64,000 nucleotides of DNA from Panax quinquefolius. Taxonomy: Eukaryota; Streptophyta; Magnoliopsida; Apiales; Araliaceae. The position numbers and the translations under genes were made by a program. The stretch covers positions 47,833,652 to 47,897,651 of the forward strand of contig CM035163.1 of the NCBI GenBank assembly GCA_020205615.1. Reading direction: 5' to 3'. The stretch's first letter is position 1, and every line of letters begins with the position of its first letter. Shown one piece after another: positions 1 to 64,000 of the stretch. The notes under the pieces are model-generated. The model was not told the DNA's origin and searched no databases. It was given only the letters and a program-made list of their open reading frames with translations.

Positions 1-10
1 TATCATATTA

Positions 11-640
11 ATAAGATAGTAGCATTTTTTTTTCCAAAGAACATAATAGTAGTGTATTAATATAACTATAGTACTGTACTTATTTTGTTTCACTAAGCCT
101 TAAAATTTATGAATATATTAATGTTATTGATATATGATATTTTTGTAACTACTAAAAATGAGGCTATCATGCAACAATTTTAAGTAATAAAACCTCGAAA
201 AATGTTATTGTAAACAATATTTGAGGATTATTTAGTTTTGTGATTCATTTTATTAAATTTTTATTTTTAAAGAAATTTTTTTTCGAATTTGACCCCACTG
301 AACTTTCAGGCTGGATCTGCCCCTGTTGTTATCTATTCCCTCATAAAAAATTGTCGTTTTAGAAGAAAAAATTTATTTCAATTTATTTGTCGTTTATAAC
401 TTTTTAGGAGAATAAATTATTTACTTTCCTATATTATCCCTACCTTCTCTCATTGTTCTAAGAAATTCTCTCCCTTGTATTAATAGTTTTCAACTTCTCA
501 CAAAGGGTAGTGATAAAATTTCAAACAAATTTTAATTATTAAATGATAATATTAAATGACTTTCTTAATTCATGTGTAAAAACTTTAAACGACAATCTTT
601 TATGAACGGAGTTAATACTACTACTATTAATTACAATTAC
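11..640. repeat. Dispersed repeat, copy 1 (second copy at 40655-41268)
   Basis: This AT-rich stretch is repeated in the same orientation about 40 kb away at 40655-41268. Shared landmarks in the same order are a run of T after AAGATAGTAGCAT, the TTTCACTAAGCCTTAAAA segment, the GACCCCACTGAACTTT segment, and the inverted-repeat element at its right end. By eye the copies differ by scattered substitutions and small indels. No coding frame is seen. It may be part of a larger element cut by the window edge, or a segmental duplication. Confidence 0.75.
336..612. mobile_element. Stowaway-like MITE, copy 1
   Basis: The left end TTCCCTCATAAAAAATTGTC and the right end, read in reverse, are imperfect inverted repeats (the right end contains GACAAT and ATGAACGGAGT). 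Both sides carry TA dinucleotides, as expected for Tc1/mariner-type Stowaway elements. It is about 277 bp, AT-rich and has no coding capacity. The family assignment rests on the CTCCCTC-like terminus, the small size and the TA flanks. Confidence 0.55.
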
Positions 641-1103
641 TATTTTTCATGTGCGCACCACCAGGGGCTATGCTCATGCATATATCGCTTTCACCACATC
701 CCGGATGGTCAATCTCAAAGATTGTGAGGGCTTTTTATCGTTCCTTGTTCAGATTATCTTTAGTTCGGACGACACACTTCTGCCAGAATAGTGTCTGAAT
801 AACTAATGCATGTGCGTCGTCCCATCTATACCGCTTCTGCAAATAAAACAACAATAATAATATTAAAACTGTTATATTACCATAATCCAACATTACTAAA
901 CAATATTATTTGATTAACTATGTATTATCTATCGAGTGATAAAAATATATACGAAATTCAAATTTCAAACTACATCCTTATGGGCGAGAGGTGTGCTTTC
1001 GCCATGTAATCACCGGCGTAGGCGATTCTGAAACATAATTATGAAATGCACTACACAATTTTACTATCTTGAAAATCACTACAATATCTGATAATTTACA
1101 TTA
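641..1103 (-). pseudogene. CACTA (Ptta/En/Spm-type) transposase-like gene, exons 2 and 3
   Basis: Two exon-like pieces on the minus strand lie downstream of exon 1 at 13592-13471, from which they were separated by the LTR retrotransposon at 1109-13424. The first starts at 1027 after a TTTCAG acceptor and reads AYAGDYMAKAHLSPI. The second starts at 836 after a TTTGCAG acceptor and reads KRYRWDDAHALVIQTLFWQK, before a TAA stop. The pattern of basic residues and W around an 'RYxWDDxH' segment resembles the Ptta/En/Spm plant transposase family, but the match is short. The frame does not join cleanly between the two pieces, so the gene looks dead. The exon 2 donor is uncertain. Confidence 0.5.
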
Positions 1104-1108
1104 AAATA
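1104..1108. repeat. Target-site duplication AAATA (left)
   Basis: AAATA lies immediately left of the LTR terminus TGTTAG. The same five bases at 13425-13429 follow the other terminus (CTGACA). A perfect 5-bp duplication fixes both ends of the 12.3-kb element. Confidence 0.9.
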
Positions 1109-4100
1109 TGTTAGTTCGAGTGAAGCACAATATAGATCTAGAAGGGGGGGGGGGGGGGGGTTGAATAGATCCTTAGAATTACAAAATACTTTTTGTCTAT
1201 TAAGTTGTATTGCTCATTAAGTAGCTCATGACAAAATTAAGAATCTTTTCAAGCACAACGGAATAAGTAAAAGATCCCCTTCATTGATATATTCATAATC
1301 AAACATACATTGTTCGTAGAGTTACTTTAGTAGTAAGCAGTTAAAACATTCATAGCAGTTATAACAGTTAATGTACATAATGTAAATGACATAAAGTAAA
1401 AGTCACAAGGGGTTTTAAGTGGTTCAGAGACTCAAGCTCCTAATCCACTCTTCTGCTTTCAACTAGAAGGATTTCCACTAAGGAAGGGCAGCACCCTGAA
1501 TCACTAAGATTCCTTCAAGGTCAACAGCCTTGGGACTTCAGTTCACTAAGAACTCTTCAAGGCCAGCAGCCTTGGAACTTCTCTAGTTCCCTAGGAACTC
1601 TTCAAGCCCAGCAGGCTTGGAAACTCATTTAGTCCCATCGGACAAGGACCCATCAGGCCCTAGCTTCTTGTTGTTGTAGTTGTAGTTTTTGTTGGTGCTG
1701 AGCTGCTAAGATGTTATTAAGCTCTGAATATCTTTTGTACTTAGCAGCTTGGTGTGGTCCTCTTTGCATTCTGCTTCGAGTCTGGACCACATCTTCTTTA
1801 GTGTAGTTGATCTTTACTCTCTTTAGCTCATCTTCATCTGATGTCAGCTGTGCACCATCACCATCTAGATTTGCTAAGTCCCTAAGCTTTTGGTAGACTT
1901 CTTTTGGCACTTAGTAATCCTTGAACCCTTCTTGAATGTTTTACAGACATGATTCTGCACTTGTTCAGTTTCAGCTTTAGATTCATGGTGATCTGTAGAG
2001 TGGTTCTCTTGATCTTCTTTGTACTCAGCCACTTTTCTGAATGCTATCTTTTTGGCCTTCTCGGTTCTCAGCTTGGCTGCTATCTTTAGTGGCATTCTCA
2101 TCTTTGTTGAGTGAAGCTTTGATCTGCATGAGTCTTTCTTCAAAGCTACTTCACTTCTACCTCGGTAGTCTCACTGTCACTGAGACTTGTTCTATTGATC
2201 TTTGGTGGAACTCGTAGAGTCAACAATAGCATTCTTCAACTCAACGATTCTACAACACACAATCATCAGCAACTCTTGATCTTTGAGGCTTTGTTGATTT
2301 ATACTACTTCCCAATCTTCCCGTTGGAAAGTAGCCGTTGAAAGTTATTCAAATTGCTTCGCAGATCTTGAGTTATTTGGTGCAGATTGTAGATGTGACAT
2401 ATGACATCTTTTTCTGACTTCCTGACACTGCAGTCTGCTATTTCACCAACCCTGTCAGATATGTCACTTTGATATCTTGGGCAGGTCGACGACTTTATTT
2501 CACCCTTCTGATTTCTCGATCAGAGGTTGTCCTTGCATTGATGCTCTCAATAAGCTCTTATCCGAACATTACCCTTCAGATTGAACCGTTGCCAATGTTT
2601 CAGTCTTCAGTTATTCAAACTCTACGATTCTGATGCATGTCTTCATGGACTTGATCGTAGTGTCTTGTTGACTTGAAGAGACAACACTACGATCTTGAGG
2701 AGTGTTCACTTGTTCTTTAGGGTAGAACACCTCTTCCTCTTTTTATGCAGTACTTCATCACTTCTGTTTGTCTCGACTACTTTCAGATACTGATGGCTCG
2801 ATTCCTTGCTCTGGCCTCTTCTAAATAACAAGACACTTCAGATTTGTGGCGTGTCCAGCTCACTTTCTCCTTGTGATCTCCCGTTCACTTATCATCAATG
2901 GACTGACCCAATGCTTAATCACTTTAGCCTTGTTATTCAGAGGCTGACGAGTATCTCAGTTTGTACTCCATCAGTTTCTTCTTAGATTGGCAAACACTAC
3001 GATCCTGGTTACTTCCAAGATCGTTGTCATCTTTTTCCACTTGACTCATTTGCACGCATGTCGACATTCCTTAGTCAATTATTGAAGTCTTCTTATGATC
3101 ATCTTGTGGAAGATTTCATCTTAAATGGCTTCATATCTCAATCTTGATGTTGATTGGATTGGTGCTTATGTCTTTTGTTAGCTTAGCATGCCATTCGTTG
3201 AGTGCTCTCTGGTTACCTTCAGGTGGGACGTATCTATGCAGTGCCAACCAGAGGCTTCATTCCTTTGGATATTCAGGGAGTGCACATTAGTTGAGAATCG
3301 TATTTGCTCTACGATTCTGCCTTGGCATTGTGAGCACATCTGTTAAGGTCGTAGTTCTGCACTCTACGATTCAGCTTTGGCTGTGCAGACACTACGACTC
3401 TGAGATCAGATCTTGACACTCTATGATTTCTATTGTTGTGCTTGTTGTCTTCATCTGATCTTGCTCGACTACGATTTCTGCCTTTGATACGATCAGTAGA
3501 CTCTACGATTCGGAGTGCAGTCTACGATCCTTGATTTGGCCATTTGTAGACTCTACGACTCCAAGTGTAGTCTACGATTCTTCACTTGACTTTGGTAGAT
3601 GCTCGGTCGGCTCGTAGGCAGGCTGTCTCTATGATTCTGAACATGACTTTCTCAGCTGACTACAGCCTTGATGAAGTTCTCCTTGACACACTACGATCCT
3701 TCCTCGTCTCTCCTGAAAGTCTATGAACTCCGAGATCTACTATTTTGCAGACTACGATTCTACCTCGATAGCTCTCTAGTTTTCATTGACTCTCCTGGCA
3801 GACTACGATTTCTGGTGCAGTGCTCGACGATCAGACAAGCCTATCTATTACATCATAAGATCAACCTAACATGCTTGATCTTTCTATATTTATAGTCCTT
3901 GTACATCATTTCTTTTTAAAGGACTTTACAAAGCTGTTTTGCTTATGTAGGATCAACCTAACACATTTGATCAATTCATTCTAAGTCCTTGTACATATGT
4001 TTTTTATTATCTATCAAAGGACTTTAAAGCTTTTCTTAATGCAAGCATAATTGCATGTTCATTCATATATATATGTCATAATCAAATCATATGTAAACAG

Positions 4101-4129
4101 GAATATCATTCACATGTTTATTCCTGACA
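1109..4129 (-). repeat. 3' LTR of the LARD-like element
   Basis: This 3,021-bp LTR matches 10423-13424 in the same order and orientation. On the plus strand it begins TGTTAG and ends CTGACA. It holds a 17-base G run at 1144-1160 (12 G in the partner), a minus-strand TATAAATATA box near 3893-3884, and about twenty dispersed copies of a CTACGATT motif between roughly 2200 and 3830. Two short minus-strand frames (1910-1653, 2143-1874) have counterparts in the other LTR. They are probably not genes, because the identity of the LTRs alone explains their sharing. Confidence 0.9.
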
Positions 4130-4140
4130 ATCTCCCCCTA
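4130..4140 (-). promoter_or_regulatory. Polypurine tract of the LARD-like element
   Basis: Read on the minus strand the sequence is AGGGGGAGAT directly before the LTR start TGTCAGG. This is the expected plus-strand priming site, and its place next to 4129 shows that 1109-4129 is the 3' LTR. Confidence 0.85.
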
Positions 4141-4427
4141 TTTGATTATGACAAAAATAATAAGTGCATATGAATGTTATGAATGATTTTTATATACAGT
4201 GAGCTGTTGTATTTCTAAAATAGATAATCGTGAATGTCATTTATAATAATATGAAATTTAATATACTATGGCATCTTACATCCTGTATCCAGAACATGCC
4301 TAACTAGTTAGAGATATACATCTTTGGCTCCATGTATGCTTCTAAGATGTCTGTTGATGGGTTATTCATCTATTTGATTCATTTGTTTGATCTTTTTGCA
4401 TCTGCTCATCCTGGGACATTGGCTTTA

Positions 4428-4682
4428 TCATCCTTTTGTATGCTCCCCCTCAGATGTTTGCTGCTCTAACTCCCCCTCAACATTTGCAAATACGGGTTCA
4501 TCATCCTTTAGCTCCCCGTTTGATGATGACCCAACTTCTTCTTCTGCTATCTTCTTCTTTTGTTTCCTTCTACTCTTCTTTCCCTTTCTTGGCTGCCTCT
4601 TTCTATGCCTCTCTTTCTCCCCCTTTTTGTCATTAATCAGTTGTGAAAGCTGTTCCATATTGAACATAAGCTGCTCCATCAT
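4428..4682 (-). pseudogene. C-terminal part of the element's degenerate protein
   Basis: This 84-residue frame starts with a short coiled-coil-like segment (MMEQLMFNMEQLSQLINDKK) followed by a lysine/arginine-rich stretch and an acidic tail. It is the last recognisable coding piece before the polypurine tract. It probably continues the frames at 7490-5154, separated by stops and frameshifts. I do not recognise a catalytic domain, and the function is unknown. Confidence 0.45.
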
Positions 4683-5153
4683 GTAGGAGGAGTTTCTAAC
4701 TTCATTCTTGATTTCTTATTGACTTAGCTCAAGTTGCATAGAGAAAGATTGATTCATGTTGTCAATCTTGTCAGAGAGGATTTTGAGTTTCTCTTCATTT
4801 GCCTCTTGTGCTCGTAGAGCTGTAGCTTTCTGATCATGTATGGCTTTCAGATAGATGTGATCTCTCTCTTTGATTTTTGAGAGATATATCACCATAGTTG
4901 CTTAGAGTCTATCTTCATTGTTGTTAAGCGCTTTGACTCTTCATTCATTAGAAATATCTTCTCCACCATTTCGGTGAGAATTCCTCAATGACTCTTGCTC
5001 CACAGGATTTTGGTCATCTGATCTGCCAGCTTCTTGTAGAACACTAGCTTGGACTCTACGATTTTCATCCTTGGATAGATTGTGGAAAGTGTTGACAATC
5101 TGAGAAATCGTTGAGTACCAACATATATTGGAAGATGAAGGGATGTTGGATAT

Positions 5154-5660
5154 CTAAGCTTGGGCAGATGGAGGCTTCTCAATTTGGATTTGAACATCAT
5201 CAATGGTAGAGTAAACAGACTCTACAATTATTCCTTTGGCCATAATCCTTCTGCCTTCAGTGTCAACTCTATGATCATAGGGAATATAGTGATTTCCAGC
5301 TTGTCTGTAGATCTTGTAGTGAGGCTTGTCATTGATCATCATGGTTGCAAACTTCTTTACCCTTGAGAAGTTCTGTGACACCAGCTCTAGATTTGGAAAT
5401 TAAGAGTAACACCAGCTGAAGTATCTCTCATCCTTATCAGTATGAGCCTTTAACCACGACATCCATGGGAAGAACCATCTCATCAGAGGATCTTCAGAGT
5501 TGTACAATATTGTTGTGTAATCTAACTCCATATTTTCCCAATTATGAAGTACTTCATCTGTAGTCATCCTTACAACTCGAAGTTGTTCATTTCCATGACT
5601 TATCCATTTTGCTTCTGGTTCAGCTGGTGGTTCATCAAAAACTTCCACCACTATTCTTCT
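5154..5660 (-). pseudogene. Middle part of the element's degenerate protein
   Basis: Two adjacent minus-strand frames (5651-5400 and 5381-5154) look like one broken protein. The first contains an acidic, tryptophan-rich segment around NWENMELDYTTILYNSEDPL. The second contains MSQNFSRVKKFATMMINDKP and a segment around YIPYDHRVDTEG. Both read as genuine coding sequence (balanced composition, few low-complexity runs), but I cannot name the domain. They lie downstream of the acidic/basic region ending at 5995 and belong to the same transposon gene. Confidence 0.5.
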
Positions 5661-5994
5661 GCTGATTCTAGTTGGAGAGAGAATAGGATAGTATCTCAGT
5701 TCCTCCGATTCTGAAGTGCGAAATAGACTCTTTCCTCTATTTATTCCCTTTTGATCCGAATCTTTGACTTCCTTTCATCGATTCTTCGGTGAAGTCTTCT
5801 TGTTGAATTTCATTTTGAGAACCTTCTTCAGCAATATCTTCCTTGGATTCATCACTAATTCCATCTTCATCATTTTCTTCATCAGATTCATCATCACTTA
5901 CTTCAATGACCGCAGTAGAGTGATCATTTTTCTTGTTAGAGACAAATTTAGCCAGTAGTCTATGGCTCTTCCTTCTCCTTGGTGGTTCAGCAAT

Positions 5995-7490
5995 TTAAGA
6001 GTCAGACTCTTCTTCCTCTTCAGACTCTGAGGCTTTTGAGTACTCAGACAGGCTTTCTTGATTTTCATCATTGACAGGAGCATGTCCTTCTTCTTCAGAA
6101 TCATCTTCATTTACATCACTGGACATGCTAGCTTGATGTTGAGCAGTAATATGTGCATGTTTTTCTTCCTCAGACTCTACATCTTTTGGATTTGTTAGAG
6201 CAGTTGCTGTAGAGGATATTGTTGTGTTAGCCTGCAGCCTTTCTTTATCATCAGAGTGAATGCTCTGAGAGTTAACCGTAGAGCTTGCACATCTTTTTTC
6301 TTCACCATCAGACTTGGCTTTTTCTTTCACAGATTCAACTTCTTCCTTATTTCTGGACTTGCTCTTTAAGGATTCAATCTTTGAACTTTCAGTTCCTTTC
6401 TCATCTTCAGACTCTTCATGTTCTTCTTGGTTGGATTGACTTTCCTGGGGAACTGGGGCTGGTTTTTTTACCACCTTAGCTTTCTTTCTTGAGGGTTCCT
6501 GAAGTAATCTTTTACTTCTTCTCCTTTTTGGGTTTACAGTAGTTGAAGTTGGTTCTTCTTTTGTTCCTTGTTTTTTCTTAACAGTGGAGACATGGCTTGA
6601 TGAAGCCTTAGCATTCTTCATATTCTTAGGCTTCTTACTTGCTGGTGTGGCAGCAACTAGTGTGGAGTCACCAGACTCAGAGCTTTCTTCCTCCTTTACC
6701 TTTATCTTCTTTTCAGAGATCTTTCTGCTACTTTCTGCTATAGTTAATCTTCTGTTTTCCTTTGGGTTTTTCTTCCAGTTTACGAATAGCTGAGGAGACA
6801 TAATTTTGTGAACATTAAGAATCTCGCCCTCATCATCCTTGATTTTATTCTTCAACTTTTTCTTCAGGATGATACTTAAGAATCTCCCATGAAAAACCTT
6901 TGTGAGTGGTTTTTCAGTTGACCTTTTCTTTTCTTCCTTATCGAGCCACTTAGACATCTGGTCAAGCAGGACAGCTCCATAGTTGATATGTTCCTTCAGG
7001 ACTATAGCAGACATGATCTTCAGCTGTTGATCAATCATCGATATCGTATGCGGTGTCTTTGCATAAGATACATTTACCCACTATTTCAGCCAGGAACTCA
7101 TATTCTTCAGGAAACTCCGTTTTCTTCATGTCCTTCAGACTAGGGTTTCTTTTATACTGCATAATCTTCTTAGCTTTTTCAGTGTCGATCTCTTCCAGGC
7201 TTTTCAGATCTTGGTCAGGAAGGTCTAAGCATTGATTGATGTCAGAAGAACTTAGTTTCAGTATCTGACCCTTAACCTTGGTGGAGAGAATCCCAGAATT
7301 TATGGTTGCGTTTGAATGAAACTCTTTGACCAGGTCACCATATATTCGTGTGTTTACCTCAAGACATTCTGAGAACCGTGCCTCCTTCACAAGTTCGAGA
7401 ATATCCCTGAACTTTTTCTTGGATTTTTTGAACGACTTGGTTCCTAGCTGAATGCCAGTGATTACTCGTCAGTATGCCATTAGAGGATTC
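5995..7490 (-). pseudogene. Gag-like / 'putative plant transposon protein' frame, broken
   Basis: The frame opens near 7490 with ATG GCA TAC followed by a TGA stop, then reads on as VITGIQLGTKSFKKSKKKF and through 7390-7031 (LEVNTRIYGDLVKEFHSNAT, then KVKGQILKLSSSDINQCLDL). This pattern of 'hydrophobic-LV-EF-N' followed by 'V-G-I--S-DIN--L-LP' resembles the putative plant transposon protein domain found in large pol-less elements. A frameshift in the 7031-7038 overlap leads into a 347-residue frame to 5995. That frame starts IMSAIVLKEHINYGAVLLDQ and becomes a long, highly charged Ser/Lys/Glu-rich tail. No enzyme motif is present. The product is probably structural (gag-like), but this is inferred. 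Confidence 0.6.
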
Positions 7491-10408
7491 AAGGAGTATG
7501 GGTGTTGATTCAGAGAGATTTATGAGATACAACTGATTGTTATTTGGGTTCTGGAGGTTTAATTCGATTTAAGCTTTGAAAGGATTCTAGGGTTTGAAAA
7601 TGGGAGGGAGAGAGGTTTAAGAGGTTCTGATAACTGTTTGCAAATTTGAATCTGTCTTTATGGTAGTTCCTTCTTACACTACATACGCTATGATGTGTTA
7701 ACTAGTCATTGGTTGCACGATGCCCAGTAATGAGCTGTAACTCCCCAATAACTTGTCAGTTAGTTGTCTCTTTCAAAAGAGTGGACGTTTGATTGACGTG
7801 GATTGACCTTTGACCTCTTTAGTTCGTAGAGTAACATGATAGGACAGCTATTGACTCTACGTTTTCCTTTGTTGGCTCAACGATCAATTCTCTGAAGGAT
7901 GTTGCAGTGAATGGTTTTGACATTACTTCTCGTTTTGAACCTCCACACCTCATTCACTGTGGTGCTTTATGAAGCCTTGGGTACTTTCCTTTAGCAGTAC
8001 CTCTTTCCAACCATCATTCGAACCTGTCTTCTCTTATTGTGAATGACTGAGTAAATGTCCTATTCTTCCAAAGCTTCTCATGAGCTAGAGTATCCTCTTG
8101 TAAGACTGCGAACGTCGAGTCTACTTCTACGATTATTGAGGTTGCTCCATGATTGTTGAGTTTACTTTTACCTTCACTCTACGATCGCTGACTGTCTTGG
8201 TCTTTGAGATGAACTTGACTATGCATTTCTTCTAGGTTAAGGTAGCTCAGAAAGAGCCAAACTCTTAGACTGAGCTAAGGGTCAAGTTTATCCCTGAGGC
8301 GCTTTCCAGATGAAATACCTTAGAAGTAATTAGCACTGATATCTCTTTTGACCTTTTCTGATGAGGAGACCCTTCATCAGCTTTAGACAATTGCATTTGC
8401 TGTGATCGTGGTGTCTTCTTGGTTTTTACACTACGATCATATGTTTGATTGTAGGTACTCCACGATTTTGAATTGGGCGGCTGATAGGTTATCAACAGTA
8501 CATTTTTAGACATTTCTACTGACTATGGATCTTTATTTGGTTCATCAACCACAAAGTTTTGGGACTCTGCAGCTGGTACATTGCTTCATAAAATATTTCA
8601 GTACTATTGCTCCTTAACAGATCACTGCTCCCCCATGGTTGATGTTGTCTTTTCAGTGAGGTGTGATTCCTTTTTCCTTATGTACATAAGGAGGCATCCC
8701 TGCATGTCTCTTTTTGACTGAAGTCATCAAATCTTCTTATATTTTTGAAATAAGCATCTTCAGAGTTGATCATTCTACAATTCTTTGATAGCACTACGAA
8801 CGTAGTCTTCCTTATCAGCTTGTGCTAGTGGAGTTCTGCTCCCATACTAAGTTCCTAATGTTTGATGCTCGATGGTCCTTTGATGTGAGCTTCCTTGAGA
8901 ACAAGTTTTACATGCTTGAGCATCTAAGACCCTTTTTCATCTCTAGTCGAGTGGCCTACTTTCATATATAAAGATATGCAGCCATTTGAGCTTCATTTAG
9001 ATTAGCTCATCAGGTCTTCAAGGACAGGCTTTGACATATAGGAATTTTTGTCGAATTATTTACGAGCAGGTCCTAAGCCTTCTATTTGGTTGACTCTTCT
9101 TGACTGAAGTCTTTTGCTTTAGCATCCTTAGTGTGGTCAGATAGACCAGGTACTTGCAGGTTATTCATTTCTAATTTTTGGTACCCATGGTTACATGGGT
9201 CCTGCTAGGTTAGTTACTAAACCCCTGTTCCTCATATATTTGGATGAACATCACATTGACCACCATCAGTCGTATCCATGTATGTACTTCATTTAGATAA
9301 TACATTTTGAGATGCATGGTGGTGAGTGTGAGAGAAATCTGACATTTTAATAGAACACTCTTTTCTTTGATGGTTTCATCATATGCTAAGTTGTGATCAT
9401 AGAGTTTAAATGTTCACAGAGTGAGAATCAGCTCTACGATTTATTAGCATCTGGTTGATTCATGGAGGTGATCAGTTTCTATGAATCTTCAAGATTCTCT
9501 TGTAGATCTGATCATACTCTGTGTATCTTTAAACACTTAGACCATAGGATGTACAAAGCACCTTATCCCATCAGCAAGGATTTCTTCACATTCAATCGAC
9601 CTGTGAGGCTCTTAAAACCATTTCAGGTCTCTTTCAAGTTATCATCTTCAACCTAAAACTTGGATGGAGAGAAAGTTTATAGACATTTGAGTTTCTATCA
9701 TTAGTGTACTTTCTCTCTTCACCTTTTAGATAGATTTATGATATTTGAAGGGAAAACTGTTATAGTTCATGAGTAAAATGCAAATATGATGTTCATATCT
9801 ATGTTTAGCGAGGAACCGTACCTTTTTGCTGTTGATTTCTTAACAGTCATTTATCTTAGATATATTGAGTTTAGGCATTGATGTGCATGTTTTCTCATTT
9901 GCTTCTGACAGCCATTTGCTCCAGTTGATCTTTAGTCAATCAGTCGTGGTCTTGAAGATACAAGCTAAGAGAGTGTCAGCATCTCTAATTCTTTGACATC
10001 CTTGAGTTCACAAGATTTACATCCAGCTGCAGTTTGACCAAGCATGTGGTTGAGAAGTTCTTCTTTCTTCTCTGGATAATCATTACTTAGCATGTATGGC
10101 CTTTTCATCTTTTCAGACTGGTGGATGTTTGAATCTTTTCTGTTAACATTTCTTGAGCTTTCTGGCCTGGTCTTCAGACAACAAGATTAACATCGAGCAA
10201 GGATTGGTCTTGTTGATATGATAATCAAAGACATGGACCAATCTGAGCAGCTTCAGGTGTATATGCACATTTACCTGTACACAATATTTCCAACGAGTGA
10301 GCTCATCTGCATATAAAAAGTGACTTACTGCTAAACTAAGTTTAGAACAATGTTTGTGCCTAGGATCAGACTCATAGCGATTAGCTTTTGAATGTAGCAT
10401 GAGAACCT
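7491..10408 (-). other. Long non-coding leader of the LARD-like element
   Basis: About 2.9 kb between the primer binding site and the first reading frame contains no convincing gene. Scattered CTACGATT-type motifs (for example near 7830, 8180, 8440 and 9430) echo those in the LTR. Long leaders are usual in large pol-less elements. Confidence 0.6.
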
Positions 10409-10420
10409 ACTCTGATACCA
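10409..10420 (-). promoter_or_regulatory. Primer binding site (initiator tRNA-Met type)
   Basis: The minus strand reads TGGTATCAGAGT, two bases inside the LTR end (TAACA AT). It matches the canonical TGGTATCAGAGC priming site except at the last base, and fixes the element's orientation. Confidence 0.88.
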
Positions 10421-10422
10421 AT

Positions 10423-13400
10423 TGTTAGTTCCCAGTAGGCATAATATAGATCTAGAAGGGGGGGGGGGGTTGAATAGATCCTTAGAATTTCAAAATACTT
10501 TTTGTCTATTAAGTTGTATTGCTCATTAAGTAGCTTATGACAAACTTAAGAATCTTTCCAAGCACAGCGGAATAAGTAAAAGATCCCCTTCATTGATATA
10601 TTCATAATCAAACATACATTGTTTGTAGAGTTACTTTAGTAGTAAGCAGTTAAAACATTCATAGCAGTTATAACAGTTAATGTACATAATGTAAATGACA
10701 TAAAGTAAAAGACACAAGCGATTTTAAGTGGTTCGGAGACTCAAGCTCTAATTCACTCTTCCGCTTTCAACTAGCGAGTTTCCACACAAGGAAGGGGCAA
10801 GACCACGAATCACTAAGATTCCTTGAGGCCGTGACCTTGGGACTTGATTCACTAAGAACTCTTCAAGGCCGGTGACACTTGGAACTTCTCTAGTTCCCTA
10901 GGAACTCTTCAAGCCCAGCAGGCTTGGAAACTCATTTAGTCCCACCGGACAAGGACCTATCAATCCCTGGCTTCTTGTTGTTGTAGTTGTAGTTGTTGTT
11001 GGTACTGAGCTGCTAAAATGTCATTAAGCTCTGAATATCTTTTGTACTTAGCAGCTTGGTGTGGTCCTCTTTGCATTACTTCAGAAGTCCGGACCACATC
11101 TTTGGTGTGTTGCAGATCTTTACTCTCTTGATTTCATCTCATCGATGTGTTTGTGCACCATCACCATCTGGATTTGCTAAGTCCCTGAGCTTTTGGTAGA
11201 CTTCTTTTGGCACTTAGTAATCCCTAAACCCTTCTTGAATGTTTTGCAGACATGATTCTGCACTTGTTCAGTTTTAGCTTTAGGTTCATGGTGATCTGTA
11301 GAGTGGTTCTCTTGATCTTCTTTGTATTCAGCCACTTTTCTAAATGCTATCTTTTTGGCCTTCTTGGCTCTCAGCTTGGCTACCATCTTTAGTGGCATTC
11401 TCATCTTTGTTGAGTGAAGCGTTGATCTGTATGAGTCCTTCTTCAAAGCTGCTTCACTTCTACCTCGGTAGTCTCACTGTCACTGGGACTTGTTCTATTG
11501 ATCTTTGGTGGAACTCGTAGAGTTAACAATAGCATTCACCTACTCAACGATTTTGCAACACACAATCATCAGCAACTCTTGATCTTTGAGGCTCTGTTGA
11601 TTTATACTACTTCCCAATCTTCCCGTTGGAAAGTAGCCGTTGAAAGTAATTCAAATTGCTTCGCAGATCTCGAGTTATTTGGTGCAGACTGCAGATGTGA
11701 CATGACTTCTTTTTCTGACTTTCTGACACTGCAGTTTGCTATTTCACCAACCCTGTCAGATATGTCACTTTGATATCTTGGGCAGGTCAACGACTTTATT
11801 TCACCCTTCTGATTTCTCGATCAAAGGTTGTCCTTGCATCGATGCTCTCAATAATCTCTTGTCAGAACATTACCCTTCAGATTGAACCGTTGTCAATGCT
11901 TCAGTCTTCAGTTATTCGAACTCTACAATTTTGATGCATGTTTTCATGGACTTGATCGTAGTGTCTTGTTGACTTGTAAAGACAACACTACGATCTTGAG
12001 GAGTGTTCACTTGTTCTTTTGGGTAGAACACCTCTTCCTCTTTTTGTGTAGTGCTTCATCACTTCTGTTTGCCTCGACTATTCTCAGATACTGATGGCTT
12101 GATTCCTTGCTCTGGCCTCTTCTGAATAACAAGACACTTCAGATTTGTGGCGTGTCCAGCTCACTTTCTCCTTGTGATCTCCCGTTCACTTATCATCAGT
12201 GGACTGACCCAATGCTTAATCACTTTAGCCTTGTTATTCAAAGGCTGACCAGTATCTCAGTGTGTACTCCATCAGTTTCTTCTTAGATTGGCAAACACTA
12301 CGATCCTGGTTACTTCTAAGATCGTTGTCATCTTTCCACTTGTCAACTACTGCACAAGCTGACATTCCTTAGTTAATTATTGAAGTCTTCTTACGATCAT
12401 CTTGTGGAAGATTTCATCTCAAATGGCTTCATAACTCAATCTTGATGTTGATTGTATTGGTGCTTATATCTTCTGTTAGCTTAGCATGCCATTCGTTGAG
12501 TGCTCTTTGGTTACCTTCAGGTGGGACGTATCTATGCAGTGCCAACCAGAGGCTTCATTCCTTTGGATATTCAGCGAGTGCACATTAGTTGAGAATCGTA
12601 TTTGCTCTATGATTCTGCCTTAGCATTGTGAGCACATCTATTGAGGTCATAGTTCTGCAGTCTACAATTCAATTTTGGCTGTGCAGACACTACGACTCCG
12701 AGATCAGATCTTGACACTCTATGATTTCTATTATTGTTTGTTGTCTTCATCTGATCTTGCTCGACTACGATTTCTGCCTTTGATATGATCAGTAGACTCT
12801 ACGATTCTGAGTGAAGTCTACGATCCTTGATTTGGCCGTTTGTAGACTCTACGACTCCAAATGTAGTCTACGATTCTTCACATGACTTTGGCAGATGTTC
12901 AGTCGGCTCGTAAACAGGCTGTCTCTATGATTCTGAACATGACTTCCTCAGCAGACTATGGCCCTGATGAAGTTCTCCTCGACACACTACGTTCCTTCCT
13001 CGTCTCTCTTGAAAGTCTTCAAACTCCGAGATCTACTATTTTGCAGACTACGATTCTGCCTCGATATCTCTCTAGTTTTCCTTGACTCTCCTGGCAGACT
13101 ACGATTTTTGGTGCAGTGCTCGACGATCAGACAAGCCTATCTATTACATCATAAGATCAACCTAACACGCTTGATCTTTCTATATTTATAGTCCTTGTAC
13201 ATCATTTCTTTTTAAAGGACTTTACAAAGCTGTTTTGCTTATGTAGGATCAACCTAACACATTTGATCAATTCATTCTAAGTCCTTGTACATATATTTCT
13301 ATTATCTATCAAAGGACTTTACAGCTTTTCTTAATGCAAGCATACTTGCATATTCATTCATATATATATGTCATAATCAAATCATATGTAAACAAGAATA

Positions 13401-13424
13401 TCATTCACATGTTTATTCCTGACA
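10423..13424 (-). repeat. 5' LTR of the LARD-like element
   Basis: This 3,002-bp LTR is the partner of 1109-4129. On the minus strand it starts TGTCAGGAATAAACATG and ends CTAACA. A short frame (11446-11177) matches the one in the other LTR at about nine residues in ten, as expected for LTR copies. The CTACGATT-type motifs recur between about 11520 and 13110. Confidence 0.9.
13181..13190 (-). promoter_or_regulatory. TATA box of the 5' LTR
   Basis: The minus strand reads TATAAATATA about 235 bp inside the LTR start, a plausible core promoter for element transcription. The same box is kept at the matching place in the 3' LTR. Confidence 0.55.
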
Positions 13425-13429
13425 AAATA
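13425..13429. repeat. Target-site duplication AAATA (right)
   Basis: This is the partner of 1104-1108 and directly follows the LTR terminus CTGACA. Confidence 0.9.
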
Positions 13430-13470
13430 TATTTATAACAATGGAAATATTAAACCCATGTTTAACTTAC

Positions 13471-13592
13471 ATGCTCTCTAGAGGAGGATGAATCTGTATA
13501 AGAATGCCATCATCTGGATTAGCCGGGGCCTTCGGCACATGATTAGGGCCCCGACCAAACCCGCACTTTCGTGCTGCAGGTTCAGAAGACAT
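13471..13592 (-). pseudogene. CACTA transposase-like gene, exon 1
   Basis: A minus-strand ATG at 13592 opens a 40-codon exon containing RKCGFGRGPNHVPKAP, then NPDDGILIQIHPPLES, ending at a good donor (CAT/GTAAGTT). The 'GRGPNxVPKAP' segment is typical of the N-terminal region of Ptta/En/Spm-type plant transposon proteins. The intron continues to 13430, where the LTR retrotransposon is inserted. The rest of the gene reappears at 1103-641. The CACTA terminus at 15898 lies upstream in the right orientation. Confidence 0.55.
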
Positions 13593-15440
13593 CTATAAAT
13601 AAAAAATTTAGGATGTTAGTATGAGTTATAAATGAAAGGTACATAAACATGTCAAGGATATAGAGAATATGTACATATGTAATTGTATGTAATACAATTA
13701 AAACTAAACATACATTTTATAGAAAATTAAAAGATAATAATGACAATTAATTATATGAAATAGTTAACTATGATTACTATAAAATGAAAGGTACATATGC
13801 ACTAGGGCATCCATATGCACGAGGGCATGCATATATGGCCATTTGTAGGCATATAAGAGCAACAAGAATGTATAAGCAATTAACATTAACATAAACACTC
13901 CATCAACAGCCATAGACACTTCATCACTAGCCAATGTTCAGTTTATGTTTAAAGGTAGCTGTGATCTTGGGTACAAGCTATTTTTCAAAATGCCCACTAA
14001 AACATGATGTTTTTTTAGTTTTAATAAAGAAAGAGTCCACCAATTCCAATTCCAATTCCAATTCCCATTCCCAATATTAGCACTTGGTAAAAACGGATGG
14101 TAAGACCATTTGTTTGTTTTCCCACTTGTAAGCCAAAATACAGAGTTTATTGAAACTCAATATGCTGTGTGACTGCTATCAATATACCATTGCAAGTTGT
14201 TATTTAAATTATAGGCTCTTTAGTTATTTAAAAATATTGGAATATGCTTTCTAATTTTTATTACTGACTCCTTTTGAATGATTGTATAATAGAGAAGATT
14301 CAAAGGAAGTGAGAAAGTAGTTTGTGGCATGTGAAAATCCCACGACTTTCTTTCCTCTTCATTCAAACCTAATAAAACTCCAACTGGCACACTGCACACC
14401 TATATAAATGTGTCCGGATTCTACAATGAGTACTCAGTTAAAGAAGATGGGTAATAATAAATTCCAACAGTTGGTGCATTGGTTTAAGATCGTTTTAAAA
14501 TGAGTTCTAAATTTGGATATCTTAAATTTAACTCTTATCAATAATAATTTGTCAAAATCCTACTGCGATCGAGAAACTTCTGTTATCAAAAAAAGAAAAA
14601 AGAAAAAAGAACAAAAAAAATTGGTAATAATATACCTAACTAACTTTAAGTTACTATATAATACTAGTAGTAGAAGAAATTATTATTTTTTTATCATTTA
14701 AGTTTTAGTTATTGTGACATTTAGATCTCAGTTTGATTCTTATTTTGGATAAATTTATTTTTTATTTGAAACTTTGTTTCCTCTTTTTTATGTGAGGCTT
14801 GAGATTTGTTTGATTTTATTTGAAGCGTTTTTGGCAATTTATTTCTTACTCTAGCTGTGATCTTGATTTTATGTGATGTTTGTTTGGAGTAATAAAATTT
14901 GATTGATATTTGATATTGTAATAGTAAATGAAATTATTGTATCTCAAAATTAAAGTGAGTGCTTTCTAAAAAATAAAATCAGGCAATGGCCTCAATAAGG
15001 CACCTATCTCAAAATTATGAAATCCTGGCTTTGAATCACATACATTCTATGCATCTAAATAAGGCAGTGGCCTCACAGAAAAAAATCTTAAGAACTATAG
15101 TTGCAGTCATTTAAAAGATTCTCCAACTATGTTTAATTATCATTATTCCAGTCCCAAATACAGCAAAAAAATACTAGATAAACAAAAGGGCAAAACTATA
15201 TGTGGAACATAACTCAACAAAATATCACAGATAAAATTCATCAAACAGAATCCAAAGAAAGCATCACAAAAGTACATTACAATTTTAAAATCAACCAAAT
15301 ATATATACTAGAACTAGTTCAACAATACCCACGCACAGTAGAGATGAAAATTTGAAATTTAACCAAATAATTTAGTATTTACCCTTTCTAGATTGAGATG
15401 AAAATTGAAAGCCCTTCTAGCAAAAAATGCACAGTAGTGA
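13593..15440 (-). other. Non-coding 5' region of the interrupted CACTA element
   Basis: AT-rich sequence lies between the CACTA subterminal repeats and the first exon of its transposase-like gene. No convincing gene is seen; the frame at 14513-14701 is low-complexity lysine codons. A simple repeat of AATTCC units occurs near 14040-14070. Confidence 0.4.
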
Positions 15441-15898
15441 TATACTAACGTACCTCAATCGATGCGAGCACAGTAGAGTGATATATTCCCCCCGCCTTCT
15501 TCTCCCTCTTCTCCTTCGTTCCCCTCCTTCTTTCTCCTTGGTTTATGTTCTGTCTAACTGCCTGGTTCGGCTGAGATTAAATAGAATTAGCGACCGCTTT
15601 CTGTAACCGCATGCAGTCGCTGAATTTTAAACACATGGCCTTATTAGTGACCGCATGCGGTCGCTGTTAGGAACCAGTCGCTATTCAGCTTGTCAGGCTA
15701 ATTTTGAGCCAATTTTTAGGAGGGAAAAAAAGTTTAGCGACCGAGTATATGCCTATTAGCGACCGCATGTCGTCGCTAATACTAATAGCGACTAAATTAC
15801 ATTGTCATCGTTAATGTCGGTCACTGTTAATGTTATTAGCGACCGAAATGTACGATCGTAGATACATTCGGTCGCTGTTAGAGATTTTTCTTGTAGTG
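15441..15898 (-). mobile_element. CACTA element terminus with subterminal repeats
   Basis: The minus strand begins at 15898 with CACTACAAGAAAAATCTC, the classical CACTA terminal inverted repeat. Inside it are several copies of a GCGACCG motif in both orientations (for example near 15590, 15740, 15760, 15838 and 15870). One is a perfect palindrome GACCGCATGCGGTC near 15650. Such subterminal arrays bind the element's transposase in characterised CACTA families. The other terminus is not found in the window, so the element is truncated or extends beyond the left edge. Confidence 0.8.
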
Positions 15899-16001
15899 TA
15901 AGTGATGTTGATTATAAATTAATCACTCATTTGATGGCCTAAAATATTTTTTCTAGGTGGAACCTTAAATGGGGGTAGATATTACTTCATTTTTCTTTGG
16001 C

Positions 16002-16535
16002 TTTTAATTATTTTTTAATTGTAAATAATTTCAAATTTGTACACTAGTATTAATTAGTTCTTGTTTTTTCCTTTCGGAAATAAGCATTAATTTGTCTACT
16101 ACCTAGAGTCAACCACAAAACCTTTTAATTAGTTTGAGCTTGTTAGTGTACGTGAAGGTGATGAGGATGATATTTGGTGATGTGAGCATTTTACTTGCTA
16201 ATTTCAACAAATCTTACTTTTGACTCATTCCTTGATAAGTCAAAACAAAACGTCAAAATGAGAATGATTTTTTTTCTTTACTTTTCCCCATTTAAGTATT
16301 TAATAATTTATATTTTGAGAAAACAATGCTTTACGATCATCCAATAATACTACAAACTCATAATGCAAAGAAAAAGTTGCGGAGTTCAATCCTAGTAAAG
16401 ATTATGTAAAGAAAAATGATATATATTACCAAATTTTATGTCAATTTTTCGATTGTCAATTAAATGGATAAATATTAGTGACATTGATTTTGAGAGATGT
16501 GTAATAAATAAGACCTTCTTATAATTATATCTTAT
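16002..16535. repeat. Direct repeat flanking the viral island (left copy)
   Basis: This stretch is repeated in the same orientation at 28956-29460, with about 90 percent identity by eye over roughly 400 bp. Landmarks include TTTGTACACTAGTATTAATT, CAACAAATCTTACTTTTGAC and ACGATCATCCAATAATACTA. The right copy starts exactly where viral sequence ends. The left copy is separated from viral sequence by about 250 bp of AT-rich DNA (16536-16785) with no visible gene. Confidence 0.8.
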
Positions 16536-16796
16536 GTACTGATATGTTTCACCGAATTGGTTAACAATGGAGACTTAATGTCTTTGTGCTCAAAATAATG
16601 TCGTTACCTGTGAATTATGGTATAACCTTGTATTTATAGTTGATCACACCACCTTTAACACTATGTCCCCGAATTGGAATAGAATTTTTTTATAACAGTA
16701 ACTACCGTACTCGGATAAGTCAATCTCCTCAAAGAAAAGAAGTCGAATTTAACCCTGATTCTTTTCTTATGAATTAGAATTAAATGAAATTCCTTT

Positions 16797-17264
16797 TTGC
16801 AAAAATATAAATATGTTCATATAGGACTTGTCCAAGTAGCTTTTAAACATTTGACTTTACTTGATCAAAATACCAGTATTCAATGCACACTTAGAGATGG
16901 TAGGTGTCTCAACTGGAAAGCCTCCCTTATGGGTGCTATTGAAACTAGTCTTGCTCATGGACCAGTTTATTTTAATATTTATCCGAACTTAAGCGTTGCT
17001 TTAACTGATAATAATTTGTCAAAAGTTTTAGAAATGAGAATTATATCTCATGGCTATGAGTATCTACCAGGATCTCCTCCTTTTGCCATATTATTCCGTA
17101 TTCATCTTAAAGTATTAACTACTTTAAATCCCTATATCAGGAAACAAAGCCAACAAGGACATACTGTCCTAATTGACACTAATCTGAAAATCAAATACCT
17201 CATGGTATATATGAAACAAATACTCCAAACAGAAGACCTTATAGTCCTACTGCTAGTGATATGA
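16797..17264 (+). pseudogene. Caulimovirid movement protein (30K superfamily), 5'-truncated
   Basis: The 155-residue frame has no upstream ATG. It corresponds to the part of the minus-strand copy after its first 20 or so residues. The recognisable core is YVHIGLVQVAFKHLTL, then a segment around RDGRCLNWKASLMGAIETSL and HGPVYFNIYPNLSVALTD, typical of 30K movement proteins of badna-, petu- and florendoviruses. Such proteins enlarge plasmodesmata for cell-to-cell spread. A stop and a frame change separate it from the next segment, although in the virus it would be the N-terminal part of one polyprotein. Confidence 0.8.
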
Positions 17265-17271
17265 ATTTTGA

Positions 17272-19312
17272 ATGTTAATGAATTTTTCTCCAAAAAGTAA
17301 AATTCGCCAATATTTAAACCAGGAGTTCATGCAGGATAAATACCAGAATTTTAGAAATTGGTATTTTAAGAATCATAATAATGATAAATTAGTAGAAATA
17401 AAATCTGATTTTTATACTTATCTGAACAAGAACCAATGTATTTTATCATTTGTTAAATGGTATTATGATTTTGTTTCTAAATCAGACCTTTATAATGAAA
17501 GTCAACTAAATGTGTTGACGGGAATCCAAAAGGACTGGATTACCACTAATGGTAGTGTTATCCAATCTATTCATCCACCTCCTAAGTCCCTTGAACTTAG
17601 CTCAGGAAATGAAAACTTGAAACCTTTAGTTATTAATCCGTATGTTGATATTACTGAAATACCCCGTCAACATGAAGATTTTAAAATAAAAGACATTTTA
17701 CCCTTGTCTAAACAGAATAATTATACAAATTTATTCCTTCAAACTGTAGGAAAACAGTTAACCAGGATAGAAGAACAAATTCATCATATCAATGATAATT
17801 GTCAAGTTACTCCTCAGAAGCTTGATCTTCAACCCGTAACCGTTAAACCACCCTTAGAAGTTAGTAATTTTAAAATGAAATCTTCTAAATCCGATAATGA
17901 GTTCATTGATAATCTTTTAAATAAAATGAAAGATTTAAACCTCACTCCTGCCTCCACGTCCCAGATCAATATGATATCTGGACAGCCCTCTTCACAAACT
18001 AGTAATGCTAATACTGATAATGAAGAAGATTCCGATTCCTTTTCTCCTATTAATATTTTGGAAATCCAAAATAATTTTCAGGAAATACAAAATATTAATA
18101 AAACTACTTACAGTAAAAAACCCATAAATCGTATGGCTTTATCTGGACCTAGTAGGTATTATTACCCTAGACCTACTCCTCAGGATATTCTATATGAAGA
18201 AGACTTTCTTCATTCTCAAAAGTCTTACCATGGAAAAACCATTTATGAATGGAATATTGATGGCAAGACCGAATATCAAATATTCGAAACCATCCATCAT
18301 ATCATAATGTATGCATCGTCTCGTAAGCAGAATGATAATCTCGATCACCAGATCCGTAGTTTCTTAGTTAATGGCTTCACCCCAAGCATCCTTAAAGGAT
18401 GGTGGGATAATATGCTAAATGATAAACAGAGAGAAGCGAAGTTCTTCAAGCCTATAAAGAAGAAATTGATCCTGTTATTAGACTTCTAACCGTGAAGGAA
18501 GACGCTTGTTACACCTTAGTTCAAGCGGTCCTCCACCATTTTGTTGGACCAGGGACTTATGAATACTTGATAGAGTAGAGAACTTTTACAGAACCTTCGA
18601 TGCCCCTCCTTGACCCATTTTAGATGGTATAAGGATGTCTTTCTCATGAAAGTCATGCAAAGGGCAGATGCTAACAGTGAACATTGGAAGGCCAAATTTA
18701 TTGACGGCCTCCCTACTTTCTTTGCTGAAAAAGTCCGTAAAAAATTAAGAGATAAACATGATCGCATGAGTATCCCTTATGACCAGTATTCTTATGGCCA
18801 TCTTATTTCAGTAATTATTGAAGAAGGATTATCGTTATGTAATGATATGAAACTCCAACAATTAATGAAATGAAACAAGAATCTCACTAAAAAGACATGA
18901 GATAGAGAATTTTGTGACCAATTCTCTTATGATACAAAATTACGAGATCCCAATAAGGCTAAAAAACAATGAAGTTCAAGCACTCTGGATGTTACCAAAA
19001 ACGTTTTCTAAGAAATTTAAGAACAAAACCCCTGAAAAAACCACTAAGAAAAGAAGGAACAATAGTAAAAAAGATAAATCTAAAGTCCAATGTTATAAAT
19101 GTGGTAAACCAGGACATTTTGCTAATAAATGTAAATCAAAATTGAAACAGAAACTGAATGAAATGTCCCTTGAAGAATACATTCAACAAAAAATTCTTAA
19201 TTGTTTATCCAACAGTGATTCAGAATCAAGTGCAGAGGAAGACTTGGCAGAAATCTATTTTGAATCTGACAATAATTCTGTTAAGGATCAATGTCAAGCT
19301 TTGTACTATTAA
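17272..19312 (+). pseudogene. Caulimovirid coat protein region with zinc knuckle, frameshifted
   Basis: Three frames make up this part. The first, 17272-18489 (405 residues), is a linker rich in Asn/Ser followed by the start of the coat protein. The second, 18610-18873, contains the capsid core around HWKAKFIDGLPTFFAEKVRK. The third, 18914-19312, is lysine-rich and contains a CCHC knuckle CYKCGKPGHFANKC, then an acidic serine-rich tail. The zinc knuckle binds nucleic acid during encapsidation in this family. At least two frameshifts (near 18430-18480 and 18875-18915) break it. The minus-strand copy lacks the whole zinc-knuckle segment. Confidence 0.8.
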
Positions 19313-19551
19313 AAATAATCGTAATCGACTCATGGGGTTTACTATTGGAAAGCCATTGTTGAAATGAATGGTTTAGATATTGGAGGACCCAGATCAATGT
19401 CCTAATGTAAACCCAAAAGTCCCTTCTCGACTTTAGCAGATCGATTAAAGATCCGTAAATTAAATTAAAGTTTTTGGAAGCTCGTTATAAAAACCAAAAA
19501 TGTAAGAAATTCTTCCCATGTAACAATATAGCATGAGAGAAGTCATGAAAC

Positions 19552-20175
19552 GTGTTCAAAATGTTTCTACTCTTTGAAATGCCTACTACTATCCAGGACC
19601 TTAAGAGTGATATTAATATTCTAAAATCTGAAATAAAGCAATTACAGAATACTAATGTTATTATTTTCCAAGACTTAAAAAATATTAAAGAACAATTAAT
19701 TCATAAACAAGATAATAATATAGAATCCTCTAAGACTGAATCTTCTGATAAGCTAGAATCTTCTGAACAGTATTTAATGCTTATGAATCAAGTAGTCTTT
19801 CAAAAATGGTATATAGGAATTACTTTTGTTATTAAACCGGATTTTATTATTAAAGATGTCATTGCCCTTGTAGATAGTGGTGCTGACATGAATTGTATCC
19901 AGGAAGGGTTAATTCCTACTAAATACTTCCGTAAAACCACTCAATCTTTAACCAAAGGCAAGTGGAAACACTATGAATATTAAATACAAGATATCCAAGC
20001 CTTAATCAGAATCAAGGTTTATGTTTACCTACTTCTTTTGTCCTTATCCGTAATATGAATCAAAGTATCATATTAGGCACCCCTTTCTTATGTCTTTTAA
20101 TGCCTATTTTAAAAATTGATACTTTAGGAATTCATACTACTCTTAACAATGTATATATTATTTTTGAATTCATAA
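19552..20175 (+). pseudogene. Caulimovirid aspartic protease region
   Basis: The frame 19552-19983 starts with a coiled-coil-like helix (LKSDINILKSEIKQLQ), then a Ser/Asp/Glu-rich linker, then the protease core IALVDSGADMNCIQ. The active-site DSG is at about 19872-19880. The C-terminal part (a segment with ILGTPFL near 20070) is in another frame after a stop. The enzyme would cut the viral polyprotein. Between here and 20457 the sequence is viral but has many stops. Confidence 0.78.
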
Positions 20176-20457
20176 TGTAACCTTATCTTAAAAAGAGTTA
20201 AATCAAGTTAAACACATGATTTATTCTAAAGAAAAGCAGATTAATTTTAAAAAAAAAGAAATAAAATTTCTTACTACTGTAATGTAGAATTTTACAACCT
20301 TCTTTAGGAGACAAGATAAAATTGATCTACAAGACTCTTCAAACTGAAATCAGAGTGATGTCCCAAATGCTCGAGCAGGAAGAAGCATATTATTTATCTT
20401 CCCTATGTCCCTAATTACAATGAGAAAAATATTCCTACTAAGTCTCGACCTAGTCAA

Positions 20458-21234
20458 ATGAAAAAGGAATATTTTTTTCTTTGCAAAACTGAAATTGAGT
20501 CCTTTAAACAGAAAAAATTGATAAAACCTAGTACTTCTCCCTGGAGTTGTACAGCTTTTTATGTCAATAAAAATTCAGAAATTGAACGAGGAACTCCTAG
20601 ACTCGTTATTAATTATAAACCGCTTAATGAAGCCCTTCAATGGATTAGATATCCAATCCTCAATAAAAGGACCTTCGACAGACTTCATGATGCCACTATT
20701 TTCTAAATTTGACATGAAATCGTGGATTTTGGCAAATACAAATTAGAGAATAGGATACTTATAAAACTAATTTTACAGTACCCTTTGGTCATTATGAATG
20801 GAATGTTCTTCCATTTGGTGTCAAAATGGACCTTCAGAATTCCAACATATCATGAATGATATTTTTAATCCCTTTATCGAATTTATTATACGTTATATTG
20901 ATGATGTTTTAATTTCTCTTCATCCATGAACCAAAGATATTAAACATTTAAATATTTTCAAAATGTTATCATAAAAATGGTTTGGTAGTTTCTACCCCTA
21001 AAATGAAACTTTTCCAAACTAAAATCAGATTTCTTGGACATAATATTTTCAATGGAACTATAATTTCAATTGATAGATGTATCGAATTTGCATCTAAATT
21101 TCCAGACGAAATTAAAGGTATTAACCAACTGCAAAGATTTTTGGGAAGTCTTAATTATATTCGAGATTTTTACCCAAATCTTTCCCAAGATACTGCTATT
21201 CTGTATACTCGATTACGAAAAAATCCTTTACCTT
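20458..21234 (+). pseudogene. Caulimovirid reverse transcriptase, broken
   Basis: The fingers subdomain is at 20458-20706 (SPWSCTAFYV, then GTPRLVINYKPLNEALQWIR). The palm is at 20700-20930, shifted in frame, with PFGHYEWNVLPFGV and the catalytic YIDDV box at about 20894-20908. The thumb is at 20982-21236 (TKIRFLGHNIFNGT, then LQRFLGSLNYIRDFYPNL). The order matches caulimovirid RT, which copies pregenomic RNA into DNA. At least three frameshifts and an in-frame TAG at the end of the thumb segment rule out activity. Confidence 0.85.
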
Positions 21235-21723
21235 AGACTAATGAACATACTGAAGCAGTAATAAAAATCAAAACCAGGGTTAAACAAATACCTTATCTTT
21301 CCCTACCAAATCCCGATTGGAAAAAGATTGTTCAAACTGATGCTTCTGACACAGGATATGGTGGGATTTTAAAGCAATTTAATCATAACAGTAAAAGAGA
21401 AGATCTTGTCCGTTTTACTTCAGGAACTTGGAAAGGACCCTCTTTAAATTATCATACTATAAAGAAGGAATGCCTTTCAATTGTTAAATGTGTTTTAAAA
21501 TTTCAGGATGATCTTTTGAATCAAAGACACTTTTTAATCCGAAGTTGATTGCTTTCAATTGCAAAAACAGATATTTAAAAAAGATGTTCAGAATTTAGCA
21601 TCTAAACAGATATTTGCAACCTGGCAGAGTACTTTATCTGTATTTGACTTTGATATTGAATATATCAAAGGAAAACATAATTCTTTACCAGATTTTCTAA
21701 CCCAAAAATATTTGCAGGAATGA
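21235..21723 (+). pseudogene. Caulimovirid RNase H, end of ORF1
   Basis: The domain follows a TAG where the minus-strand copy has a Trp codon. Its core includes QTDASDTGYGGIL (near 21335) and a segment around LNYHTIKKECLSIVKCVLKF, with the terminal KHNSLPDFLTQKYLQ before TGA at 21721-21723. It would remove RNA from the RNA-DNA hybrid. One small frameshift near 21530-21560 is visible. The stop overlaps the ATG of ORF2. Confidence 0.82.
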
Positions 21724-22976
21724 CCAGTAGAAGCCGTGACCGCGGTCAGCGAGGCCGAGGCAGAGCTAATTTGTACTATACAGAATTCTCGTCCTTAAAT
21801 ACTCAATCCAACATTTCTTTAGCATCTTCTAGACAACCAACAGTAAAGGATGATCTCCTATTACCCAAACAGTACATTCCCAACAAAAATACGGAAGAAA
21901 CAGTATTAATCATTGAACAGAATGATGAGAAATGGATGAAAGATCCATGGGAGATAAAGAGACGTTATTTAATGACTCAATAGTCTCCTCCCCATTTCAA
22001 TCAGTATCGCTATGTTTATGAGCAAATTATCCTTAAAATAACATCCATGGACATTAAGCACACGCTTCATGATCCATCAAAATCAGCTAGTCCAATCCAA
22101 TACAGTAAAACAACTGTCAAGAGCATCATGCCTCTTGCTAATTGGGGTATTAATCCCCATACTACCCGAACCATTGAATCTAGTCACACAGCAGAAACCA
22201 GATACAGCTATTGGGATTATATTGATTCCTTCACACAGGTATTTTATTATCAGAATCCAATTCATAATCATAGTTGGTTTATCCAGATTCGTCTCCGATG
22301 TTCTAAAAAATGAAATTCTAACCGGTTTTTCGTTTGGTGGGATAAATTTGGAATCACTCTTGAAACCCTAAAGAATCCTGCTCAAACAAAGATTCAAAGA
22401 ATGGCAAGTAGCTTATGCCCATATACCGGTAAATAAAGATTTATCAATGCTTAAATTATCGCCCATTTCATAATTCGTTTTAGTATCCCTGGATATGGAA
22501 ATGGGATTTCAATGTGATTATCGTAATAAAATTCCCGCCTTTAAAAGGGTATTTTTACCAAATGGTGGGATAAAGGACTTAATCCCACTTTACCAGAACT
22601 TCTCAAATCCATAGAAAATCATACTCAGGCTTGTTTAGATGTTATACCTCAAAGCCTTCTAGCACCAACACCAGTCAATCCTTTTGTCAAAATCCAAGCA
22701 GACTTAAAATAGAAGTTTCCAAATCTAACTGAAACTGAACTCATAGTCAAGACCAATGATTATATAGAAATATAATTCCTACAGTCTCTAGTCCAAGATG
22801 ATGTTTCTATGAAAACAATTAGCGATGATGAATCTAAATAGGATGACAATCAATTCAACGTCTTAGCCGGAGAAAGTCAAGAACCAGAACCCACCATGGG
22901 AGACTTTTGGGATTCTCTCACTTCCATGATTTCTGAGAAAATGGAACAAGACAAAAAAGGAAAAGGAAAAGCATAA
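21720..22976 (+). pseudogene. Florendovirus-like ORF2, function unknown, broken
   Basis: ORF2 starts with an ATG at 21720 that overlaps the ORF1 stop (ATGA). Its N terminus is Arg/Gly-rich (SRSRDRGQRGRGR). The first frame stops at 21983, but coding continues in other frames (22047-22313 and beyond) to a lysine-rich end at TAA 22974-22976. The original length is therefore about 420 codons. Recognisable segments are NKNTEETVLIIEQNDEKWMK and DPWEIKRRYLMTQ. No known enzymatic motif is seen. The N terminus could bind RNA, but that is only inference from composition. Confidence 0.65.
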
Positions 22977-23261
22977 AGCTATTCTCCACTACAGCATCAA
23001 TAATCAAAAAAGGACAACCACAAGATTACCTCCACCAAAGAAAAGACATGGCCATTTACAGACTTTAATTATCAAAAATGACGCCACCGTCAAAGAATAA
23101 TACTCCACTCAACCGACAACCTGTCTCACGCCTTCCACTTTCCTATTTGAGAGTTAAAGAAGAAAAGATAAGGATTACTTGATCGACTCCACTACCAAGG
23201 ACACGCTTAGATCCTTTCTCATCTTCTTTCTTGTATAAAAGGGATGTCCTCACCCATTGTT
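22977..23261 (+). promoter_or_regulatory. Viral intergenic region with pregenomic promoter
   Basis: The non-coding stretch after ORF2 contains paired TGACG motifs in inverted orientation (TGACGCCACCGTCA, 23079-23092), like the as-1 elements of caulimovirid promoters. A good TATA box, TATAAAA, lies at 23234-23240. Transcription would be expected to start about 25-30 bp downstream. Whether it is still active is unknown. Confidence 0.6.
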
Positions 23262-23854
23262 GAGGAAGATTTTCTTTTATGTTTTTTTATTCAGATTCTC
23301 TCTCTCTCTCTCTCTCTAAATATTGAATATATAAGTTTGAAGTTTGAAGATATCCAAGGCTCCCTTGTAAGTTTTAAGTATTGCTTCATTAATTATTATG
23401 TCTCTTTACTAGAGCTTTTAGATTATCATATTAAAAGCAAAGAATCGTTATAAAACAAAGATATCAAAAGCGCATCCAATAGCCATAATCGTTTTTATTT
23501 TTAGAACAGTTCAACAAATCTGAACAATTTATCATTTTAACTAAAAATGCTATATCACGAGAAGAAACTCGCTTACTTTATAGTTTTGGGAAGACCCCCA
23601 AATCAACAAAGAACTTTATGAGATCATATATGTAATAATTTATCCGCTAATATATATTTAATATGCCTTTAAACATTTATGCCATCTTACTTAGATGAGA
23701 TAGATTAAGATTGATGTGTCGATTAAGTGGAACGTCACCCAAGTCGTGTTTTAGGACTTTGCCTTTAGCCGTGTTATGGCGTTGTGGCTTTTATCCTCTG
23801 TAAATCATTGACAGACGTGCTTTATTTATATCAATCTTTGATCCTCCCTCCTTT
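23262..23854 (+). other. Viral leader up to the primer binding site
   Basis: About 590 bp lies between the predicted start and the lost primer binding site. It includes a CT microsatellite near 23296-23317 and ends in TTTGATCCTCCCTCCTTTG. The same words precede the primer site in the minus-strand copy (28305-28284). At 23855 the sequence switches to the inverted copy, so the TGGTATCAGAGC site itself is missing here. The frame at 23244-23453 lies in the leader and is not supported as a gene. Confidence 0.6.
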
Positions 23855-24436
23855 GAGGAAAGATACGGATAAACCAACTATGATTATGAATTGGATTCTG
23901 ATAATAAAATACATGTGTGAAGGAATCAATATAATCCCAATAGCTGTATCTGGTTTCTGCTGTGTGACTAGATTCAATGGTTCGGGTAGTATGGGGATTA
24001 ATACCCCAATTAGCAAGAGGAATGATGCTCTTGACAGTTGTTTTACTGTATTGGATTGGACTAGCTAATTTTGATGGATCATGAAGTGTGTGCTTAATGT
24101 CCATGGATGTTGTTTCAAGGATAATTTGCTCATAAACATAGCGATACTGATTGAAATGGGGAGGAGACTGTTGAGTCATTAAATAACGTCTCTTTATCTC
24201 CCATGGATCTTTCATCCATTTCTCATCATCCTGTTCAATGATCAATACTGTTTCTTCCGTATTTTTGTTGGGAATGTACTGTTCGGGTAATAGGAGAACA
24301 TCCTTTACTGTTGGTTGGCTAGAAGAAATCGAAGAAATGCTGGATTGAGTATTTAAGGACGGGAATTCTGTATAGTACAAATTAGCTTCTTTCGGCCTCA
24401 TTGGCCGCGTAATTACTTGTTTCTACTACTAGTCAT
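23855..24436 (-). pseudogene. ORF2 of the minus-strand viral copy, truncated
   Basis: ORF2 starts at 24436 next to the ORF1 end but meets a TAA within eight codons. The main frame (24401-23826) matches the plus-strand ORF2 from its LYYTEFPSLN segment to about HNHSWFIR. It then runs into leader sequence of the facing copy. Roughly the last 220 codons are missing. This frame lacks the nonsense codon that stops the plus-strand copy at 21981, so the two copies decayed independently. Confidence 0.7.
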
Positions 24437-24449
24437 TCCTGCAAATATT

Positions 24450-25110
24450 CTCGGGTTAGAAAATCTGGTAAAGAATTCTGTTTTCCTTTGATATATTTTA
24501 GGGGCAGAAACTACCAAACCATTTTTTATGATAACATTTTTGAAAATATTTAAATGTTTAATATGCTGGTCTATGGATGAAGAGAAAATTAAAACATCAT
24601 CAATATAACAGATAATAAATTCAGTAAAGGGATTAAAAATATCATTCATGATATGTTGGAATTCTAAAGGTCCATTTTTGACACCAAATGGAAGAACATT
24701 CCATTCATAATGACCAAAGGGTACTGTAAAAGCGGTTTTATAAGTATCCTGTTCTCTAATTTGTATTTGCCAAAATCCTGATTTCATGTCAAATTTAGAG
24801 AAAATAGTGGCATCATGAAGTCTGCAAGAAGGTCCTTTTTATTCGGGATTGGATATCTAATCCATCAAGGGTTTCACTAAGCGGTTTATAATTAATAACG
24901 AGTCTAGGAGTTCCTCGTTCAATTTCTCGAATTTTTATCGACATAAAAGTTGTACAACTCTGGGAGAAGTACTAGGTTTTATCAATTTTTTCATTTAAGG
25001 GACTCAATTTCAGCTTTTGCAAAGAAGTAAATATTCTTTTTCATTTTGACTAGGTCGAGACTTAGTAGGAATATTTTTCTCATTGTAATTAGGGACATAG
25101 GGAAGAGAAA
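24450..25110 (-). pseudogene. Reverse transcriptase of the minus-strand copy, thumb and RNase H deleted
   Basis: The frame 24787-24413 carries MKSGFWQIQIREQDTYKTAF, PFGHYEWNVLPFGVKNGP and the catalytic YIDDV near 24611-24597. The fingers lie upstream (25110-24790) in broken frames. After the VVSAPK segment near 24490 the homology jumps by about 680 bp to the last codons of ORF1. The thumb and RNase H are therefore missing here and are found instead at 28955-28306. Confidence 0.8.
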
Positions 25111-25407
25111 TAATACGCTTCTTCCCTGCTCCAGAAAGCATTTGGGACATCACTACTGATTTCGGTTTGAAGAGTCTTGTAGATCAATTTTATCTTGTCC
25201 TATAAAGAAGGTTGTAAAATTCTGCTCACGTAGTAAGAAATTTTATTTCTTTTGAATAAAATTAACTGCTTTTTCTTTAGAATAAATCATGTGTTTAACT
25301 TGATTTAACTCTTTTCAGTATAAGGTTCTCATTATGAATTCAAAACAATATGTCTACATTGTTAAGAGTAGTATGAATTCCTAAAGTATCAATTTTTGAA
25401 ATAGGTA

Positions 25408-25856
25408 TTAAAAGACATAAGAAGGGGTGCCTAATATGATACTTTGATTCATATTACGGATAAGGACAAAAGAAGTAGGTAAACATAAACCTTGATTATG
25501 ATTAAGGCTTCGTGTATCTTCAGATTTAATATTCATAGTGTTTCCACTTGCAATCAAGTTAAAGATCGAGTGGTTTTCTCGGAAGTATTTAGTAGAATTA
25601 ACCTTCATGGATACAATTCATGTCAAAGACCACTATCTACAAGGGCAATGGCATCTTTAATAATAAAATCCGGTTTAATAACAAAAGTAATTCTGATATA
25701 CCATTTTTGAAAGACTACTTGATTCATAAGCATTAAATATTGTTCAGAAGATTCTAGCTTATCAGAAGATTCAGTCTTAGAGGATTCTATATTATTATCC
25801 TGTTTATGAATTAATTGTTCTTTAATATTTTTTGAAGTCTTGGAAAATAATAACAT
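25408..25856 (-). pseudogene. Aspartic protease region of the minus-strand copy
   Basis: The frame 25856-25623 shows the Ser/Glu linker, then FVIKPDFIIKDAIALVDSG with the active-site DSG. Downstream (25608-25408) the frame changes and holds the C-terminal part with NQSIILGTP. A short deletion or frameshift directly after DSG separates them, so it cannot be active. Confidence 0.75.
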
Positions 25857-25914
25857 TAGTATTCTGTAATTGCTTTATTTCAGATTTCAGAATATTAATA
25901 TCACTCTTAAGGTC

Positions 25915-27459
25915 CTAGATAGTAGTAGGCTTTTCAGTAGTAGAAACATTTTGAACACGTTTCATGACTTCTCTCATGCTATCATGTTTATCTCTTAATT
26001 TTTTACGGACTTTTTCAGCAAAGAAAGTAGGGAGGCCGTCAATAAATTTGGCCTTCCAATGCTCACTGTTAGCATCTACCCTTTGCATGACTTTCATGAG
26101 AAAAACATCCTTATACCATCTAAAATGGGTCAATGAGGGGCATCGAAGGTTCTGTAAAAGTTCTCTACTCCTATCAATATTCATAAGTCCCGGTCCAACA
26201 AAATGGTGGAGGACTGCTTGAACTAAGGTGTAACAAGCGTCTTCCTTCCTGGTTAGAAGTCTAGTAACAGGATCAATTTCTTCTTTATAGACTTGAAGAA
26301 CTTCTGTTCTCTGTTTATCATTAAGCATATTATCCCACCATCCTTTAAAGATGCGGTGAAGTTTATTTACTAAGAAACGACGATCGGTGATCGATTATCA
26401 TTCTACATTACAGACAATGCATACATCATGATATGATGGATGGTTTCAATATTTGATATTGGTCTTGCCATCAATATTCCATTCATAAATGGTTTTTCCA
26501 TGGTAAGATTTTTTTGAGAATGAAGAAAGTCTTCTTCATACTGAGTAATATCCCGAGGAGTAGGTCTAGGGTAATAATACCTACTAGGTCCAGATAAAGC
26601 CATACGATTTATGGGTTTTTTATTGTAAGTAGTTTTATTAATATTTTGCATTTCCTGAAAATTATTTTGGATTTCCAAAATATTAATAGGAGAAAAGGAA
26701 TCGGAATCTTCTTCATTATAAGTATTAGCATTACTGGTTTGTGAAGAGGGCTGTCCAGACATCATATTGATCTGGGACGTGGAGGCAGGAGTGAGGTTTA
26801 AATCTTTCATTTTATTTAAAAGATTATCAATGAACTCATTATCTGATTTAGAAGATTTCATTTTAAAATTACTAACTTCTAAGGGTGGTTTAACTGCTAC
26901 ATGAGTCAAGATCAAGCTTCCGAGGAGTAACTTGACAATTATCATTAATATGATGAATTTGTTCTTATCTCAGTTAACTGCTTTCCTACAATTTGAAGGA
27001 ATAAATTTGTATAATTATTCGTTTAGATAAGGGTAAAATGTCTTTTATTTTAACATCTTCATGTTGACGGGTATTTTAGTAATATCAACACATACGGATT
27101 AATAACTAAAAGGTTCGTGTTTTCATTTCCGAGCTAAGTTCAAGGACTTAGGAGGTGGATGAATAGATTGGATAACACTACCATTAGTGGTAATCCAGTC
27201 CTTTTGGATTCCCGTCAACACATTTAGTTGACTTTCATTGTAAAGGTCTGATTTAGAAACAAAATCATAATACCATTTAACAAATGATAAAATACATGGT
27301 TCTTGTTGAGATAAGTATAAAATTAGATTTTATTTCTACTAATTTATCATTATTATGATTCTTAAAATACCAATTTCTAAAATTCTGATATTTATCCTGC
27401 ATGAACTCCTGGTTTAAATATTGGCGAATTTTACTTTTTAGAGAAAAATCCATTAACAT
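25915..27459 (-). pseudogene. Coat protein region of the minus-strand copy, zinc knuckle deleted
   Basis: Pieces at 27459-27277 (linker), 26945-26403 (Asn/Ser-rich region with ISGQPSS-like segments) and 26328-25915 (capsid core with HWKAKFIDGLPTFFAEKVRK) match the plus-strand copy. At about 25985 the sequence jumps from the RDKHD segment straight to the region before the protease, skipping 767 bp of the plus-strand copy including the CCHC knuckle. The shared 7-mer GCATGAG sits at the junction. Confidence 0.78.
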
Positions 27460-27466
27460 TCAAAAT

Positions 27467-28204
27467 TCATATCACTAGCAGTAGGACTATAAGGTCTTTT
27501 GTTTGGAGTATTTGTTTCATATATACCATGAGGTATTTGATTTTCAGATTAGTGTCAATTAAGACAGTATGTCCTTGTTGGCTTTGTTTCCTGATATAGG
27601 GATTTAAAGTAGTTAATACTTTAAGATGAATACGGAATAATATGGCAAAAGGAGGAGATCCTGGTAGATACTCATAGCCATGAGATATAATTCTCATTTC
27701 TAAAACTTTTGACAAATTATTATCAGTTAAAGCAACGCTTAAGTTCGGATAAATATTAAAATAAACTGGTCCATGAGCAAGACTAGTTTCAATAGCACCC
27801 ATAAGGGAGGCTTTCCAGTTGAGACACCTACCATCTCTAAGTGTGCATTGAATACTGGTATTTTGACCAAGTAAAGTCAAATGTTTAAAAGCTACTTGGA
27901 CAAGTCCAATATGAACATATTTATATTTTTGGAAAAAGGGATATAAATCTTTAACATGCAATAAATATAATATTTCATCATTATTCGTAAAAAGGAACAA
28001 AGATGTTCAAAGGTTTTAATAATTCTTTTTCTTCGATAAAATCAAAGGTTCCAATTTTATAAATAGTTTCGGTTTGATTTTAGGAAGGGTCCATTTGTCA
28101 AGGGCTTCCTTAACATCCCGGTAGCAATAAGTTCAATTGCTTCCAAAGTAGAAGTCAAGTATTGCTATCTTGTTATTACAGTATGAGGTGGAAAAATCAG
28201 TCAT
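27467..28204 (-). pseudogene. Movement protein and ORF1 start of the minus-strand copy
   Basis: The longest frame (28000-27467, 177 residues) covers the 30K core (YVHIGLVQVAFKHLTL to about the segment PPFAILFRIHLKVL). It is more complete at its N terminus than the plus-strand copy, with about 20 extra residues. An ATG at 28204, about 70 bp past the primer site, is a plausible ORF1 start, but stops and frameshifts lie between 28204 and 28000. Confidence 0.75.
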
Positions 28205-28274
28205 TTTTCAAAGTGATCATACATGCATAATTTATAAGTAATATATTCATTAATATGTCAATAAACTTAACATG

Positions 28275-28286
28275 GCTCTGATACCA
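28275..28286 (-). promoter_or_regulatory. Viral primer binding site (initiator tRNA-Met)
   Basis: The minus strand reads TGGTATCAGAGC, the exact site used by caulimovirids to prime minus-strand DNA synthesis. It is preceded by CCTCCCTCCTTTG, the same words that end the plus-strand copy at 23854. It defines position 1 of the circular viral map. Confidence 0.88.
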
Positions 28287-28305
28287 AAGGAGGGAGGATC
28301 AAAGA

Positions 28306-28955
28306 AGTCAAATACGGATAAAGTACTCTGCCAGGTTGCAAATATCTGTTTAGATGCTAAATTCTGAACATCTTTTTTAAATATCTGTTTTGCATCTGAG
28401 CAATCAACTCGGATTAAAAAGTGCTGATTCAAAAGATCATCCTGAAATTTTAAAACACATTTAACAATTGAAAGACATTCCTTCTTTATAGTATGATAAT
28501 TTAAAGAGGGTCCTTTCCAAGTTCCCGAAGTAAAACGGACAAGATCTTCTCTTTTACTGTTAGGATTAAATTGCTTTAAAATCCCACCATATCCTGTGTC
28601 AGAAGCATCAGTTTGAACAATCTTTTTCCAATCGGGATTAGGTAGGGAAAGACAAGGTATTTGTTTAACCCTGGTTTTGATTTTTATTACTGCTTCAGTA
28701 TGTTCATTAGTCCAAGGATAAAGGATTTTTTTCATAATCGAGTATACAGGATAGCAGTATCTTGGGAAAGATTTGGGTAAGAATCTCGAATATAATTAAG
28801 ACTTCCCAAAAATCTTTGCAGTTGGTTAATACCTTTAATTTCGTCTGGAAATTTAGATGCAAATTCGATACATCTATCAATTGGAATTATAGTTCCATTG
28901 AAAATATTATGTCCAAGAAATCTGATTTTAATTTGGAAATATCCCAAAACTTTTG
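28306..28955 (-). pseudogene. Displaced RT thumb and RNase H fragment
   Basis: Frames 28947-28732 (IKIRFLGHNIFNGT, then a segment around QRFLGSLNYIRDSYPNL) and 28735-28306 (QTDASDTGYGGIL and a segment around NYHTIKKECLSIVKCVLKF) match 21012-21655 of the plus-strand copy. The fragment ends within RNase H at an SVFDF segment. It is fused through a short CTTTGAT-type overlap to the leader end and primer site. Its left limit in viral coordinates coincides with the point where the main minus copy stops. Confidence 0.8.
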
Positions 28956-29460
28956 TTTTTAATTAATTTTTAATTGTAAATAATTCCAAAATTTGTACAC
29001 TAGTATTAATTAGTTTTTGTTTTTTCCTTTGGAAATAAGCATTAATTTGTTACTACTACCTATAGTCAACCACGAAACCTTTTCATTAGTTTGAGCTAAT
29101 TAGTGTACGTGAAGGTGATGAGGCTGATGTTTGGTGATGGGTGCATTTTACTTTCTAATTTCAACAAATCTTACTTTTGACTTATACCTCAATAAGTCAA
29201 AACAAAACGTAAGTCAAACTGAGAATAATTTTTTTTCTTTAATTACTTTTTCCCCATTTAATTATTTAGTATTTTATATTTTGAGAAAAAAATACTTTAC
29301 GATCATCCAATAATACTACAAACTCATAATGCAAAGAAAAAGTTACGGAGTTCAATAATATTATTTAAATTTTTATGTTGATTTTTGATTATCGATTATA
29401 TGAGTAAATATTAGTGATATTTTTTTTAGAGATGTGTAATAAGTAAGATATTTTTATAAT
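28956..29460. repeat. Direct repeat flanking the viral island (right copy)
   Basis: This is the partner of 16002-16535, in the same orientation. It begins directly at the end of viral sequence. No gene is seen; the frame 29131-29313 is a by-product of AT-rich DNA. Confidence 0.8.
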
Positions 29461-29775
29461 TATATAAAATCTTATATTTATATACTATATATTTCGTAAT
29501 TATAATTCGATACAAATTTATCACAATATATATAGCACGATTGATCTTATATAAATATCACTTATCATGGTTAAAAACCCATATGGTTTTGCAACCCAAC
29601 TCCTGATTATTATTTTTTGTTAAATTCATGACTTGCTAACCTGTTTTATATATGAAAGTTGAAACACATAATATATATATATTTTTTTTTCCGATAGATA
29701 AGATTAGCATTCCCTACAAAAAGTTTTTTTTTATAGCCAAAAGGGCAAAAAAAAAAAATTAATGTATAAATAACA

Positions 29776-29814
<39 letters not shown>

Positions 29815-30214
29815 TCGATTATATAAAATTAAATCAAACACATAATGTATTTATTATTTTCTGATATAGATAAGATATTAGCATTCCCTAAAGCAGATAA
29901 TTACACACAAATTGGAAATTAGTTTATTTATTTATTTATTTTTGTCTACGTCGTCTCCATATTAAAAAAAAGAAAGAAAGAAGAAAATCATTGACTTCCA
30001 AGCATCAGTTATTGTGAGCATTTATCAAAATAGAGTTGATTATCAAATATCATTTAATGCACCAAGAAAAATTAATGCATTCATCTCATTTATTTTGGAG
30101 TGCTAAAGCCTAAATTAATGCATTCATCTCAAACCGTGAAACCAGACATTTTAACATACTTATCAAAAACTTTCTTCTTATCCATGGTCGTACCCAGAGC
30201 AGGGTAAGGTAGAT
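29461..30214. other. AT-rich spacer with AG microsatellite and short tandem duplication
   Basis: No gene is seen. An (AG)n tract of about 30 bp lies at 29780-29810. A segment of about 170 bp ending GATAAGAT...AGCATTCCCTA occurs twice in tandem (around 29660-29720 and 29835-29890). Confidence 0.6.
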
Positions 30215-32904
30215 CGTAAGACCCCAAATTATTAATAAATGAAATTTATTTTTCTTTATTTATTATTTTGAAATAGTAAGGGTTGATTTGATTAATGTGG
30301 ATAGTTATGGGTAAAATACGCAAATATTTCGAATAAGCAAGTGGTTATAAAATATTCATTATTGTCGTAGAATATTCGTTTGGTGGTGGAATATTCGTCT
30401 TTATCGGGGAATAATATTCAGACGATTCGTATGATCTTTTTGTGGGCCCCATAACCTGAAAGCGATTGGATGAAGAAAACGACAAATATAAGTTGTTTAT
30501 AAATAACTACAGCGTAGTTATGCTATTATCTTTGTTGGAATACTGGGGTGGATAAAACACACTAATACGCTGGCGTTGAACAAGAAGATACCAGATTGCA
30601 TTGCACCAATTATTGATTCTTAGGTAAGAAGGCACTACTCAATAATTGTTACGGTAATTATCGCTCAAGATTTTATTTTATCGATTCAATAATTCACGCA
30701 TTAATATTTTATATTACCGTTGTTTCAATAATTGTCATTACACAAGATTTTCATTATCGAAAGCAATAATTCATATTATCCCGAATAATATTATTAGATA
30801 ACATTATTGGCAATGTCTAGAAAGTTCTCATCCAATGAGAGGTTTGGTCACCTAATTACGCCAAGAAGGAGAAATTTTATTGGAAAGCCTCTCTTTCCCC
30901 GAGAACTACACGGTTGCCAAGATTGTGATTCGTAATATTAATTATGAATAATTAATTATTAATTTATATGATGAGGAAAATATTGATTTTATGTGGATAT
31001 AGATGGAGAAAATTTTAATGTGACAATTGTTGAAAATTAATATTTTATCTTTTTCGATAAAATAATTCATTTAAATATATTATTTTAATAATATATTAAC
31101 GGTGATATTTTATAATGAATGTGGGATATATGAGTATATGAGGAGGAAGAGTATTTTTTGTGGCATTAAATGTTTAACACATATTTTGTGTGTTGGTGGA
31201 CACAATTATCGGTGAAATTTGATTATAACTCGTAAAATCGTCTGTTTGTGGATTTTGGCCAATTTACATTTGGAATTTGGAAAACTTTCTTCCGCAAAGT
31301 TGTAGAGAATTGAATTTCCTATAAAAATTTGCGTAGATTTGAATTTTCCGATAAAATGGCTATTTATTATGAATTATTGAAGTTCAAGTTCAAATAATTG
31401 ATTTTGGAAGTTTAAAATATTTTAATTACAAAAATATTTTTTTCATTTTTGAAACTCATTTAACATGTGATTAGGAGGCTGAATTCAAATTGTTAGTGTG
31501 CGTATGAAGTTGTGGAAAAATTGTAATATATTATATTAAATTTTTCTTTTGGTGTTCTAAAGATTTTCCTATAAATAGGTGCTTTAGGTTAGAATTAAAA
31601 TCACACCGTAAACTCAAGTTTTCTCTCTATATTATCGAAAGCGTATTTTTTGTAAATATTTTGAGTATACTTTGAGTATTGCTATACGGTGCAAGTTCAA
31701 GTCATAGCTTTATATCCCAGGTGTTTCAACTAGAAGTCTTGTCTTTCGAGGTAAGGGATATTATTTTTTTTCAGAATGATATTATTTTTCAATATCATTA
31801 TCTTTGAAATATTGATCTAAAGTTTTTATCAAATTTAGAACTTTTGGTGTCGGTTACTATTCACATATACTCAAGACTATTCACGATACGGCAGATTATT
31901 CATCGAAAAATAAAAATTTTCCTTTTTTCGTCTAAAATATCTATTCGGATACTAGCTTTGATTGTATCCATGTTTTGATCATTCTTGAATTTTACTCCAC
32001 CGATTACTTATGAAGTATTTTTGAACTTGGATTGTTTAAAATACTTAATCCTTAATATTTGTTCTTTTATTTCACTTTGGATTCGCTTTTTTTTTGAAAT
32101 ATTTTTCATCATCCTCAATTCTAAATGATGATATTATGAATATCTTTGGCTTGTAGTGCAAAGATGAATGATTTCTTGATGAATATCTTTGGCCCAGAGT
32201 GCAAAGATGAACAGTGTTGAGATGAACATGATCGAATGATTAATATCTTTGGCAGTAGTGCAAAGATGAATAGGTGTTTAGATGAACATGATTAAATGGT
32301 GAATATCTTTGGCCTGTAGTGCAAAGATGAATATTTGATTCCAGATATATATTGATTGATGTTACAGGGATAAAATATCGACGATGGATTTTTAAATTCA
32401 TATATAGAAGATAGTAGTTTGCATTCTTTACTTAACTCTTCTAATGAATTATTATTTCCGCTGCGAAGATTGATTTAAAACTTGTTGTCTATTGTATTCT
32501 ATTAGATTTTTCCCTGTTGAAGACTAACGATAATTTTTTTGTATATTATCTTAGTCATAATATTCTTTACTGGACTAGTTGAGCTCACCCTTTTCCTTTT
32601 TGTTCCATTTTTCTTCTCAGGAGGCAAGAATGTAGCGAGTACGAGTCGGGGTATGGAATGATGGTTATAGAGAGAGTTGTTTAGTAGTCCTCACCATTTT
32701 TATATAATAATGTATAAATAATTGTGATGAGGATTTATTTGGGTATGTATATTGTCTAGAAGACAATAATTGTATTTAAACTCACAATATATATGTTGTC
32801 GTATTTTGCACGACAAATGTATTAATAAAGTTGTAGTTATTTCTGTACCATGTATTTGGAAACTCAGAATGGGTTGGATGGAATGGATCTATTTTGGGGG
32901 CGCC
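30215..32904 (+). repeat. 5' LTR of the chromovirus-like element
   Basis: This 2.69-kb LTR matches 35971-40514 (minus the insertion) and, in reverse, the solo LTR at 61376-63971. It has GAATATTC palindromes near its start (30355-30420) and a TATAAATA box at 31570-31577. It also has four tandem copies of a unit built on ATATCTTTGGC...GTGCAAAGATGAA at about 32140-32335. Its end, GGGGGCGCCA, corresponds to the GGGGGCGTCACA end of sister LTRs. Confidence 0.85.
31570..31577 (+). promoter_or_regulatory. LTR TATA box
   Basis: TATAAATA is preceded by TTTTCC and followed by GGTGC. It is kept in the 3' LTR at 37328-37335 and in the reversed solo LTR at 62644-62637, which supports its role as the core promoter of this LTR family. 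Confidence 0.6.
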
Positions 32905-32907
32905 ATT

Positions 32908-32919
32908 TGGTATCGAGCT
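32908..32919 (+). promoter_or_regulatory. Primer binding site of the chromovirus-like element
   Basis: TGGTATCGAGCT three bases after the LTR end resembles the TGGTATCAGAGC initiator-Met site but has lost a base and changed others. It marks orientation but is unlikely to be a perfect primer site. Confidence 0.65.
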
Positions 32920-33063
32920 TAGGATATGATCTCTGGCGGAGATTGGGGAATAGAACTAGAGGGAGAGACGAGTAAATCCTTCGCTAAAGGTGTCCTACCT
33001 AAGCTTATTTGTTAGTTGGTTAAGATATAGGGATATTATGTGATATATTGATTTCCTTAATTA

Positions 33064-34330
33064 ACCCTTGTTTTATGACATGATTTGAGAATGTCAATCG
33101 AGAATATTAACAAATGGAGTAAATGAGACCGTGGAGATGCTTGTACTTACCAACGAGGAGAACGTGCAACAGTCGGGCAATGTACCTCGTGAACAACACC
33201 ACCGAAAGCGATGAAGAACGAGGGGATGTTTAGAAGCTTTTTGCAGTTCATGCAAAATCGGACGAGGAGACTCGTGTTCAAAATACAGGAGGAAATGATA
33301 GCAATTCACGGGTGGTCATGACCAAGAAGTTAAAGAGTTGGGGACCGCTGCACTGGAGAAAGCCGGATTCGATTAAAAGCGAGACGTGGGTCAAACAAAT
33401 TACCAAGATATTCGATGTCTTGGGATGCACGGAGGAACAAAAAGTTCCATTCACTACTTTTATGTTCGTAACGAGGCAGACATCTTGGTGGGAATCGTGA
33501 AGCGCATCCATCCATTTCGCACTCAAAGATGTCATGGGAGACGTTTGAGAAACAGATTCAATGACAAGTACTTCCACGAAAGTATTCGCTATATGAAGGA
33601 AGTGGAGTTTATTAGATCGGAGAGTAATAACATGACGGTGTCCCAAAGACGAGGCTAAGTTCATGAGTTATCTGTGTTTCGCACCTCATTTGGTGGAGAA
33701 TGAGGAACGATGACGCGGATGTTTCGAGAGGTTTGAAACCCGACATACGCCAAGATCTCATTTCATAAATTTTCTCTATTCAGGATGTTGTCGGCAGGCT
33801 CGGTTGTTAGAGCGAGATAACGAGTAACGCTCAACCGAGGGACCATAACCGTGGATCATCTCAAGATAGTAGTCATCGAATAACGATAACCGGTGGAGAA
33901 AGAAGAATACTGACAAAGGGTAGAACCACCGGTGGTAATCGTGGCCATGAAAATAGAAGAAGTTTAGCCGGGAGGAGATTTTAAAAGAGGAGATTCAACA
34001 ACGACCATGTGAACACGTCGCCGCCGAAGAGTAACCGGTTCCAAGGAGGAGAAAAGACCACCGGTCAGATGTTACAAAATGCGGGAAAGAGGGACATATC
34101 ATTCAAACCGCCCACAACAGCTTTAAGGTATGCTATAATTGTGGAAAAGAAGGACATATCGCCGAGATTGACGCAGATTTAAACCCAATCCAATGAATGG
34201 TGACTCAAAAGGATGTCCTAGAAAAGTCAAAGTCAACGATTCTCGGAAGAGCGTTTTGTCGTGACCGGTCAATAAAATGCGAGGAACCCGAATGAAATTA
34301 GCACGGGTTAGTTAATTATAAATTCTTATG
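33064..34330 (+). pseudogene. gag with zinc knuckles, broken
   Basis: The frame 33312-33500 contains WVKQITKIFDVLGCTEEQKV, the retrotransposon gag core found in Tekay/Del elements, followed in another frame by a WW pair. Basic sequence and two zinc-knuckle remnants follow, near 34080-34110 and 34125-34165 (CYNCGKEGHIA in the second). The minus-strand frames here are shadows. Many small deletions and stops prevent a full-length product. Confidence 0.65.
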
Positions 34331-35400
34331 AAGTTTATACCTTACTAGATATCTTGGTTCTACCCATTCTTTTATCTCTCTTGCTTTGCGCCAGCGTTTG
34401 AACTTGACTACGGAGAAATTAGACTTTGACCTATTTATGGAGAATCCGTTAGAGAAACTTTCATTACATCCGTTGTTTAGAAATCTTGCTTGATTCAGTT
34501 GGCACTATCACATTACACCGTTAACCTTATTTCTATAGAGATATTTGCTTTTGATTTGATTTTAAGGTTAACTACTCATCACGCCAAATTGATTACTTTT
34601 CGTAAGGTTGTTAGTTTTCATATTCCTAAGCAACTTTGTTATTCAATTCAAGCAATCAAACCATTATAGTCAAACATTTTCATATCAAGCCATGAAGTCA
34701 TTCGCTTATTACGGATGTCAAGTTTTCTTAGTCCATGTTATGGATTTGAATAAAGACACGCCGATTTGAATAATATTCTGTTGTTATTGATTTTTCCAAA
34801 GTATTTCTCAAGAATTTCTTGGCTTAATCCCAAAGCCCGATATTAAATTTTGTATCGACTTTGAACCCCAGACAAAGCTCATTTCTAAAATCTCATATCG
34901 AATGGCTCTATTGAACTTCGTGGAGTTAAAAATTCAACTATAGAATTTGGTACTGAGCCTTTATTTGGTGACTTCCTTTGTGGAATGCACCAAGCCGATC
35001 TCCGTAGGGACACCATATTCAGTGTGATAGTAAACCGATAGGTGTCATTATAACGTGCTTTATCCAAGGTTGGGATATGAGTCACGATTGAGAACAACCT
35101 AAGCTTCAGAATCTAAATACGTAGCTTTCAGGCTTAGTTGGTTATTATCGGAGATTCATCAAGGATATTCTCGAATCGCTATTCCATTAACGCAAATTGA
35201 CTTGTAGAGATACAAAATTCGAATGGAGCAAGGAATGTGGGAAGAGCTTCAAGAACTCAAGAGGAGACTCATTTCAAAGACATGTTCGACCATGCCATCC
35301 CGAAAAGTTTAACGTGGTAGCCGACGTGTTGAGTAGAAGATCGATACAAGTACGAAGTACGATATTGTCAAAGACTCATTTCAGATAATTTACAAATAAT
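34331..35400 (+). pseudogene. Protease, RT and RNase H remnants
   Basis: Short recognisable scraps in the usual pol order are separated by deletions. They are a protease-like LLD segment followed by HSF near 34350, PISK-YRM of RT near 34880, and a segment with LVGYYRRFIKDI near 35130-35165. Then comes KFEWSKECGKSFK at 35215-35255 and VVADVLSRRS at 35317-35346, which ends RNase H. The RT catalytic box is gone. Confidence 0.6.
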
Positions 35401-35960
35401 AGAGATGGAGATGAAAACTCTAGGTACCCACGTGATGATATACGAGTATAATCGACTTTTAATCGATAAAGTTAAAGTCATTCAAGCCTACACACCGGAG
35501 TGATGAAATTGAAGAAGGAGGTGCAAGAAGTTGTTATTTCAAAAGCAAGAATCGGTGAGGTGAGGAAAGCTCAAACCTTCGATTTATTAATCCATTTGAA
35601 ATTCTCGATCGAATAGGAACCATGGCCTATAGACTCGCTTTTACCGCCAAGTACGACGCGTGTTCATAATATTTTTCACGATCGATGTTACGTAAATATG
35701 TGGACGATTCAACCACGTCATTGAAGTTAGAACCAGACGAGATAGTCAAGACTTAACGTCACGAGGAGGTACCACAAGATCTTGGATAGGGAAAGAACAT
35801 GTCCTATGTACCGAGGTTATACCACAAGTTAAAGTTTTGTTGAGAAACCATGCTATTGAGGAAATGACCTAGGAGTTGAAAACAGAAATGAAAGCGAGGT
35901 ATTCTCATCTTTTGAAAACACCGTGCACGCACGTCAATTTCAAGGACGGAATTTCATAAG
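35401..35960 (+). pseudogene. Integrase C-terminal / chromodomain remnants
   Basis: Fragments match the end of Tekay/Del integrase. One reads like GTMAYRLAFTAK...RVHNIFH followed by a LRKYVDDS-like segment (35620-35715). Another reads RNHAIEEMT, stop, ELKTEMKARYSHLF (35850-35925). The zinc-binding and DDE core parts of integrase are missing. Confidence 0.6.
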
Positions 35961-35969
35961 GAGGGGAGG
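35961..35969 (+). promoter_or_regulatory. Polypurine tract
   Basis: GAGGGGAGG lies two bases before the 3' LTR start (TGTAAGATCCC). It is the plus-strand priming site of this element. Confidence 0.75.
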
Positions 35970-35970
35970 T

Positions 35971-38900
35971 TGTAAGATCCCAAATTATTAATAAATGAAA
36001 TTTATTTTCCTCTATTTATTATTTTGAAATAGTAAGGGTTGATTTGATTAATGTGGATAGTTATGGGTAAAATACGCAAATATTTCGAATAAGTAAGTGG
36101 TTATAAAATATTCATTATCACGGAGAATATTCGTTTGGTCGTGGAATATTCAGATTTGTCGGGAATATTCGTGCGACCTGCCAGCAATTTTTGTGGGCCC
36201 TATAACGAAAGCGATTGGATGAAGAAAACGATAAATATAAGTAGTTTATAAATAACTAGGCGTAGTTGTTACCGTTAATCTTGTTGGAATACCAAGTGGT
36301 TAAAACACACTAATATCGTTGTTGAACAAAAGAGTACTGCGGCATTGCACCAATTATTGATTCTTACGTAAGAAGGCACTACTCAATAATTGTTACAGAA
36401 TTATTATTCAAGATTTTATTTTATTGATTCAATAATCATTGCATTGATATTTTATATTCATCATTGTTTCAATAATTGTCATTACACAATATTTTTCATT
36501 ATAGAAGCAATAATTCATATTATCCGAATAATATTATTAGATAACATTATTGGCAATGTCTAGAAAGTTTTGTCTAAGGAGAGGTTTGGTCACCTAATCA
36601 TTGCGGCCAAGAAGGAGAAATTCTTATCGAAAGCCCCTCTTTCTTAGAACTATTCCGGTTGCCAAGATCTTGTGATTCCGTAATATTAATTATGAATAAT
36701 TAATTATTGATTTATATGATGAGGAAAATATTGATTTTATGTGGATATAGATGGAGAAAATTTTTAATGTGACAATTGTTGAAAATTAATATTTTATCTT
36801 TTTTCGATAAAATAATTCATTTAAATATATTATTTTAATAATATATTAACGGTGATATTTTTATAATGAATGTGGGATATATGAGTATATGAGGAGGAAG
36901 AGTATTTTTGTGGCATTAAATGTTTAACACATATTTTGTGTGTTGGTGGACACAATTATTGACCGAAATTTGATTATAACCTGTAAAATCGTTCGTTTGT
37001 GGATTTCGGTCAATTTCTGTTTGGAATTTGGAGAAACTTTCTTCTGCAAAGTTGTAGAGAATTGAATTTTCTATAAAAATTTGCGAGATTCGAAATTTCT
37101 GATAAAAAGGCTATTTATTATGAATTATTGAAGTTCCGAAGTTCCGAAATAATTGATTTTTGAAAGTTTAAAATATTTTTAATTACAAAAATGTTTTTTT
37201 CATTTTTGAAACTCATTTAACATGTGATTAGGAGGATGAATTCAGATTGTTAGTGTGCGTATGAAGTTGTGGAAAAATTATAATATATTATATTAAATTT
37301 TCTGTTTTGGTGTTCTAAGCATTTTCCTATAAATAAGGTGCTTAGGTTAGAATTAAAAATCACACCAGAAACTGAAGTTTTCTCTCTCTATATTATCGAG
37401 CGTATTTTTGTGAGTATTTTGAGTATACTTTGAGTATTGCTATACGGTGCAAGTTCAAGTCATAGCCTATATCCAGGTGTTTCAACTAAAATGCCTCTTC
37501 GAGGTAAGGGATATTATTTTTTTCGTAATGATATTATTTCTTCAATATCATTATCTTTGAAATATTGATCCTGAAGTTTTTATCAAATTTAGAACTTTTG
37601 GTGTCTGAGTTACTATTCACGATATCAAGACTATTCATGTATATCTGAAATTATTCATCTGAAAATAAAAATTTTCCCTTTTCGTCAAAAAATATCTATT
37701 CGGATACTAGCTTTGATTGTATCCTTGTTTTGATCATTCTTGAATTTTACTCCACTCGATTACTTATGAAGTATTTTTGAACTTGGATTGTTTAAAATAC
37801 GAATCCTTAATATTGTTCTTTTGTTTCTTTGGATTCATTTTTTTGAAATATTTTCATCATCCTCGGTCCTAAATGATGATATTATGAATATCTTTGGCCC
37901 ATGTAGTGCAAAGATGAATGATTTTTGATGAATATCTTTGGCCCGTAGTAAAAAGATGAACAGTGTTGAGATGAACACGACCGATCGATTAATATCTTTG
38001 GCCAGTAGTGCAAAGATGAAGCAGTGTTTAGATGAACATGACTAATTGGTGAATATCTTTGGCTCAGAGTGCAAAGATGAATATTTGATTCCAGATATAT
38101 ATTGATTGATGTTACAGGGATAAAATATCGACGATGGACTTTTAAATTCATATATAGAAGATGAAAGTAGTATGCACACAAGCCAATCATGTTTGATGAT
38201 AAAGCATATACTTTGTAACAATCTTATTCATTTATTAATAAAAAGTATTAATTTATTAAAGGCTTTTAATTATCTACATGATCTTTGTTTTATAATATGT
38301 GATAAACCCATAGTTTTAAGCAATGCTTTTAGAATAATGATGATGATCATTCTAATGAGATCTAAATTCTTAGAAAGCTTAAAACTAAAATAGTTCCCAA
38401 TCATTGGATTACTAAATCGGGGATTAGTGAATCCGGATAGATTGTACATACGCCGCTTTGCTCATTGGATGAGGATGATTGATCTCATGATCATTTGTGT
38501 GGAGACACTAAAGCAAGTATGTAGGTGCTTATTAGAGAATAAGTTCATCGAACGTGGCTTGCTAAGGAATACCTAATGGAGTTTTATTTGCTCGTCAATA
38601 GGAATTTCTGTAGTGATAGTAGTACAAGTAATCCTTGGACTTGAGATCATCATAGTATCTTGTGTATGATGAGTTATACTTTGACTTATTCCTTAAGACC
38701 CTTAGGGTATATCAAAGGGTATGCTTGGGTATAATAAGTTGTATATGGAGATAATGTATGATCAATAAAGAATCTACCACTTCTAATAAAAGAAGAGAAA
38801 TATCCTATGTGATTCGATAAATGACAACCAAAGAGTCTTGGCGGCAGAATGAAATTAGAAAGGAGTTTCTAATTTGCATTATTTGGAGTTGTGCATTTAA

Positions 38901-40514
38901 GAGTCGAAATACATATAATTAAATAAAATAAGACTTGTGATAATTCCATGTCTTATATTTAATTGGGACATGTATGGTGGAAGGATTGAATGTATGCGGT
39001 AACTATTTACTCAAAGGTTCTTTTATGATTAATGTTGAAATCTATATTATCCGGAAAGTCGTTGATCGTTAGGAGAGGCTTATCCCTATTGTAGAATAAA
39101 TATTATTTATTTAAATAAATTAATTGTTTAATTTATTTATTTAAATAAGATTAGAATTGTTCTAATTGATTTATTCACAATAGGTTTAATATGGAGAACC
39201 TAAAGGGTCACACCATAAAAGGAAGAATAATTATTTAAGAAGTTAATGGCATAATCGTAATAATATGTTAAGTATATTTAATTTAATCTATGGTGATAGA
39301 ATAAATTAAATAGATTAATATTTATTATTTAATATTTTAGAAATATTAAATATAAATTAATAAGAGGAGTCTTATTAATATTATTACAATTATTATTATT
39401 TTAATTTCTAAAAGAGTTTAGGAATTAATTTAATATAAGTACTCTCATTTATTCCTAATTGGATTAGGAAGGAAAATTAGTTAAAGGAGTTTAATTAATT
39501 CTCCCTAATAAGATTAGGAGCTTAATTAATTAAAAGAATTTAATTAATTAAATAAATCCCAATTCCTTAATTGTTAAGGTGGGTTGCCCACATCTATAAA
39601 TAAGAGAGTCTTATTATGGGTAGTGGGGGTTGTTGACTTTTACAATATAATAATTCCAATTTATTGGAGAAGACGCCTTTTCTATAGAGATAGAAAACTA
39701 GGGTTAGCCATAACATCCCTTCTTCTTGAATCATTATTATTCCTTGGTGGATCACCCCAGAGGCCAAACATATGGGTGGCTAACGTTGATCAAAGGAAGG
39801 AACAAAACCCGGTGGATTCAAGTTGACGCGAAAGGATTTGGAGGTGAACTTGCACGAGGAAGCTTCGATCTTCAAGGGTATGATTTTATTCTTTATCTTT
39901 TCGTTTAATTAATAATTGTGCATAAAGGGTGATCCGTATATGGTTTGTAAATTTTCTAAACTCGATTTTACTCGCTCACAGCACTTTTTGCAATTTGATT
40001 CGTTCAATAATATTACAAACCTTCTGTAAGATAGTAGTTTGCATTCTTTACTTAACTCTTCTAATGAATTATTATTTTCATTGCGAAGATTGATTTAAAA
40101 CTTGTTGCCTATCAGTATTCTATTAGATTTTTTCTCGTGAAGATTAACGATAATTTTTTGTATATTATCTTAGTCATAATATTCTTTCTTTGGCTAGTTG
40201 AGCTCACGCTTTTCCTTTTGTTCCATTTTTCTCTCGAGAGGCGAGAATGTAGAAAATGCAAGTAAAGGTATGGAATGATGGTTATAGAGAGTTGTTTAGT
40301 AGTCCTCACCATTTTTATATAATAATGTATAAATAATTGTGATGAGGATTTATTTGGTATGTATATTGCCTGTAAGACAATAATTGTATTTAAACTCTCA
40401 CAAGATATATGTCATCGTATTTTGCGACAAATGTATTAATAAAGTTGTAGTTATTTCATGCATCTACGTATTTGATTTATTTAGAATGGGTTGGATGGAA
40501 TCGACCTATTTTGT
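35971..40514 (+). repeat. 3' LTR, interrupted and 3'-truncated
   Basis: It matches the 5' LTR in two blocks, 35971-38162 and 40028-40514, around a foreign insertion. The four tandem ATATCTTTGGC units are kept at about 37885-38085. The last bases (GGGGCGTCACA of sister LTRs) are missing, and sequence after ACCTATTTTG is unrelated. Confidence 0.82.
38163..40027. mobile_element. 1.87-kb insertion in the 3' LTR, possibly a solo LTR
   Basis: The 5' LTR shows an uninterrupted counterpart, so this segment is an insertion. AAGAT occurs on both sides (38158-38162 and 40028-40032), consistent with a 5-bp target duplication. It contains no credible gene, and the frames at 39584-39908 look accidental. 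Size, AT-rich middle and GC-richer ends suggest a solo LTR of another family, but TG...CA ends are not obvious, so the class is uncertain. Confidence 0.6.
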
Positions 40515-40654
40515 AAGGTTACATAAGTGCTTTCTCATTTTATTAGTAGTAATAATATAAAATTCGAGATCAATATTATTATATTTATTTTTTTCTAATA
40601 ATATCGTTAACTATTGTGGAACAATTTACCAGTCATTTAATTAAATTTAAACAT

Positions 40655-41268
40655 TTTAACAAGATAGTAGCATATTTTTTTTTCCAGTAACATAATAGTA
40701 GTGTACTAATATAATTATAGTACTCTACTTATTTTGTTTCACTAAGCCTTAAAATTTATGAATATATTAATGTTATTGATATATGATATTTTTGTAACTA
40801 TTAAAAATGAGGCTATCATGCAACAATTTTAAGTAATAAAATCTCAAAAAATGTTATTGTAAACAATATTTGAGGATTATTTAGTTTTGTGATTCATTTT
40901 ATTAATTTTTTATTCTTAAAGAATTTTTTTTTGAATTTGACCCCACTGAACTTTTAGACTGGATCTGCCTCTGTTCTTATCTATTCCCTCCTAAAAAATT
41001 GTCGTTTTAGTAGAAAAAATTTATTTTAATTTATTTATCGTTTATAACTTTCTTGGAGAATAAATTATTTACTTTCCTATATTATCTCTACTTTTCTATC
41101 GTTTGTTAAGAAATTTCTCTTCAGATGTATTATATCTTTTTAATGGTGATAAAATTTTAAATAAAATTTAATTATTAAACGATAATATTAAATAATTTTT
41201 TAATTATATATAAAAAACCTTAAACGATAATTTTTTATGAATGGAGTTAATACTACTACTATCAATTA
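40655..41268. repeat. Dispersed repeat, copy 2 (matches 11-640)
   Basis: It is collinear with the window's first 640 bases, including the MITE at its right end. It sits about 140 bp beyond the truncated 3' LTR. No coding sequence is seen. Confidence 0.75.
40984..41247. mobile_element. Stowaway-like MITE, copy 2
   Basis: It lies at the same place within the repeat as 336-612 in copy 1, with the same inverted ends (TTCCCTCCTAAAAAATTGTC on the left) and TA flanks. Because the surrounding repeat is also shared, it moved with the repeat rather than inserting twice. Confidence 0.5.
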
Positions 41269-42134
41269 TTATCCTCATCAATTCTATCTGTACGTACCTG
41301 TGATGCGCTTCATTGGTTGACCAAATATTTCTTAACTATCCATTCAAAAGTTGACTTTTAAAAAGTTGGTTATGATTAGGACATATGACGTTAAAAATCA
41401 TAACCATTCAGTTGGGTTGTCCTGACAATTCTGAAAATTCCGTACTAATTTTGTTTTTAACTAACAAAGTCCTTGAATAAAAATAGAGAATATTTTTTAT
41501 TAATAAATAAATTAAATTTAAAAAAATATTAGAGTCGAAATGAGACATTTTTCAGTCTAAAATTTTAAAGTCGGGAATATATATAGATTTCTAAGAAACC
41601 AAAAATACAAAGAGTTGAGCCGTCTTTTAACACGAATAATAAAAAATAGTAATATTATTGTGATAACTTTACACTCAAATTTAAATAAGGTTAAACAAAA
41701 CAAACTTGATTCCTCCATGAAGATATTATAAATGTTAACAAAGGTTTTGTTGAATGAAAAAATCCCAAACTAGTAAAGAAAACTCCATAAATTGAAATTT
41801 TTTCAAAATAATAGAAATAAAACCATATAAAAAAGTAAAGAAGCCTCCTAAAAGGAAATACAAGAACAGCCAAACAAAAGAATGTAAAAAAAATATTTGG
41901 GGAAGGGTCTTTTAATGTAGATAAGAGACCTTTCTCATTTTTGATAATATGGAGATTAGGATTTTCTAGGGAAGAGTAAGAAATCGTATTTGTAATCACA
42001 ATCGCATAAAAATGCACAATTTATAGATACAGTGTGGTGCGATTATACGGTGCAAATTTTGTTTTTTACTAACCACACATTATGGTTGTGGTTGCGAATA
42101 CACCCTTAAAACTGCACCACACTTTATAATAAAC

Positions 42135-42175
<41 letters not shown>

Positions 42176-42690
42176 TATCAATTTGTAGTTCATATAATAA
42201 AGTTGTAAGTGAATAATGTAATTTAATTTGTTTTTATAAATTTTAGTCACTTGTACGTGTAATATTACATTCGGTGTATATTTTCCTAAAATTCATTAGT
42301 TCCTTCAACTTTATGCAAATTAATATGAAAGAAGATAATCCATGATAATCACTATTAGTACAAGAAACATAAATGATGTGTTAGAACGTTATTTGTGACG
42401 AGTTATTAAAATCTCTTTAATTAATGTAATTAAGTTCACGATTTTATTTATTATTAGTTTAATATATGTAATATTAGTTTCTAATTACATATTATTCATG
42501 TATAGTTTCAACTTGGAAATTAAAATTTTTATTATTTGTGTTATATATAAGATTTTAAAATAAGTATGTGTTGAAATGAAAATAAGTTTCATAATGTGAA
42601 TTAGTAGTATAAAAGTTATATATTATAGTTTTTTAAAATATATAAGTGGTTATGCAACCGCAAACTAAAAAAATGGACATTCAATGATTT
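41269..42690. other. AT-rich intergenic sequence
   Basis: No gene could be supported. The minus-strand frame at 42017-41691 has no recognisable domain and lies in sequence of uniform AT-rich composition. A pure (TA)n tract lies at about 42137-42171. Confidence 0.5.
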
Positions 42691-43038
42691 TTAGGGCAAC
42701 ACTTGTATACAAGTTTAACAATGAAATTTGTTATTCGTTTCAGTTTGTGAAAGACTTTCATTTTTCGTAACGAAATTAAAAGGTCGTTGCACAATTTTGT
42801 TGACAATTCGTTGGCGGGGAATTTTTTTTACACCTATAATTTACCTTTTTGTTGTCAATGTGTTGGAGGTAAAAATTCATCTCCCGCCGCTTGATTTATC
42901 CTCATTTTGGGCAACACAAAGTCTTTTTTTGTTGCTGTATTTCGTAGCCTAATATGGATTACATTCATTGTCAACAATTTTTTTTCGTTGCGTATTTTGT
43001 ACAATTTTTTTGCAACGATTATTAAAATGTTGCCCTAA
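42691..43038. mobile_element. Inverted-repeat (MITE-like) element
   Basis: The left end TTAGGGCAACA is repeated in inverted orientation at the right end (TGTTGCCCTAA), 348 bp apart. The interior is rich in GTTGC words in both orientations and has no gene; the frame at 42728-42952 is not credible. The target duplication is ambiguous, so the superfamily is undecided. Confidence 0.6.
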
Positions 43039-43049
43039 ATTAAGATAAC

Positions 43050-44210
43050 CCCGTGGGCAAAGAAATCGTGTCTTGTTATGGTTAGGGTTTCGTGATGGTC
43101 GAGGAGGAGAGAAATTCACGAAGAGCACAAGATTTATTGATTAATTGAAAAGTGGAGAAGAACATGTGAGCAATTACTCCAATGACGTGTGACAGAACTC
43201 TTAGAAACCTGAAACCTTGTTAGGATAGTGGGGATTCAGGGAGCCTTCTTGAGTGCTTCGGGTTGAGAGAGAATGTCCAAGAACCCTTAGAATCCGAAAA
43301 CCTTGTTAGGGTAGCAGGGATTCCAAAAGATTCAAGCTTCCATGTCCATCAAGAGATCTCAGCTCCAAAAGTATAAAGTCCCAAAAGAGTTTCCCCTTCA
43401 TAGAATGAAAGGGGTATTTATAGAGTTTTCTAGAACTTAAGTAGTCACATTTCTTCAGAAAAATTCTAGAAATACTCTTTAGTCATTAGAATAATATCCA
43501 TATCATCCTGTCCTTCAAGTCACCAATCCAATCCCTCAATCAATTCCCAAAACGAGCTACCTCCACGAGCCTTCTGCCCCGAGACACGTGGAGGCTTCTC
43601 TCGGGTCTAGTATATTTATTTTTGGCTTTTCCATCTTCATTCAATTAGGTCATGCGAACCCTAATTTGTACATTTAATGAGACCGTGGAACCCTAATTGT
43701 GCATTTAATTAAATTGGTTCATGTGAACCCTAATTTGCACTTAGGCCCACAATTTTTCCCTGCGCGAGAGTCGTGTTTTCAAAGAGACAATCGTGCAAGA
43801 ACACTTCAATCTTTTGAACAATTTCGCAGGACTCCACTTTACAGGTCTTTAAAGACAAGGTTCTTAGAGGAGGGAACCCCTAGGGAGCCCAAACCCTTAA
43901 TTAATTAGGGTTAAACCCTATGGAGGCAAAACCTAGCAGGGCTCTTTCTTAGACATATTGGGAAATCTTCCAAAAATCATTCCATAATTTGTCCAATATT
44001 TGTTTCCTTATTTTTTTATTGGAAATTAAAAACAAAAAAAATCATCAAATATCACCAAATAAAATTTAATCTAATAAAATCTTTCTTTTGGTAAACCAAA
44101 TCTTTCCTTTTTAGCATCTTAAATTTTAATTTTATTTTAGAAATAAAATCATATCTTTCTTTATTTGATCTTGAAAGCAAGATTTTTTTCTTTTTTACTA
44201 TATATATATC

Positions 44211-44250
<40 letters not shown>

Positions 44251-44450
44251 TTTAAAAGGAAATTAGTCTTTTTCGAAATCCTCCCCTTGTTGGGAATAAA
44301 ATCAAATCTTCTTTATATTTAACAAATAATATCTTTATTTATTTCTATTTAGAAACAAAATCAAAGATACTTATCTTTTGGAAACCAGATTGAATCCTTT
44401 CGTTAATGAAAAAAGAGTGATTGCTTCCTTTTCCATTGCAATTATACTTT
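43050..44450. other. Non-coding region, possible LTR remnant upstream of the PMD gene
   Basis: Sequence around 43060-43440 contains a repeated block (CCTTGTTAGG...GGGATTC at about 43215 and 43300). On the minus strand it has a TATAAATACCCC box near 43425, as in LTR promoters. No LTR partner or TG...CA ends were found. The (AT)n tract at about 44213-44250 and AT-rich DNA fill the rest. Confidence 0.35.
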
Positions 44451-46340
44451 GGGGGGCTATATATGTATTCATATATATGCATCTCTCAAGCCATTCATGC
44501 CTCCTTTCTTATCTTGCTTCATTTTGAATTTTCTCTCTTCTTACTAGCCGGGAAGATCATCAAGGGAGCAGCAAGGAGGCTTTCTTCAATCCGAGCGAGA
44601 GGTAACAAAAAGGATTCCTCCCTATAGGGTCGAACCCTAGGGGTTGAACCCTATAGGGTCGAACCCTATGGGGGACCCGAAACCTTGCGGCTATATTCCT
44701 TCTTCTCGTCTTCGCTTTTCAATTTGCTTACTTGCATGTTTTCTTTCGGATTTCTCTTGACTTGCTTCCTCTATTTCTCTTTTCTGTTTCAGGCAATTGT
44801 AGTCTTTCTTTGTTTCTCAGCCCCATCTCCTTGATCATATTTTGGTTTTTTCCCTCGGAATTCATCAAATAAAGGCTATAATTTTCACGGCAAAGAAGCA
44901 TTCATTCCAAGCAATTGATTTGTGGAGTAACAAAACCTCAAAGGAATAGAGGGAACAACCCCCTAGGTGGTCGAACCCTAGAGGTTTTTTTCCAGGTACC
45001 TCCAATCTTTCTTTTATTTTTCGAGCCCCCATTACCTCGATTATATCTTGGTTTTTTCCCTCGGATAATAAAGAAATATTTTACATTTTTTTGATGAAAA
45101 CGCGAAAGAAGAAAAAATGTTCTATATGCAGCGAAACCACCCTAGGGGGCCAAACCCTAGGAGGTCGAACCCTAGGGGAACGAACCTTAGGAGGTTGAAA
45201 CCTAGGGGACGAACCCTAGAAGGTTGAACCCTAGGGGGCCCCTAGGGGGAAATCACCGATTAAATAAAAAAAATAAAGTTCGGGAGGAGTAGTTACTATT
45301 TTGATTATAACTTTTGATCCGTTTGGAGGTTCAGGGCTTATAATATATCAAAACGAAGCTAGCGACGAGTCGTACAAAAATCATCTCCTTCGGCCATATT
45401 ATATACCATTATAAGTCCAAAAAAGGCTCTGAAGGATCATTTGGGTTGTCCGAAGTTTTTTCAAAAAAAAATTTGAGAAATTTTTTCTTGCATGATTGTG
45501 ATTCCTAACTCTTTCTGCCATTATTTCTTCTTATTTTTAGGTGTTTTTAAGTTTAAATCTTAGACTTTCTTCTTTTCCATGATAAGCACTTCGAGCTCTA
45601 ACACTTTCTTTGACATCCTTTCTTTGCTCTTTAGAGCCCTTATGCTGAATTTTTCTTGCTTGTAGGCCCTCTCCGTTGAACATTATGCAGACACGAAAAA
45701 CCGCCAACGAGGCCCCGTTCCTCAGTGATTGGGGAAGGGCTCTCCTCTTTGGTCTTTCTGACGTCTTTTGGGAGCAAGTTCAAACTTATGACCATACAAC
45801 TTTTCCTCCGCCAGAGAAAGAAGGCTTGTTTCTATATGCAGCGGCTTATGGAGGTTTGGATGACTTTCCCCATTCCGATAGCATTCCCCGTCTATGTATA
45901 GAGAAACCAGAGTACCCTTTTAGCCCCCTTCACTTCTTGTCTGATTCATCTAACTACCTTTAGGAATGGTAGCATTGGATCGATGAGATACTTGGGAATG
46001 TTGATTATGTGGATATACTAAAGAAAAAGTTGACATTTTTTGTTGCTTCCAGCTATGCAGAGACACTCGTATCCAATAGGACCATGGTGCTCCTCTACAT
46101 GCACATTCATCACTGCTTAGGGGGAATGCACCTCTACTTTAGAGGATGTCTATGTCATCTACCAGTAATCATTTTCCCCCTGCGCGTGAGTCACGCCTTT
46201 AGTGAGATGATCGCGCAGAATATTATAACTATTGAAGTTTACACTTCACGGAGCTTGATGTTTTGTAAGCCTCGAAAACAAAAGTCCTAGGAGAGGGAAC
46301 CTCTAGGGGAGCAAACCCTAGGAGGGCAAGCCCTAAAGGA
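43860..46340. repeat. Clusters of AACCCTAGGG-type short repeats
   Basis: Short units of the form (G)RAACCCTAGGRG occur in clusters at about 43870-43945, 44622-44680, 44960-44990, 45140-45250 and 46285-46335. Many centre on the palindrome CCCTAGGG. They resemble plant telo-box motifs (AAACCCTA) but are not telomere arrays. They flank the PMD-type gene on both sides and probably belong to its transposon. Confidence 0.6.
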
Positions 46341-47160
46341 GCTTTCTCGGGATATCTTGGAAAATCTTCAATCTAATCCTTCTTACCCTATCTTGAAATT
46401 TCTCTTTTCTTTAGAATCAAGAAGTCATCGAGAAGACCAATGCTGATGAAGAGGATGATGATGTTCTCATTGGGCTCTTTTTGAGTACCGCAAATGGGGC
46501 AGCGGCGGTGGCTTCCATTACTTGTGAGATGTCCCGGCATATCACAATTTGTATCGAGTTTTCTTCACAAAATGATGATTGTGTCAGTCTTGATGCTAAT
46601 GATTCTTTGTCTGATGTAAGCTCAGATGGCTTGTTGTGGGTGGTGCAGCGCTCTCTTCACACCTTTCTACAACTTCTCCACATGGCAGTTTTGAGTTTAC
46701 CGACGAGAATCCTTCTTCTTTAAGGGGGAATCCTTCTGAGACTATTGCTAATGTTTATCCTCCCAAGGAGGATTCCGCCGAGTTGGTGATTGCTCGGGAG
46801 TGTATTGTGGATATCACTTTGGGTGGGTTGAATGACCTTCCGTCTCCCGTGGCATCTCCTAACTCTCCTTGGACATGTCTCCCTTCTATGCTAGGTTAGA
46901 TCTCTTTATTTCCAATCATTATGTTGTTGCAATTCGTTCGGAAGTCACTTCACGTCACCATGAGAATGACTTACTTTATGTAGATCTTTAGGAGCTTCAA
47001 GATGCCATGGATAAATTGAAGACCAAAATTTTAGGAAATTGAGTCAGCTGCCCCAGACCTTGAAGGCCTGATAGCCTCAAATACGAAGGCTAGGGCTACC
47101 GCCATTGTTGACTTGGAGGCTTTAGCTATTCCCTTTCTTCAGTTTGACATGTCATGGCTT
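45676..47160 (+). pseudogene. Plant mobile domain (PMD)-type transposon gene, broken
   Basis: The frame 45676-45963 contains LSDWGRALLFGLSDVFWEQV and PEYPFSPLHFLSDSSNYL before a stop; 46009-46290 follows in the same frame. The PMD hallmark is found in another frame: a TFITA segment, a TAG where Trp is expected, then GECTSTLEDVYVIYQ (about 46115-46170). PMD proteins ('aminotransferase-like, plant mobile domain') occur in transposons and some host silencing factors. A nonsense codon and a frameshift show this copy is dead. An acidic region and a coiled-coil-like piece (about 46430-47160) may be its C-terminal part. The gene family is fairly clear; the exon structure is not. Confidence 0.6.
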
Positions 47161-47430
47161 TTAGATCATGAACTTTTATAGTTTTTTCCATTTTTTGTAT
47201 CAGAAAATTCATTTACATATATTTCATTCATCAAATAGTAGTTTCTTTATCCTTATTAATTGTCTTTAATTTGAATGATTCCTTAAAACTCAATATTTAA
47301 CATTGGATCTTAAGTTGTTCAAATTAATACTCCAAGACAACAATAGGCCTCATAAATTTTGTTAAAAAGAAAACATGTTTTTTTCTTTTCTTTTTTTGAT
47401 TTCAAGCAAACCAACACTTGAATCTATACT
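47161..47430. other. AT-rich spacer before the LTR array
   Basis: No gene or clear repeat is seen. It ends at the LTR terminus TGTGACGCCCCC. Confidence 0.4.
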
Positions 47431-48689
47431 TGTGACGCCCCCAAAATAGGTATACATCACCCATCTTGAGTCGCCAAATACATGGTACAAAATTCAACTA
47501 CAACTTAATTATACAACAGTCGTGTAAAATACGACAAAATATATGCTGTGAGTTTTAATACAAATATTGTTATCTAGACAATATTCATACTCAATTGAGT
47601 CCTCATTACATTTATTATCACACTATTTAATGTAATAGTGAGGACTACTAATGCTATTATGCGTTCCGACCGTCACTTTGTTCCCCGACTAGTCCCCGCC
47701 ACGTTCTCATTTTCAAGAGAACAATGAAAGTAAAAGGTGAGCTCAACTAGCCCAAAGAAGAAATATTATGACTAAGATAATACGTAATAAATTATAAAGA
47801 ATGGGATAACAAAAGAAATCACCGGGTATGTGATGTAATCGCATGAGATAGGTTATTCCAACGTAATAATAAATAATGGAATGTGTCATGCAGAACGCAC
47901 GTACGAGGATATTCCAATGAATAATAAATAACGGAACTGTGTCAAAGCGTAAATTCGAATCAAGCTGTGATGTTCCAACAGAATAATAAATAATCGGAAT
48001 TCTGTGTCACGCAGAACGCGCATTTATGTGATGTTCCAAATGTAATAATAAAGAATGGAATAATGGAAGAATTTTACCATATATGCAACGATTTGCATGA
48101 TAAAGTTATTCCAACATAATAATAAAGAATGGAATAATGTAAGAATTTCACCAAGTATAGGGTATCACAGATATACAAAGTTATTCCAATGTAATAATAA
48201 AGAATGGAATAACAGAAGTTCTCTTCATGAATATGAAAGAAATAATACCCATTACCTTAGAAGAAACGAAACTGGATATAGAAGTAGTGAAGTAGCGGAA
48301 TACTTTTCTTCTTTCTCTCTATAGTTTCCCTCTCTAGAGTTTCAGTGAATTCGTAAGAAATAATGAAGGAATGGGCTTCTATTTATAGAAGAATGGAACA
48401 GATACTATTTGATAAATAATTCACGGACGCAACAGAAATATTATCACGGGCTGAATTTTGTTGAATCATCAAACGCCTATTTTCAAATGCTAACATACTT
48501 AGTCAAACAAAACAAAAAATATTATATATTTATATATATAACACATGCTTATATGGGAAAAAAACAATATATATATATATATATATAATCTTCCACCATC
48601 CACCAAATCTCCCACAAATGTTACTTATATATATAAATCAATTACCTTCCTAGGAAGGCAACTATCCCCTCCCCCATTTTACTCCAGAG

Positions 48690-48732
<43 letters not shown>

Positions 48733-49533
48733 CTTATCTATATATATATATATATATATATATATAACAAAATTGAGATAACTTCTACCGATAATTTTAA
48801 AAAAATGGGTAAATGGGGGTCCAAATAATAAGCAACAAATACCTCATAAAAAAAATCCCCTCAATATTTTTAACAACATTTATCATTATTATTATTATTC
48901 ACAATATTAATCGACCAGGCCATTTCCAGGAAAGAGGGGGCTTTCCAAAAAGGATTTCTTCCTATTGGCGCACAATTAGGTGACCAAACCTCTCCTGGCG
49001 TAACTTCAGTACATCGTTAATATTGCAAATAATAATATTAATAACTTCTTCATCTCAATTATTGATTTAATAATATTTAAAATATCGACAATAATTGAAT
49101 CAATTAACGTGAGATACTATGCAAAAATTCATCAAGCAATAATTGAACAAAACTCGAGTGACTTCTCACGTAAGCATCAATAATCAATATCGCGCTACTC
49201 TTGCAACCACACGTATTCTCGTACTTTTAACATGAGGTGTTTCAACAGATTAATGATAAAACTTATTTTGTTATTTTTATAAAATATTTTTGTCATTTCT
49301 CAATTCGACAATAATTCCGTTCATGGGTCCATTAATGATTTGTCTTGCCGCATTTAATATTCCATGTTAAAATGAATATTCTCCCACCAATTGAATATTA
49401 TCTAATAACTTGCGATTTTGCAAAATTTATAACTATTACCCACAACTATAACATTATATCAAATTCATTCCATAATATTCAAAAATGATAATTATAGAAA
49501 ATTCATCTTTATTCATAAAAGTTGGGTCTTACA
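47431..49533 (-). repeat. LTR a of the tandem chromovirus array
   Basis: On the plus strand it begins TGTGACGCCCCCAAAATAGG and ends GGGTCTTACA, immediately followed by a polypurine tract read on the minus strand. It is therefore the 3' LTR of the internal region to its right. It is shorter than LTR b because about 600 bp (matching roughly 58960-59585) is missing near 47780. It contains tandem repeats with TTATTCCA...TGGAATAA cores (about 47850-48215) and a minus-strand TATAAATA box at 48387-48380. Several (TA)n tracts lie at 48560-48770. Confidence 0.85.
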
Positions 49534-49545
49534 ATCTCCCTTCTT
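49534..49545 (-). promoter_or_regulatory. Polypurine tract of array element a
   Basis: The minus strand reads AAGAAGGGAGAT before the LTR start TGTAAGACCC. The same arrangement appears beside LTR b at 61252. Confidence 0.75.
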
Positions 49546-49559
49546 ATGAAATTTCGCCT

Positions 49560-50070
49560 CGAAATTAGGTTACGACTGGTATGTCAAGAGGTAAGGATAC
49601 CTTGATTTCATTTCAGATTCTAACTTCCAGGTCATTTCCTCAACATCGTGGTTCCTCCATAAAACTTTGACTTGAGGTATAACCTTGGAGCGTATAATAT
49701 GTTCCTTCTTATCCAATATTTGAACATGAACCTCTTCATACGTTAAATCTTCCGCTATTTCGTCCGATTTCTAACTCAATAATGTGGTTCGGGTCTTTCA
49801 CATATTTACGTAATATGGATATATGAAAATATTATGAACACGAGATATACTTTTGGCAGAAAGCGAGTCATAAAGCTATGATCCCCTACTCGATCGAGGA
49901 TTAAAAATGGGCCAATGAATCGAGGATTGAGCTTTTCTCTCTTTCCAAATCTCGTAACTCCTTTCCATGAAAGCAACACGTAATAAACACATGATCTCCA
50001 ATATCGAATTCCATGTCCTTTTGATGAAAATCAGCATAACTCTTTTGTCGGTCTTGCGAGGTTTTTATAC
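49560..50070 (-). pseudogene. Integrase C-terminal part, element a
   Basis: The minus strand encodes ERIKTSQDRQKSYADFHQKD, then EFDIGDHVFI, and in shifted frames FGKREKLNPRFIGPF and LWRNHDVEEMTWKLESEMKS. This is the C-terminal integrase/chromodomain region of Tekay/Del Ty3/gypsy elements. Frameshifts break it. Its upstream half lies beyond the CACTA insertion, at 55529 onwards, and the two halves read together across the insertion site. Confidence 0.75.
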
Positions 50071-50073
50071 GTT
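50071..50073. repeat. CACTA target duplication GTT (left)
   Basis: GTT precedes the terminus CACTACTAC. The same GTT follows the other terminus at 55526-55528. A 3-bp duplication is characteristic of CACTA transposition. Confidence 0.88.
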
Positions 50074-50099
50074 CACTACTACAAAACAGTAAATAGATA

Positions 50100-50400
50100 A
50101 CGCGGAAAAAACGTTGTGGTTTCAATCAGAAAAACGTCGTGGTTATTTGACACCCTTACACAACGTTTTTAAAACGTTGTAGTTAGACACCTTTTACAAC
50201 GTTTTTAAGAAAAAAACGTTGTAGATTTGTTTTTCATAAATTAGTAAAAGCTTGAAAACGTTGTAGAAGGTATGATTCCATAACGTTTTCTGGCTAAAAA
50301 TGTTGTAGTTTAATATATTAGACAACGTTTAGACACATTTACACAACGTTTATAAAATGTTGTAGATTAAAAAAAAGAAAAAAAAAGTTGTGGTTCACCT
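50100..50400. repeat. Subterminal ACAACGTT repeats of the CACTA element
   Basis: About ten copies of ACAACGTTTT or its complement AAAACGTTGTAG lie within 300 bp of the left terminus. Fewer copies lie at 55420-55505 near the right one. They are typical transposase-binding arrays of CACTA elements. Confidence 0.75.
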
Positions 50401-50632
50401 ACATTACCAATACACCTGCAATATGCTAATGCCATGATATATAGCTAAAAGGTCTAAATTCTCATTTAAATTTAAAGCCAAAATGTATCAACCATTCAAA
50501 ATACATCTCAATAATACCATTCGTTTATAGTTTCAAATTACTACATCCACAAAATATATACCAAACTATCCATATATACATCTCAAATTTACATCACACA
50601 GATTATCTTCCGCAGGGGTATTTAGTAATTAA

Positions 50633-50854
50633 TTAATTATCTTCCGCAACCACGGTACTGACCTCACCTTTCTCAAGCAGATGATAGAAAACTCTGGCTT
50701 TCTTCTGCTCATTCCAGTGATACTTCTTCCATGCCAAACCAACAATACAACCCATTAAAGCTACCACAGCTATCTCCTTCACCAAATTTGGTCCCTTCAG
50801 TGTCACATGAAGAATCCTACCACCACCCATTTAATTGCAGCACCAAATAACAAC
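50633..50854 (-). CDS. Captured cytochrome c oxidase subunit 5C (COX5C) exon, intact frame
   Basis: A minus-strand ATG at 50830 opens a 65-residue frame that ends at TAA 50633. It reads MGGGRILHVTLKGPNLVKEI, then a single hydrophobic membrane segment (VVALMGCIVGLAW), then HWNEQKKARVFYHLLEKGEV. Plant COX5C is about 63 residues with the same start, helix and HWNEQ-K-R-FY-LLE-GE signature, so this frame is full length and undamaged. It would be a small inner-membrane subunit of respiratory complex IV. A splice acceptor (GATGCAG) at 50855 lies 24 bp before the ATG, like the leader intron of normal COX5C genes. Whether it is expressed, or merely a recent capture, is unknown. Confidence 0.75.
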
Positions 50855-51543
50855 CTGCATCCATGCCAATTTAATTGGTCAATGTCTATTTTGGATGAAT
50901 TAGCAACACATTCGCATGCATATTTATCACACAAAATAGGTACAAGATAAGATAATTTGGAAACAAAATGAAAAATATCCCGACTGAAACTTAACACATC
51001 TTCATACTGATATGGTAATGTCTAAATTCAAACACACTATGGTATGGTTGGCGGATATTAAGCACAACATCAAGAAACTAGAGGCAGAATTCATGACCAA
51101 CACAATTACAAACGAAAAAATGAACATATTATGAAGAAAAATGCCTGCATGATCATATATAATGCATGAGGGAGAGACAAGATGATTAAGGAGAAATGAC
51201 CATTCCTCTGTTAACAAATCTACTGAATGATGATACAAATTTACTCAATGGGTTCAGGCCATTACTTCCCAACACTCCAATTAGGAGTACCACAGATGTG
51301 ATGTGAAAACACCACACTCTGTCTCAATTAATCCAAAAGACAGTAAAATATCTTATCTATATTTAATAAACCATAAATTCATGTGAGAGGGATTCCTTTC
51401 ATTGAGATATTGCTTTTTCATCTTGTATCTCTCTACGAGAATAGAAATCTTGGTGTAATTAAAAGTTAATCATCTAAATCGTAAATGGATAAACCAAATA
51501 AGCTTTAGACATGGAAACTTTACAAAGTGAAAAACATTGTTAC
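50855..51543 (-). other. Intron-like sequence between the CSI1-like and COX5C pieces
   Basis: It starts with a donor GTAACA at 51543 and ends with an acceptor GCAG at 50855. Frames within it (51238-51002, 50997-50803) have no recognisable domain. It could be the COX5C leader intron fused to foreign sequence. Confidence 0.4.
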
Positions 51544-51835
51544 CTTCTGAGTTTTGCATTGTTTTCTAAGCAAGAATTTAGGTTACTCCTGCACTCCTCT
51601 AACTCATCGAGTGATCCTGATCTAAAAAGAGATACCAGTACTAGAACAGCCTGAGAAAGTGATCCAACAGCACTGAAAGCATTTTCACGTGTATCAATAA
51701 GCTCCAGCAGCTGCTTCAAGGATAATTTTTTTTCTTGTAAAGATGAAGAACTCTGGCGCAGCTGCTCAATGCATTGAGCAACACTAGCTAATGTCTCGTC
51801 TGGATCCTCCATGCTGCTGCGCTCTCTGCAAATAA
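51544..51835 (-). pseudogene. Captured CSI1-like (cellulose synthase interactive) exon with a fused tail
   Basis: After an acceptor (TTTGCAG) at 51836, an ATG at 51812 opens a 90-codon frame beginning [20 protein letters not shown]. It continues with [20 protein letters not shown] and a [10 protein letters not shown] segment. This is the conserved N-terminal armadillo start of plant CSI1/POM2, the protein that links cellulose synthase complexes to cortical microtubules. After SGSL the sequence leaves CSI1 and reads [20 protein letters not shown], a coiled-coil-like segment I cannot assign, ending at a donor (AAG/GTAACA). The exon is therefore a fusion of two sources. CSI1 itself is over 2,000 residues, so only a tiny piece is present. 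Confidence 0.65.
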
Positions 51836-52636
51836 TTTGGGGGAAAAAATATTTAAGCTAAATTGACAACTTGTCTACCTTAAAAAATCAAGCTATAATT
51901 AGCTTCTATATAAGCAAAGGAACACCATTGTCCAAACTTTAGGGTGAAAAATAATATAAAATCCACTAAAAACAGATGATTAAAATAATATCTAATGAAA
52001 ATTGAGAATTTAAGCTATATTTGTCAAGTAAATATAAGCACAACAATATCATTCCCTAGATGGCTAGATCTCAATTCAACAATGGTTTTTATGCCAAACT
52101 AATTGGGATAGGTTGTTTATTATATTCCTACATCTAGGGTAAAAATAATATACAAGCATCACATAAAGCCTCTATTAAACAGAGTATCTGTAACAGATTC
52201 ATATCAACAACAACTCTCAAGCTCAAAAACTGACATCTTAAAAAGGATTTGCTAAAGGAAAGCCCTATTTGGTGATACTCAGTTTCTGCAGATATAACAC
52301 AAAGTAACAAATGGTCCCCACAGATATCTACTGATTTTAACAATCTCTAATAGAGAGTTTGAAATTTACAAACCTGAAGACAAACGTGATGGCAGTTAAC
52401 TACTACAAAACAGTAAATAGATAACGCGGATTATCTTTAACTGTTTAGGGTTGCAAGAATATAATCATATAATATGATATGGCATATTAGTATTATACTA
52501 AAATATGTTGTCAGTCTTAAGATTACCATGTGAGAGAGTGAAATTAATATAGAAATAAAGCTGCAACGCTACAGATAATTTTACTAAAAATTTTTTCATA
52601 TATAAAATAACTATGTAACATCATGGAAGTATATAC
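51836..52636 (-). other. Intron-like / filler sequence with an internal copy of the CACTA terminus
   Basis: It runs from the amine oxidase donor (GTATAT, 52636) to the CSI1-like acceptor. No exon is recognised. At 52399-52428 about 30 bases repeat the element's own left end (from CTACTACAAAACAG to AACGCGG), pointing to an internal rearrangement or nested terminus. Confidence 0.5.
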
Positions 52637-52822
52637 CTGATTGTATGCTTCTCCAGGCTTACAATCAACAGCCATATCCATACGAGCAACAAAGAAATGT
52701 TGATGAACAGGTGCATATAGTCCTGGCGTAATTGTCGTACCATATTTTTGAAATTCTCCTGGTTGCAATGCTCGTAAGCTGAGAATTCCAGTAAGTTTAA
52801 CTTCAGCCTCGATTTTTCCATC
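52637..52822 (-). pseudogene. Captured copper amine oxidase, second exon piece
   Basis: After an acceptor (TTACAG) the minus strand reads [20 protein letters not shown], then [20 protein letters not shown], then [15 protein letters not shown] before a donor (CAG/GTATAT). This is the conserved catalytic-domain region of plant copper amine oxidases, which oxidise polyamines. It includes the HQHF segment that supplies copper-ligand histidines. It joins in phase to the piece at 53545-53439. The rest of the enzyme is absent. Confidence 0.8.
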
Positions 52823-53438
52823 CTGTAATCACAAATAATTAACAGATTAACATTAAGTGCCGACAAAATTAAGCTGAAAACCAGTCGCACCACTGTACTA
52901 ATAGTAATAGTAATTAACATTGGCAATAGTAAGATGAATATTATGAACTTACGCTTCTAAAAAAAAAGAAGATGAATATTTGGGAATTCTTGAAAAAAAA
53001 TTAAAGTAGAAGTATTTTCTTTTTGGGGTGCTATATGGAAATAGTTTAGATTTACTTTTTCGGTCTTCACTCTTTTGAGTGAAAATCCTCTGCACAAAGT
53101 CAAAATGAATTCATATAGTACAAAATAGGATATTGCTAAACACTTTACAACAAAGAACATTCACAAACCCTCGCGAAGTGGAAAACACCAGAAACACACC
53201 AATCCTGATGAATAATTTTGTGTATGTGTAGCAATTTTTTAAATGGAAAGGGGATCACTTTGTCTTAATTCTAAAACATCAACTCAACTCCGCCTTTTAT
53301 CCTAAACAAGTTAGGGTGGGCTGAAAATGAAATGTGCTCCATATGATATGTGAACTTGAAGCATTAAGAGTGAGTTTATGCAAAATCAAAACCATACAAG
53401 TAAATGGAAGTTGTTCATATAATGATACATTCAACTTG
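52823..53438 (-). other. Amine oxidase intron
   Basis: It lies between two amine oxidase exons that are consecutive in the normal protein. It starts with GCAAGT, so this is a GC-AG type intron, and ends with an AG acceptor at 52823. No gene is inside. Confidence 0.55.
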
Positions 53439-53545
53439 CCTGATAAAAGTGCCAATAGAAACCATATTCATAGTTAGCCACGGTACATATGAAAGAAACT
53501 GTGAGTCGCCTAGATCTCCGAACTTCTGCTAAGCCTTCAAACACA
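53439..53545 (-). pseudogene. Captured copper amine oxidase, first exon piece
   Basis: The minus strand reads [20 protein letters not shown] followed by [11 protein letters not shown], ending at a GCAAGT donor. It directly precedes the next piece in the normal protein. Its upstream edge is a 41-bp palindrome at 53532-53572, which marks the fusion point to the aconitase side. Confidence 0.78.
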
Positions 53546-53572
53546 CTGTTATTAACAGTGTGTTTGAAGGCT
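53532..53572. repeat. Perfect 41-bp palindrome at the capture junction
   Basis: The 20-bp arm AGCCTTCAAACACACTGTTA is followed by one T and then its exact reverse complement. It lies between the aconitase-derived and amine-oxidase-derived parts, overlapping the start of the latter. Perfect short-spaced inverted repeats like this suggest foldback synthesis during end joining. Confidence 0.9.
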
Positions 53573-53655
53573 AAAATACTGACGGGACAGACAGAACATC
53601 GGGTTTTTACAATCTTGGTAAACATAAACATAATATCATAAAACGAAGACAATAC

Positions 53656-53774
53656 CATTGTCTGCAATTGCAGAAGCAACTGATTCATCAAGGTCATCGG
53701 AGTTCCCAATACAGGTTGTGCAGCCATATCCAATAATATGAAATCCCTGTTGGTTCAAATACTTTTGCAGGTCG
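53656..53774 (-). pseudogene. Captured aconitase, third exon piece
   Basis: After an acceptor (TTTGTAG) the minus strand reads [20 protein letters not shown], then [19 protein letters not shown], ending near a GTATTG donor. The [10 protein letters not shown] segment holds a cysteine ligand of the aconitase iron-sulphur cluster. It joins the previous piece exactly as in the intact enzyme. Confidence 0.82.
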
Positions 53775-53864
53775 CTACAAATAGAAAAATCGGGACAAAA
53801 TTCAGAGAGAGAAATGCAGTTTGCAATAGAAATAGAAACGTTTCTAAGTAATTGTTTGCATTAC

Positions 53865-53932
53865 CTCTGTTGAAAATGTTTTGTAACCACTCCAGAACCT
53901 GGTGCAAGACTTGTTTTTACCCATGGCTTAAC
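53865..53932 (-). pseudogene. Captured aconitase, second exon piece
   Basis: Between an acceptor (TTAACAG) at 53933 and a donor (GAG/GTAATG) the minus strand reads VKPWVKTSLAPGSGVVTKHF. This is a signature of aconitate hydratase just before the cluster-binding region. The exon is short and in phase with its neighbours. Confidence 0.82.
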
Positions 53933-54033
53933 CTGTTAAATAATTATACAGATACAATGTAAAGGAACCAAACTAACATAGATCTCCCCCCACCCTTCAA
54001 GAAAGGCAAAATATATGTATATACACATATATT

Positions 54034-54067
<34 letters not shown>

Positions 54068-54124
54068 GAAGTTACCATATTAATCATCTCTTTAAACCAA
54101 CACAATTGAACAATAAATACTGAC
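53933..54124 (-). other. Aconitase intron with TA microsatellite
   Basis: It lies between two consecutive aconitase exons and has a GTCAGT donor and an AACAG acceptor. It contains (TA)n at about 54018-54064. Confidence 0.6.
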
Positions 54125-54312
54125 CTCCAGTCCAAGTTCACAAGTCTTCTTCGTGACAAGACCAGCTCCAAGCATGACACTAGGATTCGACGTGTTTGTA
54201 CAACTTGTAATAGCCGCAATCACAACACTACTATGTTTGAGCTCAACAGGTTGTCCGTGGAATGAAAATTTGACAAATTTCTCTTGCGCATCCTTTGGTA
54301 TAGCAAATCCAT
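54125..54312 (-). pseudogene. Captured aconitase, first exon piece
   Basis: The minus strand reads [20 protein letters not shown], then [20 protein letters not shown] and [16 protein letters not shown] up to a GTCAGT donor. The [10 protein letters not shown] segment is a classical aconitase signature with a cluster-ligand cysteine. Aconitase interconverts citrate and isocitrate. The N-terminal half of the enzyme is missing and there is no obvious start codon in phase upstream. Confidence 0.82.
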
Positions 54313-55410
54313 GTGTAGATTAGAAAACAAAAACTACATAAGGTAATTGATCAGCTACTGAACCTGAAATACAACACCACAGATGAGCCAATACGGCTCT
54401 CTCCGCTCCACTCATTCAAATGTTAGCTAGCCTGACTAGTAACTGCAACAAACTATAGTACATCTAGATGATCAGCATATTAAATTAAGAACAATAATCT
54501 GGGCTAAGTGAATGTTTATAGGAAAAATCTCAAGTATATGTTTATAAACCACAAGGAAAAATAATCAACAGTATCACATCCTAAATACAACAATTTTACC
54601 AATCTCTTACCTTGAATCCAACAAGACACTGTAATTATTGAATAGAAATATAGAATAATACATTAGCAGAACAACAACCTAACTAATGCAATAAACCCAA
54701 ACAACAAAACCCAGCAAAACAGAAATTACCAAATAATCACCTATGAACAAATAACAAACGCTAAAACGAGCATAGGAAAAAATAATACATCCAATCTGGC
54801 CATGAGCAGGATAAACAATGAATCAAAACATGAAGCACAGATCGGAACAACACAGATAACATCCAGATTTGAACACTAAAGGAATAAGCAAAAAATCACA
54901 GTGAAAGCCAAAATGAACTACTAGATCGAGCAGATCCCACATCCAAACTCCAACCCAAGCAGAACATCAAGATCTAGACAAACCCCTACTAATCTATAAC
55001 AGAGAAGCCCCGCGATCTAAGCCTTCGGACTTAGCTATATAAGATTGAAAAAAAGAGTTTCAGAGGGGTGCCCATAACAGCCGCCGATAAAGCTCGAAAC
55101 AATACCCAGTTTGTAAAGAAATGGAGAAGAAGAGATGGTGGGCCGGAGAATAGGATAAGGAAGGAGAAGAGGAGTAGGTGGGCTGAATGGAACGATGGGT
55201 GAAGGAGAAGGAAGGACATGCTCGCCGGATGAGAGCCCTTAATCGCATCAGCTTTGTCCCAAATGCTCAAGACCGTAACTGGTTTTAATTTCAAATTTTT
55301 ACTTCCGTGTTTTAATTTTTTGCTCCGTGTTTTTTTAGATAGATAATGTTTTTTTTAAAAAAAATTATCTATTTAAAACCAAAAATTGCCTAATATAAAT
55401 ACATAACATT
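54313..55410 (-). other. Leader-like region upstream of the captured exons
   Basis: About 54360-54990 reads on the minus strand like a plant 5' leader intron (T-rich, GATCTG and GTTTTG words). About 55020-55290 is pyrimidine-rich, with a 62-residue frame (55248-55060) starting MRLRALIRRACPSFSFTHRS, rich in Arg and Ser like a mitochondrial presequence. It could be a captured promoter/leader and first exon, but I cannot name the source gene and the coding call is weak. Confidence 0.35.
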
Positions 55411-55525
55411 TTTTCATATGCATCTATAACGTTTTGTTAAAAAACGTTGTAAAAAAAAATACCACAACGTTTTTTATAAAAATGTCATCTTTTAAGTGTT
55501 GTCTTTTTATAATTTTGTAGTAGTG

Positions 55526-55528
55526 GTT
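55526..55528. repeat. CACTA target duplication GTT (right)
   Basis: This is the partner of 50071-50073, directly after TAGTAGTG. Confidence 0.88.
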
Positions 55529-56685
55529 GTCGGATCGTTTGAATCTTTTTCCAGAATATACGTAGTCAATCCCATCCCCAACAACGCTGCTTCACCCAAT
55601 TTCATCCTAAAGATACCGAGATCACACTTTCTTGGATACAACACTTTCTTAATTCTGGCGCCTCGAATGGGTAATACATTAATACTTTGATAAGCTGTTG
55701 TTGTAGGAAAACTCCACTGATGGTAAGAACATCCCAACTTCCTCAAGTCGAGGACACGAGTCTTAATAAATCTTCAAGAGTTTGAATAGTCCTCTCGATT
55801 ATTCATCCATCCGAGGATGATATGCCGAACTAAATCGTAAATCATGTGCGTAGCTTTTTGCAAACTAATCCAAAATTATGAAGTGAATCTTGGGTCTCGA
55901 TCGTAAACTATGGATCTTGGCATACCATGCAATCTTACAACCTCGTTTATGTACATACGAAAGCAAGACGTTCAAGTGTATAAGTTTCTCGTATAGGTAA
56001 GAAATGAGCAGACTTGGTCAATCTATCAACAATGACCCAAATTGCATCTACGCTCGAGAAACCTTAGGAAGACCGAAGAACGAAATCCATGGTAATGTGC
56101 TCCCACTTCCATTCTAGAATTTCAAGTGGTTGCAATGGACCTTTTGGTACTTGATGCTCTGCCTTGACTCGTTGACAAGTTAAACACCTTGAGATGAACA
56201 ATGCTATCTCTCTCTTCATATTGCCCCACCAAAATGTATGTCGAAGATCATGATACATTTTGGTACTCCCAAGATGGATTGTAAATGGTGTGTCATGCGC
56301 CTCCATCATGATTTTGTACTTTAACTCGGGATCGTTAGAACACAAAGTCCGGAGTTGACTCAAGTATTCCTTCTTCATCGATTCTTCGCTTTAAGATAGT
56401 ACCTTCTCAGACTTTCTTCCTCATACGCATCACTCTAGGAATGCAGAACAGCGAAGCTTTTAACTTTATCGATTAAAGTCGGTTCTACTCATATATTCTC
56501 CATCATCACGTGGGTCCCTGGAGTCTTTATCTCTATCTCCATCCTTTGCAAGTCATACAAAATGGGCCTCTGCGTTGACAATATCGCACCCGCATATGAT
56601 CTTCTACTCAATGCGTCAGCCCACACGAAAATCTACAACACCTTTTCCAATGATTCCACTTGGATAAGTTAGGAAACTCATAGAT
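55529..56685 (-). pseudogene. Integrase and RNase H end, element a
   Basis: The frame 56378-56064 carries the integrase zinc-binding region (HDTPFTIHLGSTKMYHDLRH, then WWGNMKREIALFISRCLTCQ) and the start of the catalytic core (WEHITMDFV). Farther down (56060-55530) core remnants continue in broken frames up to the CACTA insertion. Upstream, near 56630-56610, VWADALSRRSYAG marks the end of RNase H. This is typical Tekay/Del gypsy order on the minus strand. Reverse transcriptase and protease are absent. Confidence 0.78.
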
Positions 56686-56689
56686 CTAA

Positions 56690-58072
56690 CTCTAGAACTT
56701 GACCACACTTAAAAATTCAAAATATAATAGGAGATATGGTCAATTGAGTTTCATGTTCTATTTTCACCAAAATCTGATTTTTCAACCCTTTGTGATTTCT
56801 AAGAAACTTTCATGTTTTCACATAATAACCAACATAACTCATCATAACACTTATTAATACTTCATATACCCATGATTTTTATCAGTCCAATGCTTTTATT
56901 ATGACTCTCATCATAATCAACGTAACCAGATCATTTCCATAATTTAATAAGGAATGAATATAAAGGATCATTCACCACGCATGTGGTAATCCACATGGAC
57001 GAGTTATTCCAATGTAATAATAATAAAGAATAGAATAATGAAGGATTCACCATGCATGCGATAGATCGCATGCATGTGTTATTCCCAGCGTAATAATAAA
57101 TAATGGAACCAGTCCGTAGAACGTCATGCATGAGGATATTCCATGTAATAATAAAGAAACGGAACCGTGTCAAAGTAAATTGCAGACCGACTGGATGTTC
57201 CAATAGAATAATAAAGAATGGAATAACAACGAAATCACCATGCATACGGTGATTGCATGACATGTAAAGTTATTCTAACATAATAATAAATAACGGAACC
57301 GTGTCAAAGTAAAAATTATTGCCGGCTGGGATGTTCCAACAAAATAATAAAGAATGGAATAACAATGAAATCACCATACATGCGGTGCCAGATAGATCGT
57401 TATTCAATGTAATAATAAGGAATAGAATAGAAGAATTTCACCAAGTATAGGGTAGTCATGTATAAAGGTTATTCCAATGAATAATAAAGAATGGAATAAT
57501 GAAGTTCTCTTCATGAATATGAAACAAATAATACCCCTTACTTAGTACAACAAATAATATCCCTTACCTTATAAAGAAGAGTACTCGTGGTAGGGCTGGA
57601 TATACTTGAAGAAAACTCAGACTACGCGCCAAAGCTTTCTTAAACGCTAAAGAAATACGTTCAAGATTATAAAGAGGAATTCTCTACGATTTCTCTCTCT
57701 AGAGTTTGAGTGAATTCATAAGAAATAATGAAGGAATGAGCTTTATTTATAGAAGAATGGGTGAATAAGTAACCAATCCATGAACGGTCAGATTGATTTA
57801 CTTTTAAAGCCAGGCATTCAGATTGGTTTACAATAAAATATAATATATTCTATTTATAATCTAATAAAACGAATAACTTTATAAAAGTATTTTGTTTTAT
57901 ATAAAAAGCTTTCATTTTATTACATTAATAATACTAATAAAACAAAACTTCATCATCACTTACTTTGAAAATTTTTTAAATGTCACCCTTAACTTTAAAC
58001 TTTTAACAATTTAACTATTCACCAAAATAGAAAAATTGAATACTTTTATTTCATAAAATTCGGGGTCTCACA
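56690..58072 (-). repeat. Additional LTR-like segment inside element a
   Basis: On the minus strand it begins TGAGACCCCGAATTTTATG at 58072. It contains the same TTATTCCA...TGGAATAA tandem units (about 57000-57510) and a TATAAATA box (near 57755) as the array LTRs. It sits between gag (58406-58073) and RNase H, replacing the rest of gag, protease and RT. It is probably the remnant of a nested sister element after deletion. The left limit is uncertain. Confidence 0.6.
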
Positions 58073-58406
58073 AAATATCTTGCAGATATGCTTTATCCAC
58101 GTTTCCACCTTAAGTGGTTTTGGCTCTAAAAAAAACTCCGGTGGTCCCAGTTCCTTGAAGCGCTTAGCTGGATGACCATCGTCGAGAGTTGCCAGTGTCC
58201 ACCTGCATTACATGTGAGGCTGCTCTCTTGCGATGTTGCATGAATTGCATAAAGCCTCTGAACATTCCATCGTTCATCATCCGTCGGTGTTGTTGTTCAC
58301 TTAAGGATTGTCACCTTCCGATGTACATTATCACGATTATTGATCTCGTGAAGACTCAAGCGGTCTCACGTGCTCCATTGCTAATCTCAACATTCTCGGA
58401 TGCCAT
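58073..58406 (-). pseudogene. gag N-terminal part, element a
   Basis: A minus-strand ATG at 58406 starts MASENVEISNGARE, then after stops the reading includes KRFKELGPPEFFLEPKPLKV and ETWIKHICKIF, the typical gag core of Tekay/Del elements. The frame is cut at 58073 by LTR-like sequence. The plus-strand frame at 58189-58440 is its shadow. Confidence 0.7.
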
Positions 58407-58579
58407 TTTCAAATACTGCCACAAAACAAAGGTTAATTGACATGCAATATATTATCCCTATACTCTGACCGTCCAATTAAATGCCAAATAAACTTAGGTA
58501 GGTCATATTAGCAAAGGAATTCCCCGTCTCTCCCCTCCTAGTTCTTGTCTCACATCTCAGTCAGGGATCATATCCCTAA

Positions 58580-58591
58580 GCTTTGATACCA
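58580..58591 (-). promoter_or_regulatory. Primer binding site, element a
   Basis: The minus strand reads TGGTATCAAAGC two bases from the LTR end. It is one base different from the canonical initiator-Met site and shows that LTR b serves as 5' LTR for the internal region on its left. Confidence 0.8.
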
Positions 58592-58593
58592 AC

Positions 58594-60303
58594 TGTGACG
58601 CCCCCAAAATAGGTATACATCACCCATTTTGAGTCGCCAAATACATGGTACAAAATTCAAATACAACTTAATTATACAACAGTCGTGTAAAATACGACAA
58701 AACATATGTTGTGAGTTTTAATACAAATATTGTCATCTAGACAATATTCACACTCAATTGAGTCCTCATTACATTTATTATCACACTATTTAATGTAATA
58801 GTGAGGACTACTAATGCTATTATCTCGGACCGAGTCACTCCGTTCCCCGACTAGTCCTCGCCACGTTCTCATTTCTCAAGAGAACAATGAAAGTAAAAGG
58901 GTGAGCTCAATGACCCAAAGAAGAAATATTATGACTAAGATAATCTGAGAATAAATTATCGTTAGCCTTCAATGTTGTTAAATGATATAATATAACAAAC
59001 ATCAAGTTTAAGCTGCGCAATGAACAAGCAATCCATTAAAAGAGTCAGTAGAGGATAAAATCTACTATCTTTTATGATTTAAAAGGTTTTTCATCACTTT
59101 TATCATTTGGGACTTAGCTTAATAAATAATCCACATCATCCACGCACTACTTGCTAAGGATATTCGTGTATTCATCAATGGTCATGATCACCAACAACAA
59201 TCGTCCATCAATGCACTACACAGCCAATGAGGACTTTTTACCACATCATTTGTAACATTACGGCCATGATTATCTTGAATAATCCTCGGTCATAATCATA
59301 CCAAGTCCATCTATGCACTCACTGTAAGGCTGTATGACTTTCAACATAATATAAACATGAGGATGATGACAATGATATAAGATTTTAATAAAACAAGTTC
59401 AAGAATTAATTTATTCAGGAACCAATAACGTCCAAATTGTCAACATGATACTTCTTTGTAAATTAAAATTCAAGAATGCTCAGAAGAATATTTCCATGAA
59501 AAGATACTGGATGAAGCACAAATATCAAGGATATTCCACAAATTTCATGGAGTATAGAAGTTAAAACTTTAACCAACTGAGTATAATAAAGAATGGAATA
59601 ACAAAAGAAATCACCAGGCATGCGATAGACCATACGCATAATGAGTTATTCCAATAGAATAATAAATAACGGAATCAGTCACGGAAGCGCACAAACATGA
59701 TATTCAACAAAATAATAAATAACGGAACCGAGTCGGGTAAAATTCAGACCGACAAGATGTTCCAATGTAATAATAAATACGAAAAATCGTGTCACGCCAG
59801 AACGCACGTAAAGGATGTTCCAATAGAATAATAAAGAATGGAATAATGGAAGAATTTCACCATGTATGCAAGATTGCAAGATGTATTAAAAGTTATTCCA
59901 ACATAATAATAAAGAATGGAATAATGTAAGAATTTCACCATGTATAGGGTAGAATAAGCGTATCTGAGTTATTCCAATGTAATAATAAAGAATGGAATAA
60001 CTGAAGTTCTCTTCATGAATATGAAATAAATAATACCCCTTACCTTAGAAGAAACGAAATTGGATATAGAAGTAGTGAAGTAGTAGAATACTTTTCTTCT
60101 TTCTCTCTATAGTTTCTCTCTCTAGAGTTTCAGTGAATTCGTAAGAAATAATGAAGGAATGAGCTTCTATTTATAGGAGAATGAAACGGATATATTTGAG
60201 AAATAATTCACGACGCAATGCAGAGAAATATTATCACGAAATTTGAATTTTGTTGAATCATCGACGCTTATTTTCCCCTGTGTCATTTCATATACACCAA
60301 AAT

Positions 60304-60363
<60 letters not shown>

Positions 60364-61251
60364 CTCCCACCATCCACCAAATCTCTCACACATGTTACTT
60401 ATATATATAAATCAATTACCTTCCTAGGAAGGTAACTACTCCCCTCCCTCATTTTACTCCTATATATATATATATAAAAAAAACAAAACTGAGATAACTT
60501 CTACCGACAGTTTTAAAAAAATGGGTAAATGGGGGTCCAAATAATAAGCAACAAATACCTCATAAAAAAAAATCCCCTCAATATTTTTAACAACATTTAT
60601 CATTATTATTATAATTCACAATATTAATCGACCAGGTTGTTCCCAGAAAATAGGGGGCTTTCCAATAAGGATTTCTCTCTATTGGCGCGCAATTAGGTGA
60701 CCAAACATTTCTTTGGCAGAACTTCTAGACATCGTTAATATTACAAATAATAATATTAATAACTTCGTCGTCTCAATTATTGATTTAATAATATATAAAA
60801 TATCGACAATAATTGAATCAATTAACGTGAGATACTATGAAATAATTACTGAAACAATAATTGAACAAAACTGAGTGACTTCTCACGTAAGCATCAATAA
60901 TCAATACCGTGTGCTACTATGCAACCACGCATATTCCTGTACTTTTAACACCGGGTGTTTCAACACTTAACGATAAAACTTCCACCGTTATTTTCATAAA
61001 ATATTTTTGTCATTTTCTCAATCCGACAATAATTCCGTTGTGGGGTCCACCAATGATTGTGCCATCGTACGAATATTCCCTATTAAAACGAATATTCTTC
61101 GACCAATTGAATATTATCTAACAACTTGCGTACTTTGCAAAATTTATAACTATTACCCACAACTATAACATTATATCAAATTCATTCCATAATATTCAAA
61201 AATGATAATTATAGAAAATTCATCTTTATTCATAAAAGTTGAGGTCTTACA
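58594..61251 (-). repeat. LTR b, shared by two internal regions
   Basis: This 2,658-bp LTR begins (plus strand) TGTGACGCCCCC and ends GAGGTCTTACA. A primer binding site abuts its left end (58580-58591), and a polypurine tract plus the internal 3' end abut its right end (61252 onwards). One LTR thus serves two elements. It holds tandem TTATTCCA...TGGAATAA units (about 59580-60005), a minus-strand TATAAATA box at 60175-60168, and a (TA)n tract at 60307-60361. Confidence 0.88.
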
Positions 61252-61370
61252 ATCTCCCCTTCTTATGAAATTTTGCCCTCAACATTAGGGTACATACCTG
61301 GTATGTCGAAGAGGTAAGGATACCTTGATTTCATTTTAGATTCTAACTCCCAGGTCATTTCCTCAACATC
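61252..61370 (-). pseudogene. 3' end of a second internal region (element b)
   Basis: It begins with a polypurine tract (minus strand AAGAAGGGGAGAT) and matches 49534-49650 of element a, the end of the integrase reading frame and the short 3' untranslated part. It is interrupted by a solo LTR and resumes at 63977, continuing beyond the window. Confidence 0.8.
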
Positions 61371-61375
61371 GTGGT
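61371..61375. repeat. Solo LTR target duplication GTGGT (left)
   Basis: The same five bases follow the solo LTR at 63972-63976. In element a the unoccupied site reads GTGGTTCCTCC (near 49650), proving the insertion. Confidence 0.92.
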
Positions 61376-63971
61376 TGTGACGCCCCCAAAATAGGTATAC
61401 ATCACCCATTCTGAGTTGTCAATACATGGTACAGAAACAACTACAACTTTATTATTACAACACTAAAATTGTGAGTTTGAATACAAATATTATCTTCTAG
61501 ACAATATCTATACTCAAATAAATCCTCATCACATTTATTGATACATTATTTTACAAAATGGTGAGGACTACAAAACAACTCTCTAGAACCTTCATTCCAT
61601 ACCCAGGCGACTGCACTCGCTTATATTCTCGCCTCCGAGAAGAAAAATGGAACAAAAAGGAAAAGGGTGAGCTCAACTAGCCCGAAAGAAGAATATTATG
61701 ACTAAGATAATATACAACAAATTATCATTAGTCTTCAACGGGGAAAAAAAATCTAATAGAATATAATGTAAAACAAGTTTTAAATCAATATTCATGCAAT
61801 GAAATAATAATTCATTAGAAGAGTTAAGTAGAGAATGCAAACTACTATCTTCTATGTATGAATTTAAAAGTTCATCGTCATCTTTTATCCTGTAACATCA
61901 ATCAATATATATCCGGAATCAAATATTCATCTTCGCACTACAGCCAAAGATATTCATCGGTTGGGTCATGCCATCTAAACACTGCTCATCTTTTGCACCT
62001 ACAGCCAACGATATTCATCGAAATCATTCATCTTTGCACTACAGTGCCAAAGATATTCAATAATATCATCATTTAAGGCGAGGATGATGAAAAATATTTT
62101 AAAGAAAGCGAATCCGGTGAAACAAAATGACAAGGATTAAGGATTAAGGATTCAGTACTTTGTTTTATCCATGTCCAAAATACCTCAAAAATAATCATAG
62201 TGGTGTAAAATTCAAGAATGATCAAAACATGGATACAATCAAAGCTAGTATCCACAATAGATATTTTAGATTTAAAAGGAAAATTTTCATTTTTCGATGA
62301 ATAGTCTTCAGATTCGTGAATAGTGTCAGATATCGTGAATAGGCCAGTACACGTGAACGAAGAATCTCAGACACCAAAAGTTCCAAATTTGATAAAAACT
62401 TGAGATCAATATTTGAAGATAATGATATTGAAGAAATAATATCATTACGAAAAAAAATTATATCCCTTACCTTGTAAAAGACAAGACTCTGGTAAACACC
62501 TGGATAAAGGCTATGACTTGAACTTGCATAGTATAGCAATACTCAAAATATACTCAAAATACTTACAAGAATATTTCGATAATATAGAGAGAAAACTTGA
62601 TTTTCGGTGTGATTTTCAATTCTAACCTAAGCACCCTATTTATAGGAAAATGCTTTAAGAACAAAGTAGAAAATTTAATATAATATTATTATTATTTGTT
62701 AAAAATTTATACGCCCACTCTTGGAGATCTGATTTTACCAATCAATAACACATGCTAGACCCACTTAATACACCAAAAAACGTTTTTCTTGAAAAAATAA
62801 TTAAAACTTCCAAAAATCAATTATTTTGAACTTGAACTTCAATAATTCATAATAAATAGCCCTTTTGTCAAAAAATTGAATCTCGCAAATTTTATAGGAA
62901 ATTCAATTCTCTACAACTTTGCGAGAAAAAGTTTTTCCAAATTCCAAATGAAATTGAATAAAATCCACAAGCAGACGATTTTATAATTTATAATCAAATT
63001 TCACCGATAATTGTGTCCACCAACACACAAAATATGTGTTAAACATTTAATGCCACAAAAATACTCTTCCTCCTCATATACTCATATATTCCATATTCAT
63101 TATAAAAAATATCACCGTTAATATATTATTAAAATAATATATTTAAATGAATTATTTTATCGGAAAAAGATAAAATATTAATTTTCAACAATTGTCATTT
63201 AAAAATTTTCCATCTATATCCACATAAAATCAATATTTTCCTCATCATATAAATCAATAATTAATTATTCACAAATAATATTACAGAATCACAAGATCGG
63301 GCAACCGTGTAGTTCCTCAGGAAGAGGGGCTTTCAATAAGAATTTCTCCTTCTTGGCCAAGCAATTAGGTGACCAAACTTCTCCTTAGAAGCAGAACTTT
63401 CTAGACATTGCCAATAATGTTATCTAATAATATTATTCAGATAATATGAATTATTGCTTCGATAATGAAAAATAATGTAATGACAATTATTGAAACAACA
63501 AAGAATATAAAATATCAACGCAAAGAATTATTAAATCAATAAAATAATCGAGCGGTAATTAATGTAACCATTATTGAGAAGTGTCTTCTTACGTAAGAAT
63601 CAATAATTGGTGCAATACAATCTGGCTCTTCTTGTGTTTTAACCAATTTAGTATTTTAACAAAGATAACTCAGTAATGACTTCACGCCGTTATTTTTAAA
63701 CAACTTATATTTGTCATTTTCTTCATCCAATCACTTTCCGTTATGGGGCCCACAAAAAAGACTCATACCGTCGCATTTAATATTCCCCGACAGCAAGAAT
63801 ATTCCACGACCAAACGAATATTCCCCGACAATAATGAATATTTTATAACCACTTGCTTATTTTAAAATATTTGCGTATTTTACCCATAACTATCCACATT
63901 AATCAAATCAACCCTTACTATTTCAAAATAGAGAAAATTAAATTTCATTAATAATAAGTTGGGGTCTTACA
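61376..63971 (-). mobile_element. Solo LTR of the 30215-element family
   Basis: This 2,596-bp LTR (TGTGACGCCCCC...GGGGTCTTACA on the plus strand) has a perfect 5-bp duplication and no internal region. It is a product of LTR-LTR recombination. It is the reverse-oriented relative of 30215-32904, sharing the ATATCTTTGGC tandem units (61925-62060), the TATAAATA box (62644-62637) and GAATATTC palindromes (63770-63840). The frames at 61858-62539 are not genes. Confidence 0.9.
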
Positions 63972-64000
63972 GTGGTTCCTCCATAAAACTTTGACTTGAG
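63972..64000 (-). pseudogene. Continuation of element b integrase after the solo LTR
   Basis: Starting with the GTGGT duplication, the last bases match element a near 49650-49678 (TTCCTCCATAAAACTTTGAC). The element runs off the window. Confidence 0.85.

Follow-up and report, generated by a model that had tools for sequence, protein, structure and literature searches.

The window analysed here is a stretch of 64,000 nt from Panax quinquefolius (GCA_020205615.1, CM035163.1, positions 47,833,652–47,897,651, forward strand), and positions 50074–55525 of it are an apparently non-autonomous CACTA element carrying host-gene pieces, of the Pack-CACTA or Tgm-Express kind. The element begins with CACTACTACAAAA at 50074 and ends with TTTTGTAGTAGTG, the last base of which is 55525. 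The ends are perfect over 13 nt and follow the CACTA...TAGTG pattern of terminal inverted repeats, and a GTT target-site duplication flanks the element on both sides (50071–50073 and 55526–55528), which bears out a first-pass annotation of this DNA. The left terminus (CACTACTACAAAACAG...) and its subterminal region (50074–50400, plus strand) contain eight ACAACGTT/AACGTTGT motifs, counted in both orientations; two more are found near the right end, where the subterminal region and terminus TTTTGTAGTAGTG cover 55270–55525 (plus strand), and none between these regions or in the rest of the window. A six-frame Pfam scan of 50400–55260 revealed no transposase domain. The element lies within an LTR retrotransposon (47431–61376, minus strand; LTRs at about 47431–49653 and 58594–61376), which we take to be of the gypsy type from its pol motif, and joining the flanks without the CACTA element leaves the pol frame uninterrupted across the insertion site. 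Dating the insertion from the host LTRs was rejected as too rough, their three blocks being too uneven (83–94% identical).

Host genes represented in the element

All captured pieces are on the minus strand, in the single orientation reported earlier, and they match several separate host loci, not one contiguous locus, so that the annotation of gene capture was right. Of its four sources, aconitase and copper amine oxidase are upheld by Pfam and COX5C by PDB 7jro_h, while the CSI1-like name is putative; a fifth source at 51481–51613 had been overlooked. Alignment to parental genes placed a source for four pieces (provisionally for COX5C) and gave a best match for the fifth. In each of the following searches 40 candidates were scored (of 2716 for the left end, 2072 for COX5C, 413 for the CSI1-like piece, 396 for the oxidase and 46 for the right-hand region), and all copy counts below are therefore lower bounds.

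The COX5C segment (50612–51177, minus strand) comprises an intact open reading frame of 65 codons at 50636–50830 and a 5' part, with an acceptor at 50854. The frame matched PDB 7jro_h with an E-value of 1.4e-20; Pfam and NCBIfam gave no match for the piece, and neither did the protein search for COX5C, plants being perhaps thinly represented in the database searched. The locus G000:C10:9392099-9392675 (94%), with a probable homeolog at C4:12188238 (88%), is a candidate origin only: parts of the segment are matched by further loci at up to 98%, as well as or better than by C10, and the protein encoded at C10 departs from 7jro_h.

Next to it lies a fragment of a coiled-coil gene (51481–51613, minus strand; exon part 51544–51612), presumably kinesin-like, followed by a segment (51610–52397, minus strand) consisting of an exon part at 51613–51825 and an intron, which we name CSI1-like and the source of which looks armadillo to us. 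Searches of Pfam, NCBIfam and PDB gave no family match for the first piece and no significant match for the second. The coiled-coil fragment is most similar to G000:C16:4693160 (97.7% over 133 bases), and its origin is not settled; the CSI1-like segment corresponds to G000:C22:35919108-35919923 (93% over 51610–52397), where the source exon is open beyond the point at which the window copy breaks. Since the two match different loci, the host sources number five, and the supposed CSI1-like exon at 51544–51825 is a fusion of two genes, CSI1-like from 51613 onwards and derived from another gene at 51544–51612.

The copper amine oxidase segment (52428–53535, minus strand; Pfam E-values 6.4e-12 and 1.2e-16) contains exons at 52637–52822 and 53440–53533, the latter truncated at its 5' side, and matches G000:C6:9812806-9813927 at 96%. 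The aconitase segment (53551–54622, minus strand; Pfam E-values 4.1e-10 and 1.4e-07) contains exons at 53656–53774, 53865–53932 and 54125–54310 and the end of the preceding exon; its source is G000:C21:389808-390848 (94.8% over 53551–54606), with a probable homeolog at C11:6524622 (92%). Aconitase has diverged further from its source than the oxidase (40 mismatches in 1041 positions, 3.8%, against 24 in 1104, 2.2%), as expected of an older capture. Of the region earlier called leader-like, the part up to 54622 is aconitase gene and the part up to 54691 a short related piece (54620–54691, minus strand) with two further matches, one within the C21 aconitase locus at a distance of about 2.6 kb (86%) and one at C6:130104899 (97%). 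The remainder (54692–55290, minus strand) has no assigned source and stays unexplained, and a scan of the leader-like region for intron-enhancement motifs gave no convincing enrichment. At two aconitase-bearing loci, on C586 and C24 (L046 and L048), native sequence continues past the break; the C586 locus matches through 55290, as an element would.

Internal joins and related copies

Two features absent from the earlier annotation lie between the captured pieces. At 52395–52430 (plus strand) the GTT native to the CSI1-like gene directly precedes 33 bp that repeat the left terminus (52398–52430), with no subterminal motif in 52398–52760 against eight in 50074–50400. This filled site, GCAGTT-AACTACTACAAAA, is present in the window copy, L043 and L044, in all three of which the first base of the terminus is A instead of C (AACTA). 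The same site is uninterrupted, GGCA(G/A)TT-TATGTAA, in the relatives L016, L011 and L051 and in the CSI1 gene itself (L050). The best reading of the 33 bp appears to be a relic of a nested left end. The second feature is a palindrome at 53532–53572. The aconitase source has only one of its arms; the other (53532–53550) repeats 19 nt of the aconitase intron beside it, exactly and in inverted orientation, as a snap-back. Microhomologies were measured at three joins, namely AGTG between the coiled-coil and CSI1-like pieces, GGA between the terminus relic and the oxidase, and AGCC, common to the snap-back copy and the oxidase exon, between oxidase and aconitase; random joins would reach the 3-nt one with a chance of 0.073 and the two of 4 nt with chances of 0.020 and 0.022.

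The termini are shared with other copies in the genome, 20 of the 39 others scored by their left end having been fetched. Matching 3-bp target-site duplications were found in 12 of 16 copies tried, among them the window copy; L009, L016 and L022 gave no match and L012 is without a left end, while five fetched copies with no located right end (L010, L018, L019, L024 and L028) are outside this count. Among the copies examined, only the window copy carries all five pieces. This five-piece unit has its own GTT duplication, and partial sets with shared joins occur at C286, C18, C444 and C6; the captured pieces have been mobilised as a unit at least once. In L010 and L013 position 50983 is joined to 52458, a deletion form lacking 1474 bp, and L013 is of full length with the duplication TTC. 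These two copies also have in common an oxidase-exon deletion absent from the window copy, which indicates a common ancestor and not descent from the window copy. L043 and L044 agree with the window copy in the inner terminus and the right half, with 1.5 kb of other DNA replacing COX5C through the CSI1 exon.

Route of assembly

The explanation that we favour, with some reserve, is that the element is probably a composite of two related CACTA elements, an aconitase-bearing one nested in one bearing COX5C and CSI1, which was mis-repaired and then moved jointly. From the observations above we infer the order of events, the nesting origin of the inner terminus, an older carrier of aconitase, and transposition by the left end of one element and the right end of the other. 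Element A would have taken up COX5C, the coiled-coil gene piece and the CSI1 piece, and a second, aconitase-bearing element would have inserted into A at the GTT of the CSI1 intron. The left part of this inner element may then have been lost and the gap refilled by template-switching repair, which would have kept just 33 bp of the inner left end, drawn in 1.1 kb of a copper amine oxidase gene and, by a snap-back, continued in the aconitase intron. Having lost its left subterminal motifs, the inner element would have depended for its movement on the left end of A together with its own right end, and the gene pieces would thereby have been fused into a single mobile unit. Relatives would have multiplied and decayed, and one copy would have inserted into the gypsy-type pol.

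Nesting is favoured by the inner terminus, which begins precisely at the expected insertion point and lacks subterminal motifs, and by the three relatives and the CSI1 gene that have the site without the 33 bp. Against it count the observation of the five-piece set in the window copy alone, with other DNA in place of its left part in L043 and L044, the absence of a free-standing terminus-oxidase element among 40 scored of 396 candidates, and the A that stands instead of C as the first base of all three inner termini. A pattern search, run without a positive control, gave no match to the right nested junction (terminus-GTT-TATG...), and trees of the element A half contained no supported fork.

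The 33-bp piece could also have been produced by a single template-switching chain of the MMBIR or FoSTeS type, which would have made the whole right half with no nested insertion. It would have left the CSI1 piece of element A at a GTT microhomology, switched to the flank of a terminus, and continued with the oxidase, the snap-back, aconitase and the right end. Microhomologies of 3–4 nt at all three measured joins, the snap-back as a mark of template switching, the shortness of the terminus piece and the empty search for a nested intermediate all agree with such a chain. However, it would require a GTT-flanked donor, its copied piece begins at base 1 of the terminus directly after a 3-bp site native to the CSI1 gene, as an insertion would, and aconitase and oxidase are unequally diverged from their sources; on balance we regard it as rather unlikely. 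A third possibility is that related CACTA copies recombined ectopically within sequence that they share, shuffling halves with neither nesting nor repair switching. This would account for one right half accompanied by different left parts (window copy, L010/L013, L043/L044), but identity at the measured joins is 3–4 nt and not a long homology, and the inner terminus is left unexplained, which makes this route improbable.

Coding potential and relation to known elements

The splice sites had been described as largely kept, which holds for all six donors (one of them a GC that the C6 source locus already has) and for five of the seven acceptors. Of the two missing, that of the first full aconitase exon was lost (CTACACAG|GG in the source, CTACACAT in the window), an AG being kept in copies L010, L013 and L044; in the first oxidase exon the break falls within the exon itself, so that no acceptor was ever present. 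A spliced chimeric transcript from the element is possible. The reading frame continues from aconitase into the oxidase, is lost from the oxidase to CSI1, and differs again in COX5C from that of the preceding exon; the first in-frame ATG lies about 45 codons inside the first aconitase exon. Exons and introns of aconitase and oxidase have diverged alike (22/655 and 42/1490), with 6 synonymous changes on 150 sites and 16 nonsynonymous changes on 498 sites, and COX5C is broken in four of its eight full-length copies among the window and the 20 fetched copies (L012 and L024 have the 3' part only). No purifying selection is visible in the parts tested, namely aconitase, oxidase and COX5C. A functional chimeric gene, in which five pieces on one strand yield a spliced and selected transcript or protein, has a splicing precedent in Tgm-Express1 (PMC1947982) and the in-frame aconitase-oxidase join in its favour, but neutral-looking divergence, broken relatives, two missing acceptors and the lack of a single frame throughout led us to reject it as the least probable reading of all. 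Lined-up, mostly open exons inside a transposon need not make a gene.

CACTA elements of the Tpn1 family in morning glory reportedly contain captured host exons as well. The earlier view that four unrelated genes in 5.4 kb are unusual is weak, for Tgm-Express1, a soybean CACTA element of 5.7 kb at wp, is described as containing pieces, both exonic and intronic, from five host genes unrelated to one another, which act as cassette exons in alternatively spliced chimeric transcripts (PMC1947982). The two elements are alike in class, similar size and five host-gene sources; Tgm-Express1 lies in a gene intron and has demonstrated transcripts, whereas the Panax element lies in a retrotransposon and is known from sequence alone. 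For the latter, the source loci of the genes, related copies and the uninterrupted state of an internal site are available. A literature search found no paper on this combination of captured genes. The element is of a known kind, with an unusually readable history of assembly. In the fusion model for Pack-CACTA or Pack-TYPE elements (Catoni et al. 2019), as cited in the sources consulted, two neighbours move as one once mutation or deletion has affected their internal ends (PMC8903248, PMC13317346). The truncated terminus relic between two element parts agrees with this model; in contrast, the Panax elements were apparently nested and not neighbouring, and the inner end was apparently truncated by a repair that also brought in an outside gene. 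Microhomology-guided template switching (gap filling or FoSTeST) is described as bringing gene DNA into the Pack-TIRs of animals (PMC8277862), from which the present case differs as a plant CACTA element with several captures and a snap-back.

More tentatively, the favoured route might act as a ratchet, in which a nested insertion, its inner end damaged by template-switching repair, becomes permanently fused to its host element and to a newly copied gene; gene-rich Pack-CACTAs would then grow by fusion, their joins readable base by base in related copies. How CACTA elements gather unlinked gene pieces is still an open question, and a 2026 review allows that an undiscovered mechanism for it may exist (PMC13317346). 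With sources, uninterrupted site, truncated inner terminus, microhomologies and snap-back found together in one family and one genome, nesting followed by repair becomes directly testable as a route.

The element and its insertion site

The CACTA element on contig C13 of the 3.57-Gb plant genome occupies window positions 50074-55525 (5,452 bp) and has CACTACTACAAAA/TTTTGTAGTAGTG ends with GTT on both sides, confirming the termini and target duplication reported in the first-pass annotation. Of the subterminal motifs ACAACGTT/AACGTTGT, the left 327 bp hold eight and the right 256 bp two; the rest of the element and of the window has none. A six-frame Pfam scan of the interior detected aconitase and copper amine oxidase domains and no transposase. 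When the flanks were joined, a pol frame, presumably gypsy-type, was continuous across the insertion site; this copy therefore sits inside an LTR retrotransposon, the LTRs of which lie at about 47.4-49.7 kb and 58.6-61.4 kb of the window. An additional copy of the LTR start directly abuts the right LTR at 61376. Elsewhere in the window, the ORF list holds two near-alike sets in inverted arrangement (16797-18489, plus strand; 26403-28735, minus strand), which we take to resemble endogenous plant pararetrovirus proteins.

Captured gene pieces, their sources and their decay

Source and copy matches were taken from the best 40 scored of 396 (oxidase), 413 (CSI1/coiled-coil) and 2072 (COX5C) candidates, and the counts are lower bounds. 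The copper amine oxidase piece (52428-53535) matches C6:9812806-9813927 at 96%, and, within the best 40, also C22 (95%) and a second C6 locus (93%); its GC donor is common to the C6 loci and missing from C22. The aconitase piece (53551-54622) matches C21 (94.8%) and C11 (92%), the presumed CSI1-like piece (51610-52397) matches C22:35919108-35919923 (93%), and the COX5C piece has its candidate source at C10 (94%) and a further match at C4 (88%). A fifth piece (51481-51613), which we assume to encode part of a coiled-coil protein, matches C16 at 97.7%, and further loci among its best 40 match about 114 bases at 89-98%. Relative L009 carries this piece without CSI1, which is consistent with separate capture. 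All five pieces lie on the minus strand (chance odds 1 in 16), which upholds the single orientation described earlier. The count of at least four host genes becomes five; the pieces match separate loci, not one contiguous host locus. The source genes are paired, diverged and on different contigs (C6/C22, C21/C11, C10/C4, C22/C3), suggesting an allotetraploid genome. Within the COX5C segment, at least five loci among the best 40 match exactly 50470-50878 and at least two more a shorter stretch ending at 50816-50817, all seven adding a short match at about 50400-50445, as though this stretch formed a separate unit.

In the window copy, the reading frame is preserved from aconitase into oxidase but not into the following exon, and the first in-frame ATG lies about 45 codons inside the first aconitase exon. 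Splice sites are largely kept, as first annotated, except for two acceptors, one mutated and one never captured. Against their sources, the aconitase and oxidase pieces show 22/655 exonic and 42/1490 intronic mismatches, the exons having 6 synonymous changes per 150 sites and 16 nonsynonymous per 498. Among the eight full-length COX5C matches from the window copy and 20 fetched copies, four have a broken frame; the other four keep it open, one of them carrying a 3-nt insertion. The pattern is one of decay, with no selection visible.

Joins, related copies and the route of assembly

The 33-bp inner terminus (52398-52430) is a second occurrence of the element's terminus, with GTT just before it. 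The site is uninterrupted in relatives L016, L011 and L051 and in the CSI1 gene, and the terminus recurs, with an identical first-base change, in the copies at C286 and C18 (L043 and L044). Microhomology is found at the terminus/oxidase (GGA, 3 nt), oxidase/inverted aconitase (AGCC, 4 nt) and coiled-coil/CSI1 (AGTG, 4 nt) joins; random joins of the same sequences reach 3 nt with a chance of 0.073 and 4 nt with chances of 0.020 and 0.022, one for each 4-nt join. A 41-bp palindrome, of which the source aconitase gene has one arm only, is a snap-back.

The joins at 52398, 52428 and 53532 are accounted for jointly by a nested insertion with faulty repair. An aconitase-bearing CACTA would have inserted into a COX5C/CSI1-bearing one, repair would have truncated the nested element on its left and introduced a copy of the oxidase piece, and later movement would have used the outer left end and the inner right end. 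We consider this route somewhat better than evenly probable. The main rival, a single template-switching chain, seems less likely; it is favoured by the lack of any match to the right-junction pattern of a nested intermediate, in a search for which no positive control gave an answer. The right half probably derives from an older aconitase carrier, since at the aconitase loci on C586 and C24 native sequence continues beyond the element's break and the aconitase piece has diverged more from its source (3.8%) than the oxidase piece has (2.2%). The odds of nested insertion are reduced because these longer loci are not proven elements and the five-piece set is single-copy among the copies read.

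Among the copies read, the exact five-piece set occurs in the window copy only, which has its own target site duplication, so the set moved as a unit. L010 and L013 are deletion forms, both with an oxidase-exon deletion missing from the window copy. The COX5C-to-CSI1-exon part is replaced by 1.5 kb of other DNA in L043 (2245-3744) and correspondingly in L044, and searching found no origin for this DNA. L016 (2306-4780) and L011 (1960-6908) hold other long internal DNA to the right of the uninterrupted site, possibly further captures, and L017 (906-2336) has a 1.4-kb insert between left end and COX5C.

Precedents and meaning

The first-pass annotation considered four unrelated genes in 5.4 kb unusual; this is weak beside Tgm-Express1, a 5.7-kb CACTA that, like the 5,452-bp element, carries five unrelated gene pieces (PMC1947982). 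Fusion of neighbouring elements is the published Pack-CACTA model (PMC8903248), and filling guided by microhomology is described for animal Pack-TIRs (PMC8277862). Given these precedents, the element belongs to a known kind, and its history is unusually readable. Tentatively, nested insertions and failed template-switching repair might act as a ratchet that fuses elements and adds genes.
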